Assembly (NCBI RefSeq): GCF_916700565.1
Contig: NZ_CAKAKO010000003.1
Span: 124,001-188,000, forward strand
Origin: Xenophilus sp. Marseille-Q4582
GTDB taxonomy: Bacteria; Pseudomonadota; Gammaproteobacteria; Burkholderiales; Burkholderiaceae_C
Length of the DNA stretch: 64,000 bases
Direction of reading: 5' to 3'
A program made the translations under genes and the position numbers. The notes under the pieces were generated by a model. The model was not told where the DNA came from and did not search any database. It was given only the letters and a program-made list of their open reading frames with translations. Every line of letters begins with the position of its first letter. Within the stretch, counting starts at the first letter, position 1. Positions 1 to 64,000 of this stretch are shown here, in pieces.

Positions 1-49
1 GCGTGACCTGCGAGCCGAAGTCGAGGATGAGGATCTTGTCGTGTTGCAT
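1..49 (-). CDS. guaA: GMP synthase (glutamine-hydrolysing), N-terminal 16 codons only
   Basis: Only the first codons are in the window. They read MQHDKILILDFGSQVT, the conserved opening of the glutamine amidotransferase domain of GuaA, which converts XMP to GMP. The ATG is at 47-49 and the gene runs off the left edge. It lies downstream of guaB on the same strand, as in many proteobacteria, but here a toxin-antitoxin pair and a terminator separate them. The assignment rests on a short but very characteristic N-terminus. Confidence 0.85.
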   Translation of the reverse strand, partial: MQHDKILILDFGSQVT

Positions 50-58
50 GGCGGAGCT

Positions 59-475
59 TCAGGAAAGGTCGGAAATGAAAGGATGGTCCAGCTGGCGGCA
101 GGCGCGCACGAGGGCTTCGTCCATCGTGACGAGGGGCGCCTTGAGGTCCACGGCCAGCTTGAGGTAGGAGGCGTCGTAGCTGCTGAGCTGCAACGACTGC
201 GCCCAGCTCCAGAACTCCAGCGGCGAGACACGCATCGGCGCCAGGGCCACGGGCAGGCGGCTCAACAGCCGCAGCACGTGCTGGTGCGCGCCGGGCGTGA
301 AGCGGCCGCGCGCCAGCGCCCGGCCTGCCGCGTGCAGCGCCTCCAGCGGGAAGATGGCGGCCGAGGTGGCACTCTCCTCCTCGGCCATGATGCGGATCAG
401 GGCCTGGGACACGCGGTCCGTGTCTTCGTCGGGGAAGGCCCAGCTGGCGAAGGCGGACGCGTCAATGACCAGCAT
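59..475 (-). CDS. vapC: VapC-type PIN-domain toxin
   Basis: A 138-residue PIN-domain protein, the expected size for a VapC ribonuclease toxin. The start is set at the ATG that gives MLVIDASAFASW; the open frame extends 15 codons further without support. The acidic residues of a PIN active site are visible: D5, E45, D101 (in SSYDASY) and D119 (in VTMDEAL). The family cleaves RNA, often initiator tRNA, and is held inactive by the cognate antitoxin. The gene overlaps the antitoxin gene by 14 bases, typical of a coupled TA operon. It lies 9 bases before guaA. Target specificity cannot be read from the sequence. Confidence 0.85.
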   Translation of the reverse strand: MLVIDASAFASWAFPDEDTDRVSQALIRIMAEEESATSAAIFPLEALHAAGRALARGRFTPGAHQHVLRLLSRLPVALAPMRVSPLEFWSWAQSLQLSSYDASYLKLAVDLKAPLVTMDEALVRACRQLDHPFISDLS

Positions 476-785
476 CGCCGGCTTTCGCGCCAGGCGCGGT
501 CCAAGGGTCGACGCGGTCATCCAGCGCGTGCTTGTGCTCGGCCCAGAGTTCCCGGAAGCCGGGTTGCCCCGGCCGCGCCGCGCCCACCTTGGCGCGCAGC
601 GCCGCCAATTCGGCCACGATCGCCTGGCGGCGCGCCTCGATGCTGGGTTGCACCGACTCGGGCTCCCGGATGAGGCGGATCACGCGCTTGCCGTGGCGGG
701 TCAGCACCACTTCCTCGCCGCCTTCGACCGCGCGGATCAGCTCGGAAAGTTGGCTCTTGGCCTGATGGATGGGAACCGCCTGCAT
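462..785 (-). CDS. vapB: Phd/YefM-type antitoxin partner of VapC
   Basis: A 107-residue protein opening MQAVPIHQAKSQLSELIRAV and continuing GGEEVVLTRHGKRVIRL, the typical N-terminal DNA-binding fold of Phd/YefM antitoxins. The C-terminal half is charged and probably wraps the toxin. The start ATG at 783-785 is chosen because the family N-terminus begins there, and a purine-rich AAAAGAG lies upstream. The frame is open for 57 more codons, but that part is encoded by the terminator region and is not conserved. The pair is expected to repress its own promoter, which would lie between 786 and the terminator at 841-875. Confidence 0.85.
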   Translation of the reverse strand: MQAVPIHQAKSQLSELIRAVEGGEEVVLTRHGKRVIRLIREPESVQPSIEARRQAIVAELAALRAKVGAARPGQPGFRELWAEHKHALDDRVDPWTAPGAKAGDAGH

Positions 786-840
786 AGTCTGGCTCTTTTC
801 ATCATGAATCTGGCCAGATTCTACGCCCACCCAGGTTCGA

Positions 841-875
841 AAACAAAAAAAAGGACCAGAAATTCTGGTCCTTTT
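841..875 (-). terminator. Rho-independent terminator after guaB
   Basis: An 11-bp perfect stem (849-859 with 865-875, sequence AAAAGGACCAG and its complement) has a 5-base loop. On the minus strand it is followed by an eight-T run. It lies 19 bases past the guaB stop codon and should end guaB transcripts before vapBC and guaA. Confidence 0.85.
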
Positions 876-894
876 CGCAGCGGTCTTCTGGCGC

Positions 895-2364
<1,470 letters not shown>

Positions 2365-2553
2365 GGGGAAAGCTCCAAAAAACGGATTGTAGCGATGCCG
2401 CCGTGCCGGCTGCATGGCAGGGCCTGTGTCGCGCAAGCCACGCTGCGAGCCGCTCCTGGCGCATCTGCGGCTGCGTTCGGCGCGCATTTCGGCACGTTCG
2501 AACGCTTCTCCGCCGCGTTCATGTTGCCAAACGTAAGCACCCGCTACACTCGA

Positions 2554-3078
2554 ATGATGACGCTCAAGCACCTTCTCTGCATGCTCGGTTTCTGCGCGCT
2601 GCCGCTGGCAGCGCAGGCGCAGTGGCAATGGGTGGACGGCCAGGGCAAGAAGGTGTTCAGCGACCAGCCGCCGCCCATCGACGTGCCGGAAAAGAGCATC
2701 CTGCGCCGCCCCGGCGCCAGTGCCGCGGCCCGGCCCGCGGCAGCTGCGCCCGCCGCGGCGCCCGAGGCAGCGACGCCGGCGGCATCCGCCCCCACGGCCG
2801 CGCGGCCCAGCGGCGTGGACAAGGAACTGGAAGAAAAGACCCGCAAGGCCGAAGAAGCCGAGAAGGCCCAGCGCGCCGCCGAGGAGCAGCGCATCGCCAA
2901 GGCGCGTGCCGACAACTGCGCGCGGGCCCGCCGGGGCAAGGCGACCCTCGACAGCGGCATGCGCCTGGCGCGCCTCAACGAGAAGGGCGAGCGCGAGGTG
3001 CTGGACGATCAGGCCCGCGCGACCGAGCAGGCGCGCTTGCAGGCCGTCATCGACAGCGACTGCAAGGCCCGGCCGTAG
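2554..3078 (+). CDS. DUF4124-domain exported protein
   Basis: A 174-residue protein with a signal peptide ([23 protein letters not shown]) followed by [19 protein letters not shown], the W-x-D-x-x-G-x-x-x-F-S-D-x-P-P signature of the DUF4124 domain. This small domain occurs at the mature N-terminus of many proteobacterial periplasmic proteins. After it comes an Ala/Pro-rich linker (residues ~55-90) and a charged helical segment likely to form a coiled coil (~90-130). Function is unknown. It is transcribed divergently from guaB across a 189-base gap that must hold both promoters. Two adjacent ATG codons make the start ambiguous by one codon. Confidence 0.85.
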
Positions 3079-3149
3079 GCCCGCGCCCGGCCTGCCGCGC
3101 CGTCCGGCGCCTCTTCTGGCGTTTCTTCCGGCGGGTGTGCCAGCGCAGC

Positions 3150-3491
3150 TCAGTAGCCGGCCTTGCCCCCCGGCCGGCGGCGCGCGAACAGGCCGGCCCG
3201 GCGGCTGCCCTGCTGCTGGAAGCGCTCGCGGCGCGCCGCCTTCGGGTCCACCAGCAAGGGCCGGCACAATTCCACGCGATCGCCTGCCGCCAGCGGATGG
3301 GACCAGGGCCGCACGCGGCCCCACACGCCGGGCGTCAGCGCCTGCCAGTCCAGGTCGGGATGCGCGGCGGCGAGCCCGCTGGCCTGCACCGCATCGCGCA
3401 GCGTGGCCTGTGCGGGCAGTTGCAAGGCTTCTTCGTAGACACGCTGCGCGCTCACGGCGCAGCAGAGCACGACGGTGATGGGCGCGTTCAC
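3150..3491 (-). CDS. rnfH: RnfH family ubiquitin-like protein
   Basis: A 113-residue protein starting at a GTG that overlaps the ratA stop codon by four bases (GTGA). It contains [20 protein letters not shown] and [21 protein letters not shown]. The last motif is the characteristic end of RnfH/RatB proteins, which adopt a beta-grasp fold. The biochemical role is not settled: the E. coli homologue was called RatB, and others are linked to Rnf complexes. It is translationally coupled to ratA, the usual arrangement. The C-terminus is short and very basic. Confidence 0.85.
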
Positions 3492-3940
3492 GTCCCGCCG
3501 TAGACCTGCTCGGAACGCTTGACGAAAGCCTCCACCAGCGTGGAAGCCACCTTGTCGAAGACCGGCCCCACCAGCGCCTGCAAGGCGAAGTTGTCGAAGC
3601 CGTACTGCAGGCTCAGTTCCACGCGGCAGGCCGTGGCCGCGGCGCCCTCCTCGCCCACCGGCGTGAATTTCCAGATCCCGTCCAGGTGAGAGAACGGGCC
3701 CTTGACCAGCTTCATGTGCACCTCGCGCCCGGGCACGTGGTTGTTGCGCGTGGTGAAGCTCTGGCGCACACCGCCGAAGGCCAGGCCCACTTCGGCGGTC
3801 ATGCCGGTGGCGTCTTCCTCGATCACGCGAGCGTGGTCGCACCAGGGCAGGAACTCGGGGTACTTCGCCACGTCGGTGACCAGCGCGTACATCTGCTCGG
3901 CGCTGTACCAGATGAGGACGGACTTGTTGACACTCTTCAT
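3488..3940 (-). CDS. ratA: RatA family START-domain protein (ribosome association toxin / Coq10-like)
   Basis: A 150-residue START/SRPBCC-fold protein starting [20 protein letters not shown] and containing [17 protein letters not shown], the hallmark of the RatA/Coq10 family. The E. coli protein was reported to block 70S formation; related proteins bind ubiquinone intermediates, so a role in quinone metabolism is an alternative. It sits head to head with smpB and tail-coupled to rnfH, a conserved neighbourhood. The 61-base gap before smpB must contain both promoters. Confidence 0.9.
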
Positions 3941-4001
3941 AGAATCGGCACGCGGTGTGCGCTCTCATTGTAGGGACGGCATCCGCCCCCATCTCTCCCC
4001 T

Positions 4002-4481
4002 ATGGCCAGCAAGAAAACCGACAACTCCAACGCACGCATCGCCGACAACAAGAAGGCCGCGTTCAACTATTTCTTCGAGGAACGCTTCGAGGCCGGCCTG
4101 GTGCTGGAAGGCTGGGAAGTGAAGGCCCTGCGCGAAGGCAAGGTGCAGCTGACCGACGGCTACGTGGTGCTGCGCAACGGAGAGATGTTCCTCATCGGCT
4201 GCCAGATCAACCCGCTCAAGAGCGCGTCCACGCACGTCAACCCGGACGCCGTGCGCACCAAGAAGCTGCTGATGAAGAAAGAGGAGATCCGGCGCCTGAC
4301 GGGCAAGGTGGAGCAGAAGGGCTACACATTGGTGCCCATCAACCTGCACTGGAAGACCGGCAAGGTGAAATGCGACATCGCGCTGGCCAAGGGCAAGGCC
4401 GAGCATGACAAGCGCGACGTGATCAAGGACCGCGAAGGCAAGCGCGAGGTGGAACGCGCGATGAAGAGTCGCCACCGCTGA
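4002..4481 (+). CDS. smpB: SsrA-binding protein SmpB
   Basis: A 159-residue protein matching SmpB over its length. It has an N-terminal [20 protein letters not shown], the core [19 protein letters not shown], and a basic C-terminal tail [17 protein letters not shown]. SmpB binds tmRNA and is essential for trans-translation rescue of stalled ribosomes; the tail enters the empty mRNA channel. The ATG at 4002 is chosen because the conserved sequence begins [20 protein letters not shown]. The upstream extension of the frame lies in the ratA promoter region. Confidence 0.97.
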
Positions 4482-4604
4482 CGGCGTGCGGCCCTGGCGT
4501 CGGTCTTTTGCAACGGCGTCTCCGCTGGCAAGACCTGCCGCCGGCGCAGGCCTACACTCGTCGGCGTTTCGTCATCCCATCTGCCTCACTCAGGAGAACC
4601 GTCG

Positions 4605-4985
4605 ATGAAGCTGCTGCTCACCACCTCCGCATTGGCCCTGGCCCTGCTGGCCGGCTGCGCCACCCCATCCGCGCCCGACACCCCGACCCGCACCGTCGAC
4701 GGCGTGCTGATCGGCCCCACGGGTCGTACGCTCTACACCTTCAGCCGCGACGCGGTCGGCAGCGGCAAGTCGGCCTGCAACGGCCCCTGCGCCACCAACT
4801 GGCCGCCGCTGCTGGCACCGGCCAACGCCAGCCCCAAGGGCGGCTACACGGTGATCACCCGCGACGACGGCAGCAAGCAGTGGGCCTACAACGGCTGGCC
4901 GCTCTACTACTGGGCCAAGGACAGCAAGCCCGGCGACCGCACCGGCGACGGCGTGGGCGGCGTCTGGAAGATCGCACGGCCCTGA
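4605..4985 (+). CDS. Small lipoprotein of the COG4315 secreted-repeat family
   Basis: A 126-residue lipoprotein with a clear lipobox (LLAGC, Cys19). The mature part carries the family pattern: DGVLIGPTGRTLYTFSRD, then SACNGPCATNWPPLLAP, then RDDGSKQWAYNGWPLYYWAKD and GDRTGDGVGGVWKIARP. These two-part repeats are common in small exported proteins of unknown function. An AGGAG ribosome binding site precedes the ATG, and a hairpin terminator follows immediately, so it is a single-gene unit. Confidence 0.85.
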   Translation: MKLLLTTSALALALLAGCATPSAPDTPTRTVDGVLIGPTGRTLYTFSRDAVGSGKSACNGPCATNWPPLLAPANASPKGGYTVITRDDGSKQWAYNGWPLYYWAKDSKPGDRTGDGVGGVWKIARP

Positions 4986-5011
4986 AGCCGCGCGCCCTGC
5001 GCCCCTCCGAG

Positions 5012-5036
5012 AAGCCGGCCCACGGGCCGGCTTTTT
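5012..5036 (+). terminator. Rho-independent terminator after the COG4315 lipoprotein gene
   Basis: A ten-base perfect stem (5012-5021 with 5024-5033, AAGCCGGCCC and its complement) has a two-base loop and runs into TTTTT. It lies 27 bases past the stop codon. Confidence 0.85.
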
Positions 5037-5148
5037 CATGGCCGGCGCTGCGCGCCTTGTTCACTGGGCGGCCCTGCCCCCTGCGCGCATCCGCGGCCCC
5101 AAGGCAGAGGCGCCAGGCGCATGCGCCGGGCCGCGCGAACCAGGACGG

Positions 5149-5967
5149 TCAGCGTGCGGGCGAAGAAGCCGCCAGTTCGCAAAGCGCGGCGCAGCGCTCG
5201 TCGGCCAGGGCCTGTTCGATGCGTCTCCAGGCCGGCGCCATGGGACCGTCGGCCGACGCCTGGCGCAGATGCTCGTCTGCCATCGCGCGCAGGGCGTGGC
5301 GGTTCTCCAGCGTCAGCGCCCGCACGTGCACGCCCGCCGTGTCGGCCAGCGCCGCCAGCAGCGCCTGCGTCTGCGCGGGCTGCACGCGCGGGTCGGCCAG
5401 CGCGGCCGACAGGCTGGCGTACAGCTGCATCACGGTCGCCTGGCCGCGCTGCAGGCCCCCCAGCCTGAGGCGTGCACGCATGCGCGGGTCGATCTGCTGC
5501 AGCGCCGCTTCGGCCAGCGGCACCTGCCGCGCGATGCAATGCGCCAGGAAGGGCTGCAGCAGGCCCAGTTCCTCCTGGTAGGTGGCACCGTTGTCCAGCA
5601 GGCGCTGGGGCGAGAGCTGGCCGTCCTGCAAGGCCCCGAAGCTCTGGTAGGCCAGGACGGCATCGCGCACGCGGCCGCAGGTGTCGGCCACGGCCGGCAA
5701 CTGCGCGGACATGTGCGCCGGCAGGAAGCGCGCCACATCGCCCAGCGTACGCAGCGCCTGGGCAGCCTGCGGATCGGCCAGCCGCGGCATCGCATGCGGC
5801 TGGGCGCTGCGCAGCGCCTCGAAGCGGGCGCCGGCCGCGGCATGGGCGCTCAGGTCCTGCGCATGGACCGCCGCACCGAGCAGCGCCGCCCCTGTCAGCA
5901 GCAGCCCGGCCAGGCCCCGCAGGGGCGCGCCCGACCGAAGCAGTTCCCGACCGCGGCGCAGCCGCAT
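5149..5967 (-). CDS. Exported protein of unknown function
   Basis: A 272-residue protein with a basic N-region and a hydrophobic stretch (GLAGLLLTGAALLGAAVHAQ), read as a cleaved signal peptide ending near residue 37. The mature part is Ala/Leu/Arg-rich and looks all-helical. Four cysteines (TCGRV, HCIAR, ERCAALC) could form disulfides. I recognise no family. It begins 29 bases after the typA stop on the same strand, so it may be read through from the rimP-typA operon. The convergent neighbour ends at a strong terminator. Confidence 0.6.
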   Translation of the reverse strand: MRLRRGRELLRSGAPLRGLAGLLLTGAALLGAAVHAQDLSAHAAAGARFEALRSAQPHAMPRLADPQAAQALRTLGDVARFLPAHMSAQLPAVADTCGRVRDAVLAYQSFGALQDGQLSPQRLLDNGATYQEELGLLQPFLAHCIARQVPLAEAALQQIDPRMRARLRLGGLQRGQATVMQLYASLSAALADPRVQPAQTQALLAALADTAGVHVRALTLENRHALRAMADEHLRQASADGPMAPAWRRIEQALADERCAALCELAASSPAR

Positions 5968-5996
5968 GCAGGCGCCCTCTTCCCTTCCTGCCCGGA

Positions 5997-7823
5997 TCAG
6001 GCCTCGCGGCTGGCGCGCTTGCGCTCGTGCTCCTTCAGGAAGCGCTTGCGCAGGCGGATGCTCTTGGGCGTGATCTCGACCAGCTCGTCGTCCTCGATGA
6101 ACTCCACGCCGTATTCGAGCGTGAGGTCGATCGGCGGCGTGATCTTGATCGCGTCTTCCTTGCCACTCACGCGGAAGTTGGTGAGCTGCTTGGTGCGCGT
6201 GGCGTTGACGACCAGGTCGTTGTCGCGGCTGTGGATGCCGACGATCATGCCCTCGTACACCGGATCGCCCGCCTTCACGAACATGCGGCCGCGGTCGTCC
6301 AGCTTGCCCAGGGCGTAGGTGAAGATCTCGCCGTCGTCCATCGAGATCAGCACGCCGTTCTTGCGGCCGCCGATGTCGCCCTTGTGCGGCTCGTAGCTGT
6401 CGAAGATGTTGCTGATCAGGCCCGAGCCGCGCGTGAGGTTCAGAAACTCGTTGGTGAAGCCGATCAGGCCACGGGCCGGGATGCGGTACTCCAGGCGCAC
6501 GCGGCCGCGGCCGTCCGGCTCCATGTTGACCAGCTCGCCCTTGCGCTCGCCCAGCGCCTGCATCACGCCGCCCTGATGGCCTTCCTCGATGTCGGCCGTC
6601 ACGAGCTCGATGGGCTCGCAGCGCTCGCCGTCGATCTCGCGGAACACCACGCGCGGCTTGGAGACGGCCAGCTCGTAGCCCTCGCGGCGCATGTTCTCCA
6701 GCAGGATGGTCAGGTGCAGTTCGCCGCGGCCGGCCACTTCGAAGATGCCGTCCTCGTCGGTTTCCTTCACGCGCAGCGCCACGTTGTGCTGCAGCTCCTT
6801 CTGCAGGCGGTCCCAGATCTGGCGGCTGGTCACAAACTTGCCTTCGCGGCCGGCCAGCGGGCTGGTGTTCACGCAGAAGTTCATGGTCAGGGTGGGCTCG
6901 TCCACCTTCAGCATGGGCAGCGGCGCGGGGTTGGCCGGGTCGGTCACCGTGACGCCGATGCCGATGTCGGCGATGCCGTTGATCAGCACGATGTCGCCCG
7001 GGCCGGCTTCGGTGGCCTGCACGCGGTCCAGGCCCTGGAAGGTCAGCACCTGATTGATGCGGCCCTTGACGGCGGCGCCGTCGGGGCCTTCCATCACCAG
7101 CACGTCCATGCCGGGCCGGATCGTCCCCGCGTTGATGCGGCCCACCCCGATGCGGCCCACGAAGGTGGAGAAGTCCAGGGCCGAGATCTGCAGCTGCAGC
7201 GGCGCCGACGCGTCACCGGCATGCGGCTGCACGTGCTTGAGCACGGTGTCGAACAGGGCCGACATGTCGGGGCCCCACTGCTCGCCCGGCTCGCCCTCCT
7301 CCAGCGACGACCAGCCGTTGATGCCCGAGGCGTACACGACCGGGAAGTCCAGCTGCTCGTCGGTCGCGCCCAGCTTGTCGAACAGGTCGAAGGCCGCATT
7401 CACGACCTTGTCGGGGTTCGCGCCGGGCTTGTCCACCTTGTTGACGACCACGATGGGCTTCAGGCCCAGGGCCAGCGCCTTCTTGGTCACGAAGCGGGTC
7501 TGCGGCATCGGGCCTTCCTGCGCGTCGATCAGCAGCACCACGCCATCGACCATCGACAGCGCGCGCTCCACCTCGCCGCCGAAGTCCGCGTGGCCCGGGG
7601 TGTCGACGATGTTGATGTGCGTGCCTTTCCAGCTCACGGCGCAGTTCTTGGCCAGGATGGTGATGCCGCGCTCGCGCTCGATGGCGTTGTTGTCCATCAC
7701 GGTGTCGACCACCTTCTCATGCTCCGCGAAAGTGCCGGACTGGCGCAGGAGCTGGTCCACCATGGTGGTCTTGCCATGGTCAACGTGGGCGATGATGGCG
7801 ATGTTGCGAATCTGTCGGGTCAT
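5997..7823 (-). CDS. typA: Ribosome-associated GTPase TypA/BipA
   Basis: A 608-residue translational GTPase of the EF-G/LepA superfamily. Motifs seen are the P-loop [15 protein letters not shown], the switch I region [13 protein letters not shown]3 [15 protein letters not shown] and G4 NKVDKPGA. Downstream sit domain 2, an EF-G-like domain and the BipA C-terminal domain ([20 protein letters not shown]). BipA acts in 50S assembly and stress or low-temperature growth. The start ATG at 7821-7823 gives [20 protein letters not shown]; 126 upstream codons of open frame lie within truB and are discarded. The ATG overlaps the truB stop by four bases (ATGA). Confidence 0.96.
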
Positions 7824-8857
7824 GGTGTCAGTGCCTCCTCGGAGGTCTTGGAAGACGATGAACGGGTTTGCAAGAGGGTTTGCTGGATTTCGACGGGGCT
7901 CAGCAATCGCCCGGGGATCAGTTCGCCGCCGCGTGCATGGGCCGTGCCCAGGAAGGCGCGCGGGGCCAAGGCCGCCGAAGTCCGCGCAGCGGCCCCGGGC
8001 CTGGAGGCGGGCATCCCGCCGAAGACGGCGACCGCCTCGGCATCGGCCCAGCCGCCGCGGCGGCGCATGCCGGAGAGGAAGCGGCCCGCATCGTCGTCGT
8101 CCAGCGTGACAGGCACATGGCCGGCCACCAGCGCCTCGGTCGGCAGCAGCGCCGCCAGGCGCTGCGGCTCGTCCAGGGCCTCGAGGGCCTGCAACGAAAG
8201 GCACTGCGCGGCCTGGAACGGCCCGGTGGCCGTGCGCCGCAGCGCCGTGAGATGCCCGCCGCAGCCCAGCGCAGCGCCGATGTCGGCGCCCAGCGTGCGG
8301 ATGTAGGTGCCCTTGGAGCAGTGAACGGCCAGGCGCAGAAAGGGCTCGGGACCGGCCAGGTCCATGTCCAGCAGTTCCAGGTCGTGGATCAACACCGCGC
8401 GCGCCTCGCGCTCGACGGTGACGCCTTCACGCGCGTATTCGTAGAGCGCCTTGCCATCCTTCTTGAGCGCACTGTGCATGGGCGGCACCTGCGAGATGGG
8501 GCCGATGAAGCGGTCCAGCACCTCGACCACCTGGCCGGGCGTGCAGGCGACGGGCTGCTCGCTCGTGATCTCGCCCTCGGCGTCCGAGGTGGTGGTGGTG
8601 CGGCCCAGCCGCACGGTCGTTTCGTAGCGCTTGTCGGCGTCCAGGTGCAGCTGGCTGAACTTGGTGGCCGCGCCGAAGCACAGCGGCAGCACGCCGGTGG
8701 CCAGCGGGTCCAGCGTGCCGGTGTGGCCCGCTTTCTCGGCGCGCAGCAGCCACTTGGCCTTCTGCAGGGCCTGGTTGCTGGAAAGGCCCAGCGGCTTGTC
8801 GAGCAGCAACACCCCATGCACAGGGCGCCGCTGCACCCGGGTGCGTGGCGCGTTCAT
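7820..8857 (-). CDS. truB: tRNA pseudouridine(55) synthase
   Basis: TruB makes pseudouridine 55 in the T-loop of tRNAs. The 345-residue protein has [18 protein letters not shown] and the catalytic motif [18 protein letters not shown], where the Asp is the nucleophile. Further downstream are [11 protein letters not shown] and [15 protein letters not shown]. It is about 30 residues longer than E. coli TruB, with an Ala/Arg-rich C-terminal tail. It starts two bases after rbfA ends and overlaps typA by four bases, so it is tightly coupled in the rimP operon. Confidence 0.96.
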
Positions 8858-8859
8858 GC

Positions 8860-9228
8860 TCAGTCTTCTTTGGCGCGCGACGAAACCGCCTTGGCGATCA
8901 GGGCGTTCATGTCGGCCGCACGCTCGGTGGTGCGGTCGAACTGGAAATGCAGCGTGGGCACGGTGTGGATGTGCAGGCGCTTGAACAGGTGGTTGCGCAG
9001 GAAGCCGGCCGCTTGGTTGAGCGCGTCCTGGGTTTCCTGCGGGTCGCCCACCAGCACGCTGAAGAAGACCTTCGCATGCGCATAGTCGGGCGTGACCTCC
9101 ACGGCCTGCAGCGTGATCATGCCCACGCGCGGATCCTTGAGCTCGCGCGCGATCACCTCCGTCAGATCGCGCTGGATCTGGTCGGCGACCTGGTAGCTGC
9201 GGTTGGGCTTGGTGCTCTTCTTGGGCAT
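8860..9228 (-). CDS. rbfA: 30S ribosome-binding factor RbfA
   Basis: A 122-residue single-KH-like protein needed for 16S rRNA 5'-end maturation and cold adaptation. It shows [20 protein letters not shown], then [17 protein letters not shown] and the end [19 protein letters not shown]. The ATG at 9226-9228 ([19 protein letters not shown]) is chosen by family length; two in-frame ATGs further upstream would add non-conserved residues. It lies between infB and truB, the standard order. Confidence 0.94.
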
Positions 9229-9301
9229 GTTGCGGCGAGTGGCGCGATGCGCGCCCGGCATCGGGCGTGGGAGCTGGTGGCTCCCACGCCCGACGCAGGG
9301 C

Positions 9302-12235
9302 TCACAAGGTTCTCGCGATTTCCTTGATCTCGAAGACCTCGAGCTGGTCGCCTTCGCGGATGTCGTTGTAGTTGCGCAGCTTGATACCGCACTCGAAGCC
9401 CTCGCGGACTTCCTTGACATCGTCCTTGTGGCGCTTCACGGACTCGATCTCGCCCGTGTAGATCACCACGTTGTCGCGCAGCAGGCGGAAGTGCGCGTTG
9501 CGCGTGACCACGCCGTCGAGCACGTACGAACCCGCCACGGTGCCGATCTTGGAGGCCACGAACACGGTGCGGATCTCGGCATGGCCGATGACCTCTTCGC
9601 GCTTCTCGGGCGCCAGCATGCCGGCCATCGCGGTCTTCAGCTCGTCCACGGCGTCGTAGATGATGCTGTAGTACTTGATGTCGACGTCGTTGCCTTCGGC
9701 CAGCTTGCGCGCACCGGCATCGGCCCGCACGTTGAAGCCGATCACGATGCCCTTGGCGGCGATGGCCAGGTTCACGTCCGACTCGCTGATGCCGCCCACG
9801 CCGGCGTACACGATCTGCACGCGCACTTCCTCGTTGCTCAGCTTGAGCAGCGACTGCGACAGCGCTTCCTGCGAGCCCTGCACGTCGGCCTTGATGATCA
9901 GGGGCAGGGTCTTGACCTCGCCCGCCGTCATGTCGGCGAACATGTTCTCCAGCTTGGCGGCCTGCTGCTTGGCCAGCTTGGTGTTGCGGAACTTGCCGGC
10001 GCGGTAGGTGGCGATCTCGCGGGCACGGCGCTCGTCGGCCATGACCATGAACTCGTCGCCCGCCTGCGGCACTTCCGTCAGGCCCTGGATCTCGACCGGG
10101 ATCGACGGACCGGCCGTCTTGGTGACCTTGCCGTCCTCGTCCAGCATGGCGCGCACGCGGCCCGAGGTCGAGCCGGCCAGCACCACGTCGCCCACCTTCA
10201 GCGTGCCCGACTGCACCAGCACCGTGGCCACGGGGCCGCGGCCCTTGTCCAGCTGCGCTTCGATGACCAGACCCTTGGCGGAGGCTTCCACCGGGGCCTT
10301 GAGCTCCAGCACTTCGGCCTGCAGCAGCACCTGCTCCAGCAGGTCGTCGATGCCCTTGCCCGTCTTGGCCGAGACCTCGACGAAGGGCGAATCGCCGCCG
10401 AATTCCTCGGGCACGACTTCCTCGGCCACCAGCTCGCTCTTCACGCGCTCGGGGTTGGCTTCGGGCTTGTCGATCTTGTTGACCGCGACCACGATCGGCA
10501 CCTTGGCGGCCTTGGCGTGCTTGATGGCTTCCTTGGTCTGCGGCATCACGCCGTCGTCGGCGGCCACCACCAGGATCACGATGTCGGTCGCCTGGGCGCC
10601 GCGCGCACGCATGGCCGTGAAGGCCTCGTGGCCCGGGGTGTCCAGGAAGGTCACCATGCCGCGCGGCGTGTCGACGTGGTAGGCGCCGATGTGCTGCGTG
10701 ATGCCGCCGGCCTCGCCCGCCGCCACCTTGGTGGTGCGGATGCGGTCCAGCAGCGAGGTCTTGCCGTGGTCCACGTGGCCCATGACGGTGACCACGGGCG
10801 CGCGGGGCAAGGCCTCGGCCGATGCGGCCTGCACTTCCTCTTCGGTGAAGGCCTCCGGATCGTCCAGCGCCGCCACGACGGCCGTGTGGCCCATTTCCTC
10901 GACGAGGATCATGGCCGTGTCCTGGTCCAGCGGCTGGTTGATCGTGGCCATCTGGCCCAGCTTCATCAGCTGCTTGATCACTTCGGACGCCTTCACCGAC
11001 ATCTTGTGCGCCAGCTCGGCGACCGTGATGGTCTCGGGCACGTGCACCTCGATGACGCGCGCTTCCACCGGTTGCGCCTGCTGCGGCTCGTCCTGGTGGC
11101 GGTCGTTGCCACGCCGGCCGCGCGGCCCGCTGCGCCAGTTGCCGCGCCCGACGCCGCCGGAGGCGTCGCCGCGCGTCTTGATTTCCTTCTTCTTGCCCTG
11201 GTCGTTGGCCCAGGCGGAAGAGGTCTTGGCGGACTTGATCTCCTTGCCACCCGGCGCCGCAGGCGCGCCTGCGGCCGGGCGTGCACCGCCCGCGGCCGCG
11301 CCACCGGCCGTCGTGGCCGGCTTGTGCAGCGTGCCCTTGACGGCGGGCTTGGGCGCGGGTTCTTCCTTCTTCGCGACCAGCACGCGCTTGGGCGCGTTCA
11401 TCATCTCGCGGATGGCCTCGGCTTCGGCCAGGGCCTTGCGACGGCGCTCTTCCAGGTCGCGCGCCCGGGCGGCCTCCTCGTCGGCGCGTGCCTTCGATTC
11501 GGCTGCGGCCTTGGCCTTGGCTTCCTCGCGGGCCTTCTCGGCCGCGGCCTTCTCTGCCGCGGCCTTTTCCGCGGCGGCCTTCTGCTCGGCCTCGGCGGCG
11601 GCAGCAGCAGCGGCTTCCAGCGCCGGCGCGTTGCGGGCCTTGGCGGCCGCGGCGTTCAACGCCGCGGCTTCGGCACGTGCGCGTTCCGCCGCGGCCTCGC
11701 GCGACTTCTCGGCCTGCTCTTCCTGCTCTTCCTTGGCGCGCTCGGCGGCCTCGGCCGCTTCGCGCTGGCGGCGCTTTTCAGCCAGGTCTTCTTCCTGGCG
11801 GCGCAGCAGTTCGGCGGCGCGGCGCGCTTCTTCCTCGCGGCGGGCCAGCTCGGCCGGGTCGATCTGCGGCACCGCGGGGGGCGGCGGCGGAGCCTGGACG
11901 GCCGGTGCCGGCGCCGGCGCCTCGGCCGGCGCATCGTCGCGCTGGATGAAGGTGCGCTTCTTGCGCACTTCGACCTGGATCGTGCGGGCACGCCCCGTGG
12001 CGTCAGCCTGCTTGATCTCGCTGGTGGACTTCTTCGTCAGCGTGATCTTCTTGCGCTCGGCGGGGGCGCTGCCATGGCTGGCCTTGAGGTGCGACAGCAG
12101 CTGCTGCTTGTCGCCCTCGGTCAGCGCATCGCTGGCCGCGGCCTTGCTCACCCCTGCGCTGCGCAATTGCTCAAGCAGGGTTTCGGGTGTCTTCTTGAGT
12201 TCCTGAGCGAACTCTGCAACGGTGGTGCTGGACAT
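9302..12235 (-). CDS. infB: Translation initiation factor IF-2
   Basis: A 977-residue IF-2, long even for the family. The N-terminal IF2_N domain ([20 protein letters not shown]) is followed by a ~300-residue Ala/Glu/Lys/Arg-rich helical linker (about residues 110-300). A second IF2_N-like segment ([20 protein letters not shown]) follows, then the G domain: [29 protein letters not shown] and NKIDKPEAN. The protein ends with the fMet-tRNA-binding C2 domain. It positions initiator tRNA on the 30S subunit. It begins 23 bases after nusA ends. The low-complexity linker generates long spurious frames on the other strand. Confidence 0.97.
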
Positions 12236-12258
12236 ATGTGTTTCGGGCTCCCATCACA

Positions 12259-13746
12259 TCACTCTTGCGCGTCGGTGAACCAGTGTTCCCGCGCTTTGAG
12301 GATCAGGGCCTTGGCGTCGTCGGCGCTCTGGCCGGTGATGTCGGTCAGTTCGTCGATCGCCAGGTCGGCCAGGTCGTCGCGCGTGTTCACGCCTGCGTCG
12401 GCCAGCTTGGCAATGATCTCGGGGGTGAGCCCTTCGAGGTCGCGCAGGTCCTGCGAGACGCTCTCCACGCTCTCTTCCCTGGCGATTTCCAGGGTCAGCA
12501 GCGCGTCCTTGGCGCGGGCGCGCAGTTCGTTGACGGTGTCTTCGTCGAAAGCCTCGATCTCCAGCATCTCGGACAGCGGCACGTAGGCCACTTCCTCCAG
12601 GCTGGTGAAGCCCTCGGCGATCAGGATGTCGGCGATCTCCTCGTCCACATCCAGCTTCTCCATGAACAGCGCACGCATGGTGCTGGTCTCCTCGGCCTGC
12701 TTCTGGGCCGATTCGTTCGCGTCCATGATGTTGATCTTCCAGCCCGTGAGCTCGGAAGCCAGGCGCACGTTCTGGCCGCCACGGCCGATGGCGATGGCGA
12801 GGTTCTCCTCGTCGACCACCACGTCCATGGCGTGCTTTTCCTCGTCCACCACGATCGAGCTGACGTTGGCCGGTGCCAGGGCGCCGATCACGAACTGCGC
12901 CGGGTCCTCGGACCACAGCACGATGTCGACGCGCTCACCGGCCAGCTCGTTGGTCACGGCGTTGACGCGCGTGCCGCGCACGCCGACGCAGGTGCCGATC
13001 GGGTCGACCCGCTTGTCGTGGCTCAGCACCGCGATCTTGGCGCGCGAACCGGGGTCGCGGGCGCAGCTCTTGATCTCGAGCAGGCCCTGCTCGATCTCGG
13101 GCACCTCGTTGCGGAACAGCTCGATCATGAACTCCGGCGCCGAGCGCGAGAGGATGATCGGCGCGCCGCGCAAGGTCAGGTCCACTTCCATGATCATGGC
13201 GCGGACGCGGTCGCCGTTGCGCAGGTTCTCCTTGGGGATCATCTCGGAGCGGCGCAGGCGCCCTTCGACGCGCCCGGATTCCACGATGATGTCGCCCTTG
13301 TCCAGGCGCTTGACCGTGCCGGTGAAGATCTTCTCGCCGCGCGACATGAAGTCATTGAGTAGCATCTCGCGCTCGGCGTCGCGGATCTTCTGCAGGATCA
13401 CCTGCTTGGCGGCCATGGCACCGATGCGCCCGATGGGCAGCGATTCGATGGGCTCCTCGATGTACTCGTCGACCTCGATGTCCGGCACCTCTTCCCTGGC
13501 TTCGAACAGCAGGATCTCCTGGTCGGGCAGCTGCAGGCCGGCCTCGTCGGGCACCACATGCCAGCGGCGGAAGGTCTCGTAGGCGCCGCTGTCGCGGTCA
13601 ATCGCCACGCGGATGTCCACCTCGCCCTGGTACAGCTTCTTCGTGGCCTGCGCCAGCGCCGACTCCACGGCACCAAAAACCACGTCGCGCTCCACGTTCT
13701 TCTCGCGCGAGATCGCATCCACCAACATCAACATTTCGCGATTCAT
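12259..13746 (-). CDS. nusA: Transcription termination/antitermination protein NusA
   Basis: A 495-residue NusA beginning [20 protein letters not shown]. In order it has the RNA polymerase-binding N-terminal domain, an S1 domain ([20 protein letters not shown]), two KH domains ([40 protein letters not shown]) and two C-terminal acidic repeats. The second acidic repeat contains [20 protein letters not shown]. NusA modulates pausing, termination and antitermination. Its place between rimP and infB is universal in proteobacteria. Confidence 0.97.
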
Positions 13747-13764
13747 GCCACCTGGCTCCTTCCA

Positions 13765-14367
13765 TTACTCCGGCATCGCCGTGCCGGTTCGGGGCTTGCG
13801 CCCCTTGAAATCCACAATGGGCGCAAGGCGCGCCTCGCGCAGCTCGTCGAGCGTGAAGTCCAGCGCCTGCAGCGGCGCCGGTGCGCGCTTCCTGCTCACC
13901 TTCTGGCCCGGCTTGGGGGCGGGCTCGTCGCTCCAGACGATCCGCCAGCCGGCCGCCTGCCCCTGCGCGTCCGCCACGCGCTCGAGCGTGCCGCGGAACT
14001 TCTTGCGGTTGGCGCTGACCTGGCCGGCCGCGGCTTCGCCCATGGGGGCCTTGAGCGTGAGGTCGATCACCTCGCCCTGGAAACGCTCGAAGTCCTTCTC
14101 GTGCCGCAGGGGGCGGTCGATGCCGGGCGAGGACACTTCCAGGCGCTTGTAGTCGACGTTGTCCACCTCCAGCGCATACTGCAGCTGGCGCGTGACGGTT
14201 TCGCAATCCTCGACGGTCACGAAGGCCTCGGGCTGCCCGGGCGCCAGGGACCCATTCCAGGGCAGGTCGATGGTGACGCGCAGCAGCCCCCCCGCCGAGC
14301 GTTCGATCTCGATCAGGTCGTAGCCCAACCCGGCCACCGTAGTTTCGACTGTCTGCTGCAATGCCAC
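13765..14367 (-). CDS. rimP: Ribosome maturation factor RimP
   Basis: RimP is needed for 30S subunit maturation. The 200-residue product contains ETTVAGLGYDLIEIERSAGG, then RVTIDLPWN and NVDYKRLEVSSPGIDRPLRH, all family hallmarks. I place the start at the GTG at 14365-14367 (VALQQTVETTV), because the 19 extra codons to the upstream ATG (14424) are not RimP-like. The C-terminus has a ~45-residue extension rich in Lys/Pro/Arg. It is the first gene of the rimP-nusA-infB-rbfA-truB-typA operon. A terminator for upstream transcription lies at 14498-14526, so the operon promoter must lie between about 14368 and 14497. Confidence 0.9.
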   Translation of the reverse strand: MALQQTVETTVAGLGYDLIEIERSAGGLLRVTIDLPWNGSLAPGQPEAFVTVEDCETVTRQLQYALEVDNVDYKRLEVSSPGIDRPLRHEKDFERFQGEVIDLTLKAPMGEAAAGQVSANRKKFRGTLERVADAQGQAAGWRIVWSDEPAPKPGQKVSRKRAPAPLQALDFTLDELREARLAPIVDFKGRKPRTGTAMPE

Positions 14368-14497
14368 CTGAAGGCGCGCTTCCTTGTGAAGTGATTCCAG
14401 CCCGTGCCTGTGCGCTGCGGGCACCGCCGCGGCCGGGGCCGCGAGGCGCCTGGTCGGTCATGCACGGGCCAGGGCGGGAGGAAAAAAGAAACGACCC

Positions 14498-14526
14498 AAA
14501 AAAAACGGGCGGTTGGTACCCGCCCG
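14498..14526 (-). terminator. Rho-independent terminator between the MFS gene and rimP
   Basis: A seven-base GC stem (14506-14512 with 14520-14526) has loop TTGGTAC and, read on the minus strand, is followed by an eight-T run. It lies 57 bases after the MFS gene's stop and insulates the rimP operon. An attenuator role for rimP is an alternative. Confidence 0.75.
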
Positions 14527-14583
14527 ACTTGGTCGTGAGCTCTCGATTATAGGCCCATTGCGTGCAAATTGCAGCCTTTGCGC

Positions 14584-15789
14584 TCAGGAAACTGCCTGCG
14601 CCGTGCGAATCGGTTGCGCCCGGCGCCACACCCAGGCGAAAAGCAGCGCCCCCAAGGCCAGCACGGCGGCCGCCACCAGCAGCGGCACGGCGAAGGAGCC
14701 CGTGCGCTGCGCCAGCGGCGCCGCGAACAGCGGCCCCAGGATCTGGCCGATGCCGTAGGAAGCCGTCGCGTAGCCGATCAGGCCCGCCGCCGCATTGCCG
14801 CGCAGCCGCCGCGCGTCGCGCACCGCGAACAGGGTGATCGCCGTGAACGGCAGGCCCAGCAGCAGGCTGCCCAGCGCAAAGCCCGTGATCGTGGGCCAGG
14901 CCACCGACAGCAGCACGCCCACTGCCTGCATCGCATACGCCGCCGCCAGCAGCAGCCGGTTGTCCCAGTGCGTGGGCGCGCGGGCGCCGATCAGGGCGCC
15001 CGGGATCACCGCCAGGCCGAACAGCGGCCAGAACAGGTCGGGCCAGGGAGAGCCCGGCAGTGCCTGGCGCGCGATGACCGGCAGGAAGGTGGCGGTGATG
15101 ATGTAGCCGAAGCCGGCCAGTCCGTAGAGCCCGACCAGCCAGCGCGCGTCGCTGCGGCCTGCATGCGGCGCGGCGGTGGGCCCAGGCGTGCCGGCGCCGG
15201 CGGCCTGCGCGGCGGGCGCCGCCCCATCGTCGAACACGCGCCAGATCACCGCGATGAGCACCAGCGCCACGATGCCGAAGCCGATCCAGGCCGCATCGGC
15301 GCCCCAGCGCGCGGCCAGACCGCCCAGCAGCCCCGTGGCCGCGATGCCGATGCCCGGGCCGCTGTAGATCACGCCGCCCAGCGCGGGCGCGCCGGTTTCC
15401 GCCAGCCGCCGCAGGCCCCAGCCGGAGGCGAAGACGAAGGTCCAGGCGCTCATCACGCCCGCGGCCGTGCGGATCGCGCCCCAGGCCGTGAAGCCATGCA
15501 GCAACCCCATGCCCAGCAGCAGCACCGCCGTGGCCACGAGGCCCGCGCGCACCATGGTCGCGGCCGGCACGCGGATGGCGGCGCAGGACAGCGCGCCGAC
15601 GAAATAGCCCAAATAGTTCAGCGACGCCAGCAGGCCGCCGCCCTGCAGGTCGATGTGGCCCTCGTGCAGCATCACGGGCAGCATGGGCGTGAAGGCGAAG
15701 CGCCCCAGGCCCATGGCCACCGCCAGCGTCACCATGCAGGCCAGTGCAGCGCGCCAGGCGCCGCGTGAATCTCTTCCGATGCTCGACAT
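14584..15789 (-). CDS. YbfB/YjiJ family MFS transporter
   Basis: A 401-residue membrane protein with about 12 hydrophobic segments. The N-terminal motif AVAMGLGRFAFTPMLPVML is typical of the YbfB/YjiJ branch of the major facilitator superfamily. The middle has GGVIYSGPGIGIAATGLLGG, also characteristic of the branch. Substrate unknown. It starts two bases after yejF ends and is probably the last gene of the yej transcript, followed by a strong terminator. Confidence 0.85.
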   Translation of the reverse strand: MSSIGRDSRGAWRAALACMVTLAVAMGLGRFAFTPMLPVMLHEGHIDLQGGGLLASLNYLGYFVGALSCAAIRVPAATMVRAGLVATAVLLLGMGLLHGFTAWGAIRTAAGVMSAWTFVFASGWGLRRLAETGAPALGGVIYSGPGIGIAATGLLGGLAARWGADAAWIGFGIVALVLIAVIWRVFDDGAAPAAQAAGAGTPGPTAAPHAGRSDARWLVGLYGLAGFGYIITATFLPVIARQALPGSPWPDLFWPLFGLAVIPGALIGARAPTHWDNRLLLAAAYAMQAVGVLLSVAWPTITGFALGSLLLGLPFTAITLFAVRDARRLRGNAAAGLIGYATASYGIGQILGPLFAAPLAQRTGSFAVPLLVAAAVLALGALLFAWVWRRAQPIRTAQAVS

Positions 15790-15791
15790 AC

Positions 15792-17452
<1,661 letters not shown>

Positions 17453-17456
<4 letters not shown>

Positions 17457-18547
17457 GCCTGCACCTTGCGCGGATCGAGCGCGTCGCGCAGCGCGTCGCC
17501 CATGAAGGTCAGCAGCGTCAGCGTGAGCACCAGCACGCCGAAGGTGGACAGCGAGATCCACCAGGCGTCGATGCTGGACTTGCCCTGGTTCAGCAACTCG
17601 CCCAGCGAGGGCGTGCCGGGCGGCACGCCCAGGCCCAGGAAGTCGAGCGAGGCCAGCGCCAGGATGGCCGCGCTGATGCGAAAGGGCAGGAAGGTGACGA
17701 CCGGCACCATGCTGTTGGGCAGGATGTGGCGCCACATGATGGCCAGGTTGCCCACGCCCAGCGCGCGGGCGGCGCGCACGTAGTCCATCTGCCGGTTGCG
17801 CAGGAATTCGGCGCGCACGTAGTCGGCCAGGCCGATCCAGCCGAACAGGCTCAGGATGATGAGCAGCAGCGCCACGCTGGGCGCGAAGATGGCGCTGAAG
17901 ATGATGAGCAGGTACAGCTCGGGCATCGCGCCCCAGATCTCGATGGCGCGCTGCATCAGCAGGTCGGTCTTGCCCGCGAAGTAGCCCTGGATGGCGCCGG
18001 CCACGATGCCCAGCACGGTGCCGATGGCCGCGAGCGCCAGGCCGAAGAGTACGCTTACGCGAAAGCCGTAGATCAGTTGGGCCAGCAGGTCGCGGCCACG
18101 GTCGTCCGTGCCCAGCCAGTTCTGCGCCGAAGGCGGGCCGGGCGCCGGGTCCTTGGCAAAGTAGTTGATGGTGTTGGCGCCATAGCGGTTGGGGGCGTAC
18201 AACGCCCAGTTGCCGTCCTGGCTCAGGCGTTCCTGGATGAAGGGGTCGAGGTAGTCGGTGGGGGCATCGAAATCGCCACCGAACACGGTTTCCGCGTAGT
18301 CGCGCGCAATCGGGAAATAGGTCTTCCCCTCGTAGCGCACGATGAGCGGCCGGTCATTGGACAGCAGCTCGGCCCCCAGGCTCAGCACCACCATCACGCT
18401 GAAGATCAAGAGGCTCCAGTAGCCCAGCCGGTTGCGCTTGAAGCGCTGCCAGGCGCGCCGGCCGGGCGATTGAGCGCGGGTGGCGGCGCCGGCATCCGCG
18501 ATGGCGGCAGACTCAGTCGAACTTGACACGCGGGTCGACCCAGACAT
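17453..18547 (-). CDS. yejE: Peptide ABC transporter permease (YejE-like)
   Basis: A 364-residue inner-membrane permease. An N-terminal segment RRAWQRFKRNRLGYWSLLIF precedes the first membrane helix, a large periplasmic loop follows, and then the permease core. The EAA-type cytoplasmic loop reads DYVRAARALGVGNLAIMWRH. It is longer than DppC/OppC because of the periplasmic loop (about residues 60-140) seen in YejE. It overlaps yejB by 35 bases and yejF by 4. Confidence 0.93.
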
Positions 18548-19541
18548 AGCAGAGGTCGCTGACGAGCTTGGTCACAAGCCCGATCAGCGTGAAGAAATAA
18601 AGCGTGCCCAGCACCACCGGGTAGTCGCGGCGGATCACGCTCTCGTAGCTCAAGAGACCCAGGCCGTCGAGCGAGAACAGCGTCTCGATGAGCAGCGAGC
18701 CGGTGAAGAAGGCGCCGATGAAGGCCGCCGGAAAGCCCGTGACGATCGGGATCAGCGCATTGCGGAACACATGCTTCCACAGCACCTGCTTTTCCCTCAG
18801 CCCCTTGGCGCGCGCCACCAGCACGTACTGCTTGCGGATTTCCTCGAGGAAGGCGTTCTTGGTCAGCATGGCCGTGATGGCGAAGCTGCCCAGCACCATC
18901 GCCGTGACCGGCAGCGTGACGTGCCAGAGGTAGTCGACGATGCGCGCCCCCCAGCCGAGCTCTTCCCAGTTCGACGACGTGAGCCCGCGCAAGGGGAACC
19001 ATTGCAGCTGCCCGCCAAAGATCACCAGCAGCGCCACGCCCAGCACGAAGCCGGGGATCGCGTAGCCGACCAGCACCAGCACCGACGTCCAGACGTCGAA
19101 GCGCGAGCCCGCGCGCACGGCCTTGGCCACCCCCAGCGGCACCGCGATCGCGTAGCTGATGAGAAAGGTCCACAGGCCCAGGCTCAGCGAGACCGGCAGC
19201 TTCTCGACGATCAGCGCCCACACGCTCTTGTTCTGGAAGAAGCTCTGGCCCAGGTCGAAGCGCGCGAACTGGCCCAGCATCTGCACCAGGCGCTCCATCG
19301 GCGGCTTGTCGAAGCCGTACAGCGCCTTGATCTCCTCGAGCCGGCGCGGGTCCACGCCCTGCCCGCCGCGGTACAGGCCGCCGCCGGAGTCGGCGCCCGA
19401 GCCCATCGCCGTGCGCGCCTCGATCAGGTACTGCTCCACCGGGCCGCCGGGCACGAACTGGATGATGCCGAAAGTGATGACCACCACGCCCAGCAGCGTG
19501 GGGACCATGAGCAGCAGGCGACGCAGGATGTAGGCGCCCAT
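18513..19541 (-). CDS. yejB: Peptide ABC transporter permease (YejB-like)
   Basis: A 342-residue permease beginning MGAYILRRLLLMVPTLLGVV, the standard start of DppB/OppB/YejB proteins. The YejB-specific insertion after helix 1 (YLIEARTAMGSGADSGGGLY) is present. The EAA loop reads VLVARAKGLREKQVLWKHVF. It pairs with YejE to form the channel and lies 21 bases after yejA. Confidence 0.93.
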   Translation of the reverse strand: MGAYILRRLLLMVPTLLGVVVITFGIIQFVPGGPVEQYLIEARTAMGSGADSGGGLYRGGQGVDPRRLEEIKALYGFDKPPMERLVQMLGQFARFDLGQSFFQNKSVWALIVEKLPVSLSLGLWTFLISYAIAVPLGVAKAVRAGSRFDVWTSVLVLVGYAIPGFVLGVALLVIFGGQLQWFPLRGLTSSNWEELGWGARIVDYLWHVTLPVTAMVLGSFAITAMLTKNAFLEEIRKQYVLVARAKGLREKQVLWKHVFRNALIPIVTGFPAAFIGAFFTGSLLIETLFSLDGLGLLSYESVIRRDYPVVLGTLYFFTLIGLVTKLVSDLCYVWVDPRVKFD

Positions 19542-19562
19542 GGTGTCAGCGTGCGAGGAAGC

Positions 19563-21422
19563 TCATGGCGTGCCGGCCCGGGTCGGCGGCGCATCGGGCC
19601 CGCCCTTTGCGGCCCACCAGGTGAACATGGCCCACTGCTCGGCCAGCGCATAAGGCGGCATGGGGCTCTTGTGGGCGGTGCGCCAGGCGTTGTAGACGAG
19701 GCGGTGCGCGGTCAGGGTCCATTGCGGGATCAGGTAGTGGCTGTGCATGATCACGCGGTCCAGCGCGCGGCAGGCGGGCAGCAGTTCGTCCTTGCTGCTC
19801 GCCGAGAGGATGCGGCCCAGCAGCGCATCCACCGCGGGGCTCTTCACGCCGGTGAAATTGCTCGAGCCCTCGGTGCCGGCGGCCTTGCTGCCGAAGTACT
19901 CCACCATCTCCTGGCCGGGGTTGTGCGTGCCCTGGAAGTTGATGGTGACGATGTCGAAGTCGAACTGGTCCATGCGCTGCTGGTACAGCGCGAAATCCAC
20001 CGCCTGGAAGTTCAGGCGGATGCCCAGCTTCTGCAGGTTGCGCATCCAGGGCGAAACGGTGCGGATGCCGCCCTCTCGGCTGTCCAGGTAGGTCAGCACC
20101 ATGGCCTGGCCCTGGGCGTTGCGCAGCGCGCCGTCGCGGTAGGTCCAGCCCGCCTGCGCGAGCAGCTCGCGCGCCCGGCGCAGGTTGTCGCGCAGCGAAC
20201 GGCCCTCGCCCTCGGTGGTGGGCGGCTGGTACATGGGGCCGAACACGGCCTCGGGTACCTGGCCGCGCCAGCGCTCGAGCAGCGCGCGCTCGGGCTCCGA
20301 AGGCAGGCCCGTCGCCTCGCATTGCGTGTTGCCGAACAGGTCCTTCACGCGCGGGTAGCCGTTGTAGAAGAGCTGCCGGTTCATCCAGTCGTAGTCCAGC
20401 GCCAGGCCCAGCGCCTCGCGCACGCGCGCATCCTGCAGCTGCGGGCGGCGCGTGTTGAGCACGTAGCTCTGCCAGCCGGCCGGGTGCCTGTGCGCGAACT
20501 CCTGCTTGACCAGCTCGCCGCTGTCGAAGCGTCGACCGTTCACGCGCCGCGCCCAGTCGCCCGCCGAATAGAAGCTCATGAAGTCGAACTCGCCGGCCTT
20601 CAGGGCCTCCAGCCGCGCCGTGTTGTCCTTGTAGATCTTGACCGTGATGCGCTCGAAGTTCGCGGTGCCGCGGCGCACGTTGAGATCACGGCCCCAGTAG
20701 TGCGGGTCGCGCACGTACGTGATGTCGCGCCCGAAGCGCACGGGGCCGATGCGGTACGGCCCGCTGGCCAGCGGCGTGTCGGTGACGATCTGGTCGAAGG
20801 GCTTGGGCTGGCCGTCCTTCGTGCCCCAGTGGCGGCTGAAGACCGGCAGGGTGCCGACGGTCAGCGGCAGTTCGCGGTTGGGCACCTTGAAGACGAAGCG
20901 CACGGTGAGCCGGTCCACGACCTGCGCCTCCTTCACTTCCTGCAGCAGCGTGGCGTACTGCGGCATGGCCAGCGGCCCGCGCAGGGTGTCGAAGCTGTGC
21001 TTCACGTCCGCGGCCTCCACCGGGCTGCCGTCGTGGAAGCGCGCCTCGCGCCGCAGCTTGAACACGGCGCTGAGCCGGTCGGGCGCCACTTCCACGTCCT
21101 CGGCCAGCAGCCCGTAGCCGGAGGCCGTCTCGTCCATGGGCGTGTACAGCAGGGTCTCGAACATCAGGTCGGCGATGTACGCCGGAGACGAGCCCTTGAG
21201 CGTGAAGGGGTTGTACTTGTCGAAGGTCGAGAAGCGCAAGTTGCTGACCAGCCGCAGCTCGCCGCCCTTGGGCGCGTCGGTGTTGACGTAGTCGAAGGCC
21301 GTGAAGCCTTCGGGGTACTTCAGGTCGTCCCACAGCGCATAGCCGTGCGCGGCGTGGGCCTGGATGCCGGTGCCGCCCATGAAGGTGACGAATGCGGCCA
21401 GGGCCACGGTGCAAAGTCGCAT
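19563..21422 (-). CDS. yejA: Peptide ABC transporter periplasmic binding protein (YejA-like)
   Basis: A 619-residue extracellular solute-binding protein of family 5 (cluster C). It has a signal peptide (MRLCTVALAAFVTFMGGTG) followed by AHGYALWDDLKYPEGFTAFD and NLRFSTFDKYNPFTLKGSSP, the YejA-type mature N-terminus. It captures oligopeptides for YejBEF. I prefer the ATG at 21422 over the one at 21449: it places the signal peptide at the N-terminus and leaves 50 bases to the divergent fabI start. The longer form would leave only 23. Confidence 0.9.
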   Translation of the reverse strand: MRLCTVALAAFVTFMGGTGIQAHAAHGYALWDDLKYPEGFTAFDYVNTDAPKGGELRLVSNLRFSTFDKYNPFTLKGSSPAYIADLMFETLLYTPMDETASGYGLLAEDVEVAPDRLSAVFKLRREARFHDGSPVEAADVKHSFDTLRGPLAMPQYATLLQEVKEAQVVDRLTVRFVFKVPNRELPLTVGTLPVFSRHWGTKDGQPKPFDQIVTDTPLASGPYRIGPVRFGRDITYVRDPHYWGRDLNVRRGTANFERITVKIYKDNTARLEALKAGEFDFMSFYSAGDWARRVNGRRFDSGELVKQEFAHRHPAGWQSYVLNTRRPQLQDARVREALGLALDYDWMNRQLFYNGYPRVKDLFGNTQCEATGLPSEPERALLERWRGQVPEAVFGPMYQPPTTEGEGRSLRDNLRRARELLAQAGWTYRDGALRNAQGQAMVLTYLDSREGGIRTVSPWMRNLQKLGIRLNFQAVDFALYQQRMDQFDFDIVTINFQGTHNPGQEMVEYFGSKAAGTEGSSNFTGVKSPAVDALLGRILSASSKDELLPACRALDRVIMHSHYLIPQWTLTAHRLVYNAWRTAHKSPMPPYALAEQWAMFTWWAAKGGPDAPPTRAGTP

Positions 21423-21472
21423 GCGAGAATTCTGCCCCAGAGTTTTCAAGTCTTACTTAGAAGGATATTCCC

Positions 21473-22264
21473 ATGGGTTTTCTCGCCGGCAAGAAGCTGC
21501 TGATCACCGGGGTGCTGAGCAACCGTTCCATCGCCTACGGCATCGCCAAGGCCTGCCGGCAGCAGGGCGCGGAACTGGCGTTCACCTACGTGGGTGAGCG
21601 CTTCAAGGACCGCATCACCGACTTCGCCGCCGAGTTCGATTCAAAACTGGTCTTCGACTGCGACGTGGGCGAAGACGCGCAGATCGAACGCCTGTTCGCC
21701 GACCTGTCGCAGGCCTGGCCGCAGTTCGACGGCTTCGTGCATGCCATCAGCTTCGCGCCGCGCGAGGCCATCGCCGGCAACTTCTTCGACGGCCTGTCGC
21801 GCGAGAACTACCGCATCGCGCACGACATCAGCGCCTACAGCTTCCCGGGCATGGCCAAGGCCGCCCTGCCCTTCCTGAGCGACAAGGCTTCGCTGCTGAC
21901 GCTGAGCTACCTGGGCGCGCTGCGCAGCATCCCCAACTACAACACCATGGGCCTGGCCAAGGCCAGCCTGGAAGCCAGCGTGCGCTACATGGCCGAAGCG
22001 CTGGGCGGCAAGGGCATCCGCGTCAACGGCATCAGCGCCGGCCCGATCAAGACGCTGGCCGCCAGCGGCATCAAGGACTTCGGCAAGCTGCTGGGCTACG
22101 TGGCCAGCGCCGCGCCGCTGCGCCGCAACGTGACCATCGAGGACGTGGGCAACGTGGCGGCCTTCCTGCTGAGCGACCTGGCCTCGGGCGTGACGGCCGA
22201 GATCACCTACGTGGACGGCGGCTTCAGCCAGACGGCGGGCCTGTCCGCCGACATGGTGGGTTGA
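21473..22264 (+). CDS. fabI: Enoyl-[acyl-carrier-protein] reductase (NADH)
   Basis: FabI reduces enoyl-ACP in the last step of each fatty acid elongation cycle. The 263-residue short-chain dehydrogenase has the cofactor site [20 protein letters not shown]. Tyr146, Tyr156 and Lys163 form the FabI active site ([20 protein letters not shown]). The C-terminus, [19 protein letters not shown], is also typical. A GAAGGA ribosome binding site precedes the ATG. This is the classical target of triclosan-type inhibitors. Confidence 0.97.
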
Positions 22265-22302
22265 GCCTGCCCGCCCACGGACGCAACCGGGGAGCCGCAC
22301 CG

Positions 22303-23157
22303 ATGCTTCCCGCTCGCCGGCGCCTTCTTCTTTCGGCGCTGGCTTTTCCCGCCCTGCTGAGTGCGCTGCGGCCGGCACGGGCCGCGCCGCCCGCCCTGCT
22401 GCTGGCCGAGGTCTACCGCCCGGGCATGCCGCTGGCGGGCTGGTGGATCAGCGAGAAGTACGACGGCATGCGCGCGCGCTGGGACGGCCAGCAGCTCTGG
22501 TCGCGCGGCGGCGAACGCATCGCGGCGCCGGCCTGGTTCACGGCCGGCTGGCCCGCGCAGCCGATGGACGGCGAGCTGTGGGCCGGCCGCGGCCGCTTCG
22601 AGTTCACCGTCTCCACCGTGCGCCGCCAGCAGCCCGAGGACAAGGACTGGCGCGAGATCCGCTTCATGGTCTTCGACCTGCCCGCGCAGGCCGGCCCCTT
22701 CGACGAGCGGCTGGCCGCGCTCAAGCGCCTGCTGCCCCTGCCCGAGGCGCCCTGGCTGGTGCCCGTGGCGCAGCAGCCGGCCACCACGCATGCCGCGCTG
22801 ATGGCCTTGCTGGACAAGACCGTCAAGCTGGGCGGCGAGGGCCTCATGCTGCATCGCGGCGCCTCGCTCTACCGCGCCGAGCGCAGCGGCGACCTGCTCA
22901 AGGTCAAGCCGCACCAGGATGCCGAAGCCGTCGTCGTCGGCCATGTGCCCGGGCGCGGCAGGCATGCGGGGCGGCTGGGTGCGCTGGAAGTGCGGACGCC
23001 CGACGGCCGCCGCTTCCGCCTGGGCAGCGGCTTCACCGACGCGCAGCGGCGCCACCCCCCGCCCGTGGGCGCCACCGTCACCTACCGGCATGACGGCTTC
23101 AATGCCTCGGGCCTGCCCCGCTTCGCGCGCTTCGTGCGCGAGCGCCCCGATCTGTGA
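22303..23157 (+). CDS. ATP-dependent DNA ligase with a signal peptide (LigE-like)
   Basis: A 284-residue minimal DNA ligase. The nucleotidyltransferase motif I is EKYDGMRARWDG, with Lys52 as the adenylated residue. Later motifs are MDGELWAGRGRFE (motif III-like), GGEGLMLHRG (IV) and LLKVKPHQDAEAVVVG (V, leading into a short OB fold). The N-terminus MLPARRRLLLSALAFPALLS with an Ala-rich end is a signal peptide, possibly Tat type (consecutive arginines). This is consistent with the periplasmic LigE group associated with DNA uptake in other proteobacteria. A TTG at 22261 overlapping the fabI stop is a possible longer start. It is probably co-transcribed with fabI and overlaps the next gene by four bases. 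Confidence 0.85.
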   Translation: MLPARRRLLLSALAFPALLSALRPARAAPPALLLAEVYRPGMPLAGWWISEKYDGMRARWDGQQLWSRGGERIAAPAWFTAGWPAQPMDGELWAGRGRFEFTVSTVRRQQPEDKDWREIRFMVFDLPAQAGPFDERLAALKRLLPLPEAPWLVPVAQQPATTHAALMALLDKTVKLGGEGLMLHRGASLYRAERSGDLLKVKPHQDAEAVVVGHVPGRGRHAGRLGALEVRTPDGRRFRLGSGFTDAQRRHPPPVGATVTYRHDGFNASGLPRFARFVRERPDL

Positions 23158-23585
23158 GCGCGCCGCCCGACGCCGGCGACGAGCGACAGCCGCCGCCGCT
23201 GCCGGCCCCGACCGTGGCGCGCGGTCTCCAGCGCGTGCTGCTGCAGACCCTGGCCGTCGTCGCACTGGTGCTCGCGGTGCTGGGCGTGATCCTGCCGGGG
23301 TTGCCCACCACGCCTTTCGTGCTGCTGGCCGCGTGGGCGGCGGCGCGCAGTTCGCCGCGCCTGGCGGCCTGGCTGGGCCGCCACCGGCTCTTCGGGCCCA
23401 TGATCCGCGACTGGCAGGCCGGCGGCCGCGTGAGCCGGCGCGCCAAGTGGAGTGCCACCGTCGCCATGCTGGCCTGCGGCGCGATCATGTGGTGGCTCAG
23501 CCCGCGCTGGGGTGCGCTGCTGGGCAGCCTCACCATGGCGGCGGTGGGCATCTGGCTTTGGTTGCGGCCCGAGCCGCCACGCTGA
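23154..23585 (+). CDS. DUF454 (YbaN family) membrane protein
   Basis: A 143-residue inner-membrane protein starting at a GTG that overlaps the ligase stop (GTGA). It has VLLQTLAVVALVLAVLGVIL followed by the family motif PGLPTTPFVLLAAWAAARSS. Further on are LGRHRLFGPMIRDWQAGG and a C-terminal hydrophobic pair. DUF454/YbaN proteins have no established function. The Pro-rich cytoplasmic N-terminus of ~20 residues is not conserved. Confidence 0.88.
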   Translation: MSAPPDAGDERQPPPLPAPTVARGLQRVLLQTLAVVALVLAVLGVILPGLPTTPFVLLAAWAAARSSPRLAAWLGRHRLFGPMIRDWQAGGRVSRRAKWSATVAMLACGAIMWWLSPRWGALLGSLTMAAVGIWLWLRPEPPR

Positions 23586-23655
23586 ACGCCGAAACGCGGA
23601 ACGGCCGACCCGGTCACCCGGAATCGGCCGCTCTCTCGCACAGCTCCTCAGCCGC

Positions 23656-25953
23656 TCAGGACGCCCGCACGCAGTCCGCGTAGTAGCGCTTGACGCCCGC
23701 CTCGTCCACGCGTGCGACCAGGCCATGGATGTCGGTCTCGAAGCCCGGGCACTCCAGGTTGAACTGGCGCGCGAACTTCAGGTAGTCCACGATCTTCTTG
23801 TTGAAGACCTCGCCCGGGATCAGGAGCGGAATGCCGGGCGGGTACGGCGTGATCAGGCTGGTGGTGATGCGGCCTTCCAGCTGGTCGATCTCCACGCGCT
23901 CGGTCTTGCGGTGCGCGATGTGCGCGAAGGCGTCGCTCGGCGTCATGGCCGGCTCCAGGTCCGACAGGTACATCTCGGTGGTCAGGCGCGCCACGTCGTA
24001 CTTCGCATACAGCTCGTGCACGCGCTGGCACAGGTCGCGCAGGCCCATGCGCTCGTACACCGGGTGCTTCTGGCAGAACTCGGGCAGCACGCGCCACAGC
24101 GGCTGGTTGCGCGCGTAGTCGTCCTTGAACTGCTGCAGCGCCGTCAGCAGCGAATTCCAGCGGCCCTTGGTGATGCCGATGGTGAACATGATGAAGAAGC
24201 TGTACAGGCCCGTCTTCTCCACGATCACGCCATGCTCGGCCAGGAACTTGGTGACGATGCTGGCCGGAATGCCCACTTCGGCGAACTTGCCGTCCAGATC
24301 CAGCCCCGGCGTGACCACGGTGGACTTGATCGGGTCCAGCATGTTGAAGCCGTCGGCCAGGTTGCCGAAGCCATGCCAGCTGCCGGCGCCGTGGCCGTCC
24401 TTGCCGTTGGCGTCGGCCTTGATGATCCAGTCGTCCGCGCGGCCGATGCCTTCGTCCACCAGCTCGTCCGGGCCCCAGACCTTGAACCACCATTCGTCGG
24501 CGCCGAACTCTTCTTCCACCTTGCGCATGGCGCGGCGGAAGTCCAGCGCTTCCAGGATGCTCTCTTCCACCAGCGCGGTGCCGCCGGGCGGCTCCATCAT
24601 CGCGGCGGCCACGTCGCAGCTGGCGATGATGGCGTACTGCGGGCTGGTCGAGGTGTGCATCAGGTAGGCCTCGTTGAACAGCTCGCGGTCCAGCTGGCGG
24701 TTCTGCGAGTCCTGCACCAGCACGTGGCTGGCCTGGCTGATGCCGGCCAGCAGCTTGTGCGTGGACTGGGTGGAGAAGACCAGCGATTCCTTCGGCCGCG
24801 CGCGCTTGCGGCCCATCGCGTGGTACGGGCCGTAGAAGGGGTGGAAGGCCGCGTGCGGCAGCCAGGCCTCGTCGAAATGCAGCGTGTCGACGTAGCCGTC
24901 GAGCATGTTCTTGATGGTCTCGGTGTTGTAGACCACGCCGTCGTAGGTGGACTGCGTCAGCGTCAGGATGCGCGGCTTCACCGTGTCCGCGTCGACGTGC
25001 TTGAGCAGCGGGTTGGCGCGGATCTTGGCCTTGATGGCCTCGGGCTCGAACTCGCTCTTGGGGATCGGGCCGATGATGCCGAAGTGGTTGCGCGTGGGCT
25101 TCATGAACACGGGGATCGCGCCGGTCATGATGATCGCGTGCAGGTTGGACTTGTGGCAGTTGCGATCCACCACCACCACGTCGCCCGGCGCCACCGTGTG
25201 GTGCCAGACCATCTTGTTGGAGGTGCTGGTGCCGTTGGTGACGAAGAAGCAGTGGTCGGCGTTGAAGATGCGCGCCGCATTGCGCTCGCTGGCCGCCACG
25301 GGGCCCGTGTGGTCCAGCAGCTGGCCCAGTTCCTCCACCGCGTTGCACACGTCGGCGCGCAGCATGTTCTCGCCGAAGAACTGGTGGAACATCTGGCCGA
25401 TGGGGCTCTTGAGGAAGGCCACGCCGCCCGAGTGCCCCGGGCAGTGCCATGAATAGGAGCCGTCTTCCGCGTAGTCGATCAGCGCCTTGAAGAAAGGCGG
25501 CTGCACGCCCTCGAGGTAGCTCTTGGCTTCGCGGATGATGTGGCGCGCCACGAACTCCGGCGTGTCCTCGAACATGTGGATGAAGCCGTGCAGCTCGCGC
25601 AGGATGTCGTTGGGCAGGTGCCGGCTGGTCTTGGTCTCGCCGTAGATGTAGATCGGCACGTCCGGGTTCTTGCGCCGCACTTCGCCGATGAAGGCGCGCA
25701 GGTTGTGCACCGCCGGCTCCACCTCGCCCGGATCGGTCTCGACGCTGAACTCCTCGTCGTCGATGGACAGGATGAACGCGCTGGCGCGGCTTTGCTGCTG
25801 CGCGAACTGGCTCAGGTCGCCATAGCTGGTGACGCCCAGCACTTCGAAGCCTTCGGTCTCGATGGCCTGCGCCAGGGCACGGATGCCGAGGCCCGAGGTG
25901 TTCTCGGAGCGGAAATCCTCGTCGATGATGACGATGGGAAAGCGGAACTTCAT
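23656..25953 (-). CDS. Orn/Lys/Arg decarboxylase (PLP-dependent, fold-type I)
   Basis: A 765-residue decarboxylase of the large biodegradative group (AdiA/LdcI/SpeF size). An N-terminal wing domain (MKFRFPIVIIDEDFRSENTS) resembles a response regulator. The PLP domain contains FFVTNGTSTSNKMVWHH, the aspartate stretch LHFDEAWLPHAAFHPFY and the Schiff-base motif STQSTHKLLAGISQASHV, with Lys400. The C-terminal domain follows (TPYPPGIPLLIPGE). Whether arginine, lysine or ornithine is the substrate cannot be decided by eye. The reaction yields a polyamine or agmatine and consumes a proton, often in acid response. It is monocistronic, with no antiporter gene adjacent. Confidence 0.92.
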   Translation of the reverse strand: MKFRFPIVIIDEDFRSENTSGLGIRALAQAIETEGFEVLGVTSYGDLSQFAQQQSRASAFILSIDDEEFSVETDPGEVEPAVHNLRAFIGEVRRKNPDVPIYIYGETKTSRHLPNDILRELHGFIHMFEDTPEFVARHIIREAKSYLEGVQPPFFKALIDYAEDGSYSWHCPGHSGGVAFLKSPIGQMFHQFFGENMLRADVCNAVEELGQLLDHTGPVAASERNAARIFNADHCFFVTNGTSTSNKMVWHHTVAPGDVVVVDRNCHKSNLHAIIMTGAIPVFMKPTRNHFGIIGPIPKSEFEPEAIKAKIRANPLLKHVDADTVKPRILTLTQSTYDGVVYNTETIKNMLDGYVDTLHFDEAWLPHAAFHPFYGPYHAMGRKRARPKESLVFSTQSTHKLLAGISQASHVLVQDSQNRQLDRELFNEAYLMHTSTSPQYAIIASCDVAAAMMEPPGGTALVEESILEALDFRRAMRKVEEEFGADEWWFKVWGPDELVDEGIGRADDWIIKADANGKDGHGAGSWHGFGNLADGFNMLDPIKSTVVTPGLDLDGKFAEVGIPASIVTKFLAEHGVIVEKTGLYSFFIMFTIGITKGRWNSLLTALQQFKDDYARNQPLWRVLPEFCQKHPVYERMGLRDLCQRVHELYAKYDVARLTTEMYLSDLEPAMTPSDAFAHIAHRKTERVEIDQLEGRITTSLITPYPPGIPLLIPGEVFNKKIVDYLKFARQFNLECPGFETDIHGLVARVDEAGVKRYYADCVRAS

Positions 25954-26084
25954 GGGCGCGGACTCCAGTGCGCGGGGCGGGCAAAGGCGCGAAGTGTAAG
26001 GAATGCAGGTGACGGTTCCCGGACACTTTCGCGCAGCCCCGCCGGAAAACGCGTGAATCCCGGGTTACACTAGCGGGCTCACCT

Positions 26085-26175
26085 GGAGCGGTGGATGAGT
26101 GGTTTAAGTCGCACGCCTGGAAAGCGTGTGTGGGTTAATAGCCCACCGCGGGTTCGAATCCCGCCTGCTCCGCCA
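26085..26175 (+). tRNA. tRNA-Ser (anticodon GGA)
   Basis: A 91-base class II tRNA with encoded CCA. The acceptor stem pairs GGAGCGG with CTGCTCC (one G-U), the anticodon stem-loop reads CACGCCTGGAAAGCGTGT giving anticodon GGA, a long variable arm follows, and the T-loop is GGTTCGAATCC. It reads UCC/UCU serine codons. A hairpin terminator follows. Confidence 0.97.
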
Positions 26176-26186
26176 GGACACGGATG

Positions 26187-26213
26187 AAAAGCGGGCCCTT
26201 GCGGCCCGCTTTT
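26187..26213 (+). terminator. Rho-independent terminator after tRNA-Ser
   Basis: An eleven-base perfect stem (26187-26197 with 26203-26213, AAAAGCGGGCC and its complement) has a five-base loop and ends in TTTT. It lies 11 bases past the tRNA CCA end. Confidence 0.85.
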
Positions 26214-26318
26214 CGTTTGCGCGCGGCATGGGAAAAGCCTGAAGATACGGGGGCGGTCTTCCAGCGAGGATGTGCCGCTTCGCTTGGAAGCGATGGACAT
26301 CTTCCCTAGAACCAAAGC

Positions 26319-27401
26319 ATGAACCGCATCGCCAAGGCTTGCTCGGGCTCCCTGCGATCTTGCTGGCTCCTGGCCTTGGCCTGGTGTGCCGCAGCGTCGG
26401 GATGGGCCCAGGAGGCGCCGGCCGTTCGCCTGCGCGTGGTCGGCGGGCTGGCCGGCGTCAGCCAGTACACGGTCCACGAGGAACGCTTCTGGGCCAGCGA
26501 ACTCGCCAGGCTCAGCAAGGGCCGCTACAGCGCCAGCATCGTGCCTTTCAACAAGGCCGGCGTCCCGGGCTCCGAGATGCTCAATCTCATGAAGCTGGGC
26601 GTCATCCCCATGGGCACGGCGCTGCTCAGCCAGGTGGCCAACGACAACCCCGACCTCGCGGCGCCGGACCTGGCCGGCCTGAGCCAGGACATGCCCACGC
26701 TGCGCCGCATCACCGCCGCCTACCGGCCCGTGCTGGAGGAAGCGCTGCGCGAGCGCTTCAACGTGCAGCTGCTGGCCGTGTATGTGTACCCGGCGCAGTC
26801 GATCTTCTGCCGCCACGCGCTGCAGCAGCTGTCGGATCTGCGCGGGCGCCGCATCCGTGTCTCGGGGGCCAGCCAGGCCGACCTCGTGCGGGCGCTCGAC
26901 GCCATCCCGGTCACCACCGAGTTCACCGAGATCGTCTCCAACATCACCTCCGGCAGCGCCGACTGCGCCATCACCGGCACCATGTCCGGCAACCTGATCG
27001 GGCTGCACCGCCACACCACGCACCTCTATTCCACGCCCATCAACTGGGGGCTGGGCGTGTTCGGCGTGAACCGCGACGCCTGGAACGCCATGCCCGCCGA
27101 GCTGCGCACCCTGCTGCTGGCCGAGCTGCCCCGGCTGGAGACGGCCGTGTGGAGCGAGGCCGAACGCGAGACCCTGGGCGGCGTGGCCTGCAACACCGGC
27201 AAGGGCGAATGCGTGCACGGCACCCCGGGACGCATGACCTGGGTCCGGGCCTCGGCCGCCGACCAGCGCCTGCTGCGCGAGCTGTTCCGCACGCGCGTGC
27301 TGCCGCGCTGGGTCGAGCGCTGCGGCGACGACTGCGCGCGCCTGTGGGAACAGACCATCGGAGCCGCCCTCGCCCCGGCGCCCGAGGGGCCGGCCCGATG
27401 A
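26319..27401 (+). CDS. TRAP-type (DctP-like) periplasmic substrate-binding protein
   Basis: A 360-residue exported protein with a signal peptide (CWLLALAWCAAASGWAQ). The mature part follows the TRAP solute-receptor pattern: RVVGGLAGVSQYTVHEERFW, ELARLSKGRYSASIVPFNKA, then DLRGRRIRVSGASQADLVRA and EIVSNITSGSADCAITG. No TRAP membrane subunits (DctQ/DctM) are nearby. Instead it overlaps, by four bases (ATGA), a membrane GGDEF-EAL gene, so it may feed a periplasmic ligand signal to that enzyme rather than serve transport. Four cysteines near the C-terminus (ACNTGKGEC, RCGDDC) could form disulfides. The coupled role is inference. Confidence 0.8.
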   Translation: MNRIAKACSGSLRSCWLLALAWCAAASGWAQEAPAVRLRVVGGLAGVSQYTVHEERFWASELARLSKGRYSASIVPFNKAGVPGSEMLNLMKLGVIPMGTALLSQVANDNPDLAAPDLAGLSQDMPTLRRITAAYRPVLEEALRERFNVQLLAVYVYPAQSIFCRHALQQLSDLRGRRIRVSGASQADLVRALDAIPVTTEFTEIVSNITSGSADCAITGTMSGNLIGLHRHTTHLYSTPINWGLGVFGVNRDAWNAMPAELRTLLLAELPRLETAVWSEAERETLGGVACNTGKGECVHGTPGRMTWVRASAADQRLLRELFRTRVLPRWVERCGDDCARLWEQTIGAALAPAPEGPAR

Positions 27402-30400
27402 CGCTGCGCCTGCCCCGGCGATCGGTGCTGGCCGTCTACGGCGTGGCCCTGGCCTTCATCACGGCCGTGGTCGTCACGGCCACGATGATGTGCCTGGACA
27501 CGCGCCGCCTCGCGCTGGCCAACGGCCGCGACCAGATCGAGCGCTACGTGAGCGGCGCCGAAGCAGCCCTCAACCGCAGCCTGCTGAGCATCGACATGCT
27601 CATCGCCGGCATGGGCGCGGCGATGGAGGGCACGCCGCCCGAGCTGCTGGCGCAGGCGGCCGCCCACCCCGCCACCAGCCTGCTGCTGCAGCGCACGGTG
27701 AGCCAGAACGTGGCAGTGCGTTACCTGGCCTACCTTGATCCGGCGCTGCGGGTGCTCAATTCCTCCGACCGGCGCGGCGCGCGCCTGCAGGTGCGCCTGC
27801 CCACGGAGTTCGTCAGCCGGCTGCAGCAGTTGCCGGTGTCCACGCTGGTCGTGAGCGCGCCGGCCGTGAGCGCCATGACCTCGCAGCGCGTGCTGTACTT
27901 CGGCCGCCGCATCGCGCTGGCGCAGGGCGCTGCGGTGCTGGTGATTGCCGAGGCGCGCCTGGATACGCTGAGCACCATCCTCGACCAGGGCGCCGACATT
28001 CCGGGCCTGGAAGTGACGCTGGAGGCCGACAACGGTCCGCTGCTGACCAGCCTGCCGCCGCGCGACGACCTGGTGGGACGGCCGCTCGAGCCGCCGCTGT
28101 CGGAAGCGCACAGCGCCAGCGAGCCGCGCGCCATGGCGGCACGCCTGAGCGGCGCACCCGGCCTGGTGGTCACGCGGCCCACGCTGCAGCGCAACCTCAT
28201 CATCAGCGCCAGCCTGCCGCAGGACGCCATGCTCCACGACTGGCGGCGCGAGCGGAACCTGGTCGCCGCGGTGGCCCTCGCCTTCGTGGCCATGATCCTG
28301 CTGGCCGCGGCGCTGGGACACCTGCAGCTGCGCCGCCAATGGCGCGACCGCGCGATGATCGTGCAGGCCAAGACCCAGCTGGACCAGGCACTGGAGTCCA
28401 TGGTCGAGGGCTTCGTGCTGCTCGATGCCAAGGGCCGGCTGCGGGCCTGGAACCACCGCTTCCTGGCGATCTTTCCGTGGCTGCGCAGCCTCGTCGGCGT
28501 GGGCGTGCCCTTGGGCCTGCTTCGCGAAACGACCGCCCGCCAGCTCAAGGCCGCCGGCATCGCGGTCATGCCCGACAGCTGGCTGGTCAGCGAAGAGTTC
28601 CATCAGCGCAACGAACAGGCGGAGCAGGAACTCCACCTGCCCGGCGGCCAGAGCGTGGTGCTCGTTCGCAGCCCCACGCCCGACGGCGGCGCCGTGTGCG
28701 TCTTCCGCGACATCACCGAGAAGCGCCAGCACCTGGCCGACATCATGCAGGGCAAGGCCCAGCTGCAGGCCACGCTGGACGCGCTGCCCGACGAGATGCT
28801 CGAAGTGGGGCTGGACGGGCTGTGCTTCCAGTTCCACACGCCGCGCAATGCGGTCTCGGCGCTGCTGGTCGAGCATCCCCTGGGCCGCCCGCTGACCGAG
28901 ATCCTGCCCACCGATGGCGCCAACGAGGTCATGGCCGCGTTGCGGGACGCATACGTCCCCGGCTATTCCAAGGGCCGCCAGTTCGAACGGCGCGCGGCGC
29001 AGGGCACGAGCTGGTTCGAGATCTCCGTTTCGCGCAAGATGGTGGGCGAAGGCAGCGACGCCCGCTTCATCGTGATCCTGCGCAACATCACCGAGACCAA
29101 GGTGGCCACGCGCGAGATCGAGCACCTGGCCTTCTACGACACGCTCACCGGCCTGCCCAACCGGCGGCTGCTGCTGCACCGGCTGCAGGCCAGCATCGAA
29201 AGCAATGCACGCAACAACCGCCAGGGCGCCCTGCTGTTCATGGACCTGGACGACTTCAAGCGCGTCAACGACGCGCACGGCCAGAGCGTGGGCGACCAGA
29301 TGCTGCGGCAGGCGGCGCAGCGGCTGCAGAGCGTTCTGGGCGACAGCGGCACGCTGGCGCGCATGGGCGGCGACGAGTTCGTGATCGTGCTGGAGAACCT
29401 CAGCCAGGACGCTGGCCTGGCCATGGTCCAGACCCGGGCCATGGCCGACCACGTGCTCGGCCGCATCGCCGAGCCCTTCGTGCTGGCCCGCGACACGCAC
29501 CACAGCACCTGCAGCATCGGCGTCTGCCTGTTCGGCGGCGCACCGCGTTCGCTGGAAGACCTGCTGCGCCAGGCCGACATCGCCACGTACTACGCCAAGG
29601 CCGCCGGCGGCAACGGGGTGCGCTTCTTCGAACCCGCGATGCAAACCACGGTCACGGCCCGCGCCACGCTGGACAGCGAGCTGCACGTGGCACTCAAGCA
29701 GCGCCAGTTCGTGCTGCACTACCAGCCGCAGATCAACGAGCAGGGCCAGGTGGTGGGCGCCGAAGCCCTGATCCGCTGGCAGCATCCGCTGCGCGGGCTG
29801 CTGCCGCCGGCCGGCTTCATCGAAGTGGCCGAGCAGACCGGCCTGATCGTGCCCATCGGCATGTGGGCGCTGGAGGAGTCCTGCCGGCAGCTCGAGCGCT
29901 GGAGCAACGACCCGCGGTACGCGCATCTCCGGCTGTCGGTCAACGTGAGCGCCCGCCAGTTCCGCCGCGACGACTTCGCCGAGGAGGTGCGCAACGTGCT
30001 CATCCGCACCGGCGCCCATCCGTCCCGGCTCAAGCTCGAACTGACCGAAAGCCTGCTGCACGAGAAAGTCAGCGAGACCATCAGCAAGATGAAATCGCTG
30101 GCCGCGATCGGCATCCAGTTCTCGATGGACGATTTCGGCACCGGCTTCTCGTCGCTGTCGTACATGGCGCAGCTGCCGCTGAACCAGCTCAAGATCGACA
30201 AGTTCTTCGTGCACTGCATCGGCATCAATCCCAAGGTGGAACTGATCATCCAGACCATCATCGGCATGGCGAAGAACCTGGACCTGGAGGTGGTGGCCGA
30301 AGGCGTGGAAACCGGGGCGCAGCTGGCTTTCCTGCGCGCCCACGGCTGCAATCTGAGCCAGGGCTACCTTTTCGGCAAGCCGATGACGCTGGCGCAGTTC

Positions 30401-30439
30401 GAGGCCCAGTTCGAGCGGCGGCTCGCGAGCGCCCCCTGA
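27398..30439 (+). CDS. Membrane-bound PAS-GGDEF-EAL cyclic-di-GMP enzyme
   Basis: A 1013-residue bifunctional-type c-di-GMP protein. An N-terminal membrane helix (residues ~10-30) and a second (~285-310, VAAVALAFVAMILLAAALGH) enclose a ~250-residue periplasmic sensor domain of Cache/CHASE-like character. Two PAS-like segments follow. The GGDEF domain has an intact GGDEF at ~657-661 (RMGGDEFVIVLEN) but no RxxD inhibitory site before it. The EAL domain starts at ~789 (GAEALIRWQHP), with DDFGTGFSSLSY, LKIDKFFV and EGVET motifs intact. Both synthesis and hydrolysis are therefore possible. It is coupled to the TRAP-type binding protein upstream and lies next to a large secreted repeat protein. Confidence 0.92.
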   Translation: MTLRLPRRSVLAVYGVALAFITAVVVTATMMCLDTRRLALANGRDQIERYVSGAEAALNRSLLSIDMLIAGMGAAMEGTPPELLAQAAAHPATSLLLQRTVSQNVAVRYLAYLDPALRVLNSSDRRGARLQVRLPTEFVSRLQQLPVSTLVVSAPAVSAMTSQRVLYFGRRIALAQGAAVLVIAEARLDTLSTILDQGADIPGLEVTLEADNGPLLTSLPPRDDLVGRPLEPPLSEAHSASEPRAMAARLSGAPGLVVTRPTLQRNLIISASLPQDAMLHDWRRERNLVAAVALAFVAMILLAAALGHLQLRRQWRDRAMIVQAKTQLDQALESMVEGFVLLDAKGRLRAWNHRFLAIFPWLRSLVGVGVPLGLLRETTARQLKAAGIAVMPDSWLVSEEFHQRNEQAEQELHLPGGQSVVLVRSPTPDGGAVCVFRDITEKRQHLADIMQGKAQLQATLDALPDEMLEVGLDGLCFQFHTPRNAVSALLVEHPLGRPLTEILPTDGANEVMAALRDAYVPGYSKGRQFERRAAQGTSWFEISVSRKMVGEGSDARFIVILRNITETKVATREIEHLAFYDTLTGLPNRRLLLHRLQASIESNARNNRQGALLFMDLDDFKRVNDAHGQSVGDQMLRQAAQRLQSVLGDSGTLARMGGDEFVIVLENLSQDAGLAMVQTRAMADHVLGRIAEPFVLARDTHHSTCSIGVCLFGGAPRSLEDLLRQADIATYYAKAAGGNGVRFFEPAMQTTVTARATLDSELHVALKQRQFVLHYQPQINEQGQVVGAEALIRWQHPLRGLLPPAGFIEVAEQTGLIVPIGMWALEESCRQLERWSNDPRYAHLRLSVNVSARQFRRDDFAEEVRNVLIRTGAHPSRLKLELTESLLHEKVSETISKMKSLAAIGIQFSMDDFGTGFSSLSYMAQLPLNQLKIDKFFVHCIGINPKVELIIQTIIGMAKNLDLEVVAEGVETGAQLAFLRAHGCNLSQGYLFGKPMTLAQFEAQFERRLASAP

Positions 30440-30792
30440 ACACGCCGGGCCCGCGCCTCGCCGCCCGGCCGGTGCCTCGGACAGGCAGATGCGCCGGCGC
30501 CGGGCCCGCCCGTGGCGCACGCACACGGAAAGGCCGTAAGACTTAGGAATTCATTCGCAGGTTGGCCCTTGTCCGCTGCCGTTACGGCGTTACGTAACGC
30601 GGGCCCGTAGCAGCGGCGGGCCATTAGGTTCTAAGTACTCATCGAAGTCTGTAATTCCTTGGACCTCATCCTGGAAAAAATCCTTTGTTCATGGGCACTT
30701 AGAACTTCGCATCGCAGCGCCACCGGGCGCCGGCCCCGGCGGCACGCATGTTGCCATTTGTCAGGCGTTCCAGCTCATACCTCCACAACGCC
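30440..30792 (+). promoter_or_regulatory. AT-rich intergenic region with palindromes upstream of the repeat protein
   Basis: About 350 bases without a supported gene, visibly less GC-rich than the flanks. It holds a perfect 14-base palindrome GCGTTACGTAACGC at 30587-30600. It also holds a long-range inverted repeat, GTTCTAAGT (30628-30636) and ACTTAGAAC (30697-30705). I see no convincing sigma-70 or sigma-54 box. It is the likely promoter and operator region for the downstream repeat-protein gene. Confidence 0.5.
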
Positions 30793-33700
30793 ATGACCGA
30801 CTCTGCCGCTGCCGCCTCCTCCGTGACTGCCGCTGCACCCGCCGCGCTTTCCTCCTCCATGCTTCCCCTGGCGCAAGCCGCCGTGACGCCGCTGGGCGGC
30901 GCCGCGGCGCCGGCCGCCGTCGGCACGTTGTCGCAGGCGACGCCGGGGGTGGTGATCGTGCGCTCGGGCGCGCGGCTTGCAGTCGAAGGGACGCAGAACC
31001 TGCTGCCCGGCGACCGTGTCCTCGTGCCCGAAGGCGGCCAGGCGGCGGTGAGCTTCCCGGGCTCGCCGGGCAACAAGGCGCCGCTCAATGGCACGCTCAC
31101 GGGCGGCACCGATGCCACCATTTCCACCACCCAATTGCCCGGCGGCCTGCAACAGGTCGACGTGGACCTGGCCACCGGCGACCTAGTGGTGGCGCCCGAG
31201 AACAGCGACGCGGACGCCGCCGCCCTGGCGGTGAAGAAGAAGCTGGCCGCAGGCGGCGCCGGCTTCGGCCTGGGCGACTTCGCCCTGGGCGCCCTGGGCG
31301 GCGCCGTGCTGGGCGCAGCCGTCAGCGGCGGCGGCGATGACGCCAGCCCCCTGTTCATTCCTGTGCCTGTGGATGATTCGGATGCGGACGCAGACGCCGA
31401 TGCGGACGCCGATGCGGACGCTGATGCGGACGCAGACGCTGACGCCGATGCGGACGCTGATGCCGATGCGGACGCTGATGCCGATGCGGACGCTGATGCC
31501 GATGCCGATGCCGATGCCGATGCCGATGCCGATGCCGATGCAGATGCAGACGCTGATGCCGATGCGGACGCCGATGCAGATGCAGATGCAGATGCAGATG
31601 CAGATGCAGACGCTGATGCCGATGCGGACGCCGATGCCGATGCCGATGCGGACGCTGATGCAGACGCCGATGCCGATGCGGACGCTGATGCAGACGCCGA
31701 TGCCGATGCGGACGCTGATGCCGATGCGGATGCGGATGCCGATGCCGATGCCGATGCGGACGCTGATGCCGATGCAGACGCCGACGCCGATGCGGACGCT
31801 GATGCGGATGCGGATGCGGATGCGGATGCGGATGCGGATGCGGATGCGGATGCGGATGCGGACGCTGACGCCGATGCCGATGCCGATGCCGATGCCGATG
31901 CCGACGCTGACGCCGATGCGGATGCGGATGCGGATGCGGATGCGGATGCGGACGCCGATGCAGACGCTGATGCTGATGCCGACGCAGACGCTGACGCTGA
32001 CGCAGACGCTGATGCGGACGCCGATGCAGACGCTGATGCCGATGCCGACGCAGACGCTGATGCGGACGCCGATGCGGACGCCGATTCCCTGCTCTCCCCC
32101 ACCGATGGCGCCGGTGGCATCCTTGTCGGTTCCCTGGGCGACCTGCTGGGGGTGAACAACGGCCATGCCCGCTCTTCGGACACCTCCACCCTAGGCAATG
32201 CGCTGAGCTCGATCGACGACACCGTCGACGCCTTGACGGACACCCTGGAAAACGTGCTCGCACCCGTGGTGGGCAGCAGCTTCCAGCGCGACGATCCCAA
32301 TGCGCTGGACCCGGCGGACAACTTCGTCGGCAGCCTGACCAGCAACATCGGCAGCAGCCTGAGCCCCTCGCTGGATGCGGTGCTGGGCGAAGGCGTCACC
32401 CAGGGCCTCGTTGGCGAGATCAACCGCCAGGTCGACTACCTGACGGACGCCATCACCAACGTGTTCGACGAATCCAACCTGGTGGGCGAGGTGCTGGCCA
32501 ACCTGGGGCTGGGCGGGCTCGGACAGGACCTGCTGGGCGCCGACTCGGCGGTGGCCGAAGTGCTGCAAGGCCTGCTGGGTGCGGAAGGCCCGGTCGGCGG
32601 GCTGGTCGCGCCCGAGGGCGTGGTCGGCGGCCTGCTGGCCCCCGAAGGCGTGGTCGGCCAGTTGTTCGCGGCCGACGGCGTGGTGGGCGGCCTGCTGCAG
32701 GAATCCGGGGCCGTGGGCCAGGTGCTCGACACCTTGCTGGGCGAGAACGGTGCCGTCAGCGGTCTGCTCAATGACATCTTCGGCCGCCAGCCCGTTCCGG
32801 GCGATGACACGGCGCTGCTGGACCCGACGTCCGGCGCCGTCGGCAACCTGCTGCCGGGCCTGGATTCGCTGCCCCTGCTGGGCGACCTGGGCCTGGGCGA
32901 AACGCTGGCGCCCGCCGCCGGCGTGGTCGACGGTCTGACCGACGCGGTCAGCAGCCTGCTGGTGCCCGTGTTCGGCGGTGCGTTCCAGGCCGACAACCCG
33001 AACTCGCTGGACGGCGTGGACAACTTGGTCGGCGATGTCGCGGGAGCGGTCGGCGGGCTGCTGTCGCCGGTGACCGACGGCCTGCTGGGCACCGACGTGC
33101 TCGATGGCGTACTGGGCGCCGTGACCACGCAGGTGGACTACCTGACCGACGGAGTGCATCACTTGGTGAGCGGCCTGCTCGGCGAGGAACTCCTGGACGG
33201 CGTGCTCGGCGAAGACGGCCTGCTGGGCGGCCTGCTCGGCGAGGCCGGCGGGCTGGGAGGCCTGCTGGGCGGCGACTTGCTCGGGGGGGATCTGCTGGGC
33301 GGCGTGCTCGGCGAAGACGGCCTGCTCGGCGGACTGCTGGGCGGTGACCTGCTCGGCGGCGACCTGCTCGGCGGCGTGCTCGGCGAGGACGGCCTGGTGG
33401 GGGGTCTGCTCGGCGGCGGCAACATCCTCGAAGGCGTGCTCGGCGAAGACGGCCTGGTGGGCGGCCTGCTCGGCGGCGACTTGCTGGGCGGAGACCTGCT
33501 GGGTGGCGTGCTCGGCGAGGACGGCATCGTCGGCGGCCTGCTCGGCGGCGATCTGCTGGGAGGTGATCTGCTTGGCGGCGTGCTCGGCGAGGACGGCATC
33601 GTGGGCGGTCTGCTGGGTGGCGGCAACATCCTCGAAGGCGTGCTCGGCGAAGACGGCCTGGTGGGCGGCCTGCTCGGCGGCGACTTGCTCGGCGGTGACC

Positions 33701-34773
33701 TGCTCGGCGGCGTGCTGGGCGAGGACGGCATCGTCGGCGGCCTGCTCGGCGGCGATCTGCTGGGTGGTGACCTGCTCGGCGGCGTGCTCGGCGAGGACGG
33801 TGTGGTCGGCAAGCTGACCGGTGGCGACCTGCTGGGTGGTGATCTGCTCGGCGGCGTGCTCGGCGAGGACGGTGTGGTCGGCGGCCTGCTCGACACCGTG
33901 GTCGGCGAAGACGGCCTGGTCGGCAAGCTCACCGGTGGCGACCTCCTGGGCGGCGATCTGCTCGGCGGTGACCTGCTCGGCGGCGTGCTGGGCGAGGACG
34001 GTGTGGTCGGCGGCCTGCTCGACACCGTGGTCGGCGAAGACGGCCTGGTCGGCAAGCTGACCGGTGGCGACCTGCTGGGTGGCGATCTGCTGGGCGGTGA
34101 CCTGCTCGGCGGCGTGCTCGGCGAAGACGGTGTGGTCGGCGGCCTGCTCGACACCGTGGTCGGCGAGGACGGCCTGGTCGGCAAGCTCACCGGTGGTGAC
34201 CTCCTGGGCGGCGACCTCCTGGGTGGCGACCTGCTGGGTGGCGATCTGCTGGGCGGTGACCTGCTCGGCGGCGTGCTCGGCGAGGACGGTGTGGTCGGCG
34301 GCCTGCTCGACACCGTGGTCGGCGAAGACGGCCTGGTCGGCAAGCTCACCGGTGGCGACTTGCTGAGTGGTGACCTCCTGGGCGGCGATCTGCTCGGCGG
34401 TGACCTGCTCGGCGGCGTACTGGGTGAGGACGGTGTGGTCGGCGGCCTGCTCGACACCGTGGTCGGCGAGGACGGCCTGGTCGGCAGCCTGCTGGGCTCC
34501 GCGCCCGCGCAGGAAGACCTGGTCGGCAGCCTGCTGGGCGAAGAGGGCTTGGTCGGTGGCGTGCTGGACACGGTGGTCGGCGACGACGGCCTGGTGTCCG
34601 GCCTGCTCGGCGACGAAGGGCTGGTCGGTGGCGTGGTCGACACCGTGCTGGGCAGCGAAGGCCTGGTCGGCGGCCTGCTCGCCCCGATCAGCAGCAGCGA
34701 CGGCGGCAACAGCGCTGGCCTCGGCGGCGCCCTGGCGCCGGTCAAGAACCTGCTGGGCGGCCTGCTGGGCTGA
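30793..34773 (+). CDS. Large Asp-Ala stalk and Gly-Leu repeat surface protein (putative type I-secreted adhesin)
   Basis: A 1326-residue repeat protein; I know no named family for the whole. In order: an N-terminal ~130-residue domain ([20 protein letters not shown], then [18 protein letters not shown]) resembling FecR-like or adhesin retention modules; a Gly-rich segment; 117 Asp-Ala dipeptides (residues ~197-430); then two ~80-residue homologous modules separated by EGVVGGLL-type repeats. A ~440-residue field of GDLLG and VLGEDGxVGGLL repeats ends in a short Gly/Leu tail. No Sec signal and no classical RTX nonapeptides are visible, and a type I secretion cassette lies downstream. That supports secretion through the ABC-HlyD-TolC system, but this is inference. 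An in-frame ATG at 30748 is an alternative start; neither has a clear ribosome binding site. Confidence 0.75.
31381..32082 (+). repeat. Asp-Ala dipeptide repeat tract, 117 units (702 bases)
   Basis: An uninterrupted run of GAY-GCN codon pairs. Synonymous codons vary (GAT/GAC; GCC, GCG, GCA, GCT) in recurring 6-, 12- and 18-base blocks, which suggests expansion by slippage or unequal exchange followed by drift. It encodes a strongly acidic stalk comparable in idea to the Ser-Asp stalks of staphylococcal adhesins. The tract keeps all frames open and generates long spurious Ser-Ala frames on the other strand. Confidence 0.97.
32215..32466 (+). repeat. Internal module copy 1 of the repeat protein
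   Basis: Encodes [20 protein letters not shown], then [19 protein letters not shown] and, at the end, [13 protein letters not shown]. It aligns with the segment at 32920-33168 through the shared pattern FQxDxPNxLDxxDNxVG ... LSPxxD ... QVDYLTD. Each copy is followed by Gly/Leu repeats, so the protein appears built from two duplicated module-plus-repeat blocks. Confidence 0.8.
32920..33168 (+). repeat. Internal module copy 2 of the repeat protein
   Basis: Encodes [19 protein letters not shown], then [19 protein letters not shown] and, at the end, [13 protein letters not shown]. It is the partner of the module at 32215-32466. Conserved Asp/Asn positions (D-x-PN-x-LD-x-x-DN) could bind metal, but this is speculation. 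Confidence 0.8.
33178..34491 (+). repeat. C-terminal GDLLG / VLGEDG repeat field
   Basis: About 1.3 kb of tandem in-frame repeats mixing a 15-base unit (GDLLG) with longer units ([20 protein letters not shown] followed by LVGKLTG). The number of consecutive GDLLG units between long units varies (two to five), the pattern left by unit gain and loss. GDLLG fits the shape of pentapeptide repeats ([small][D/N]L-x-x), so a right-handed beta-helix is possible. Confidence 0.9.
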
Positions 34774-34849
34774 TGACGGCAAGGCAGCCTGCCGCCCCAC
34801 GGCGGCGGGCGCCTTTCCCAACCCTCCTCCTCCTTTTCAAGGACAGACC

Positions 34850-35386
34850 ATGAACACCCCCCTCCACCTGCGGGTCCGGCGCCCCGGCTGGCTGGCCGGG
34901 CTGGCGGCAGCCGTGCTGCTGGCGGGCTGTGCCGGCACCGGCCAAGAAGGCCGGGACGACACCACCTACTACTACCAGGCGCGCCAGGCGCCCAATGCCG
35001 TGGCCCCGGTCACGGCGCGGCCGGCGCCCGCGCCCGCGGCCGAGCGCGGCCCGGTGGGCGTGCCGCGCATCGTGTACTTCGACTTCGACAAGTACGAGGT
35101 CAAGCCCCAGTACAACGGCGTGGTGCAGGCCCATGCGGACTACCTGCGCACCCGGCCGCAGGCGCGCGTGACGCTCGAAGGCCACACGGACGTGCGTGGC
35201 GGCAGTGAATACAACCTCGCACTGGGCCAGCGCCGGGCCGATGCCGTGGCCCGCCTGATGGGCCATGGCGGCGCCCCGCAGGCGCGCATGGAGGCCATCA
35301 GCTGGGGCAAGGAGAAGCTGGCGTCCACCGAACAGACCGAAGCCGGCCACCAGCTCAACCGCCGCGTCGAGTTCGTGTACCGCTGA
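34850..35386 (+). CDS. OmpA/Pal-like peptidoglycan-binding lipoprotein
   Basis: A 178-residue lipoprotein with lipobox LLAGC (Cys27), a short Pro/Ala linker, and a C-terminal OmpA-type domain. The domain has RIVYFDFDKYEVKPQYNG, then VTLEGHTDVRGGSEYNLALG and QRRADAVARLM, the residues that contact diaminopimelate in Pal proteins. It differs from the genuine pal of this window (62516-63043), which sits in the tol operon. An AAGGA site lies seven bases before the ATG. Its position between the repeat protein and the secretion genes suggests it anchors or spaces that system at the cell wall; this is inference. Confidence 0.85.
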   Translation: MNTPLHLRVRRPGWLAGLAAAVLLAGCAGTGQEGRDDTTYYYQARQAPNAVAPVTARPAPAPAAERGPVGVPRIVYFDFDKYEVKPQYNGVVQAHADYLRTRPQARVTLEGHTDVRGGSEYNLALGQRRADAVARLMGHGGAPQARMEAISWGKEKLASTEQTEAGHQLNRRVEFVYR

Positions 35387-35420
35387 GCGCCTTTCCCACC
35401 CCCGCCCCGGAGTCCCCGCC

Positions 35421-37280
35421 ATGGCCCATGCCGCCTCCCTCCCGCTCGCGCCGCATGCCGAGCCGCTGTCGCTGGCCGACCAGTTGGACGCGTGCCGCGC
35501 CCAGGTGGAGCCGGCGTGCGCCGCGCTGCCTGCGCCCTACCCGGCCTTCACGCTGATCTTCTCGATCACCGACGGCACGCGGCGCGCGCATGTGCTGCAC
35601 ACCTGCGGCGGCAGCTTCGACAGCGCATGGCGCGACGGCGCGCGGCAGACGCTGGCCGCGGCGCAGCAGCAGAAGCTCAAGTCGGCTTGGCTGCGCGTGG
35701 ACTGGGTCGAGGAGGCCAGCCCCATCCTGTGGAGCGACTTCGAGCTGCACCTGGGCACCGTCAAGCGCAACTACTTCCGCTTCGGCCTGGCGCTGGACGG
35801 TGAATTCCGCCGCGTGCTGACCGAGCAGGAGCTCAATGCCAACGCCATGCTCTACGGCGGCCCGCAGACCGCGGAGGCGGTGTTCAACCGCAACAACTTC
35901 GAGATCTACCTCTGGCGCCGCTACGCGCACGAGCCCTCGGCCGACTTCGACGCCGGCCGCACCGTGCACCTGCTGAGCACGCGCGGCGTGTTCTGCCAGG
36001 CCGATGGCGTGGTGCATGCCCTGGCCGGCGCCGGCCCCGACGCCGGGCGGCGCGTGCTGCCGCCCCTCACGGCCGACAGCACGGCCACGCTGATCGACAG
36101 CGCCTCCGACTTCCTGGCGCGGCAGGTGCAGCCCAGCGGCCAGTTCATCTACGGCCACTTTCCCTGCTTCGACCGGCGCGTGGGCAGCTACAACACGCTG
36201 CGCCATGCCAGCACGCTCTACGCGATGCTGGAAGCCTGGGAGCTCAACCGCGACGCGCGCCTGATGGCCGCCATCGAGCGCGGCGTGGACTACCTGTGCC
36301 ACAAGCTGATCCGGCCCTACACGCTGCCCGACGGCACGCCGGCCGCCTTCCTGGTGGATGTGGGCGAGGAAATCAAGCTCGGCGGCAATGCCGTGTGCCT
36401 GCTGGCGCTGGTCAAGCTCACCGAGCTGACCCAGCGCGAGGATTGGCTGCCCCTGCTGGAGCGGCTCGCGCTGGGCATCGCCTTCATGCAGGAGCCCGGC
36501 AGCGGGCGCTTCCACCACGTGCTCAACGCCACCGACCTGTCGCTCAAGCAGGCCACGCGCACCATCTACTACGACGGAGAGGCGGCCTTCGGCCTGATGC
36601 GGCTGTATGGGCTGACGCGCGATGCGCGCTGGCTGTGCATGGTCGAGAAGGCCTTCGACCACTTCATCGCCAGCGACCACTGGCAGGCCCATGACCACTG
36701 GCTGAGCTACTGCGTGAACGAGCTGACGCGCTGGCGCCCGCAGGAGAAGTACTTCCGCTTCGGCGTGCGCAACGTGGCCGGCTACCTGGACTTCGTGCTC
36801 GACCGCCAGACCACCTTCCCCACGCTGCTGGAGCTGATGCTGGCGGCGCAGAAGATGCTGCAGCGCCTGGCCGCGCTGCCCGCGCTGCACCACCTGCTGT
36901 CGGAAGTGAACCTGCCCAAGTTCCAGCGCGCGCTGGAGCACCGCGCCAACTACCTGCTCAACGGCCACTTCTTCCCCGAGGTGGCGATGTACTTCCGCAA
37001 GCCGCAGGCCGTGGTGGGTTCCTTCTTCATCCGCCATCACTCCTTCCGCGTGCGCATCGACGACGTGGAGCATTACCTGTCGGGGCTGGTGGGCTACCAC
37101 CAGCTGCTCAAGGCACGCGAGACGGCCATGGCGATGGTGGGGCCGCGCCCCGCCCCAGCGCTGGTGCGCATGCAGACCGCCGACGAAGCGCTGCCCGACG
37201 AGGAACCGGGCTGGATGCTGGCCGCGCCCTCGGCCCGCGCCGCGCAGGCGGCCTGGACCGGCGCCGCGCGCAGCCACTGA
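35421..37280 (+). CDS. Unassigned 619-residue protein, predicted alpha/alpha-toroid fold
   Basis: A 619-residue soluble protein without signal peptide or membrane helices. Residues ~30-140 form a separate alpha/beta domain (PAFTLIFSITDGTRRAHVLH, HLGTVKRNYFRFGLALDGEF). From ~215 on, helical repeats typical of six-hairpin (alpha/alpha) toroids appear: SASDFLARQVQPSGQFIYGH, DYLCHKLIRPYTLPDGTPAAF, then YYDGEAAFGLMRLYGLTRDA. Such toroids occur in glycoside hydrolases, epimerases and lyases, so a carbohydrate or polymer substrate is plausible. I cannot name the family. It starts 34 bases after the Pal-like gene and precedes the type I secretion genes, so it may modify the secreted protein or an associated glycan. 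Confidence 0.6.
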   Translation: MAHAASLPLAPHAEPLSLADQLDACRAQVEPACAALPAPYPAFTLIFSITDGTRRAHVLHTCGGSFDSAWRDGARQTLAAAQQQKLKSAWLRVDWVEEASPILWSDFELHLGTVKRNYFRFGLALDGEFRRVLTEQELNANAMLYGGPQTAEAVFNRNNFEIYLWRRYAHEPSADFDAGRTVHLLSTRGVFCQADGVVHALAGAGPDAGRRVLPPLTADSTATLIDSASDFLARQVQPSGQFIYGHFPCFDRRVGSYNTLRHASTLYAMLEAWELNRDARLMAAIERGVDYLCHKLIRPYTLPDGTPAAFLVDVGEEIKLGGNAVCLLALVKLTELTQREDWLPLLERLALGIAFMQEPGSGRFHHVLNATDLSLKQATRTIYYDGEAAFGLMRLYGLTRDARWLCMVEKAFDHFIASDHWQAHDHWLSYCVNELTRWRPQEKYFRFGVRNVAGYLDFVLDRQTTFPTLLELMLAAQKMLQRLAALPALHHLLSEVNLPKFQRALEHRANYLLNGHFFPEVAMYFRKPQAVVGSFFIRHHSFRVRIDDVEHYLSGLVGYHQLLKARETAMAMVGPRPAPALVRMQTADEALPDEEPGWMLAAPSARAAQAAWTGAARSH

Positions 37281-37511
37281 GGGGTGAAGGCCTTCATGGC
37301 GCCAAGCTGCCGCCCCGCCGCCTGCAGCCATGCCGCACGGTGGCTGCCGAGCGGCCGCGGCGCTCGCGCGATGCGTCCACGCAACGCCCTTGCGCCGATT
37401 TGTCAGCCAAAGGTTGACATCCTCCGACGCATCGCCTCGAAGTTCAGAGACATAGTTGTTACTGCTAGTTAACATTCCGGCCATGCCGAATCCGTTCGGG
37501 AGGCCCCCACC
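37281..37511 (+). promoter_or_regulatory. Intergenic region upstream of the type I secretion operon
   Basis: About 230 bases. The second half is less GC-rich. It contains a TTGACA at 37413-37418 that could be a -35 element, but no good -10 at the right distance, and an AT-rich GTTACTGCTAGTTAACATT at about 37456-37475. A separate promoter for the ABC-HlyD-TolC genes is plausible but not proven. Confidence 0.35.
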
Positions 37512-39365
37512 ATGCTGAAGTACCTGTTGCCCACCCAGCTGGTCGCGCCCCGAAGCGCGGACGCCGACGGAGAAGCACCGCCGAGCCCGCACGCCAGCGC
37601 GATGGAACGGGCCTTCGGCGCGGCCTACCCGCTGATCCGGCGCGCCGCCTGGTGGTCGCTGCCCATCAGCCTGTCGGGCCTCCTGCCCTCCATCTTCCTG
37701 CTGCAGGTCTACGACCGCGTGATCTACCGCAGCGCCACCTCCACGCTGTGGGCGCTGGTCAGCGGCATCCTGTGCTTCCTGGCCATCGAGTTCTGGCTGC
37801 GCACGCGCCGCTCCCGGCTGCTGCGCGATGCGGGCGCGACCATCGACCACGAGGTGTCGAACGCGCTGCTGCAATCCATGCTGGCACGCCCGCTGCGTGC
37901 GCTGGAGCAGCGCCCCGCCTCCGTCTGGTTCCTGCTGTTTCGCGACGTGGGCGCCGTGCGCGGCACCCTTACGGGCGGCCTGGCGCAGTCGCTGTTCGAC
38001 CTGCCGATGGCGATCTTCGCCCTGGCGGTCATCGCCATCGTGGCGCTGCCCGTGCTGCCGGTGGTGCTGCTCTTCCTGGCGGTGATGTCCTTCCTGGCCT
38101 GGTGGTGGGCCGACGAGGTGCGCGCCGGCCGCGTGGAGGAAGCGCAGCGCAGCCGCAACCTGGAGCGCATGACGGCCGAGCTGTGCAACGCCCGCGAGAC
38201 CCTCAAGACGCAGGCCAACGACGCCCCCAACATCGCGCGCTGGCGCGAGGCCTACAACGACTGGCTGGCCGAGAGCTTCCGCAAGAACGGCGAGATCGAG
38301 CAGGCGCGCGACGGCACCACCGTGCTGCTGACCATTTTCTCCACCGTGGTCATCACCGTGGGCGCGGTGGCCGTCATGCAGCAGTGGATGACGGTGGGCG
38401 GCCTGATCGCCTCCAACATGCTGGCCATCAAGGCGCTGCAGCCGGTGGCCGGGCTGGTGTCGAACTGGCGCTCGCTGGCCATCGCGGCCGAGGCCGCCAA
38501 GCGGCTGGAGAAGGTGCTGGCCGAGCCCGTCGAGCAGCCGGCCCAGGAAGTGGAGCTGCCCCAGCCGCAGGGCCTGCTGACGCTGCGCGACCTCAGCTTC
38601 GGCTTCCACGAATCGCTGCCGCCCGTGCTGGAGAACCTCGACCTGCGCATCGGCGTGGGCGGCCTGCATGCCATCGTGGGCCGCAACGGCGCCGGCAAGT
38701 CCACGCTGGCCAAGCTGCTCGCGGGCCTGTACCGGCCCACGCGCGGCAGCGTGGAGATCGGCGAGTACGACCTGGCGCAGTTCGGCCGCGTGGACCTGGC
38801 CGGCTGGATCAGCTACCTGCCGCAGGATGCCTACTGGTTCGCCGGCCCCATCATCGACAGCCTGCGCCGCCACGCGCCGGGCCACAGCGACGAGCAGATC
38901 ATCGGCGCCTGCCGCCTGTCGGGCGCGCACGACTTCATCTCGCGCCTGCCCGGCGGCTACGCCACCGAAGTGGGCGAAGGCGGCACCGGCCTGTCGGTGG
39001 GTGAGCGGCGCAAGCTGGCCCTGGCGCTGGCCTTCCTGCGCAACCCGTCGGTGCTGATCCTGGACGAGCCCAGCAACGACCTCGACTTCCAGAGCGAGCG
39101 GCAGTTGCTGGGCACGCTGCTGGCCGTGGCCCGCAAGCGCACGGTGATCGTGGTCACGCATTCGCTGCGCATCGTGTCGGCGGCCACGCAGGTCTACCAC
39201 GTCACGGGCAACGGCACGGTGGAGCAAGGCAGTGCCGCGTTCATGGTGCCGCGCCTGTTCGGCGTGCGCAAGGCTGCGGCGCCCTCCAGCATCGCGGGCG
39301 AGGAAGCGGCCGTGCAGGCGGCGGTGGAAAGTGCCGAACTGGCGGTGGCCGCCGCGCGCGGCTGA
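37512..39365 (+). CDS. Type I secretion system ABC transporter (permease/ATPase)
   Basis: A 617-residue fusion of a transmembrane exporter domain (about residues 40-330) and an ABC ATPase. Walker A is GRNGAGKST (~390-398), Walker B is VLILDEPSNDLD, and the signature is LSVGERRKLALALA instead of LSGGQ. There is no N-terminal C39 peptidase domain and no room for a C39-like domain, matching the PrtD/LapB-lacking-CLD type of type I exporters. The first hydrophobic segment follows a ~45-residue cytoplasmic N-terminus. It forms one unit with the HlyD and TolC genes downstream, and the upstream repeat protein is the likely substrate. Confidence 0.9.
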   Translation: MLKYLLPTQLVAPRSADADGEAPPSPHASAMERAFGAAYPLIRRAAWWSLPISLSGLLPSIFLLQVYDRVIYRSATSTLWALVSGILCFLAIEFWLRTRRSRLLRDAGATIDHEVSNALLQSMLARPLRALEQRPASVWFLLFRDVGAVRGTLTGGLAQSLFDLPMAIFALAVIAIVALPVLPVVLLFLAVMSFLAWWWADEVRAGRVEEAQRSRNLERMTAELCNARETLKTQANDAPNIARWREAYNDWLAESFRKNGEIEQARDGTTVLLTIFSTVVITVGAVAVMQQWMTVGGLIASNMLAIKALQPVAGLVSNWRSLAIAAEAAKRLEKVLAEPVEQPAQEVELPQPQGLLTLRDLSFGFHESLPPVLENLDLRIGVGGLHAIVGRNGAGKSTLAKLLAGLYRPTRGSVEIGEYDLAQFGRVDLAGWISYLPQDAYWFAGPIIDSLRRHAPGHSDEQIIGACRLSGAHDFISRLPGGYATEVGEGGTGLSVGERRKLALALAFLRNPSVLILDEPSNDLDFQSERQLLGTLLAVARKRTVIVVTHSLRIVSAATQVYHVTGNGTVEQGSAAFMVPRLFGVRKAAAPSSIAGEEAAVQAAVESAELAVAAARG

Positions 39366-39409
39366 GGGCCGGCCCGCGACACGGCAGCACGCACGGGAGT
39401 GAGAGACAC

Positions 39410-40738
39410 ATGAAGAACGACCTGCCCCAGGTCCTGCAGCAACTGCAGCAGGCCAAGCCGGAGGCGGACGCCGCCCCCGCCCCGCCCCCGCGCCGCCGGC
39501 GGCGCTGGCTCATCGGCGCCGCAGTCGGCGTGCTGGCCGTGGTGGCGCTGGGCTTTCCGATGGAAAGCGTGGTCGTGGCCTCCGGCCGCGTCATCCCCTC
39601 GGACCGCGTCAAGTCCATCCAGCACCTGGAAGGCGGCATCGTGCGCGCCGTGCTGGTGCGTGAAGGCCAGGCCGTGCGCCAGGGCATGGCGCTGGTGGAG
39701 ATCGACCTGGGCGGCACCAGCCTGAACCTGGAAGAGCTGACGGCCCGCTATGCGGCCAACCAGGCCACGCGCGTGCGCCTGCGCGCCGAAAGCCTGGGCC
39801 AGCCGCTGTCGGCCGACCAGTTCGAGGCCGGCACCGACGAAGCCGTGGTGCGCGGCGAGATGGGCGCCTTCCAGGCGCGCGCGCTGGAACAGCGCGGCGT
39901 GATGGCGGGCGCCGTGGCCGCGCTGGAGCAGGCGCGCAGCCGGCAGATGGAGCAGCACGCCAAGATCGCGGGCCTCACCGAGCGGCTGGGCCTGATGCAG
40001 ACCGAGCTGAAGATCTCGGAGCAGCTGCTGGCCGAAAAGCTCATCGGCCAGATGGAGGTGCTGGAAAAGCGCCGCCAGGCCGAAAGCATGCGCGCCGAAC
40101 TCGCGGTGGCGCGGCAGGGCCTGGTCTCGGCCCAGGCTTCCATCGGCGAGGCCCAGGCCAAGATGGAAGAAGCCGCCGGGCGCTTCCGCCGCCGCGCGTC
40201 GGACGAGCTGGCGACGGTGGAGCGCCAGCTCTCCAGCCTTTCCGAAGACCTGGCCCGCGCGCGCACCCAGCGCTCGCGCACCATCGTCACGGCCCCCGCC
40301 GACGGCATCGTCAAGGGCCTGCGCAGCGCCAGCCCGGGCTGGGTGGTCAAGCCCGGCGAAGCGATCATGGAAGTGGTGCCGGTGGAGGACGAGATCCTCA
40401 TCGAGGCGCGCCTGAGCCCCAACGACCGCGGCTTCGTGCACGTGGGCCAGAAGACGCGCGTGAAGGTCACGGCCTATGACTTCCTGCGCTACGGCACGGT
40501 GGACGGCCAGGTGATGCTGGTGGCCGCCGACGCCGACCGCGACACCACCCTGCCCACCGCGCCGCCCTACTACCGGCTGCTGGTCAACACCACGCAGGGC
40601 CACGTGGGCCGGCCCGAGAACCGCATCACCGCCGGCATGGAGGCCGAGGTGGACCTGCTGGTGGGCACCGATCCGTTCATCTGGTATTTGCTGCGCCCCG
40701 TGCTCAAGACCCAGCGCGAAGCCTTCCGCGAGCCATGA
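39410..40738 (+). CDS. Type I secretion membrane fusion protein (HlyD family)
   Basis: A 442-residue adaptor. A short cytoplasmic N-terminus ends in five arginines before a single membrane helix (WLIGAAVGVLAVVALGF). Then comes a half-lipoyl segment (VVVASGRVIPSDRVKSIQHL) and a long coiled-coil hairpin (~90-290). The second half-lipoyl and beta-barrel follow (TIVTAPADGIVKGLRSASPG) with the HlyD C-terminal end (RITAGMEAEVDLLVG). It bridges the ABC exporter and the outer-membrane TolC. The stop overlaps the TolC start by four bases. Confidence 0.93.
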   Translation: MKNDLPQVLQQLQQAKPEADAAPAPPPRRRRRWLIGAAVGVLAVVALGFPMESVVVASGRVIPSDRVKSIQHLEGGIVRAVLVREGQAVRQGMALVEIDLGGTSLNLEELTARYAANQATRVRLRAESLGQPLSADQFEAGTDEAVVRGEMGAFQARALEQRGVMAGAVAALEQARSRQMEQHAKIAGLTERLGLMQTELKISEQLLAEKLIGQMEVLEKRRQAESMRAELAVARQGLVSAQASIGEAQAKMEEAAGRFRRRASDELATVERQLSSLSEDLARARTQRSRTIVTAPADGIVKGLRSASPGWVVKPGEAIMEVVPVEDEILIEARLSPNDRGFVHVGQKTRVKVTAYDFLRYGTVDGQVMLVAADADRDTTLPTAPPYYRLLVNTTQGHVGRPENRITAGMEAEVDLLVGTDPFIWYLLRPVLKTQREAFREP

Positions 40739-42294
40739 AGCGTTCCCGTCCCGCCGTCCCCGCGCTCACGGGCCTGGCCGCGGCCCTGCTGCTGCAGGGG
40801 CCGCTGCCGGCCGGGGCGCAGTCCCCGCCCGCGCCGCCGCCTGCCCTCGCCCTGTCGCCCGCGCCGCGGCTGGCCACGCCCTCCGTCCAGGTCTCGGGCG
40901 ACATCCACCGCATCAAGCAGGCGCTGCAGCAGCTGGCGCTGGAGCACCCCGAGGTGCAGTCCGCGCAGGCCGCCGCGGCCACCAGCGGCTTCGAACTGGA
41001 AGCCGCGCGCCAGGCGCGCTATCCGCGCTTCAAGGTGGGCAGCGCCACGGGCAGCTACAACAGCGGCGCCGACGGCGCCTCGTCGCAGAGCTACCAGCTG
41101 GTCACGGCCGAAGCGCGCATGAGCCTGATCGACGGCGGCGCCATGAGCGCGCGCGTGCGCGCCGCCGAGGCCGGCAGCCTGGCGCAGCAGGAGGCCGCCG
41201 GCAGCACCTCGCAGAAAGTGGTGCTGGACGCCATCACCGCCTACCTGCAGCTGCAGCGCTTCGACCTGCAGCGCGAGCTGGCCGGCAATGCCACGCGCGT
41301 GGTGGCCGAGCTCTCGCGCGCCGAGCAGCGGCGCGTGAACCTGGGCGCCGCCGGCCAGAACGACCTGCGCATGGCGGCCGCGCGGCAGGCCAGCATCGCG
41401 GCGCGCGAATCGAATTTCGCGGCGCAGCGCGACGAGGCGCTGGCCAAGTTCCAGAGCTACTTCGGCTTCGCGCCCGAACCGCGCCGGCTGCCCGTGCTGG
41501 CCACGCCCGAGAGCTGGGTCATCGATTCGCAGGCCGAGGCGCTGCGCCGCGCCGAAAGCCGCAGCACCGAGCTCGCCGAGGGCCGCGGGCGCGTGCAGAA
41601 GGCCGAAGCCCTGGTCGAGCAGCAGGAAGCCAGCGTGTGGCCCACGGTGGAGGCCGTGGTCGTCAAGACCAAGGACCCGCGCGGGGTGTCTCCGTCCGAG
41701 CCCACGCGCGCGGCGCTGGAATTGAACTGGAACTTCGGCAGCGGCTTCGACCGCCAGCTGCGCGTGAAGTCCGCGCTGGCGGAAGTCGAGAACCAGCGCG
41801 CCAAGCTCGAGAGCGCGCAGCGCGCCCTGTTCGAGGCCACGGCCTCGGCCTGGGGCCGGGCGCAGTCGGGCCGCGAGCGCGAACGCCAGTTGCTGGAGGC
41901 GGTGCGCGAATCGGGCGAGGCCTTCCGCGGCCGCCGCCGCCTGCTGGAGTTCGGGCGCGAGACGCTGCCCAACGTGCTGGACGCGCAGCTGGACTACTAC
42001 ACGCTGCTGCAGGACTACATCGACGCCGTATTCGACCAGCGCATCACCGAGTTCCGCCTGGCCCGCGCCACGGGCGAACTGCGCGTGCAGCCCGACATGC
42101 ACAACCCCTGGGTGGACCGCGTGTTCGGCAGCCAGAGCGGCCCGCTGCTGGACGAGGAAGGCGTGCTGGGCCTGGAATGCGTGGCCGGCAACCGCACCGT
42201 CTGCCCGCCACGCCGGGCGCTGGGCCTGGGCCGGAGCGCCGGCAGCGGCACGCCGCTGGCCCTGCGCGCCGAGGGCCGCCTGCGCACCCGCTGA
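40735..42294 (+). CDS. TolC family outer membrane channel for type I secretion
   Basis: A 519-residue outer-membrane efflux protein. It has a signal peptide (LTGLAAALLLQGPLPAGAQ), then the first helical repeat (ALQQLALEHPEVQSAQAAAA) and the second half from about residue 280 (LAEGRGRVQKAEALVEQQEA). The C-terminal part contains FGRETLPNVLDAQLDYYTL, typical of TolC-like proteins. A ~60-residue Gly/Arg-rich tail after the barrel is unusual. The start ATG is coupled to the HlyD stop. This is the last gene of the cassette, and it converges with the sigma-54 regulator 26 bases away. Confidence 0.9.
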   Translation: MKRSRPAVPALTGLAAALLLQGPLPAGAQSPPAPPPALALSPAPRLATPSVQVSGDIHRIKQALQQLALEHPEVQSAQAAAATSGFELEAARQARYPRFKVGSATGSYNSGADGASSQSYQLVTAEARMSLIDGGAMSARVRAAEAGSLAQQEAAGSTSQKVVLDAITAYLQLQRFDLQRELAGNATRVVAELSRAEQRRVNLGAAGQNDLRMAAARQASIAARESNFAAQRDEALAKFQSYFGFAPEPRRLPVLATPESWVIDSQAEALRRAESRSTELAEGRGRVQKAEALVEQQEASVWPTVEAVVVKTKDPRGVSPSEPTRAALELNWNFGSGFDRQLRVKSALAEVENQRAKLESAQRALFEATASAWGRAQSGRERERQLLEAVRESGEAFRGRRRLLEFGRETLPNVLDAQLDYYTLLQDYIDAVFDQRITEFRLARATGELRVQPDMHNPWVDRVFGSQSGPLLDEEGVLGLECVAGNRTVCPPRRALGLGRSAGSGTPLALRAEGRLRTR

Positions 42295-42320
42295 CCGGCG
42301 CCGCGGGCGGGGGCCGCGCG

Positions 42321-43715
42321 TCAGCCTTCCTCGGGGATGCTGGGCTCGCCGTCCACGATCTGGTACTTGCGCATCTTTTCCCACAGCACCTTGCGGCTGA
42401 TGCCCAGGTGCTGGGCCGCGTCCTGCCGGCGCCATTCATGCGCCTCCAGCGCCTCGATGATGCGGTTGCGCTCCTGGCCGTTCCAGCCGCGCCGCTCGCC
42501 CAGCCCGCCCTCGGCGCCGCCCGCGGCCGAATCGCTGCTGCGCGCGGGCTGCACGCGCACCTGCGCCAGCGCGCGTTCGATCAGCGCCTGGTCCCAGCCG
42601 CCGGTCTGCCGGGCAATCACGCCGATGCGCTCGGCCAGGTTGCGCAGCTGCCGCACGTTGCCGGGGAACACGGTCTGCGCCACCGCGTCGGTGATCCAGT
42701 GCGGCACCGTGACCAGCGATGCGGCGCTGCTGCCCAGCACCTCCGCCAGGATGGACTTGAACAGCGCCACCTTGTCGATGTCGCCGCGCTCCTCCAGGTT
42801 GGGCACGTACAGCTCGATCACCGCGAGGCGATAGAACAGATCGGCCCGGAACTCGCCTTCGGCCACCATCTCGCGCAGGTTGCGGTTGCTCGCCGCCACC
42901 AGGCGGAAGTCCACCTTCACCGGCACCGTCGCGCCCAGGCGCAGCACGCTGCCGTCCTCCAGCACGCGCAGCAGCTTGACCTGCTGGTAGCGCGGCAGAT
43001 CACCGATCTCGTCGAGGAACAGCGTGCCGCCCGTGGCCTGCTCGAAATAGCCGCGGTGCGCCGCCACCGCGCCCGTGAACGAACCCTTGGCATGACCGAA
43101 GAACAGCGATTCGAACAGGCCGTCGGGAATGGCGCCGCAGTTCACGGCCACGAAGGCGCCCTGCCCGTAGCTGGAATGCCCTTCGTGCAGCAGCTGCGCC
43201 ACGCGCTCCTTGCCCACGCCCGTGTCGCCGCGCAGCAGCACCGCGTGGTCGCAGTCGGCAAAGGTCTTCACCTCGGCCAGCAAACCCTGCATGGCCGCCG
43301 ATTGCGCCACCAGCGTGTTGGGCGGCAGCGCGCGCGTCTCGCGCGCACGCAGCTGGCGCGCCAGCTTGGCCACCATCGCGCGCAACTCGGCGCCCGTGAA
43401 GTCGTAGGGCAGCACATGGTGGTACTCGGGCGGATACGTCGCCGCGCCGTGGTCGCGCGAGGCGCCGGCCACCCAGATCACCGGAATGCCCTGCATCGAT
43501 TCGGTGGCGAGCGCGAAGCCCGGGCTCTGCATGGCCGACACGCTGATGATGGCCACCGCCGCGCGCGATGCCCCCGCGCCCGCCGGCAGCGGGCCGTCCG
43601 CGCGGATCACCTCCACGCCGAAGCTGGCCATGCAGCGCGCGACGCGGTCGGCGATGTCGGCCTTGCCTTCCCAGACGTAGAGGTCGAGTTCTTCGAGGTT
43701 CACTGTCGGATTCAT
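42321..43715 (-). CDS. Sigma-54-dependent activator with a degenerate receiver, linked to the Tad locus
   Basis: A 464-residue bacterial enhancer-binding protein. The AAA+ domain has Walker A GDTGVGKE (163-170), GSFTGAV at 211 (the GAFTGA loop that contacts sigma-54, with Ser for Ala) and Walker [12 protein letters not shown] Fis-type helix-turn-helix is at the C-terminus ([20 protein letters not shown]). The first ~120 residues have the outline of a receiver, but the phosphoacceptor position reads [11 protein letters not shown] with Ser where Asp is expected, so classical phosphorylation is unlikely. It lies 62 bases downstream of the broken tadG on the same strand and probably controls the pilus operon; the target is inferred from position. 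Confidence 0.9.
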
Positions 43716-43777
43716 TTATTCAAACGTCTCGCATCCGACCCTACGTTGCGGTTCGTCCTTTCGTCTCCATTCTGAAG

Positions 43778-44255
43778 TCAGTAGACCAGCTTCGCACTGG
43801 CATCGCAGCTTGCGGACATGAGTTGCACGTCTGCGTAGCCCAGTTGCAAGCCCAAGGTCTCAAGCAAAGGCCCCAGCACGACACCGTCGAGAAGTGTCAA
43901 CACAGGCGTGAGTATGGGATTGAGCAAGGCCAGTACGTTGTTGAGGACCGTGCTCAACGAATTGACAAGTCCATCAATGATGCTCGACAGGAGGTTGAGC
44001 TCCAAGCCAAGCAGCTTGAGGCCACTCGTATCCAGCTCCACGTCCAGCAGACCCTCACCAATCGCTTCGGCGATAGATGCCCCCAAATGACGTTGCGAGC
44101 CCACGGACGCTGTCAGGTCCTGCGTTGACCGAGGCTCATCAGGGTCGTAGTAGAAATTGACATCTTCACGGGTCACGGCACCATTGCGCGGAACAGAGAG
44201 TTCCAGCCTAGCATTCAGATCCACAGGTGCACTGGCAACTGGCACGACTCCAAAC
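43778..44255 (-). pseudogene. tadG: tadG, 3' fragment (cut by IS3 element)
   Basis: The remaining C-terminal ~158 residues of a TadG-like pilus assembly protein. They end LGYADVQLMSASCDASAKLVY, the sort of closing Cys-containing motif seen in TadG of Burkholderiales. The Leu/Val-rich stretch NVLALLNPILTPVLTLLDGV precedes it. The frame enters directly from the left terminal repeat of the IS and has no start of its own. Joining it to the 5' fragment by simply removing the IS leaves the two parts out of frame by one base. Confidence 0.75.
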
Positions 44256-44294
44256 TGAACCGCCCCGGAAATCGCGGAGGCCCGTTGGCTTGAG

Positions 44295-45200
44295 TCAGGC
44301 CGACATGGCCTGCTGCTCAAGAGCTCGATAGTAGTTGGCCTCGAACTCGGCCGGTGGCACGTAGCCGATGGGTTCGAGCAAGCGCTGGTGGTTGAACCAC
44401 GCCACCCAGTGCAGCGTGGCCAGTTCCACCGAATCCTTGGTCTTCCACGCGCTACGCCGGTGGATCACCTCGGCCTTGTACAGCCCGTTGATGGTCTCGG
44501 CCAGGGCGTTGTCGTACGAGTCGCCCTTGCTGCCCACGGAGGGCTCGATGCCGGCCTCAGCGAGCCGTTCGGTGTAGCGAATGCTGACGTACTGCGACCC
44601 GCGGTCGGAATGACACACGAGGCCATCTTCGCGTTGGGGCCGACGGTCATAGAGCGCCTGCTCCAGCGCGTCCAGCACGAAGTCCGTGCGCATGGAGCTG
44701 CTCGTGCGCCAGCCCACGATGCGCCGGGAGAACACGTCGACGACGAAGGCCACGTACAGCCAGCCCCGCCAGGCGGATACGCACGTGAAGACCGACACCC
44801 ACAGTTGGTTGGGTCGCTGCGCGTTGAACTGGCGCTTGACCCGGTCCAGCGGGCACGGCGCGTTGGCGTCACTGATCGTGGTGCGCACGGCCTTGCCACG
44901 CACGACGCCGCGCAGACCCATGCGGCGCATCAACCGCTCCACGGTGCAGCGCGCCACCGTGACGCCCTCGCGCCGCAACTGGTGCCAGACCTTGTCGGCG
45001 CCGTAGACCCGCAGGTTCGATTGCCACACGCGCTCGATCTGCGGCATCAGTACCGCATCGCGCTTGGCACGGGCGCACAGCAGCTCAGGGTGGCGCTGGC
45101 GCGCCGCATGGCGCCGGTACGCCGACGGGGCGACCTGCAGTGCCTTGCAGATCGGCTCGACCCCGTGCACGGCGCGATGCGCGTCGATGAATGCCTTCAC
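44295..45200 (-). CDS. IS3-family transposase OrfB, first catalytic Asp replaced by Val
   Basis: A 301-residue DDE transposase (rve) domain. It has the HTH_21-like start [20 protein letters not shown], then [20 protein letters not shown] and the catalytic core. Asp199 (CHSDRGSQY) and Glu235 (NALAETING) are spaced as D(35)E, as the family requires. The first acidic residue, normally in W-V-x-D-x-T-Y, is Val137 ([10 protein letters not shown]; codon GTC at 44790-44792). The catalytic triad is therefore incomplete. A GTG at 45200 overlaps the orfA stop; the functional form would be an OrfAB frameshift fusion. Confidence 0.92.
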
Positions 45201-45520
45201 GACTTCAGACGGCGGTCGAGCTCCGCCTGGGCGAAAAACGCGCTGGCCAGCTTCAAGATCTCGTTGGCCTTGCGCAGCTCGCGGTTCTCCCGTTCGAGTT
45301 CCTTCATGCGCTGCTCCTGCGTCGTCGTCACACCCTCGCGCTGGCCCGTATCGCGCTCGTGCTGACGCACCCAGTTCAGCAGCGTCTGCGGCGTGCTGCC
45401 AATCTTGCTGGCGATCGACACCACTGCAGCCCACTGCGACTCGTACTCACCGCGGTGCTCGAAAACCATGCGTACCGCGCGCTCGCGCACCTCAGGCGAA
45501 AACTTGATCGACTTCCTCAT
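45197..45520 (-). CDS. IS3-family transposase OrfA
   Basis: A 107-residue HTH_Tnp_1 protein starting [20 protein letters not shown], followed by [21 protein letters not shown] leucine-zipper-like coiled coil follows ([20 protein letters not shown]). Near its end the sequence GCG-TTT-TTC (minus strand, about 45233-45241) offers a slip site. A -1 shift there would join ...ASAFF to the OrfB frame ([15 protein letters not shown]), the usual way IS3 elements make OrfAB. Confidence 0.93.
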
Positions 45521-45570
45521 GGCTCCATCCTCTCAAAAGTTGGAGCCTCCTCAAAAACCGGGGCGGTTCA

Positions 45571-46614
45571 CCTTGGCACGAACACCCACATTGGCAAGAG
45601 GCTGCAAGGGAACATTGATCTGGCCGGACACAAAGGAAGGTTCACCCGACGCGTTGGCCACCTGCAACCCGACCAGCAGCAGGTTGAGAACGCTGACGTC
45701 CGTGTCTAACGCTGTCGAGGGGTCCCGCGTATCCAGGTCCAAGGAAAGCAACCCATTTTGGGATGCCGTTTTCAGAACAGCCAGAGAGAGTCGTTCGAGT
45801 GGCACGCCCAGGTTGAGCAACACATCCAAGGCATTGAGCGCGACGTCCACCGCTGGATCGACGCTATCGCGGGGCAGCAGCCCCGCTGTTCCCGAGAGAA
45901 GTTCACCGATGTCGAGATCGGCTGCGGCCAATTCATCGTAGGTTCCGACAGCTAAACCAAGAGCATTCGCTAACCCAAGCAAGTTCACGTTGGTGTTGGC
46001 CAAACCCTCGTAATCGGCCAACGACAGGGTCACGTCGGTTCCCAACAAGAGACTCAGCAACTTGTTCAAAGCGCCGGCATTGAGGCGTGCAACACCGGAG
46101 CCAACGGTGAACGAAGCCTGGGGGCCATCCATCTGTGCAACGGCTCTCGCTTCAATCTGGAGAGAGGGAAGAAAAGGCAGGAGTGGGTCGTATGACGCGG
46201 TCACTGTCACCTTCAACGCATCGTAGTTTTCGCCAGTTCCTACGGCGACAAGACCATCCACCTCCTCCAGGGCATCCTCAGCAGGCCGAACCCAGCGACC
46301 GCATGCGACAGCCACCGTTGTTGTTGTTAGGGCCAAATTCTCCAGATTCCCGTCAGCGTTGCTTTGAGCCACTCTTTCCGCCGTGGTGCAACTTTCCGGT
46401 TCAATTCGCAATGCGCCTGACAAGGCTGCGAGATCAGCGACTTTCTGTAGCTCTCTTTTTTGGAAAGAGTAGACGCCGATCTCTGTTCCGAGCACAGCGA
46501 TAACGATCACAAACGCTGCGATCGCGAAGTTCACCACGATGGAGCCGCGTTGCGTCGAGCGGCGCCCTGCGACTCCATGCCCCTTTTTATAATAACGCAA
46601 GACAGATGATTCAT
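45571..46614 (-). pseudogene. tadG: tadG, 5' fragment with an apparent N-terminal frameshift
   Basis: Encodes a TadG-like protein: RRSTQRGSIVVNFAIAAFVI and VIAVLGTEIGVYSFQKRELQ (membrane anchor), then KVADLAALSGALRIEPESC, the TadE/G-like hallmark. The only well-placed start is the ATG at 46612-46614, preceded by GAGGAG and following tadF by 22 bases, but it is in a different frame from the body. One extra base in the run ATAAAAAGGGG (46580-46590) would join them, giving MNHLSCVIIKKGHGVAGRRS. The body frame has only a TTG at 46598-46600. The fragment ends in a stop just inside the IS. Confidence 0.75.
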
Positions 46615-46636
46615 GGTGGCTCCTCAGCAGACCCCT

Positions 46637-47110
46637 TCACGGCATCGACTCGACAGCCGCCCGGCTGTGCAGGGTTTCAGGAATCCAAGAATATGGAAGC
46701 ACAGCAGGAAAGAGTTGCAGGTAATCGCTCCGGAATCGATAGGTGACGTCCAGCGCGTTGGGTGCCGACGGGCCAAACGTAAAGGCCCGGTCCACCCAGT
46801 TCCGTCGGCTCTGAGCGCTGGCATTGTGTGGTGCAGGTGCGATCATCGAGCGTGCCAGGGATTCGCGAACCACCAGTTTCGCTTCCACATCGCTCGCACC
46901 CAGTGCAAGGGCACGAGCACCGTCTTCCACCGCGCGGGAGAGAGCCTGCTGGGCATACAGAGCCAATCCAAAAGTGGTCAGCCCATACAGCAACGGCATC
47001 AGAGCGAGCAGGATCAAGGCAAACTCTATGGCGGCAATGCCGCGCTGACACCGGCCTCGTCGTCCCCGACGCGCCCATAGCTTGGCACTTTTGGCGAGTG
47101 CCGCTGTCAC
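46637..47110 (-). CDS. TadE/TadF-like pseudopilin
   Basis: A 157-residue TadE-like protein. A basic N-terminus (WARRGRRGRCQRGIAAIEFA) leads into a hydrophobic helix (LILLALMPLLYGLTTFGLAL). The G-x-A-A-[I/V]-E-F motif is the processing and assembly region cleaved by the prepilin peptidase. The start is a GTG (47108-47110) overlapping the preceding gene's stop (GTGA). It is a minor pseudopilin of the Tad pilus. Confidence 0.85.
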   Translation of the reverse strand: MTAALAKSAKLWARRGRRGRCQRGIAAIEFALILLALMPLLYGLTTFGLALYAQQALSRAVEDGARALALGASDVEAKLVVRESLARSMIAPAPHNASAQSRRNWVDRAFTFGPSAPNALDVTYRFRSDYLQLFPAVLPYSWIPETLHSRAAVESMP

Positions 47111-47625
47111 AGCAAGGTCCTCCCGTCCAGCAGCACACTCGCCTGACCAATCACAGTTTGCGGCATGCCAAACCCGGGGAAAGGCGGGATCACCTGCGCC
47201 AGGCCTGATGCCTCCACACGAACCAGAATACGGCACGCGCCGGGCCATCCCTCCTGAGGCAGGCACTCGGCAATGCTGGGTTCGGCTGACGAACAGTCAT
47301 CGGGGTCGCCGAGGCGCTGCACGCACGTGCGAATCCCAGGAGTGACCGGAAGCCAGGTTCCCAGCCGGCGAAGGACCATCGACTCAGCGGCCCGCTTCCG
47401 GTAGCTCATCTGATCGCCGACTTCCGGTACACGCACCCGCAATGCGGCACGGGCGCCGTCTTCCGCAGCATGCTGGAGAGCTAGTCGATAAGTGAACAGC
47501 AGGGAATAGCAGATCAGCGCGTAGATCAGGCCAAAGAACACCAGGAACACCAAGGCGAACTCCATCGCATACACCCCCCGCTGACTGTGACGGCGGGCGC
47601 CCAGGTAAATGAGTCCGGCGGTCAT
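47107..47625 (-). CDS. TadE-like minor pseudopilin
   Basis: A 172-residue TadE-family protein with SQRGVYAMEFALVFLVFFGL, then YALICYSLLFTYRLALQHAA and a soluble domain with four cysteines (CVQRLGDPDDC, CLPQEGWPGAC) that probably form two disulfides. The start ATG at 47623-47625 has GGGAG upstream. The longer open frame overlapping the DUF3613 gene is discarded. It overlaps the next gene by four bases. Confidence 0.85.
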   Translation of the reverse strand: MTAGLIYLGARRHSQRGVYAMEFALVFLVFFGLIYALICYSLLFTYRLALQHAAEDGARAALRVRVPEVGDQMSYRKRAAESMVLRRLGTWLPVTPGIRTCVQRLGDPDDCSSAEPSIAECLPQEGWPGACRILVRVEASGLAQVIPPFPGFGMPQTVIGQASVLLDGRTLL

Positions 47626-47651
47626 GGCATCGCTCCCGTACAGCACACGCT

Positions 47652-48089
47652 TCAGCGCCCGCCCGCGCCCTGACCTGACTTGGCGCCAACCGAAGACTGG
47701 AAGCGCTCGGGAATCGGGTGCTCGAAGCTCTTGAGATAGCGCTCGCGGCTGCGCTGGGCGATTTCGCCGGGCAGCGGACGCGGCACAGGTGAGGCCAGCT
47801 GCCCGGTGCGCTGCAGAGCCAGCAAGTGCTGCGTGCTTTCGCCCACGCGTGGTGCGGCGGGCGCCATCGGTTCGGCGGCCGTCGGCTCCGCGGCCGTCGC
47901 AGCGCTGGCCCCGACCGGCGCGGCGCTCTGCGCGAGCGGCGCGGCGTCGACGACCACGGGTGCGACCGTCGGCGCCGCCAGGGCCTGCACCGGAGAGCCC
48001 GCCTGGGCCCCGGCGGCAAGCGGAAGTGCGGCCGCCAGCAGGCCGGCCAGCAGCGGCGCCGCGGACCGGGTCCGAAATTCGGGGTGCAT
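47652..48089 (-). CDS. DUF3613-domain exported protein of the Tad locus
   Basis: A 145-residue exported protein. A signal peptide (SAAPLLAGLLAAALPLAAGA), an Ala/Pro-rich linker, and a C-terminal segment, RVGESTQHLLALQRTGQLAS, then GEIAQRSRERYLKSFEHPIP, match the DUF3613 pattern. The family is found in Burkholderiales Tad loci next to tadD; its function is unknown. The start is placed at the ATG at 48087-48089, eight bases after an AAGGAGG sequence. An ATG six codons upstream overlaps the tadD stop and is less well placed. Confidence 0.8.
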   Translation of the reverse strand: MHPEFRTRSAAPLLAGLLAAALPLAAGAQAGSPVQALAAPTVAPVVVDAAPLAQSAAPVGASAATAAEPTAAEPMAPAAPRVGESTQHLLALQRTGQLASPVPRPLPGEIAQRSRERYLKSFEHPIPERFQSSVGAKSGQGAGGR

Positions 48090-48103
48090 CTTCAAACCCT
48101 CCT

Positions 48104-49180
48104 TCATGGTGTAGGCGCAGGTCCCGGCTGCGCCGGTTCGCTGCGCACTTCCTTCCAGGTCGAACTGCGCAGCGCCAGCGGGGCGCGGCGGATGCGCACC
48201 TGGGTGGCGGCAGCGCCCATTGGCATGCCCGCTTCGACGACCGCAGGAGCCGCCGCATCGCGGCCTTCCGGTGCGCCGGCCAGCGCCGCTGCGGCAGCGG
48301 CCCGCGCCTGCGCCGCCGTTTGCTGCACGGCGGCGCGCGAGGCCTCGCCCTGCTTGAGCGCCGCGAGCACCTGCTCGGCCTGCGCGCCCTGGTCGCTGGC
48401 CAGCAGCCAGGCGGCCAGGTTGAGCTGGGCGCGCAGGTCCTCGGGTTGCAGCTGCGCGGCCTGCATCAGCGGCACGCGGGCCTGCGCCAGTTGGCCGGCC
48501 AGCAGCCGTGCATAGCCCAGGTCGCCGATCACGCGCGCATCGGCCGGGCTGCGCTGGCGCGCCTGCTCCAGCCAGGTCGCGGCCTGGACGAAATCGCCCT
48601 CGCCGCCCGCCAGCAGCCCCAGGCCGTGCAGGCCGGCCGCGGCGTCGGCCGCATTCGGCGCCCGCGACAGTTGCGTGTACGCCGCGCGGCTGGCGGCTGT
48701 CTGGCCGGTCTGGCGCAGCGCGTCGGCGCGCAGGCGCAGCACGGTGGGCGTGCTGCCGCCCTGCTGTTCCAGCACGTCGATGTGCGCGAGCGAGGCATAC
48801 CAAAGGCCCTCGCGCTGCATCTGCTCGACCAGGCGGCGGTGCGTGGCCACGGGGTCGGATTCGGGCGCGGCGGCTTCGGCGGTGCGCGCCTGAGCCTGTG
48901 CCTCGGCTGCGGCCGGGTAATGGGTCTTGGGCGCGCCGCAGCCGGCCAGCAGCGCCAGCCCGGCCAGGGCCAGCGCGCCGCGTGACGCCAGAAGGTGGCG
49001 TCGGTGTTTTTCCGCCGGGCCGCCCCAAGGAAAAACGCGCCCCCTCGGGGGGCAGCGGACCTCGCGAAGCGGGGAAGCGTGGGGGTCGTTTTTTTCCGCC
49101 GGGCCGCCCCAAGGAAAAACGCGCCCCCCTGGGGGGCAGCGGACCTCGCGAAGCGGGGAAGCGTGGGGGTTGTTGTTCAT
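48104..49180 (-). CDS. tadD: TPR lipoprotein TadD with an 84-bp repeat translated at its N-terminus
   Basis: A 358-residue protein. The C-terminal ~275 residues are a lipoprotein with lipobox LLAGC (Cys81) and TPR repeats (RVIGDLGYARLLAGQLAQAR, AAQLQPEDLRAQLNLAAWLL), as expected for TadD, the pilotin-like Tad component. The ATG (49178-49180) overlaps the tadC stop (ATGA) and looks original. Residues 5-60 are two translated copies of an intergenic hairpin repeat (PHASPLREVRCPP, then GRVFPWGGPAEK). This pushes the signal sequence to residues ~63-80. Whether the protein is still exported and lipidated is doubtful. No alternative ATG, GTG or TTG lies between the repeats and the signal sequence. 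Confidence 0.8.
   Translation of the reverse strand: MNNNPHASPLREVRCPPGGRVFPWGGPAEKNDPHASPLREVRCPPRGRVFPWGGPAEKHRRHLLASRGALALAGLALLAGCGAPKTHYPAAAEAQAQARTAEAAAPESDPVATHRRLVEQMQREGLWYASLAHIDVLEQQGGSTPTVLRLRADALRQTGQTAASRAAYTQLSRAPNAADAAAGLHGLGLLAGGEGDFVQAATWLEQARQRSPADARVIGDLGYARLLAGQLAQARVPLMQAAQLQPEDLRAQLNLAAWLLASDQGAQAEQVLAALKQGEASRAAVQQTAAQARAAAAAALAGAPEGRDAAAPAVVEAGMPMGAAATQVRIRRAPLALRSSTWKEVRSEPAQPGPAPTP
49007..49170 (-). repeat. Two tandem copies of a hairpin intergenic-type repeat inside tadD
   Basis: Copies at 49007-49086 and 49091-49170, period 84 bases, differ at only a few positions. Each contains a strong GC hairpin (CGCCCCC...GGGGGCAGCGG) and TTTTTCCGCCGGGCCGCCCC at one end. I recall this element as a multi-copy repeat in Comamonadaceae, where its accidental translation reads HASPLREVRCPP; that is from memory. 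Because the period is 28 codons, both copies keep the tadD frame open. Confidence 0.85.
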
Positions 49181-50142
49181 CGGCCCATGGCTCCCAGCGA
49201 ACGGATGATGGCCAGGAAGCCCGGCCCGGCCGTGACGATGATCAGCGCCGGCAGCAAGGTGGTGACCATGACGGCAGTCATCTTCACCGTGGTCTTGCCG
49301 ATGCGCTCCTTGAGTTCGGCGCGGCGCGCCTCGCGCAGGCGCTCGCCGTACTGGCGCAGCGGCTCCTGCACGGCGCCGCCGTGGCGGTCGATCTGCACGA
49401 TCAGGTCCACCAGGCCGGCGAGCGCGTCGTTGTTGAACACGGTCGCCAGCCGGTTCAGCGAATGCTCGCGCGTGCGGCCCCGCGCGTACTGGTGGTTGGC
49501 CAGTTCCAGTTCGCGGCCCAGCGCGCGCAGCACATGGCCGAAGTCGTTGGCCATGATCTGCATGCACTGGTCCAGTCCCAGGCCCACGCCCTGCAGCAGC
49601 CGCAGCAGGTCGACGAAAAGCGGCAGCTCGCGCGCCACCTGCTCGCGCCGCCGCGCGGCCAGCATGCCCAGCGCCCACTTGGGCAGCATGAAGCCCAGCG
49701 CGAAGGCGACGGCCATGGGCAGCATGCGCTGGCCCTTCCAGTAGCCCGCCTGTCCCAGCAGCAGCACCAGGCCCGGCAAGGCCAGCACCAGCAGCACGCG
49801 CAGGGCCAGGAAGATCAGTTGCGCGCGCGTCGACGGCCAGCCGCACTGGTCGATCAGGCGCCGGTCCTCGTCGGCGACCAGCATGCGGCCCAGGCGCGTG
49901 TGCAGCCAATGGGTCGGCAGTTCGGCGCCGCGCGCCGCATGGGCGGCTGCCGCAGCCGCGTCCATCGGGGCCGCGTCGGGGCGCTCGCCGGCTTCGGCCG
50001 GCAGCCCGCGCGCGATGGCGCGGCCCACCACCGCGCGTTCGCGGTGGCGCTGCACTTCGCGCAGCAGCAGCGACACGCCCACCAGCAGCACGGCCGCCAC
50101 CAGCAAGGCGGCGCTCAGGGTGTAGAGCAGTTCCTTGCTCAT
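49177..50142 (-). CDS. tadC: Tad pilus inner-membrane protein TadC
   Basis: A 321-residue GSPII_F/T2SSF-domain membrane protein with an N-terminal helix (LLYTLSAALLVAAVLLVGVS), central helices, the cytoplasmic F domain (ELPLFVDLLRLLQGVGLGLD) and a C-terminal membrane segment. With TadB it forms the platform for pilus assembly. The ATG at 50140-50142 overlaps the tadB stop; the longer frame is inside tadB. Its own stop overlaps the tadD start. Confidence 0.92.
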   Translation of the reverse strand: MSKELLYTLSAALLVAAVLLVGVSLLLREVQRHRERAVVGRAIARGLPAEAGERPDAAPMDAAAAAAHAARGAELPTHWLHTRLGRMLVADEDRRLIDQCGWPSTRAQLIFLALRVLLVLALPGLVLLLGQAGYWKGQRMLPMAVAFALGFMLPKWALGMLAARRREQVARELPLFVDLLRLLQGVGLGLDQCMQIMANDFGHVLRALGRELELANHQYARGRTREHSLNRLATVFNNDALAGLVDLIVQIDRHGGAVQEPLRQYGERLREARRAELKERIGKTTVKMTAVMVTTLLPALIIVTAGPGFLAIIRSLGAMGR

Positions 50143-51107
50143 GCCAGCCTCGCCAGGCGGTAGAGCAGGAAGGCGCCCAGCAACTGCAGCGCGCCGGCGC
50201 CATAGAGCATGTGGCGGCCCGACTCGTCCTGCCACATCCGCATGAAGTAACCCGCATTGAGCATCACGATGGCCATGCCCACGCCCACGGGCAGCAAGCC
50301 CAGGATCCAGGCCGACAGCCGCGTTTCGGCCGACAGGGCCGTGAGTTCCTGCTCGGCCTGCTCGCGGTCGCGCATGAAGTTCGCCACGCGCTCAAGCAGC
50401 AGGTCGGCCCGGCCGCCGTAGCGCACGCCCAGGCCCAGGATGGCGGCCAGCAGGTACATCTCTTCGATGCGCACGGTGCGCGCCATCTGCAGCAGCGCCT
50501 GGTCCAGCTCGGCGCCGCCACGCACCAGGCTGGCCGCCTTTTCGAGGTAGCCGCGCAGCGGTTCGGCCGCGCTGGGGATGGACAGCTGGAAAGCCGCGTG
50601 CGTGGAGTTGCCGATGGTGATCAGCCGCACCATCGCGTCGATGAACGTGGGCAGCTGCCGCACCAGCTTGCGCCGGAAGCGCTGCACGGCCAGCCAGATG
50701 GCGAAGCCGCCGAAGACGCCGCTGAGCAGCACCACGGCCGCCGCGGCCGGCGGGCCGACGAACAGGCCGGCCGCCGCCGTGGCCACGAGCGCAGCCACGG
50801 CACCCAGCAGCAGCAGGCCGGGGCGCACCGCGCCGGCCATCCAGCCGGGCAGCGCGAAATGCAGGCCCCTGCGCGGCGGTGCGGCCGGCACAGCGGACGA
50901 GGCGGCCGGCGCATCGAACAGCGGCTCCGGTTCGCGCATCCACGGCGCGGGCTCGATGGCCTCGGCCGTGGCGGGGCGCAGCTGCCGGTCCAGGTGCGCG
51001 CCCACGGCCGCGCGTTCGCGCTCGCGCGCCGAGAGGTGCCACAGCCACAACCCCGCCGCGGCCAGCAACAGGGCCAGCGCGAGCACGATAAGCAGGCGCT
51101 CAGGCAC
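50139..51107 (-). CDS. tadB: Tad pilus inner-membrane protein TadB
   Basis: A 322-residue T2SSF-domain protein with an N-terminal membrane helix, a ~60-residue linker, and a helix pair (GLLLLGAVAALVATAAAGLF). The F domain follows (QLPTFIDAMVRLITIGNSTH), and a C-terminal helix closes the protein. It is the paralogue and partner of TadC. It overlaps tadA by eight bases and tadC by four, so translation is tightly coupled. Confidence 0.92.
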   Translation of the reverse strand: MPERLLIVLALALLLAAAGLWLWHLSARERERAAVGAHLDRQLRPATAEAIEPAPWMREPEPLFDAPAASSAVPAAPPRRGLHFALPGWMAGAVRPGLLLLGAVAALVATAAAGLFVGPPAAAAVVLLSGVFGGFAIWLAVQRFRRKLVRQLPTFIDAMVRLITIGNSTHAAFQLSIPSAAEPLRGYLEKAASLVRGGAELDQALLQMARTVRIEEMYLLAAILGLGVRYGGRADLLLERVANFMRDREQAEQELTALSAETRLSAWILGLLPVGVGMAIVMLNAGYFMRMWQDESGRHMLYGAGALQLLGAFLLYRLARLA

Positions 51108-52410
51108 GGCGCTCCCCCGCGGCGCGCAGGCTCTGGCGCAGGCGAGCGATCTTGGGCGAATGCGGCTGGATGCCCAGCGAGACCCAGCGGTCGCGGTCCT
51201 CGCCTTCGGGGCCGTGCACGGTCTCGTGGCGGTACAGCTCCTGCATCGCGACCACGTTGTCGTTCACGCCCGTCACTTCGGAGATCGACAGGATGCGCCG
51301 CTGCCCGCCCGGCAGGCGGCCGATCTGCACGATGAAATCGATCGCGTTGGCGATCTGGCGGCGCAGGCTCACCTCGCTGCCCTGGAAACCCGCGAAACCG
51401 GCCAGCATCTCCAGCCGGTACAGGCATTCGCGCGGCGAACTGGCGTGGATGGTGCCCATGGAGCCGTCGTGGCCCGTGGTCATGGCCTGCAGCATCTCGA
51501 TGACCTCGGCGCCGCGCACCTCGCCCACGATGATGCGGTCGGGCCGCATGCGCAGGCTGTTGCGCAGCAGGTCGCGGATGGTGACCACGCCCGCGCCGTC
51601 GAAGCCGCCGGGCCGGCTTTCGAGCCGCACGACGTGCGAATGGCCGAGCGACAGCTCGGCCGTGTCCTCGATGGTGACCACGCGCTCGTAGTCGGGAATG
51701 AAGGTGGCCAGCGCGTTGAGCAGCGAGGTCTTGCCCGAGCTGGTGCCGCCGCTGACCAGCACGTTGCAGCGCGCGCGCACGGCCATCTCCAGCAACTGCG
51801 CGATGGTGGGGTCGAAGGTGCCCAGCTTGATGAGGTCGGCGGGCGTGAGCGGGTCCTTGCGGAACTTGCGGATCGAGACCGACACGCCGTCGATGGCCAG
51901 CGGCTCGATCACCACGTTGAGGCGGCCGCCGTCGGGCAGGCGCGCGTCCACCATCGGGTTCGCCTCGTCGAGCCGGCGCCCCAGCGGCGCGAGGATGCGG
52001 CGCACGATGCGGATCACGTGCTCGTCGTCGGCGAAGCGCAGTGACTCGCGCTGCAGCACGCCGCGCCGCGACACGTACACGTTGCGGTGGCCGTTGATGA
52101 GGATGTCTTCCACCGCCGGGTCGGCCAGCAGGTCTTCCAGCGGCCCCAGGCCCGCCAGTTCCTTGGTCAGCGCGTCCGCGATCAGCTGCGTCTCGCGCTC
52201 GTTGACCGGCACGCGCTGCAGGCGCACGAAGCTTTCCAGTTCCAGCTCCACGAACTGCTGGATGGCCGTGCGCGACCAGCGGCCGAACTCGGCCCCCAGC
52301 TCCTCGATGCGCGTGAGCAGGTGCTCATGCGTCCAGCTCTTGATGTCCTGGAACTGCTGCGAATGCACGAAGGCGTCGCTGTCGTCGGAGAACTCGATTT
52401 CCGTGCTCAC
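51100..52410 (-). CDS. tadA: Tad pilus assembly ATPase TadA (CpaF family)
   Basis: A 436-residue secretion ATPase of the CpaF/VirB11 type. Motifs in order are VEDILINGHRNVYVSRRGVL, Walker A SGGTSSGKTSLLNAL (Lys227), the Asp box IEDTAELSLGHSHVVRLESR, Walker B RIIVGEVRGAEVIEML and the His box TTGHDGSMGTIHASSP. It powers both extension and, in some Tad systems, retraction. It begins 15 bases after tadZ ends. Confidence 0.95.
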   Translation of the reverse strand: MSTEIEFSDDSDAFVHSQQFQDIKSWTHEHLLTRIEELGAEFGRWSRTAIQQFVELELESFVRLQRVPVNERETQLIADALTKELAGLGPLEDLLADPAVEDILINGHRNVYVSRRGVLQRESLRFADDEHVIRIVRRILAPLGRRLDEANPMVDARLPDGGRLNVVIEPLAIDGVSVSIRKFRKDPLTPADLIKLGTFDPTIAQLLEMAVRARCNVLVSGGTSSGKTSLLNALATFIPDYERVVTIEDTAELSLGHSHVVRLESRPGGFDGAGVVTIRDLLRNSLRMRPDRIIVGEVRGAEVIEMLQAMTTGHDGSMGTIHASSPRECLYRLEMLAGFAGFQGSEVSLRRQIANAIDFIVQIGRLPGGQRRILSISEVTGVNDNVVAMQELYRHETVHGPEGEDRDRWVSLGIQPHSPKIARLRQSLRAAGERRA

Positions 52411-52425
52411 ACCATCCTCCCCCGG

Positions 52426-53814
52426 TCAGTCGCCCATGCCCCGGCCGCCGCCAAGCCGCGCCTTCAGCGCCTGCCAGGCCGAGCGGGCCACCGCGGGCAT
52501 GCCCGCACCGCCAATGCGGGCGCTCGCGCCGCCCGCGGCCCCGCCTTCCTGGCGCAGGCTGCGCGCCAGCGCCTGCACGGCCTGCGAATACGCGTCGCTG
52601 CGCGCGCTCGTCACCAGCATCTCGCCGCGGCTCGCCGCCGCCAGCAGCGCGGCCCGGCGCGCAGGCACCACGTGCGCGAGGGCCAGGCCCAGGCGCTGCG
52701 CGATGTCGCCGGCCCCCAATCCGGCCTGAGGGTCGAACTGGTTGATGACCAGTTGCAGCCGCTCGGCCGGCAGGCCGCGCGCGGCCAAGTCGCGCAGCAG
52801 CGCGGCCGTGGAGACGACCCCACCCAGGCTCTGGTCGCACACCACCCAGACGCGGTCGGCCGCCCGGGCGACCTGCGCCACGAAATCCGCCGGCGCGAAA
52901 CCGCCCAGGTCCACCACGCGATGCGTGAAGAAGTCGTCCAGCCGCTGGATCAGCGACACGGAATCGGCATGCGAGATCTCGCGCATCTGCGCCAGCTGGG
53001 CCGGCAGGGGCAGCACCGACATCCCGCTGCCATGGCGCGCGAAGGCGCTGTGCACCAGCGTGCGGTCCAGCCGCCGCAGGTTGCGCACGCCGTCGACGAA
53101 GCTGAATTCGCTTTCGCTGTCCAGGTACATCAGGCTGTCGCGCGCCGGCAGGCCCAGGTCGAGCAGGGCCACGCCCTGCGGCGCGTCCTCGTCCGCGGGC
53201 TCGGCGGGTGGGGCCTGGCTCGCCGCGATGGCGGCCGCGCCTTGCTGCAGCACCAGCGCCAGGCTGGCGGCCAGCGTGCTCACGCCCAGGCCGGCGCGCG
53301 CGCCGAGCAGCGCCACGGTCTGTCCGCGCGAATGCGGCCGCTGCGCGGGCCGGCGCGCCAGCACCGCCGCCAGCACGGCTTGCGCTTCGGCGGGCGTGGC
53401 ATCCAGGTCCACGAAGTCATGCACGCCCGCGCGCAGCGCCGCCAGCATGGAGGCCGGCTCGCTCGCGCGGCCCACGCCCACCACCGGCAGGTGCGGCCAC
53501 GAGTGGGTCAGCGCCTTGGGCAGCGACTGCAAGGGCGCGGCGGCCGCGCAGAAGTCGATGAGCAGCGCCTGCGGCCGATGGCGCGCGATCTGCGCGTCCA
53601 GCAGGCTGGCCGGCGCATCGCCGGGCACGGGCAGCACGCGGCCCTGTTCCCAGAAGCTGCGGGCCAGCCAGTCGGCATGCGCTTCGGCCTGCGAGACCAG
53701 CAGGTAGCGGTGCGGGCCCGCGGGCGCCGCCTCTTCCGGCGCGGGCGCGCCCTGCTGCGCGTCGTGCGGCCCGCGCGGGTCTTCCACCGGTCGCAGGAGG
53801 GGGCGGCTGCTCAT
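52426..53814 (-). CDS. tadZ: Tad pilus localisation ATPase-like protein TadZ (CpaE family)
   Basis: A 462-residue protein with an N-terminal receiver-like domain (about 35-150) and a C-terminal MinD/ParA-like domain. The P-loop region reads ALLGARAGLGVSTLAASLAL, which lacks the usual GKT Lys, as in many TadZ/CpaE proteins. Later motifs are ALLDLGLPARDSLMYLD and VVDLGGFAPADFVAQV. TadZ directs the pilus machine to a cell pole. A C-terminal Gly/Arg-rich tail is present. The ATG overlaps the cpaC stop (ATGA); the longer frame lies in cpaC. Confidence 0.9.
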   Translation of the reverse strand: MSSRPLLRPVEDPRGPHDAQQGAPAPEEAAPAGPHRYLLVSQAEAHADWLARSFWEQGRVLPVPGDAPASLLDAQIARHRPQALLIDFCAAAAPLQSLPKALTHSWPHLPVVGVGRASEPASMLAALRAGVHDFVDLDATPAEAQAVLAAVLARRPAQRPHSRGQTVALLGARAGLGVSTLAASLALVLQQGAAAIAASQAPPAEPADEDAPQGVALLDLGLPARDSLMYLDSESEFSFVDGVRNLRRLDRTLVHSAFARHGSGMSVLPLPAQLAQMREISHADSVSLIQRLDDFFTHRVVDLGGFAPADFVAQVARAADRVWVVCDQSLGGVVSTAALLRDLAARGLPAERLQLVINQFDPQAGLGAGDIAQRLGLALAHVVPARRAALLAAASRGEMLVTSARSDAYSQAVQALARSLRQEGGAAGGASARIGGAGMPAVARSAWQALKARLGGGRGMGD

Positions 53815-55268
53815 CGGGAAAAGCCCGGCACGGGCGCGTCGCTCGCGCCGCCCAGAAGGATCTGCCGCCACACGGGCGCGTCGCGCTGCTCGTTCTGGCC
53901 CGGCAGGTAGGTGTTCAGGTCGGTGCCCCGCGCGATGGGCCGCACCAGATGCGGCGTGACCACGATCACCAGCTCCTTTTCGGACTGCTGGTAGCTGTTG
54001 CGGCGAAAGAAGCTGCCCAGCACGGGCAGGTCGCCGAGCATGGGCACCTTGTCCACGTTGGAGGCCGTGCTGCGGCTCACGAGCCCGCCGATGACGAAAC
54101 TCTCGCCATCCCCCAGTTCCACGGTGGTGTCGGCCCGGCGCGTGGTGATGGCAGGCACGGCCGTGCCATTGATGCTCAGCGCGTTGGCGTAATCCAGGTC
54201 GCTGGCCTCGGGCGCCACCTTCAGGCCGATGCGCGCATCGGACAGCACCGTGGGCGTGACCGTGAGGCCGACGCCGAACTGCTTGTATTCGATGGAGGTG
54301 GTGCCCAGCCCCTGCGGCACCGGGATGGGCAGTTCGCCGCCGGCGAGAAAGCTCGCGCTTTGGCCCGACATGGCCACCAGCGTGGGCTCGGCCAGCACGC
54401 GGGCTAGGCCGTTGCCTTCGAGCAGGCCCAGGTTCACGCCGATACCGGCCTTGCCGAAGTTGAACAGCAGGTTCAGCGCCTGCGCCAGGGGCTGCGTGTA
54501 TTCGCCCGTGATGCTGCCATCGCTGCCCATCGACGATTCGCGCAGCGATGCGGGCGAGAACACACCGAAGCTGAAGCCATGCGAATTGGGCCGCGTGCTG
54601 AAGATGTTCAGGCCCACCTGCTTGAGGGTGGAGCGGTTGAACTCCACCACCTTCACGTCCACCTGCACCGTGTGGCTGCGCACGTCGACCTCCGAGCGGT
54701 CGGCAAGCACGGCCTTGTCGCCGTGGCCGGCCGCCACGCGCTCGCGCGCCTGCGCATGGGCCTGCGCGTCGGCAAAGCGCCCTTCCACCACGGCCGTGCG
54801 GCGCTGCACCTGCAACTCGTAGCGGTGAGCGGCCGCGCGGCCCTTTTCCCACACCATCAAGGTCGTGACGCCCGGCGCCTTGCCCGTCAGGATCAGCCGC
54901 GCGGCGGGCGAATGGGCCTGCTGGCGCGTGACCGTCACGGCCGCGATGGCCTCGTCGGCAATGGCGATGCGCTCCACGCCCGCGCCGAACACCAGCTCCT
55001 GCTGGCTGCCGACCTGCAGCAGCTGCCGCTGCATCTCGCCCGGCGCCGGCTGCAGCGCGGCGCCGGCCGGTGCCACCGCTCCCGCGCTGCGCGCGGCCGC
55101 GGGCTTCATCACGGCAGCGGGCGCTGCCGGCTGCGCCAGCGTCGCGCCGGGCGCCAGGGCCAGCGCCGCGAGGCAGGCGCGGGCCCACGCGGTGCACCCA
55201 CACGGGCCCGCGTGGGCGATCGAGTTGCGCCGCAACGGCGTCGGAGGCAGGGCCGGAACAGGGTTCAT
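53811..55268 (-). CDS. cpaC: Tad pilus secretin CpaC/RcpA
   Basis: A 485-residue outer-membrane secretin. A signal sequence (ACLAALALAPGATLAQ) is followed by an N-terminal BON/N0-like domain (QVGSQQELVFGAGVERIAIA; KAPGVTTLMVWEKGRAAAHR). The secretin core has VLAEPTLVAMSGQSASFLAG and GGELPIPVPQGLGTTSIEYK. It ends with VDKVPMLGDLPVLGSFFRRN and KELVIVVTPHLVRP, the standard secretin signatures. It begins one base after cpaB ends. Confidence 0.93.
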   Translation of the reverse strand: MNPVPALPPTPLRRNSIAHAGPCGCTAWARACLAALALAPGATLAQPAAPAAVMKPAAARSAGAVAPAGAALQPAPGEMQRQLLQVGSQQELVFGAGVERIAIADEAIAAVTVTRQQAHSPAARLILTGKAPGVTTLMVWEKGRAAAHRYELQVQRRTAVVEGRFADAQAHAQARERVAAGHGDKAVLADRSEVDVRSHTVQVDVKVVEFNRSTLKQVGLNIFSTRPNSHGFSFGVFSPASLRESSMGSDGSITGEYTQPLAQALNLLFNFGKAGIGVNLGLLEGNGLARVLAEPTLVAMSGQSASFLAGGELPIPVPQGLGTTSIEYKQFGVGLTVTPTVLSDARIGLKVAPEASDLDYANALSINGTAVPAITTRRADTTVELGDGESFVIGGLVSRSTASNVDKVPMLGDLPVLGSFFRRNSYQQSEKELVIVVTPHLVRPIARGTDLNTYLPGQNEQRDAPVWRQILLGGASDAPVPGFSR

Positions 55269-55269
55269 A

Positions 55270-56283
55270 TCAATAGTGCAAGGTGTCCCGCTGGCTGCCG
55301 CGGATCACTTCGACGGCCTGCCCTGCCGGCGCGGCGGGTGCCCGCGGGGCGGCCGTTCGCACTGGTGGGGCGGCCGAGGCGGCCGCGGCGGATGTCCGCA
55401 CGGCCGGGGCGGCGGCGCCGGCGGCCAGGTCGGCCGTGGCCAGGCCGGCGTGCGCCTTGTCCAGGCCTTCGAGCGGCGGGCGCGGCGGCTCGCCCGCGCG
55501 GCGTGGCCGCGGCTGCAGGGCTGTCGGCAGCTCGGCGAACAGGCTCGGGTCCGGCACCTGGGTGTCGTCGGGCCGGCGCAGCGCCAGCAGCAGCCGCGCC
55601 TGGGCATCGCCCAGCGCGAGCCGGTTCACCTCTTCCACCGGCACGGCCAGCACCGTGGTGCGCACCGGCTCCTGGCGCTGCGCTGCCGCATCGCCGCGGC
55701 TGCCGCTGCCCGCGACGCCAGCACCGGGCCGCGCCGGGCCGCCATCGACGGAGGCGCTGCCGAAGGCCAGCACCCGCAGGCGCGGCAGCAGCAGGCGGGC
55801 CTGGCCGCGCTCGACCTCCCGGCTGTCGCTCTTGAGCACGAAGAACACATCGACGTAGTCGCCCGGCCGGATGCGGTTGCCCACGCCCATCACCTCGTCG
55901 GCCTTGACGGCCACGGCGCGCTCCCCCGGCTCCAGCCGCAGAGCCAGGCCGGAGACCAGCTGGCTTTCGGTGATCGGCGTGTTCTCGCCCAGGTCGTACA
56001 CAGGCACGCGGCCAACGGCGGCGGCTTCGTCCGCCACCGCATCGGCCAGCTGGATGGGCAGCTGCACCACGCGCAGCGCGTCCTTCTCGATGGGCTGCCC
56101 GGCCGGCAGCGGCTTGGCCGCCACCACCACGGCGAACTGCGCCTGCGGCCGGGGCGCCACCGCGCTCGCCGGCGCGGCCGGTGCCACGGGCGCCGGCTTG
56201 CGGCCGAGCATCCAGGCGTAGGCGGCCAGGGCCAAGGCCAGCAGCAGCAGGACGATGGCGGCGACGCGGGTGAAGCGGGTCAT
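55270..56283 (-). CDS. cpaB: Flp pilus assembly protein CpaB/RcpC
   Basis: A 337-residue CpaB protein with an N-terminal membrane anchor (AAIVLLLLALALAAYAWML). A SAF domain follows (VVVAAKPLPAGQPIEKDALR), with the RcpC segment (GVGNRIRPGDYVDVFFVLKS) and a long Ala/Pro-rich C-terminal tail. I place the start at MTRFTRVAAIV (56281-56283) because the 12 codons before it are not CpaB-like. It probably stabilises the secretin channel on the periplasmic side. Confidence 0.9.
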   Translation of the reverse strand: MTRFTRVAAIVLLLLALALAAYAWMLGRKPAPVAPAAPASAVAPRPQAQFAVVVAAKPLPAGQPIEKDALRVVQLPIQLADAVADEAAAVGRVPVYDLGENTPITESQLVSGLALRLEPGERAVAVKADEVMGVGNRIRPGDYVDVFFVLKSDSREVERGQARLLLPRLRVLAFGSASVDGGPARPGAGVAGSGSRGDAAAQRQEPVRTTVLAVPVEEVNRLALGDAQARLLLALRRPDDTQVPDPSLFAELPTALQPRPRRAGEPPRPPLEGLDKAHAGLATADLAAGAAAPAVRTSAAAASAAPPVRTAAPRAPAAPAGQAVEVIRGSQRDTLHY

Positions 56284-56315
56284 GGGCTCTTGCGTTCTGG
56301 GATTTGCAGCGCAGC

Positions 56316-56756
56316 TCAAAGCAGCTGAAGGGGGCTGAGCTGGACCACCGACTCGCTGCTGAGCGTGGCAGGCACGGGCAGCAGCGAGGGAATCAGCGGT
56401 GCAGCCCGGTAGTCATAGGCGATGCGAACGGTGATGCAGGTCAGCGCCGTGTTCTCCGTGCAAGCCACAGAACTGACCACCGGTTGAGGATCGCTGCTGC
56501 CCGTGGCTGCCTGCAGCCACGCCAGCGGACGTGCTGCCGCCGCGCGCGCGGCGTCCATGCGCTGCGCCAGTGCCTGGGCGCTGTCAGCGGCGTTCTGGTA
56601 GCGCAGCGCCGCCCGCCCGCCTTCGGCGGCCGCCAGGGCCATCGTGTGCTGCGCCCCGAAGATCAGGCCGTAGGTCACGATGGCGTAAAGAATCAGAAAC
56701 AGGGCCGGAAAGAGCAGCACGAACTCGACGCTGGCCGAGCCCTGCTCCTTGCGCAT
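56316..56756 (-). CDS. TadE-like minor pseudopilin
   Basis: A 146-residue TadE protein. MRKEQGSASVEFVLLFPALF carries the G-x-A-S-V-E-F processing motif at the very start of a hydrophobic helix, followed by GAQHTMALAAAEGGRAALRY. Two cysteines (ACTENTALTC) may pair. The ATG at 56754-56756 gives the normal short leader; a start at 56810 would overlap tadV by 22 bases. It lies between the prepilin peptidase and cpaB. Confidence 0.85.
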   Translation of the reverse strand: MRKEQGSASVEFVLLFPALFLILYAIVTYGLIFGAQHTMALAAAEGGRAALRYQNAADSAQALAQRMDAARAAAARPLAWLQAATGSSDPQPVVSSVACTENTALTCITVRIAYDYRAAPLIPSLLPVPATLSSESVVQLSPLQLL

Positions 56757-56788
56757 GGCCGCTGCAGCGCACAGCGGGCGGCCCTCAT

Positions 56789-57247
56789 TCAGGACATGTG
56801 GTGTTGCCATGCCAGCCACCCCATCGTCATCACGGCCATGTGGGCCGCATAAGGAATCTCTCGCTTGCGGGTGCGCGGCAGGCCCGTGCGGGAGCGCCAG
56901 ACCAGCAGCGCCAGCGCATGCACACCCGCCAGCAGACTGGCGCCCACCCACACCCACAGCAGCGGCCAAGGGCCGATCCACAGGCCCAGGGCGGCGGCGA
57001 ACTTGACGTCGGCCGCGCCCATGAGGCCTACCGCATAGAACCCCAGAAGAACGGCAAAAGCCGTTGCTGCAGTCATCACCGCAGTGCGCCAATCCACGCC
57101 CAAAGGCTGCCAGCCACCCACCAGCGCTACAACGGCCGTGCAGACACCAGCCAGGACAAGCAGGTTGGGGACTCGACGATGGCGCAGGTCGCAGGTAGCG
57201 ATGCACACCAGCCAGATCGACAGGACGAACGCCACCGCTGTGATCAA
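56789..57247 (-). CDS. tadV: Prepilin peptidase TadV/CpaA (A24 family)
   Basis: A 152-residue polytopic membrane protease. The two catalytic aspartates of A24 peptidases are visible in ATCDLRHRRVPNLLVLAG and MGAADVKFAAALGLWIG. It lacks the N-terminal methylase domain of PilD, as expected for TadV. It cleaves the Flp and TadE/F leaders. It starts eight bases after flp ends. Confidence 0.93.
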   Translation of the reverse strand: MITAVAFVLSIWLVCIATCDLRHRRVPNLLVLAGVCTAVVALVGGWQPLGVDWRTAVMTAATAFAVLLGFYAVGLMGAADVKFAAALGLWIGPWPLLWVWVGASLLAGVHALALLVWRSRTGLPRTRKREIPYAAHMAVMTMGWLAWQHHMS

Positions 57248-57255
57248 ACCCCGAA

Positions 57256-57432
57256 CTACTGGCCAGTCATGGCATTCGCGATGTTCTGGAACGTGGTGGT
57301 CAATGCAGTCCCAAAAAAGCCATCCTCAGCGAACACTGCGACCAGAATGATCGCCATCAGGCCGGCAATGATCCCGTATTCCACGGCGGTCGCCCCTTCT
57401 TCGTCATTCCAGAATGCCAGCACCTTGTCCAT
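57256..57432 (-). CDS. flp: Flp pilin (major pilus subunit)
   Basis: A 58-residue pilin. The leader MDKVLAFWNDEEG is followed by ATAVEYGIIAGLMAIILVAV; cleavage is expected after Gly13, leaving the conserved Glu+5 and Tyr+6 of Flp pilins. A strong GGAAGGAG ribosome binding site lies five bases before the ATG at 57430-57432. It is the first gene of the Tad operon and presumably the most highly expressed. The C-terminus is short (FQNIANAMTGQ). Confidence 0.95.
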   Translation of the reverse strand: MDKVLAFWNDEEGATAVEYGIIAGLMAIILVAVFAEDGFFGTALTTTFQNIANAMTGQ

Positions 57433-57714
57433 GATTCGCTCCTTCCATGATTGATGGTCGTCAACAACACTTCACAACTGTGTCTTGACGATCTCATCGT
57501 AGGAAGGGGTGGACGATGGGGCAATTCAGTAAAAAGCACTCATCAGCAAAAAATGAGGCCCTTGGAACTACCAGAAAGCGGAAAAAATCCTCATTTTTCA
57601 GCGATTTCTTGACGCATTTTGAAACGCACGTTGTTTCACATGGACAACTGCGTTACCGGCGCAGCCGCAGAAACCGGTTCACCAAAGTTACCTGTGGCCG
57701 TGCATGCACGAGGC
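57433..57714 (-). promoter_or_regulatory. AT-rich promoter region of flp with an inverted repeat
   Basis: About 280 bases, much richer in A/T than the surroundings, between the L,D-transpeptidase stop and flp. It contains the inverted repeat TGAAAC-N7-GTTTCA (57620-57638) and several A/T runs (57534-57600). A GG/GC pair resembling a -24/-12 sigma-54 site is present near 57552-57566 but its spacing is one base too long. The flp promoter should lie here. Confidence 0.5.
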
Positions 57715-59301
57715 TCAGATCCACTCTTCATGGAAGATCTTCCAGTGCTGGCCAGAGAGCAGCCAGTACTGCCGGCGCGTGGCGCCGGTGCGCGCACCTT
57801 GTGCGACCTCGCCGAAGCTGACCACCATCAGGTCCTGCTTGTCCTTCCAGCGCAGCACGGAGACGTCCTTGAGTTCGATGGGCGGCTGGGTCCGCACCCG
57901 GGCCATCTCTTCCTGCAAGCCCGGGAACTGGCGGCCCAGCCGGCCGCCGCGCACCGCATCCGGCAGGTAGAAGGCCTGCCAGCGCGCCAGGTCGCCCTGC
58001 GCGCGCGCATCGCGCCAGGCCAGCACCTGGCGCCGCAGCGGCTCGGCCTGCGCCGCGGCCTGGGTCGCGGGCACCCAGTCCAGTTGCTGGGCGATCACCA
58101 CCACCGTCGCGCCCACGTCCGTCATGCGGATCAACTGCCGCAGGTCGTTGTCGGCCAGCACCACGCAGCCGTCGGTGGCCAAAGGCGCGCGCGCATATTG
58201 CTCGGGCGGCACGCCGTGCAGCCAGATGCCGCTGCCCGTGCGTCCGGCACGCACATCGAAAGGGTTGGGGTAGTTGATGGGCAATGCGCCCGCGCCATAG
58301 AAGTCGCGCAGACCCTTGGGCGAGAGATGGCTGGTGATGTGGTACACGCCCAGCGGTGTGCGCGCATCGCCTTCGGCCTGCTTGCCGGCGCCGGCCTTGC
58401 CGATGGAGACATAGAAGTCCTGCACTTGCACCAGTCCCTGGTCGGTGTTGCGCAGCACATACAGGCGCGAGCGCGACACGTCGACCGCGAGTGCATAGCG
58501 GCTGGCACGCGGCACGGCCAGCAGTTGCGAGGGCACGGCCCCTGCGGGCGGGCGGTGCCGCAGCGCCTGCAGCCGGCGCTGCTGTTCGGTGCGCAGCTCG
58601 CCCAGGGCCGAGCGCGCCTCGGCGCCTTCGAGCTCCTGGCGGGCAAGGCGCCGGTCGGCCGGCGCCAGGCGCACCGACAGCAGGTCGGCGTACATCAGCT
58701 GCGCGGCCTGGAAGTTGGGATGGTCCCGCACCAGTTCGCGGGCCTTCGCCAGCGCCTGCGACGGCTGCCCCCGGCCCCACAGCGTGTAGACCTCGATCAG
58801 CCGCGCTTCGGCACGGTCGGCGCCGCGCATGGGCATCGACCCGGATGCCGCCGTGGCGGCCACGGCCGCTGCGGTGGCCGGCGCCGCGCGGCCCATGCGC
58901 TCGGACGGCCGGGCCACCACGCGCGCACCGCGGGCCGGACGCGGCGCGGACACAGCCCTGCCCGCTGCGCCGCGGGCCGCAGCAGCGGACGGTGCCGGCG
59001 TGGCTTTCTTGCCCCCTTCGTTGCGGGCCTCGCCGCCAGCGGCCGGACGGGACGCCGCAGGCTTCTGCGACTTCTTGGCGGGCGCCGCCGCTGGCGGCGC
59101 GGCGGCCCCGGCGGGCGCAGGCAACTGCGCCGCCAGGCCGATCAGGACGGCGCCGGCCAGGCGCGCCAGACGGTCTTTCCCGGGCCTTGCCCCTGCAAAC
59201 GCCGGCCGGCGCACGGGCCCGCCGGCCTGGCCGCGCAGGCCGGCCCCGCTCGCCCCCTCAACGACCACCCACGGCTTCCCGCGTGATGCGCCAGGCGCCA
59301 C
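57715..59301 (-). CDS. L,D-transpeptidase (YkuD/ErfK family) with a C-terminal NTF2-like domain
   Basis: A 528-residue exported protein. A signal sequence (LARLAGAVLIGLAAQLPAPA), an Ala/Pro/Lys-rich linker, and a helical TPR-like region (~165-250) precede a YkuD catalytic domain. The active site spans His362 to Cys379 (HGVPPEQYARAPLATDGC), a variant of the H-x(n)-S-H-G-C motif. The C-terminal ~100 residues (QVLAWRDARAQGDLARWQAF to HWKIFHEEW) resemble the Cds6-type NTF2-like domain found after such enzymes. It cross-links peptidoglycan or attaches proteins to it. The start is uncertain: 59301 overlaps the upstream gene by 44 bases, and a GTG at 59268 overlaps by 11. Confidence 0.85.
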   Translation of the reverse strand: MAPGASRGKPWVVVEGASGAGLRGQAGGPVRRPAFAGARPGKDRLARLAGAVLIGLAAQLPAPAGAAAPPAAAPAKKSQKPAASRPAAGGEARNEGGKKATPAPSAAAARGAAGRAVSAPRPARGARVVARPSERMGRAAPATAAAVAATAASGSMPMRGADRAEARLIEVYTLWGRGQPSQALAKARELVRDHPNFQAAQLMYADLLSVRLAPADRRLARQELEGAEARSALGELRTEQQRRLQALRHRPPAGAVPSQLLAVPRASRYALAVDVSRSRLYVLRNTDQGLVQVQDFYVSIGKAGAGKQAEGDARTPLGVYHITSHLSPKGLRDFYGAGALPINYPNPFDVRAGRTGSGIWLHGVPPEQYARAPLATDGCVVLADNDLRQLIRMTDVGATVVVIAQQLDWVPATQAAAQAEPLRRQVLAWRDARAQGDLARWQAFYLPDAVRGGRLGRQFPGLQEEMARVRTQPPIELKDVSVLRWKDKQDLMVVSFGEVAQGARTGATRRQYWLLSGQHWKIFHEEWI

Positions 59302-60448
59302 CCTGCTGCTGAAGGTTCAAGGTCTTGCGGCTGCGCACGTTGAGCGCGTCGGCCTTGTAGATCTGGAGGAAGCGCGCCACGGCCTTGTCCCCGTCCACGC
59401 TCACCTGCAGCTGCTGCAACTGCACCTCGATGCCCGACTTGCCCACGATGCGCTGGCGGCGCTCTTCCTCCCAGGCCGCGCGGCTGGCGCCGCCGGGCAC
59501 TTCGAAAGTGCTGGCGTAGGCGCCCAGGTAGGCCTTCATGTCCTGCGCGGCCCAGGCGGCCGCCCAGTCGCGCACCGCCTTCTCGACGGCCGCCTGGGCG
59601 GGTGCATCGGCCACGGACGGCGTGGCGGGGCCTTCCTTGGCGGACGGGGCGTCGGCCACAGCCGCGGGCTTGGGCGGCGCAACAGCCGTGGCGGGAGTGG
59701 CAGGAGCGGGCCGGGCCACCGGGGCTGCCGGCGCCGCCGCGACCAAGGGTGGCTTGGCAGGAGCAGGAGCAGGAGGCGCCACGGCAGCCGGTGCCGCCAC
59801 CGGCGCCGAAGGCGTCGAGGGCGCGCGGGCGACCTGGGCGCTCGCAGCCGGCGCCGCCAGCTGGGTCGCGGCCTCCGGCGCCGTGGCCGCGCCGCCGGCG
59901 CCGGCGCCGGGGAACAGCGTGCGGATCACGGCCAGCTTGGGCGCCACCGCCGCCTGGTTCTGGCCGAGCTGCAGCGCCTGGCTGTAGGCGTCACCCGCGA
60001 GGCGCGCATAGACGTCGCCCAGGTTCTCCTGGGCAGTGGCGTAGCTGGGATTCGTGCGCAGCGCAGACTCCAGCGCCACTCGCGCACGGTCGTACTGCCC
60101 TTGCGACGCGTGCAGCACGGCCAGGTTGTTGTAGGGCTCGGGCAGTTCGGGCGCGTCCTGCGTCAACTGCGTGAAGGTGGCGATCGCATCGGCGCGGCGG
60201 TTGGACTCCAGCTGCGCCACCCCCTTGAGGAAGCGCATCTGCACGTCCCGCGGCTTGCCCGCCAGGTACTGGTCGGCACGCGACAAGGCCTCGTCGTACT
60301 TGCGCGACTGGATCAGGGCATCGACGGCGTCATGCTCGCTGGCCAGCGCCGCGCCTGCGCCAAACGCCATCAGCAGCGCCAGCGTCAACGCGGCGGGCTT
60401 GGCACGGCGGCGCGCCAGCAGCGCAGACAAGGGAAATTGACGGCTCAT
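59258..60448 (-). CDS. TPR protein with a C-terminal NTF2-like (Cds6-type) domain
   Basis: A 396-residue exported protein. After a signal peptide (AALTLALLMAFGAGAALA) come three or four TPR units (ALSRADQYLAGKPRDVQMRF, PEPYNNLAVLHASQGQYDRA, NPSYATAQENLGDVYARLAG). An ~110-residue Ala/Pro linker leads to a C-terminal domain (VRDWAAAWAAQDMKAYLGAY, ending GGAWRITREAV). That domain is of the same type as the end of the adjacent L,D-transpeptidase, and the two genes overlap, so they probably act together in the envelope. The start ATG at 60446-60448 gives the signal peptide; the open frame continues upstream without support. Confidence 0.8.
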   Translation of the reverse strand: MSRQFPLSALLARRRAKPAALTLALLMAFGAGAALASEHDAVDALIQSRKYDEALSRADQYLAGKPRDVQMRFLKGVAQLESNRRADAIATFTQLTQDAPELPEPYNNLAVLHASQGQYDRARVALESALRTNPSYATAQENLGDVYARLAGDAYSQALQLGQNQAAVAPKLAVIRTLFPGAGAGGAATAPEAATQLAAPAASAQVARAPSTPSAPVAAPAAVAPPAPAPAKPPLVAAAPAAPVARPAPATPATAVAPPKPAAVADAPSAKEGPATPSVADAPAQAAVEKAVRDWAAAWAAQDMKAYLGAYASTFEVPGGASRAAWEEERRQRIVGKSGIEVQLQQLQVSVDGDKAVARFLQIYKADALNVRSRKTLNLQQQGGAWRITREAVGGR

Positions 60449-60743
60449 AAACACCCGATCCTTTTTGTGCATCGACACCCGATCTTTTGCCTCGGGACAG
60501 AAGTTCCATGTCCACCGGCGCACGGTTTTTCCATGGCGCAGCCCGGCGCCGGGAATTGCGCGCGGATTGTAGTTATTGACAGAGGATTGACATCTGTTTC
60601 CACGCGCAGGACCGCGCCCGGGGGCGCCCGGGCGCGCAGCGCGATGCGTCTTTCCAACGCCCGGGCTCCGGGCAGGCCCGCCCTGCTTCGCCGCGGCGCT
60701 CAAGAAAAAAGCGCATGGGCCTGAACCCATGCGCTTTTGAATT
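60449..60743. other. Intergenic region between the TPR gene and tRNA-Lys
   Basis: About 295 bases with no supported gene. It holds the tRNA-Lys terminator (60706-60738) and the presumed promoter of the TPR/L,D-transpeptidase pair. A TTGACAGAGGATTGACA stretch near 60576-60592 offers two candidate -35 boxes only on the plus strand, so its meaning is unclear. Confidence 0.5.
60706..60738 (-). terminator. Rho-independent terminator after tRNA-Lys
   Basis: A 13-base perfect stem (60707-60719 with 60726-60738) contains GCGCATGGG and its complement, has a six-base loop, and is followed by TTTTTT on the minus strand. It lies six bases beyond the tRNA 3' end. Confidence 0.85.
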
Positions 60744-60819
60744 TGGTAGGACGTACAAGATTCGAACTTGTGACCAACGGATTAAAAGTCCGCTGCTCTA
60801 CCAACTGAGCTAACGTCCC
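60744..60819 (-). tRNA. tRNA-Lys (anticodon TTT)
   Basis: A 76-base tRNA with encoded CCA. The D-arm is AGCTCAGTTGGTAGAGC, the anticodon arm GCGGACTTTTAATCCG gives anticodon TTT, and the T-arm is ACAAGTTCGAATCTTGT. The acceptor stem is GGGACGT with ACGTCCT, including one G-T pair. Confidence 0.97.
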
Positions 60820-60910
60820 TCGGCTGGATGGCCGACCGGGGTGAAACCCCTTGTGGTTCTTGCCGCGCCTTGCGCTGCAAAGCCCGCGAGTATAGCGTCT
60901 TTATGGCGGC

Positions 60911-61735
60911 CTAAGCCAATTCCGGCCCCGTCCGCGCGAGCCGATCGAGCACCCAGCCCGCCGCGCACTGGCCGAAAGTGGCCGTGACGCTGACCACCGA
61001 GCCATAGCCGTGGCAGTTGAGGCTGCCGTCGGCGCCTTCGATCTGGCAGGACGCATCGGGCGGCGCCACGGGCTCGCGGCTGAAGACGCAGACGGTGCCG
61101 ATCTTCTTGCCGCCGCGCGGCGCGCCGTGCTGCTTGCGCAGCCGCTGGCGCAGCTGGGCCAGCAGCGGATCGTGCGTGGCCGCGCCCAGATCATCGATCT
61201 CCACCTGGTGCGCCAGCCGCTTGCCGCCTGCCGCCCCCACGGTGATGAACGGCACGTGCCGCCGGGACCGTGCCCACACGGCCAACGCCAGCTTGGCGCG
61301 CATCTGGTCGCAGGCGTCGATGAGGGCGCTCACGGGCCCGGCGCCCTCTTCCGCCCGGGCCAGCAGCGCCTCCCAGTTGTCGGGCTCGACGAACTCATCG
61401 ATGGCCTGCACCTGGCAATGGGGATGGATCTGGGCGATGCGCTCGCGCATGGCTTCCACCTTAGCCTGCCCGACGGTGCTGTCGAGCGCGTGGATCTGGC
61501 GATTGATGTTGGACTCGGCAATGTGGTCCAGATCGATCAGCGTCAGCGCGCGCACGCCGCTGCGCGCCAGCGCCTCGGCCGTCCAGGAGCCCACGCCGCC
61601 GATGCCCACCACCAGCACATGGGCCGCGCGGATGCGGGCCGCGCCGGGTACGCCGTACAAGCGATCCAGCCCGCCGAAGCGGCGGGCTGGATCGGGGCTC
61701 GGCCCGTCCTCGGCAGGCGCCGAGGACGCGTTCAC
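60911..61735 (-). CDS. tcdA: TcdA/CsdL-like E1-type adenylyltransferase
   Basis: A 274-residue ThiF/E1-superfamily protein. It has RFGGLDRLYGVPGAARIRAA, the nucleotide-binding VLVVGIGGVGSWTAEALARS, then LTLIDLDHIAESNINRQIHA and a late ATFGQCAAGWVLDRL. TcdA (CsdL) forms the cyclic form of the t6A modification at tRNA position 37; a t6A-independent E1-like role is the alternative. The GTG at 61733-61735 is preferred; an ATG at 61780 would overlap cpoB by 26 bases. It lies at the end of the tol-pal gene string. Confidence 0.88.
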   Translation of the reverse strand: MNASSAPAEDGPSPDPARRFGGLDRLYGVPGAARIRAAHVLVVGIGGVGSWTAEALARSGVRALTLIDLDHIAESNINRQIHALDSTVGQAKVEAMRERIAQIHPHCQVQAIDEFVEPDNWEALLARAEEGAGPVSALIDACDQMRAKLALAVWARSRRHVPFITVGAAGGKRLAHQVEIDDLGAATHDPLLAQLRQRLRKQHGAPRGGKKIGTVCVFSREPVAPPDASCQIEGADGSLNCHGYGSVVSVTATFGQCAAGWVLDRLARTGPELA

Positions 61736-61754
61736 GCCATGCTGCACGTGCGGA

Positions 61755-62516
61755 TCAGCGCAGGCGCGCCAGGCGTTCACGCCCGGCCTGCGCGGCTTCG
61801 GACTGCGGATAGGCCTTGATCAGGTCTTCCAGTGTGCGGCGTGCCGCGCGCGTGTCCTTGAGCTCGATCTGGCAGTTCGCGATCGACAGCACGGCCTCCG
61901 GCGCCTTCGCATGGCTGGGCGCCACGGACAGCATGGAGCGGAAGTTGGCGATGGCCTCGGTGTAGTTGCGCGTGGCGTACTGCGCATTGCCCAGCCAGAA
62001 CAGCGCCGACGGGCTGTAGCCGCTGCTCGGGTAGCGCTTCACGAATTCCGCGAACGCGGTCTGCGCCTGCGCGAACTGGCCCGAACGGAAGACGCCCAGC
62101 GCGGCTTCGAATTCGGTCTTCTCGCGCGGGTCGGCCGTGAATTCGCGGCCGTCCACGTTCACCTGCGTGGGCGCGTTCTCCTGCAGCTTGGTCGTGATGT
62201 CGGCCTGGCGCTGCTGGGTTTCCGCCAGCGCGCGCTGCAATTCCTCGTTCTTGCCGGTCTGGCGCGCGATCTCGCCGCGCAGCCCGTCGATCTGCTGTTG
62301 CAGCTCGACCAGGCTGCGGCGCAGCTGGCCGTTCTCGTCGGCCAGGCGCTGGTTGTTGGCCTCGGCCTGCGTGCGGATGGTTTCCACGCGCTGGCGCAGA
62401 TCCAGGATGGCCTTGCGCGCCTCGCCGTCCTCGAAAAGCGCAGCCTGCGCGGAAGCTCCGCACAAGGCCAGGGCGGCCAGGGCCGCCGCGTGCCAACGGA
62501 ATCGCCGAGTGCTCAT
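61755..62516 (-). CDS. cpoB: Cell division coordinator CpoB (YbgF)
   Basis: A 253-residue periplasmic protein. It has a signal peptide (HAAALAALALCGASAQA), a trimerising coiled coil (~35-110, ENGQLRRSLVELQQQIDGLR), and a TPR domain (EFEAALGVFRSGQFAQAQTA; GYSPSALFWLGNAQYATRNY). CpoB links Tol-Pal constriction with PBP1B peptidoglycan synthesis. Its ATG shares one base with the pal stop (TGATG). Confidence 0.93.
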   Translation of the reverse strand: MSTRRFRWHAAALAALALCGASAQAALFEDGEARKAILDLRQRVETIRTQAEANNQRLADENGQLRRSLVELQQQIDGLRGEIARQTGKNEELQRALAETQQRQADITTKLQENAPTQVNVDGREFTADPREKTEFEAALGVFRSGQFAQAQTAFAEFVKRYPSSGYSPSALFWLGNAQYATRNYTEAIANFRSMLSVAPSHAKAPEAVLSIANCQIELKDTRAARRTLEDLIKAYPQSEAAQAGRERLARLR

Positions 62517-63043
62517 CAGCGGTAGACGATCTCGGCGCGGCGGTTCTGCGCCCAGGCTTCCTCACCGCTGCCTTGCGAGGCCGGCTTTTCCTTGCCGAAG
62601 CTCACGGCTTCGATCTGCGCGTCGTTCACGCCCAGCAGCGTGAGCGCGCGGCGCACGGCCTCGGAGCGCTTCTGGCCCAGCGCCAGGTTGTATTCGCGGC
62701 CGCCGCGCTCGTCGGTGTGGCCTTCGATGGAGATGCTACGCGAAGGATTGGCCTTCAGGAAGCGCGCATGGCCATCGATCAGCTGCTGGTACTCGGGCTT
62801 GATGGTGTAGCTGTCGAAGTCGAAGTACACGATGCGCGCCACGCCCACCGGTCCCTGGCGGGTCTGCGCGTTCGGGTCGATGGTGACCGGCGCCACGCCG
62901 CTGGCCGAGCCCGAACCGCCCGCGCCCGCGCCGCCCATGCCGCTGCCCGCGGTCGAAACCGGGGCCTCGTTGAGCTTGGTGCCCGACGAGCAGCCGGCGA
63001 TGAGTGCCACGATGGCCAGGGAACAAAGGGAACGCTTGAGCAT
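62516..63043 (-). CDS. pal: Peptidoglycan-associated lipoprotein Pal
   Basis: A 175-residue lipoprotein with lipobox LIAGC (Cys18), a Gly/Ser/Ala-rich linker, and the OmpA-type domain: RIVYFDFDSYTIKPEYQQLI, then SISIEGHTDERGGREYNLAL and GQKRSEAVRRAL. It anchors the outer membrane to peptidoglycan during division. The ATG at 63041-63043 starts MLKRSLCSLAIVALIAGCSS; the long frame upstream overlaps tolB and is discarded. It lies between tolB and cpoB as usual. Confidence 0.96.
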   Translation of the reverse strand: MLKRSLCSLAIVALIAGCSSGTKLNEAPVSTAGSGMGGAGAGGSGSASGVAPVTIDPNAQTRQGPVGVARIVYFDFDSYTIKPEYQQLIDGHARFLKANPSRSISIEGHTDERGGREYNLALGQKRSEAVRRALTLLGVNDAQIEAVSFGKEKPASQGSGEEAWAQNRRAEIVYR

Positions 63044-63102
63044 GCTGGAAACTCCTCTCGAATCGAACTGATTGATCTTGGTTGACTGAACTGAACTCAC
63101 AC

Positions 63103-64000
63103 TTACTGTTTCTGGAACGGACCCCAGTCGGGCTCGCGGATGTCGCCGGCACGCCCGGCCAGGCGCGCCTTGATCTTTCCGTCGAGCGTCGTGGTCATCA
63201 GCGCCTCGCCGCTGGGCAGTCGGGTCGCGTAAAGGATCAGCTTGCTGTTGGGCGCGAAGCTCGGATTCTCGTCGGCCGAGGTGTCCGTCAGTGCAGTCAC
63301 GGTTCCGCTGGCCAGCTCCATGACGTGCAATTTGAAAGCCCCGCCCACGCGGGAGATGTAGGCCAACCACCGTCCGTCCGGGCTGACGGCGGGCGAGATG
63401 TTGTAGGAGCCCGTGAAGGTCACGCGCGTGGGTGCGCCGCCGCCGGCAGGCATGCGGTAGATCTGCGGCGCGCCGCCCCGGTCGCTCACGAAGTAGATGC
63501 CGCTGCCGTCGGCCGCGAAGGTGGGCTCGGTGTCGATGCTCGCGCTTTGCGTCAGGCGGCGCGGCTCCCCGCCGCCGGCCGGGATGGAATAGAGCTGCGA
63601 GCCGCCGTCGCGGCTGAGCGTGACCGCCAGCGACGCGCCGTCGGGCGCCCAGGCGGGTGCACTGTTGGAGCCGCGGAAGTTGGCCAGCAGGCGGCGCTGG
63701 CCGCTGGCCACCGTGTGCACGTAGACGATGGGCTTGCGCGACTCGAAGGACACGTAGGCCAGTTGCCCGCCGTTGGGTGACCAGACCGGCGAGATGATCG
63801 GCTCGGGGCTGGCCAGCGCGGCCTGCGCGTTCTCGCCGTCGGCATCGGCCACCCACAGCGTGTGGCGCCCGCCGGCGCGCGTCACGTAGGCCACGCGCGT
63901 GGAGAAGATGCCCTTCTCGCCGGTGAGCTTCTCGTACACGTAGTCCGCGATGCGGTGCGCCGCCAGGCGCAGGTCGGCCTGCGGCACGGTGTAGCTCTGG
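63103..64000 (-). CDS. tolB: Tol-Pal system beta-propeller protein TolB (N-terminus outside window)
   Basis: The C-terminal ~298 residues of TolB, open to the right edge. The end of the N-terminal domain ([20 protein letters not shown]) is followed by beta-propeller blades with repeated W-S-P-N-G and A-P-D-G motifs ([60 protein letters not shown]). It is a periplasmic partner of Pal and the first tol-pal gene visible here. Confidence 0.95.

Follow-up and report, generated by a model that had tools for sequence, protein, structure and literature searches.

In the Sdr/Clf adhesins of staphylococci, the stalk lies on the anchor side and the protein carries an LPXTG cell-wall anchor. Asp-Ala stalks have precedents in a few bacteria, including Paracoccus denitrificans, whose BapA was reportedly named by Yoshida et al. 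in 2017. As excerpted, the report on this adhesin describes 2,211 residues with 891 Asp-Ala repeats, encoded by a gene adjoining bapBCD, and finds the protein to be required for attachment, which Ca2+ stimulates (PMC5588039). The excerpted work on Acinetobacter BAPs lists SD tracts of 501, 701 and 79 pairs and 148 AD pairs in the A. haemolyticus BAP, and finds DA repeats within an N-terminal insertion of 38 residues (PMC4647330). An Asp-Ala stalk, which the first-pass annotation of our locus had not known at this length from a Gram-negative type I substrate, is thus preceded, according to these excerpts, by those of P. denitrificans and A. haemolyticus (PMC5588039, PMC4647330).

The adhesin studied here is encoded within 64,000 nucleotides of Xenophilus sp. 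Marseille-Q4582 (the window) and belongs to a little-studied family of such proteins from soil and water bacteria. No paper on this family was among the matches listed for Asp-Ala repeats, none in the literature searched brings Mur ligases together with type I secretion and adhesins, and one paper from the Variovorax literature on type I secretion, adhesins and biofilms deals, as excerpted, with DDxP proteins, a different family. Translation reproduced exactly the uninterrupted, in-frame (Asp-Ala)117 run that had been claimed (Table 1), flanked by ...PVDDS on its N-terminal side and DSLL... on its C-terminal side; a chance origin of this run is out of the question. The longest frame encodes 1,341 aa with zero internal stops and a net charge of -253 by residue count over all 1341 aa. 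Its true start is probably Met16, and a Met occurs near this position in the frames of relatives (MTDS.., MATTTT.., MTLQ..).

Table 1. Features of the adhesin locus, in window coordinates.
Feature	Position	Strand	Remarks
PAS-GGDEF-EAL protein	26270..30439	+	directly upstream of adhesin
Adhesin gene P0001	30793..34773	+	likely start at Met16 of longest frame, 30748-34773
N-terminal all-beta domain, retention-domain-like plug	30922..31194	+	residues 44-134 from Met16
Hydrophobic Gly/Ala-rich stretch, 19 residues, N-terminal of tract	31267..31323	+	FAL-xx-LGG block conserved, alignment A1
(Asp-Ala)117 tract, proposed acidic stalk	31381..32082	+	residues 212-445 of 1,341-aa frame
C-terminal region, 896 aa	32083..34770	+	Leu/Gly/Val-rich imperfect repeats; ends in NLLGGLLG
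P0002, 671 aa, conserved neighbour	35265..37280	+	no Pfam match
Type I secretion ABC transporter	37512..39365	+	ABC_tran 6.2e-25; TIGR03375 1.4e-107, 361 bits, below cut-off 693
HlyD-type membrane fusion protein	39410..40738	+	TIGR01843 325 bits, cut-off 208.65
TolC-type outer membrane channel	40735..42294	+	OEP 2.7e-38; TIGR01844 5e-36, 125 bits, below cut-off 225

The predicted model of the N-terminal domain matches structure 5ix9 (LapA/MpIBP-type), so that by fold it resembles a retention domain. At the sequence level, the retention module NF033682 was not among its matches up to E 1 and was absent from the eight families that the 37 A3 members matched between them (up to E 10), and LapA membership was rejected on this ground. 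Membership of BapA_N was likewise rejected, as the domain remained unmatched by the BapA prefix models (NF033677, PF22783) in Pfam and NCBIfam. By hhalign, A3 against one LapA-type module gave no match (probability 0.2), and A2 against a mixed set of two LapA-type and four FecR-type rows gave a probability of 80 (E 1.3e-5, 53 columns), the latter being partly circular since A2 had itself served to find the FecR rows. Compared by sequence with the PDB, A3 returned nothing convincing (best E 0.06). A weak match of the window N-domain to ESPR in Pfam (E 8.9) was set aside, as were, in NCBIfam, one to PRK04081.1 (E 0.26) and those of the 37 A3 members, of which six matched YPDG_rpt (best 0.0049) and eight each matched choice_anch_M (best 0.018) and PRK14560.1-6 (best 0.03). 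A search for the LapG protease (family PF06035) gave no match in the window's own genome (0/1), with the control positive in 1/14. MSCRAMM membership was also rejected, the scores being tract-driven and far under the cut-offs (SdrD, 130 bits versus 2500), and no LPxTG motif was found in the adhesin.

Between this domain and the tract, the hydrophobic stretch has a mean Kyte-Doolittle value of 1.55 (family median 1.62, range 0.3-2.01, 71 members). The C-terminal region spaces its Leu, Val and Ile residues with a period of about 4.8, and 42 of the 47 complete family members, the window among them, share its terminal motif, [LIV]Lxx[LI][LI][GA]. No Pfam family was found for P0001 at E 0.01 or for the C-terminal region up to E 10, and an RTX region of Gly-rich Ca2+-binding nonapeptides was not found, a regular expression matching once.

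The presence of ABC, HlyD and TolC genes at 37512-42294 supports as probable the earlier proposal that the adhesin is a type I substrate. For the PAS-GGDEF-EAL neighbour, a link to c-di-GMP is possible and in line with biofilm control; L032 alone among the named loci shows an upstream match to it. A P0002 homologue lies downstream of 31 of the 47 complete family genes that have at least 3 kb of sequence behind them (window counted). In 18 of these 31 loci the available stretch also holds an ABC gene, and in 13 it ends at or shortly past the P0002/Mur region; the 16 genes without P0002 look like extra copies. A Mur-ligase-type domain accompanies the homologue in 25/31 loci, and in the only one translated (L039:11650-14718) the two form a single fusion protein, with the Mur-ligase middle domain (PF08245) and C domain (PF02875). 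This part is missing from the window and five more loci. P0002 itself gave weak hints of GH76/GH127 (E 0.16, 0.28) and no convincing PDB relatives (best E 0.28). Elsewhere in the window, Tad/Flp pilus-like genes (TadE/G-like, secretin, TPR proteins) lie near the adhesin locus on the minus strand (45551-60730), and a GC-rich 84-base tandem duplication with 96% matches (49007-49174) falls within a long minus-strand frame (48104-50257).

The tract is written with GAT (77), GAC (40), GCC (43), GCG (35), GCT (21) and GCA (18), and it uses seven of the eight synonymous 6-base units open to it, most commonly GATGCG (35), GATGCC (28) and GACGCT (20). GAT outnumbers GAC 77 to 40 inside the tract, versus 21 to 90 in the rest of the gene, and GAT is likewise preferred inside the tracts of 69 of 71 family members, where its median share is 0.55 against 0.20 in the remainder of those genes. 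The tract mRNA (-261) folds more weakly than 60/60 recodings with the gene's codon usage (mean -308, SD 15) and more strongly than 60/60 own-codon shuffles and 60/60 unit shuffles: codon composition reduces mRNA structure, and codon order does not. The recurrent 6-, 12- and 18-base codon blocks described previously are real, though weak, with autocorrelation of unit order mainly at lags 1, 2 and 3 (z 3.3, 2.4 and 3.4; 500 shuffles each) and extremes of +1.95 and -2.27 over lags 4-30. Minus-strand open frames of 574, 327 and 302 aa span the tract; they were rejected as genes since arrays of period 6 commonly lack stops in several frames, and no support for them was found. The own genome gave four weaker P0001 matches besides the gene itself (E 2.3e-17 to 9.2e-4), one being the tract antisense; three loci (L003, L004, L005) are short weak tract matches (E 1.9e-14 to 9.2e-4).

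Queried with the N-domain, 12 of 100 sampled genomes (own included) proved to contain relatives, and these 12 include 9 of the 15 from the window's genus. A scan of named genomes yielded 69 loci in Variovorax, Pseudacidovorax, Xenophilus, Hydrogenophaga, Xylophilus, Comamonas and one uncultured proteobacterium which, with the window and L132-L134, make up a family of 73 members. A D-x tract follows the N-domain in 71/73 of them, in the same frame as that domain, which backs the reading frame claimed for the window. The 55 intact tracts span 17-146 units (median 57), and since the longest pure DA run reaches 140 (L053), 117 units is long without being extreme. Over 3,816 units, by a counting pattern that itself requires Asp at every odd position, the partner residue is A in 3303, S in 388, G in 83, H in 38, T in 3 and Q in 1; a separate look for tracts broken by up to 6 residues found none. 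One Comamonas member carries (DS)128 (L087), and the L060 tract is DS for the most part. A D-x tract was not found in L099, which has an uncharged repeat in its place, or in the Variovorax paradoxus locus L038, where natural deletion and assembly collapse are indistinguishable. L109, outside the 73-member set, has (PTDPTN)n where the tract would be.

We consider that the protein is probably a type I-secreted adhesin, which its N-terminal domain retains in the outer membrane and which bears (Asp-Ala)117 as a polyanionic stalk. Type I substrates leave the cell C-terminus first, and the ABC-HlyD-TolC exporter encoded downstream would thread the adhesin out in this direction. The N-terminal beta domain, on the strength of its match to 5ix9, would fold in the periplasm and be too wide to pass, leaving the protein plugged in the channel. 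Near the plug, the tract with its 117 Asp may form a stretched, disordered, polyanionic stalk of at most about 80 nm (arithmetic, at 0.36 nm per residue), which would raise the Leu/Gly-rich repeat region beyond lipopolysaccharide and capsule. The acidic spacer proposed at first pass is supported, and the Ca2+ response suggested along with it is possible, attachment of P. denitrificans being stimulated by Ca2+ (PMC5588039). What was observed is the sequence, the order of the genes, a conserved tract of variable length in which S, G or T can stand in for A, and the structural match of the N-domain; secretion, retention, stalk shape and adhesion are inferred, and a role of the tract in driving export or binding calcium is possible.

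Some family assemblies are troubled around the tract: 19/73 frames run off a contig end, 12 of them no more than 85 residues past the tract, and 6 further members have N within the frame. We nevertheless rejected an assembly or sequencing artefact, which is hardly credible given that the longest exact repeat within the window tract is 56 bases, so that longer reads can place it, and that in-frame tracts, (DA)65-DG-(DA)34 and (DA)128, occur in two plasmid records of V. paradoxus whose source field reads 'Legume root,PacBio whole genome assembly'. The DNA of the array probably turns over. The nearest named relative, L032, has 86 DA units and an ABC transporter 87-88% identical, and its unit string aligns with that of the window hardly above shuffles (score 24 versus 19.9 +/- 2.7, maximum 28; 200 shuffles); two V. 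paradoxus loci sharing long blocks of 90-95% identity differ by 29 DA units. It had been proposed that the peptide is preserved while synonymous codons vary, as is indeed the case, and that the codon blocks mark an old, drifting tract, which the L032 comparison does not support. On these two comparisons, the array has probably been rebuilt at the DNA level as units were gained and lost, with the peptide retained. Varying lengths, a unit order not clearly common to the window and L032, and local runs of identical units would also suit a passive microsatellite, a neutral slippage array tolerated in a linker. This is quite unlikely, as seven unit types require at least six base changes from one ancestor, every one synonymous, whereas 4 of the 18 single changes of GATGCG are synonymous (a chance of about 0.0001, by arithmetic with equal rates), and as the D-x tract is kept in 71/73 members with no short interruptions found.

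Other functions for the tract are less probable than that of a stalk to differing degrees. Cyanophycin synthetase attaches arginine to polyaspartate, and the tract might similarly be an encoded polyaspartate-like backbone whose side chains P0002 modifies before export, an idea prompted by the Mur-ligase-type (amide ligase) domain that so often accompanies P0002 homologues. Its absence from the window and five other loci counts against such modification there, and we regard the idea as very improbable; if true, the stalk would be a decorated polymer and not a bare polyanion. As an unfolded polyanion, the tract could instead serve mainly to prevent back-sliding in the channel and speed type I transport. 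It does adjoin the retention-like domain, the last part to be exported, similar tracts follow LapA-type modules, and (DG)88 precedes the barrel-like end of L139, which appears autotransporter-like by eye. A ratchet would, however, be expected near the C-terminus, which exits first, and the widely varying tract lengths, with some members short or lacking a tract, make a principal role in export unlikely. A tract that is chiefly a Ca2+-binding polyanion or mineral nucleator, changing its stiffness or crosslinking cells as extracellular Ca2+ rises, is conceivable but on balance doubtful. According to the excerpted Paracoccus report, whose authors speculate on such a role, 10 mM Ca2+ strongly stimulates attachment, for which the Asp-Ala protein is required (PMC5588039). 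No break in the Asp register was found, while the partner residue varies, under a pattern that demands Asp at these places. Against this, the replacements at the tract position in L109 and L099 indicate that dense charge is not obligatory, and in the excerpt the Paracoccus Ca2+ effect is not experimentally tied to the tract (PMC5588039).

Queried with the tract at 1e-20, nine genomes of 398 sampled from the phylum and four of 369 sampled from the class gave matches; the own genome and G149 belong to both sets. On inspection, seven other genomes carried true D-x tracts, a tally that leaves out G144; G192 and G716 proved to be Glu/Pro-rich. A LapA module precedes a D-A/S tract in G149 and a D-T tract in G723, and BapA_N precedes a D-S tract in G263; in these three proteins with an N-terminal type I anchor, the tract starts about 25-30 residues past the matched domain. 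G203 and G133 combine a D-A-rich tract with RTX-like repeats (by eye), and G400 has (DA)53 in a repeat protein, the N-terminus running off the contig in all three; in the autotransporter-like G401 (by eye), (DG)88 lies before a barrel-like end. D-x tracts are thus rare in the sampled genomes, and the anchor-then-tract pattern rests on few cases. In L136 and L150, LapA-type modules (NF033682) have very long D-A/S and D-T tracts close behind them, and the BapA_N protein of L138 (3389 aa frame) holds more than 1000 Asp-Ser pairs in several blocks.

Our results suggest that a bare acidic dipeptide stalk, of D-A, D-S or D-T, recurs among Gram-negative adhesins retained at the surface, having been seen close behind three kinds of N-terminal anchor (the present family, LapA type and BapA type). 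Members of the present family retain the peptide under rewritten DNA and at differing lengths, which offers a natural series of lengths and compositions for studying stalk function.

Like the staphylococcal Sdr/Clf proteins (MSCRAMM), the window adhesin has an alternating acidic dipeptide stalk beside its anchoring end. Those proteins are Gram-positive, however, and the NCBIfam scores of the adhesin (117-130 bits versus cut-offs of 999-2500) are tract-driven, a caution that family models may score such proteins as Sdr/Clf relatives, below cut-off, from the tract alone. With the LapA/MpIBP type it shares the N-terminal all-beta domain (5ix9), an adjacent type I exporter and an extended middle; it differs in its dipeptide-tract stalk, the unmatched NF033682, the lack of an RTX region and a genome in which LapG was not found. 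The Acinetobacter BAPs, as excerpted, also have long alternating acidic tracts, but these lie within the repeats of giant biofilm proteins with a BAP-type N-terminus, whereas the window N-domain matches neither NF033677 nor PF22783. P. denitrificans BapA comes from an alphaproteobacterium and has 891 repeats versus 117, and the likeness concerns tract and gene order. Within these bounds, and as far as the excerpted report goes, both proteins are very acidic, place a pure Asp-Ala tract between distinct N and C regions and are encoded upstream of type I exporter genes; in the window, as in BapA-like adhesins, a long Asp-Ala tract is thus encoded next to type I genes.
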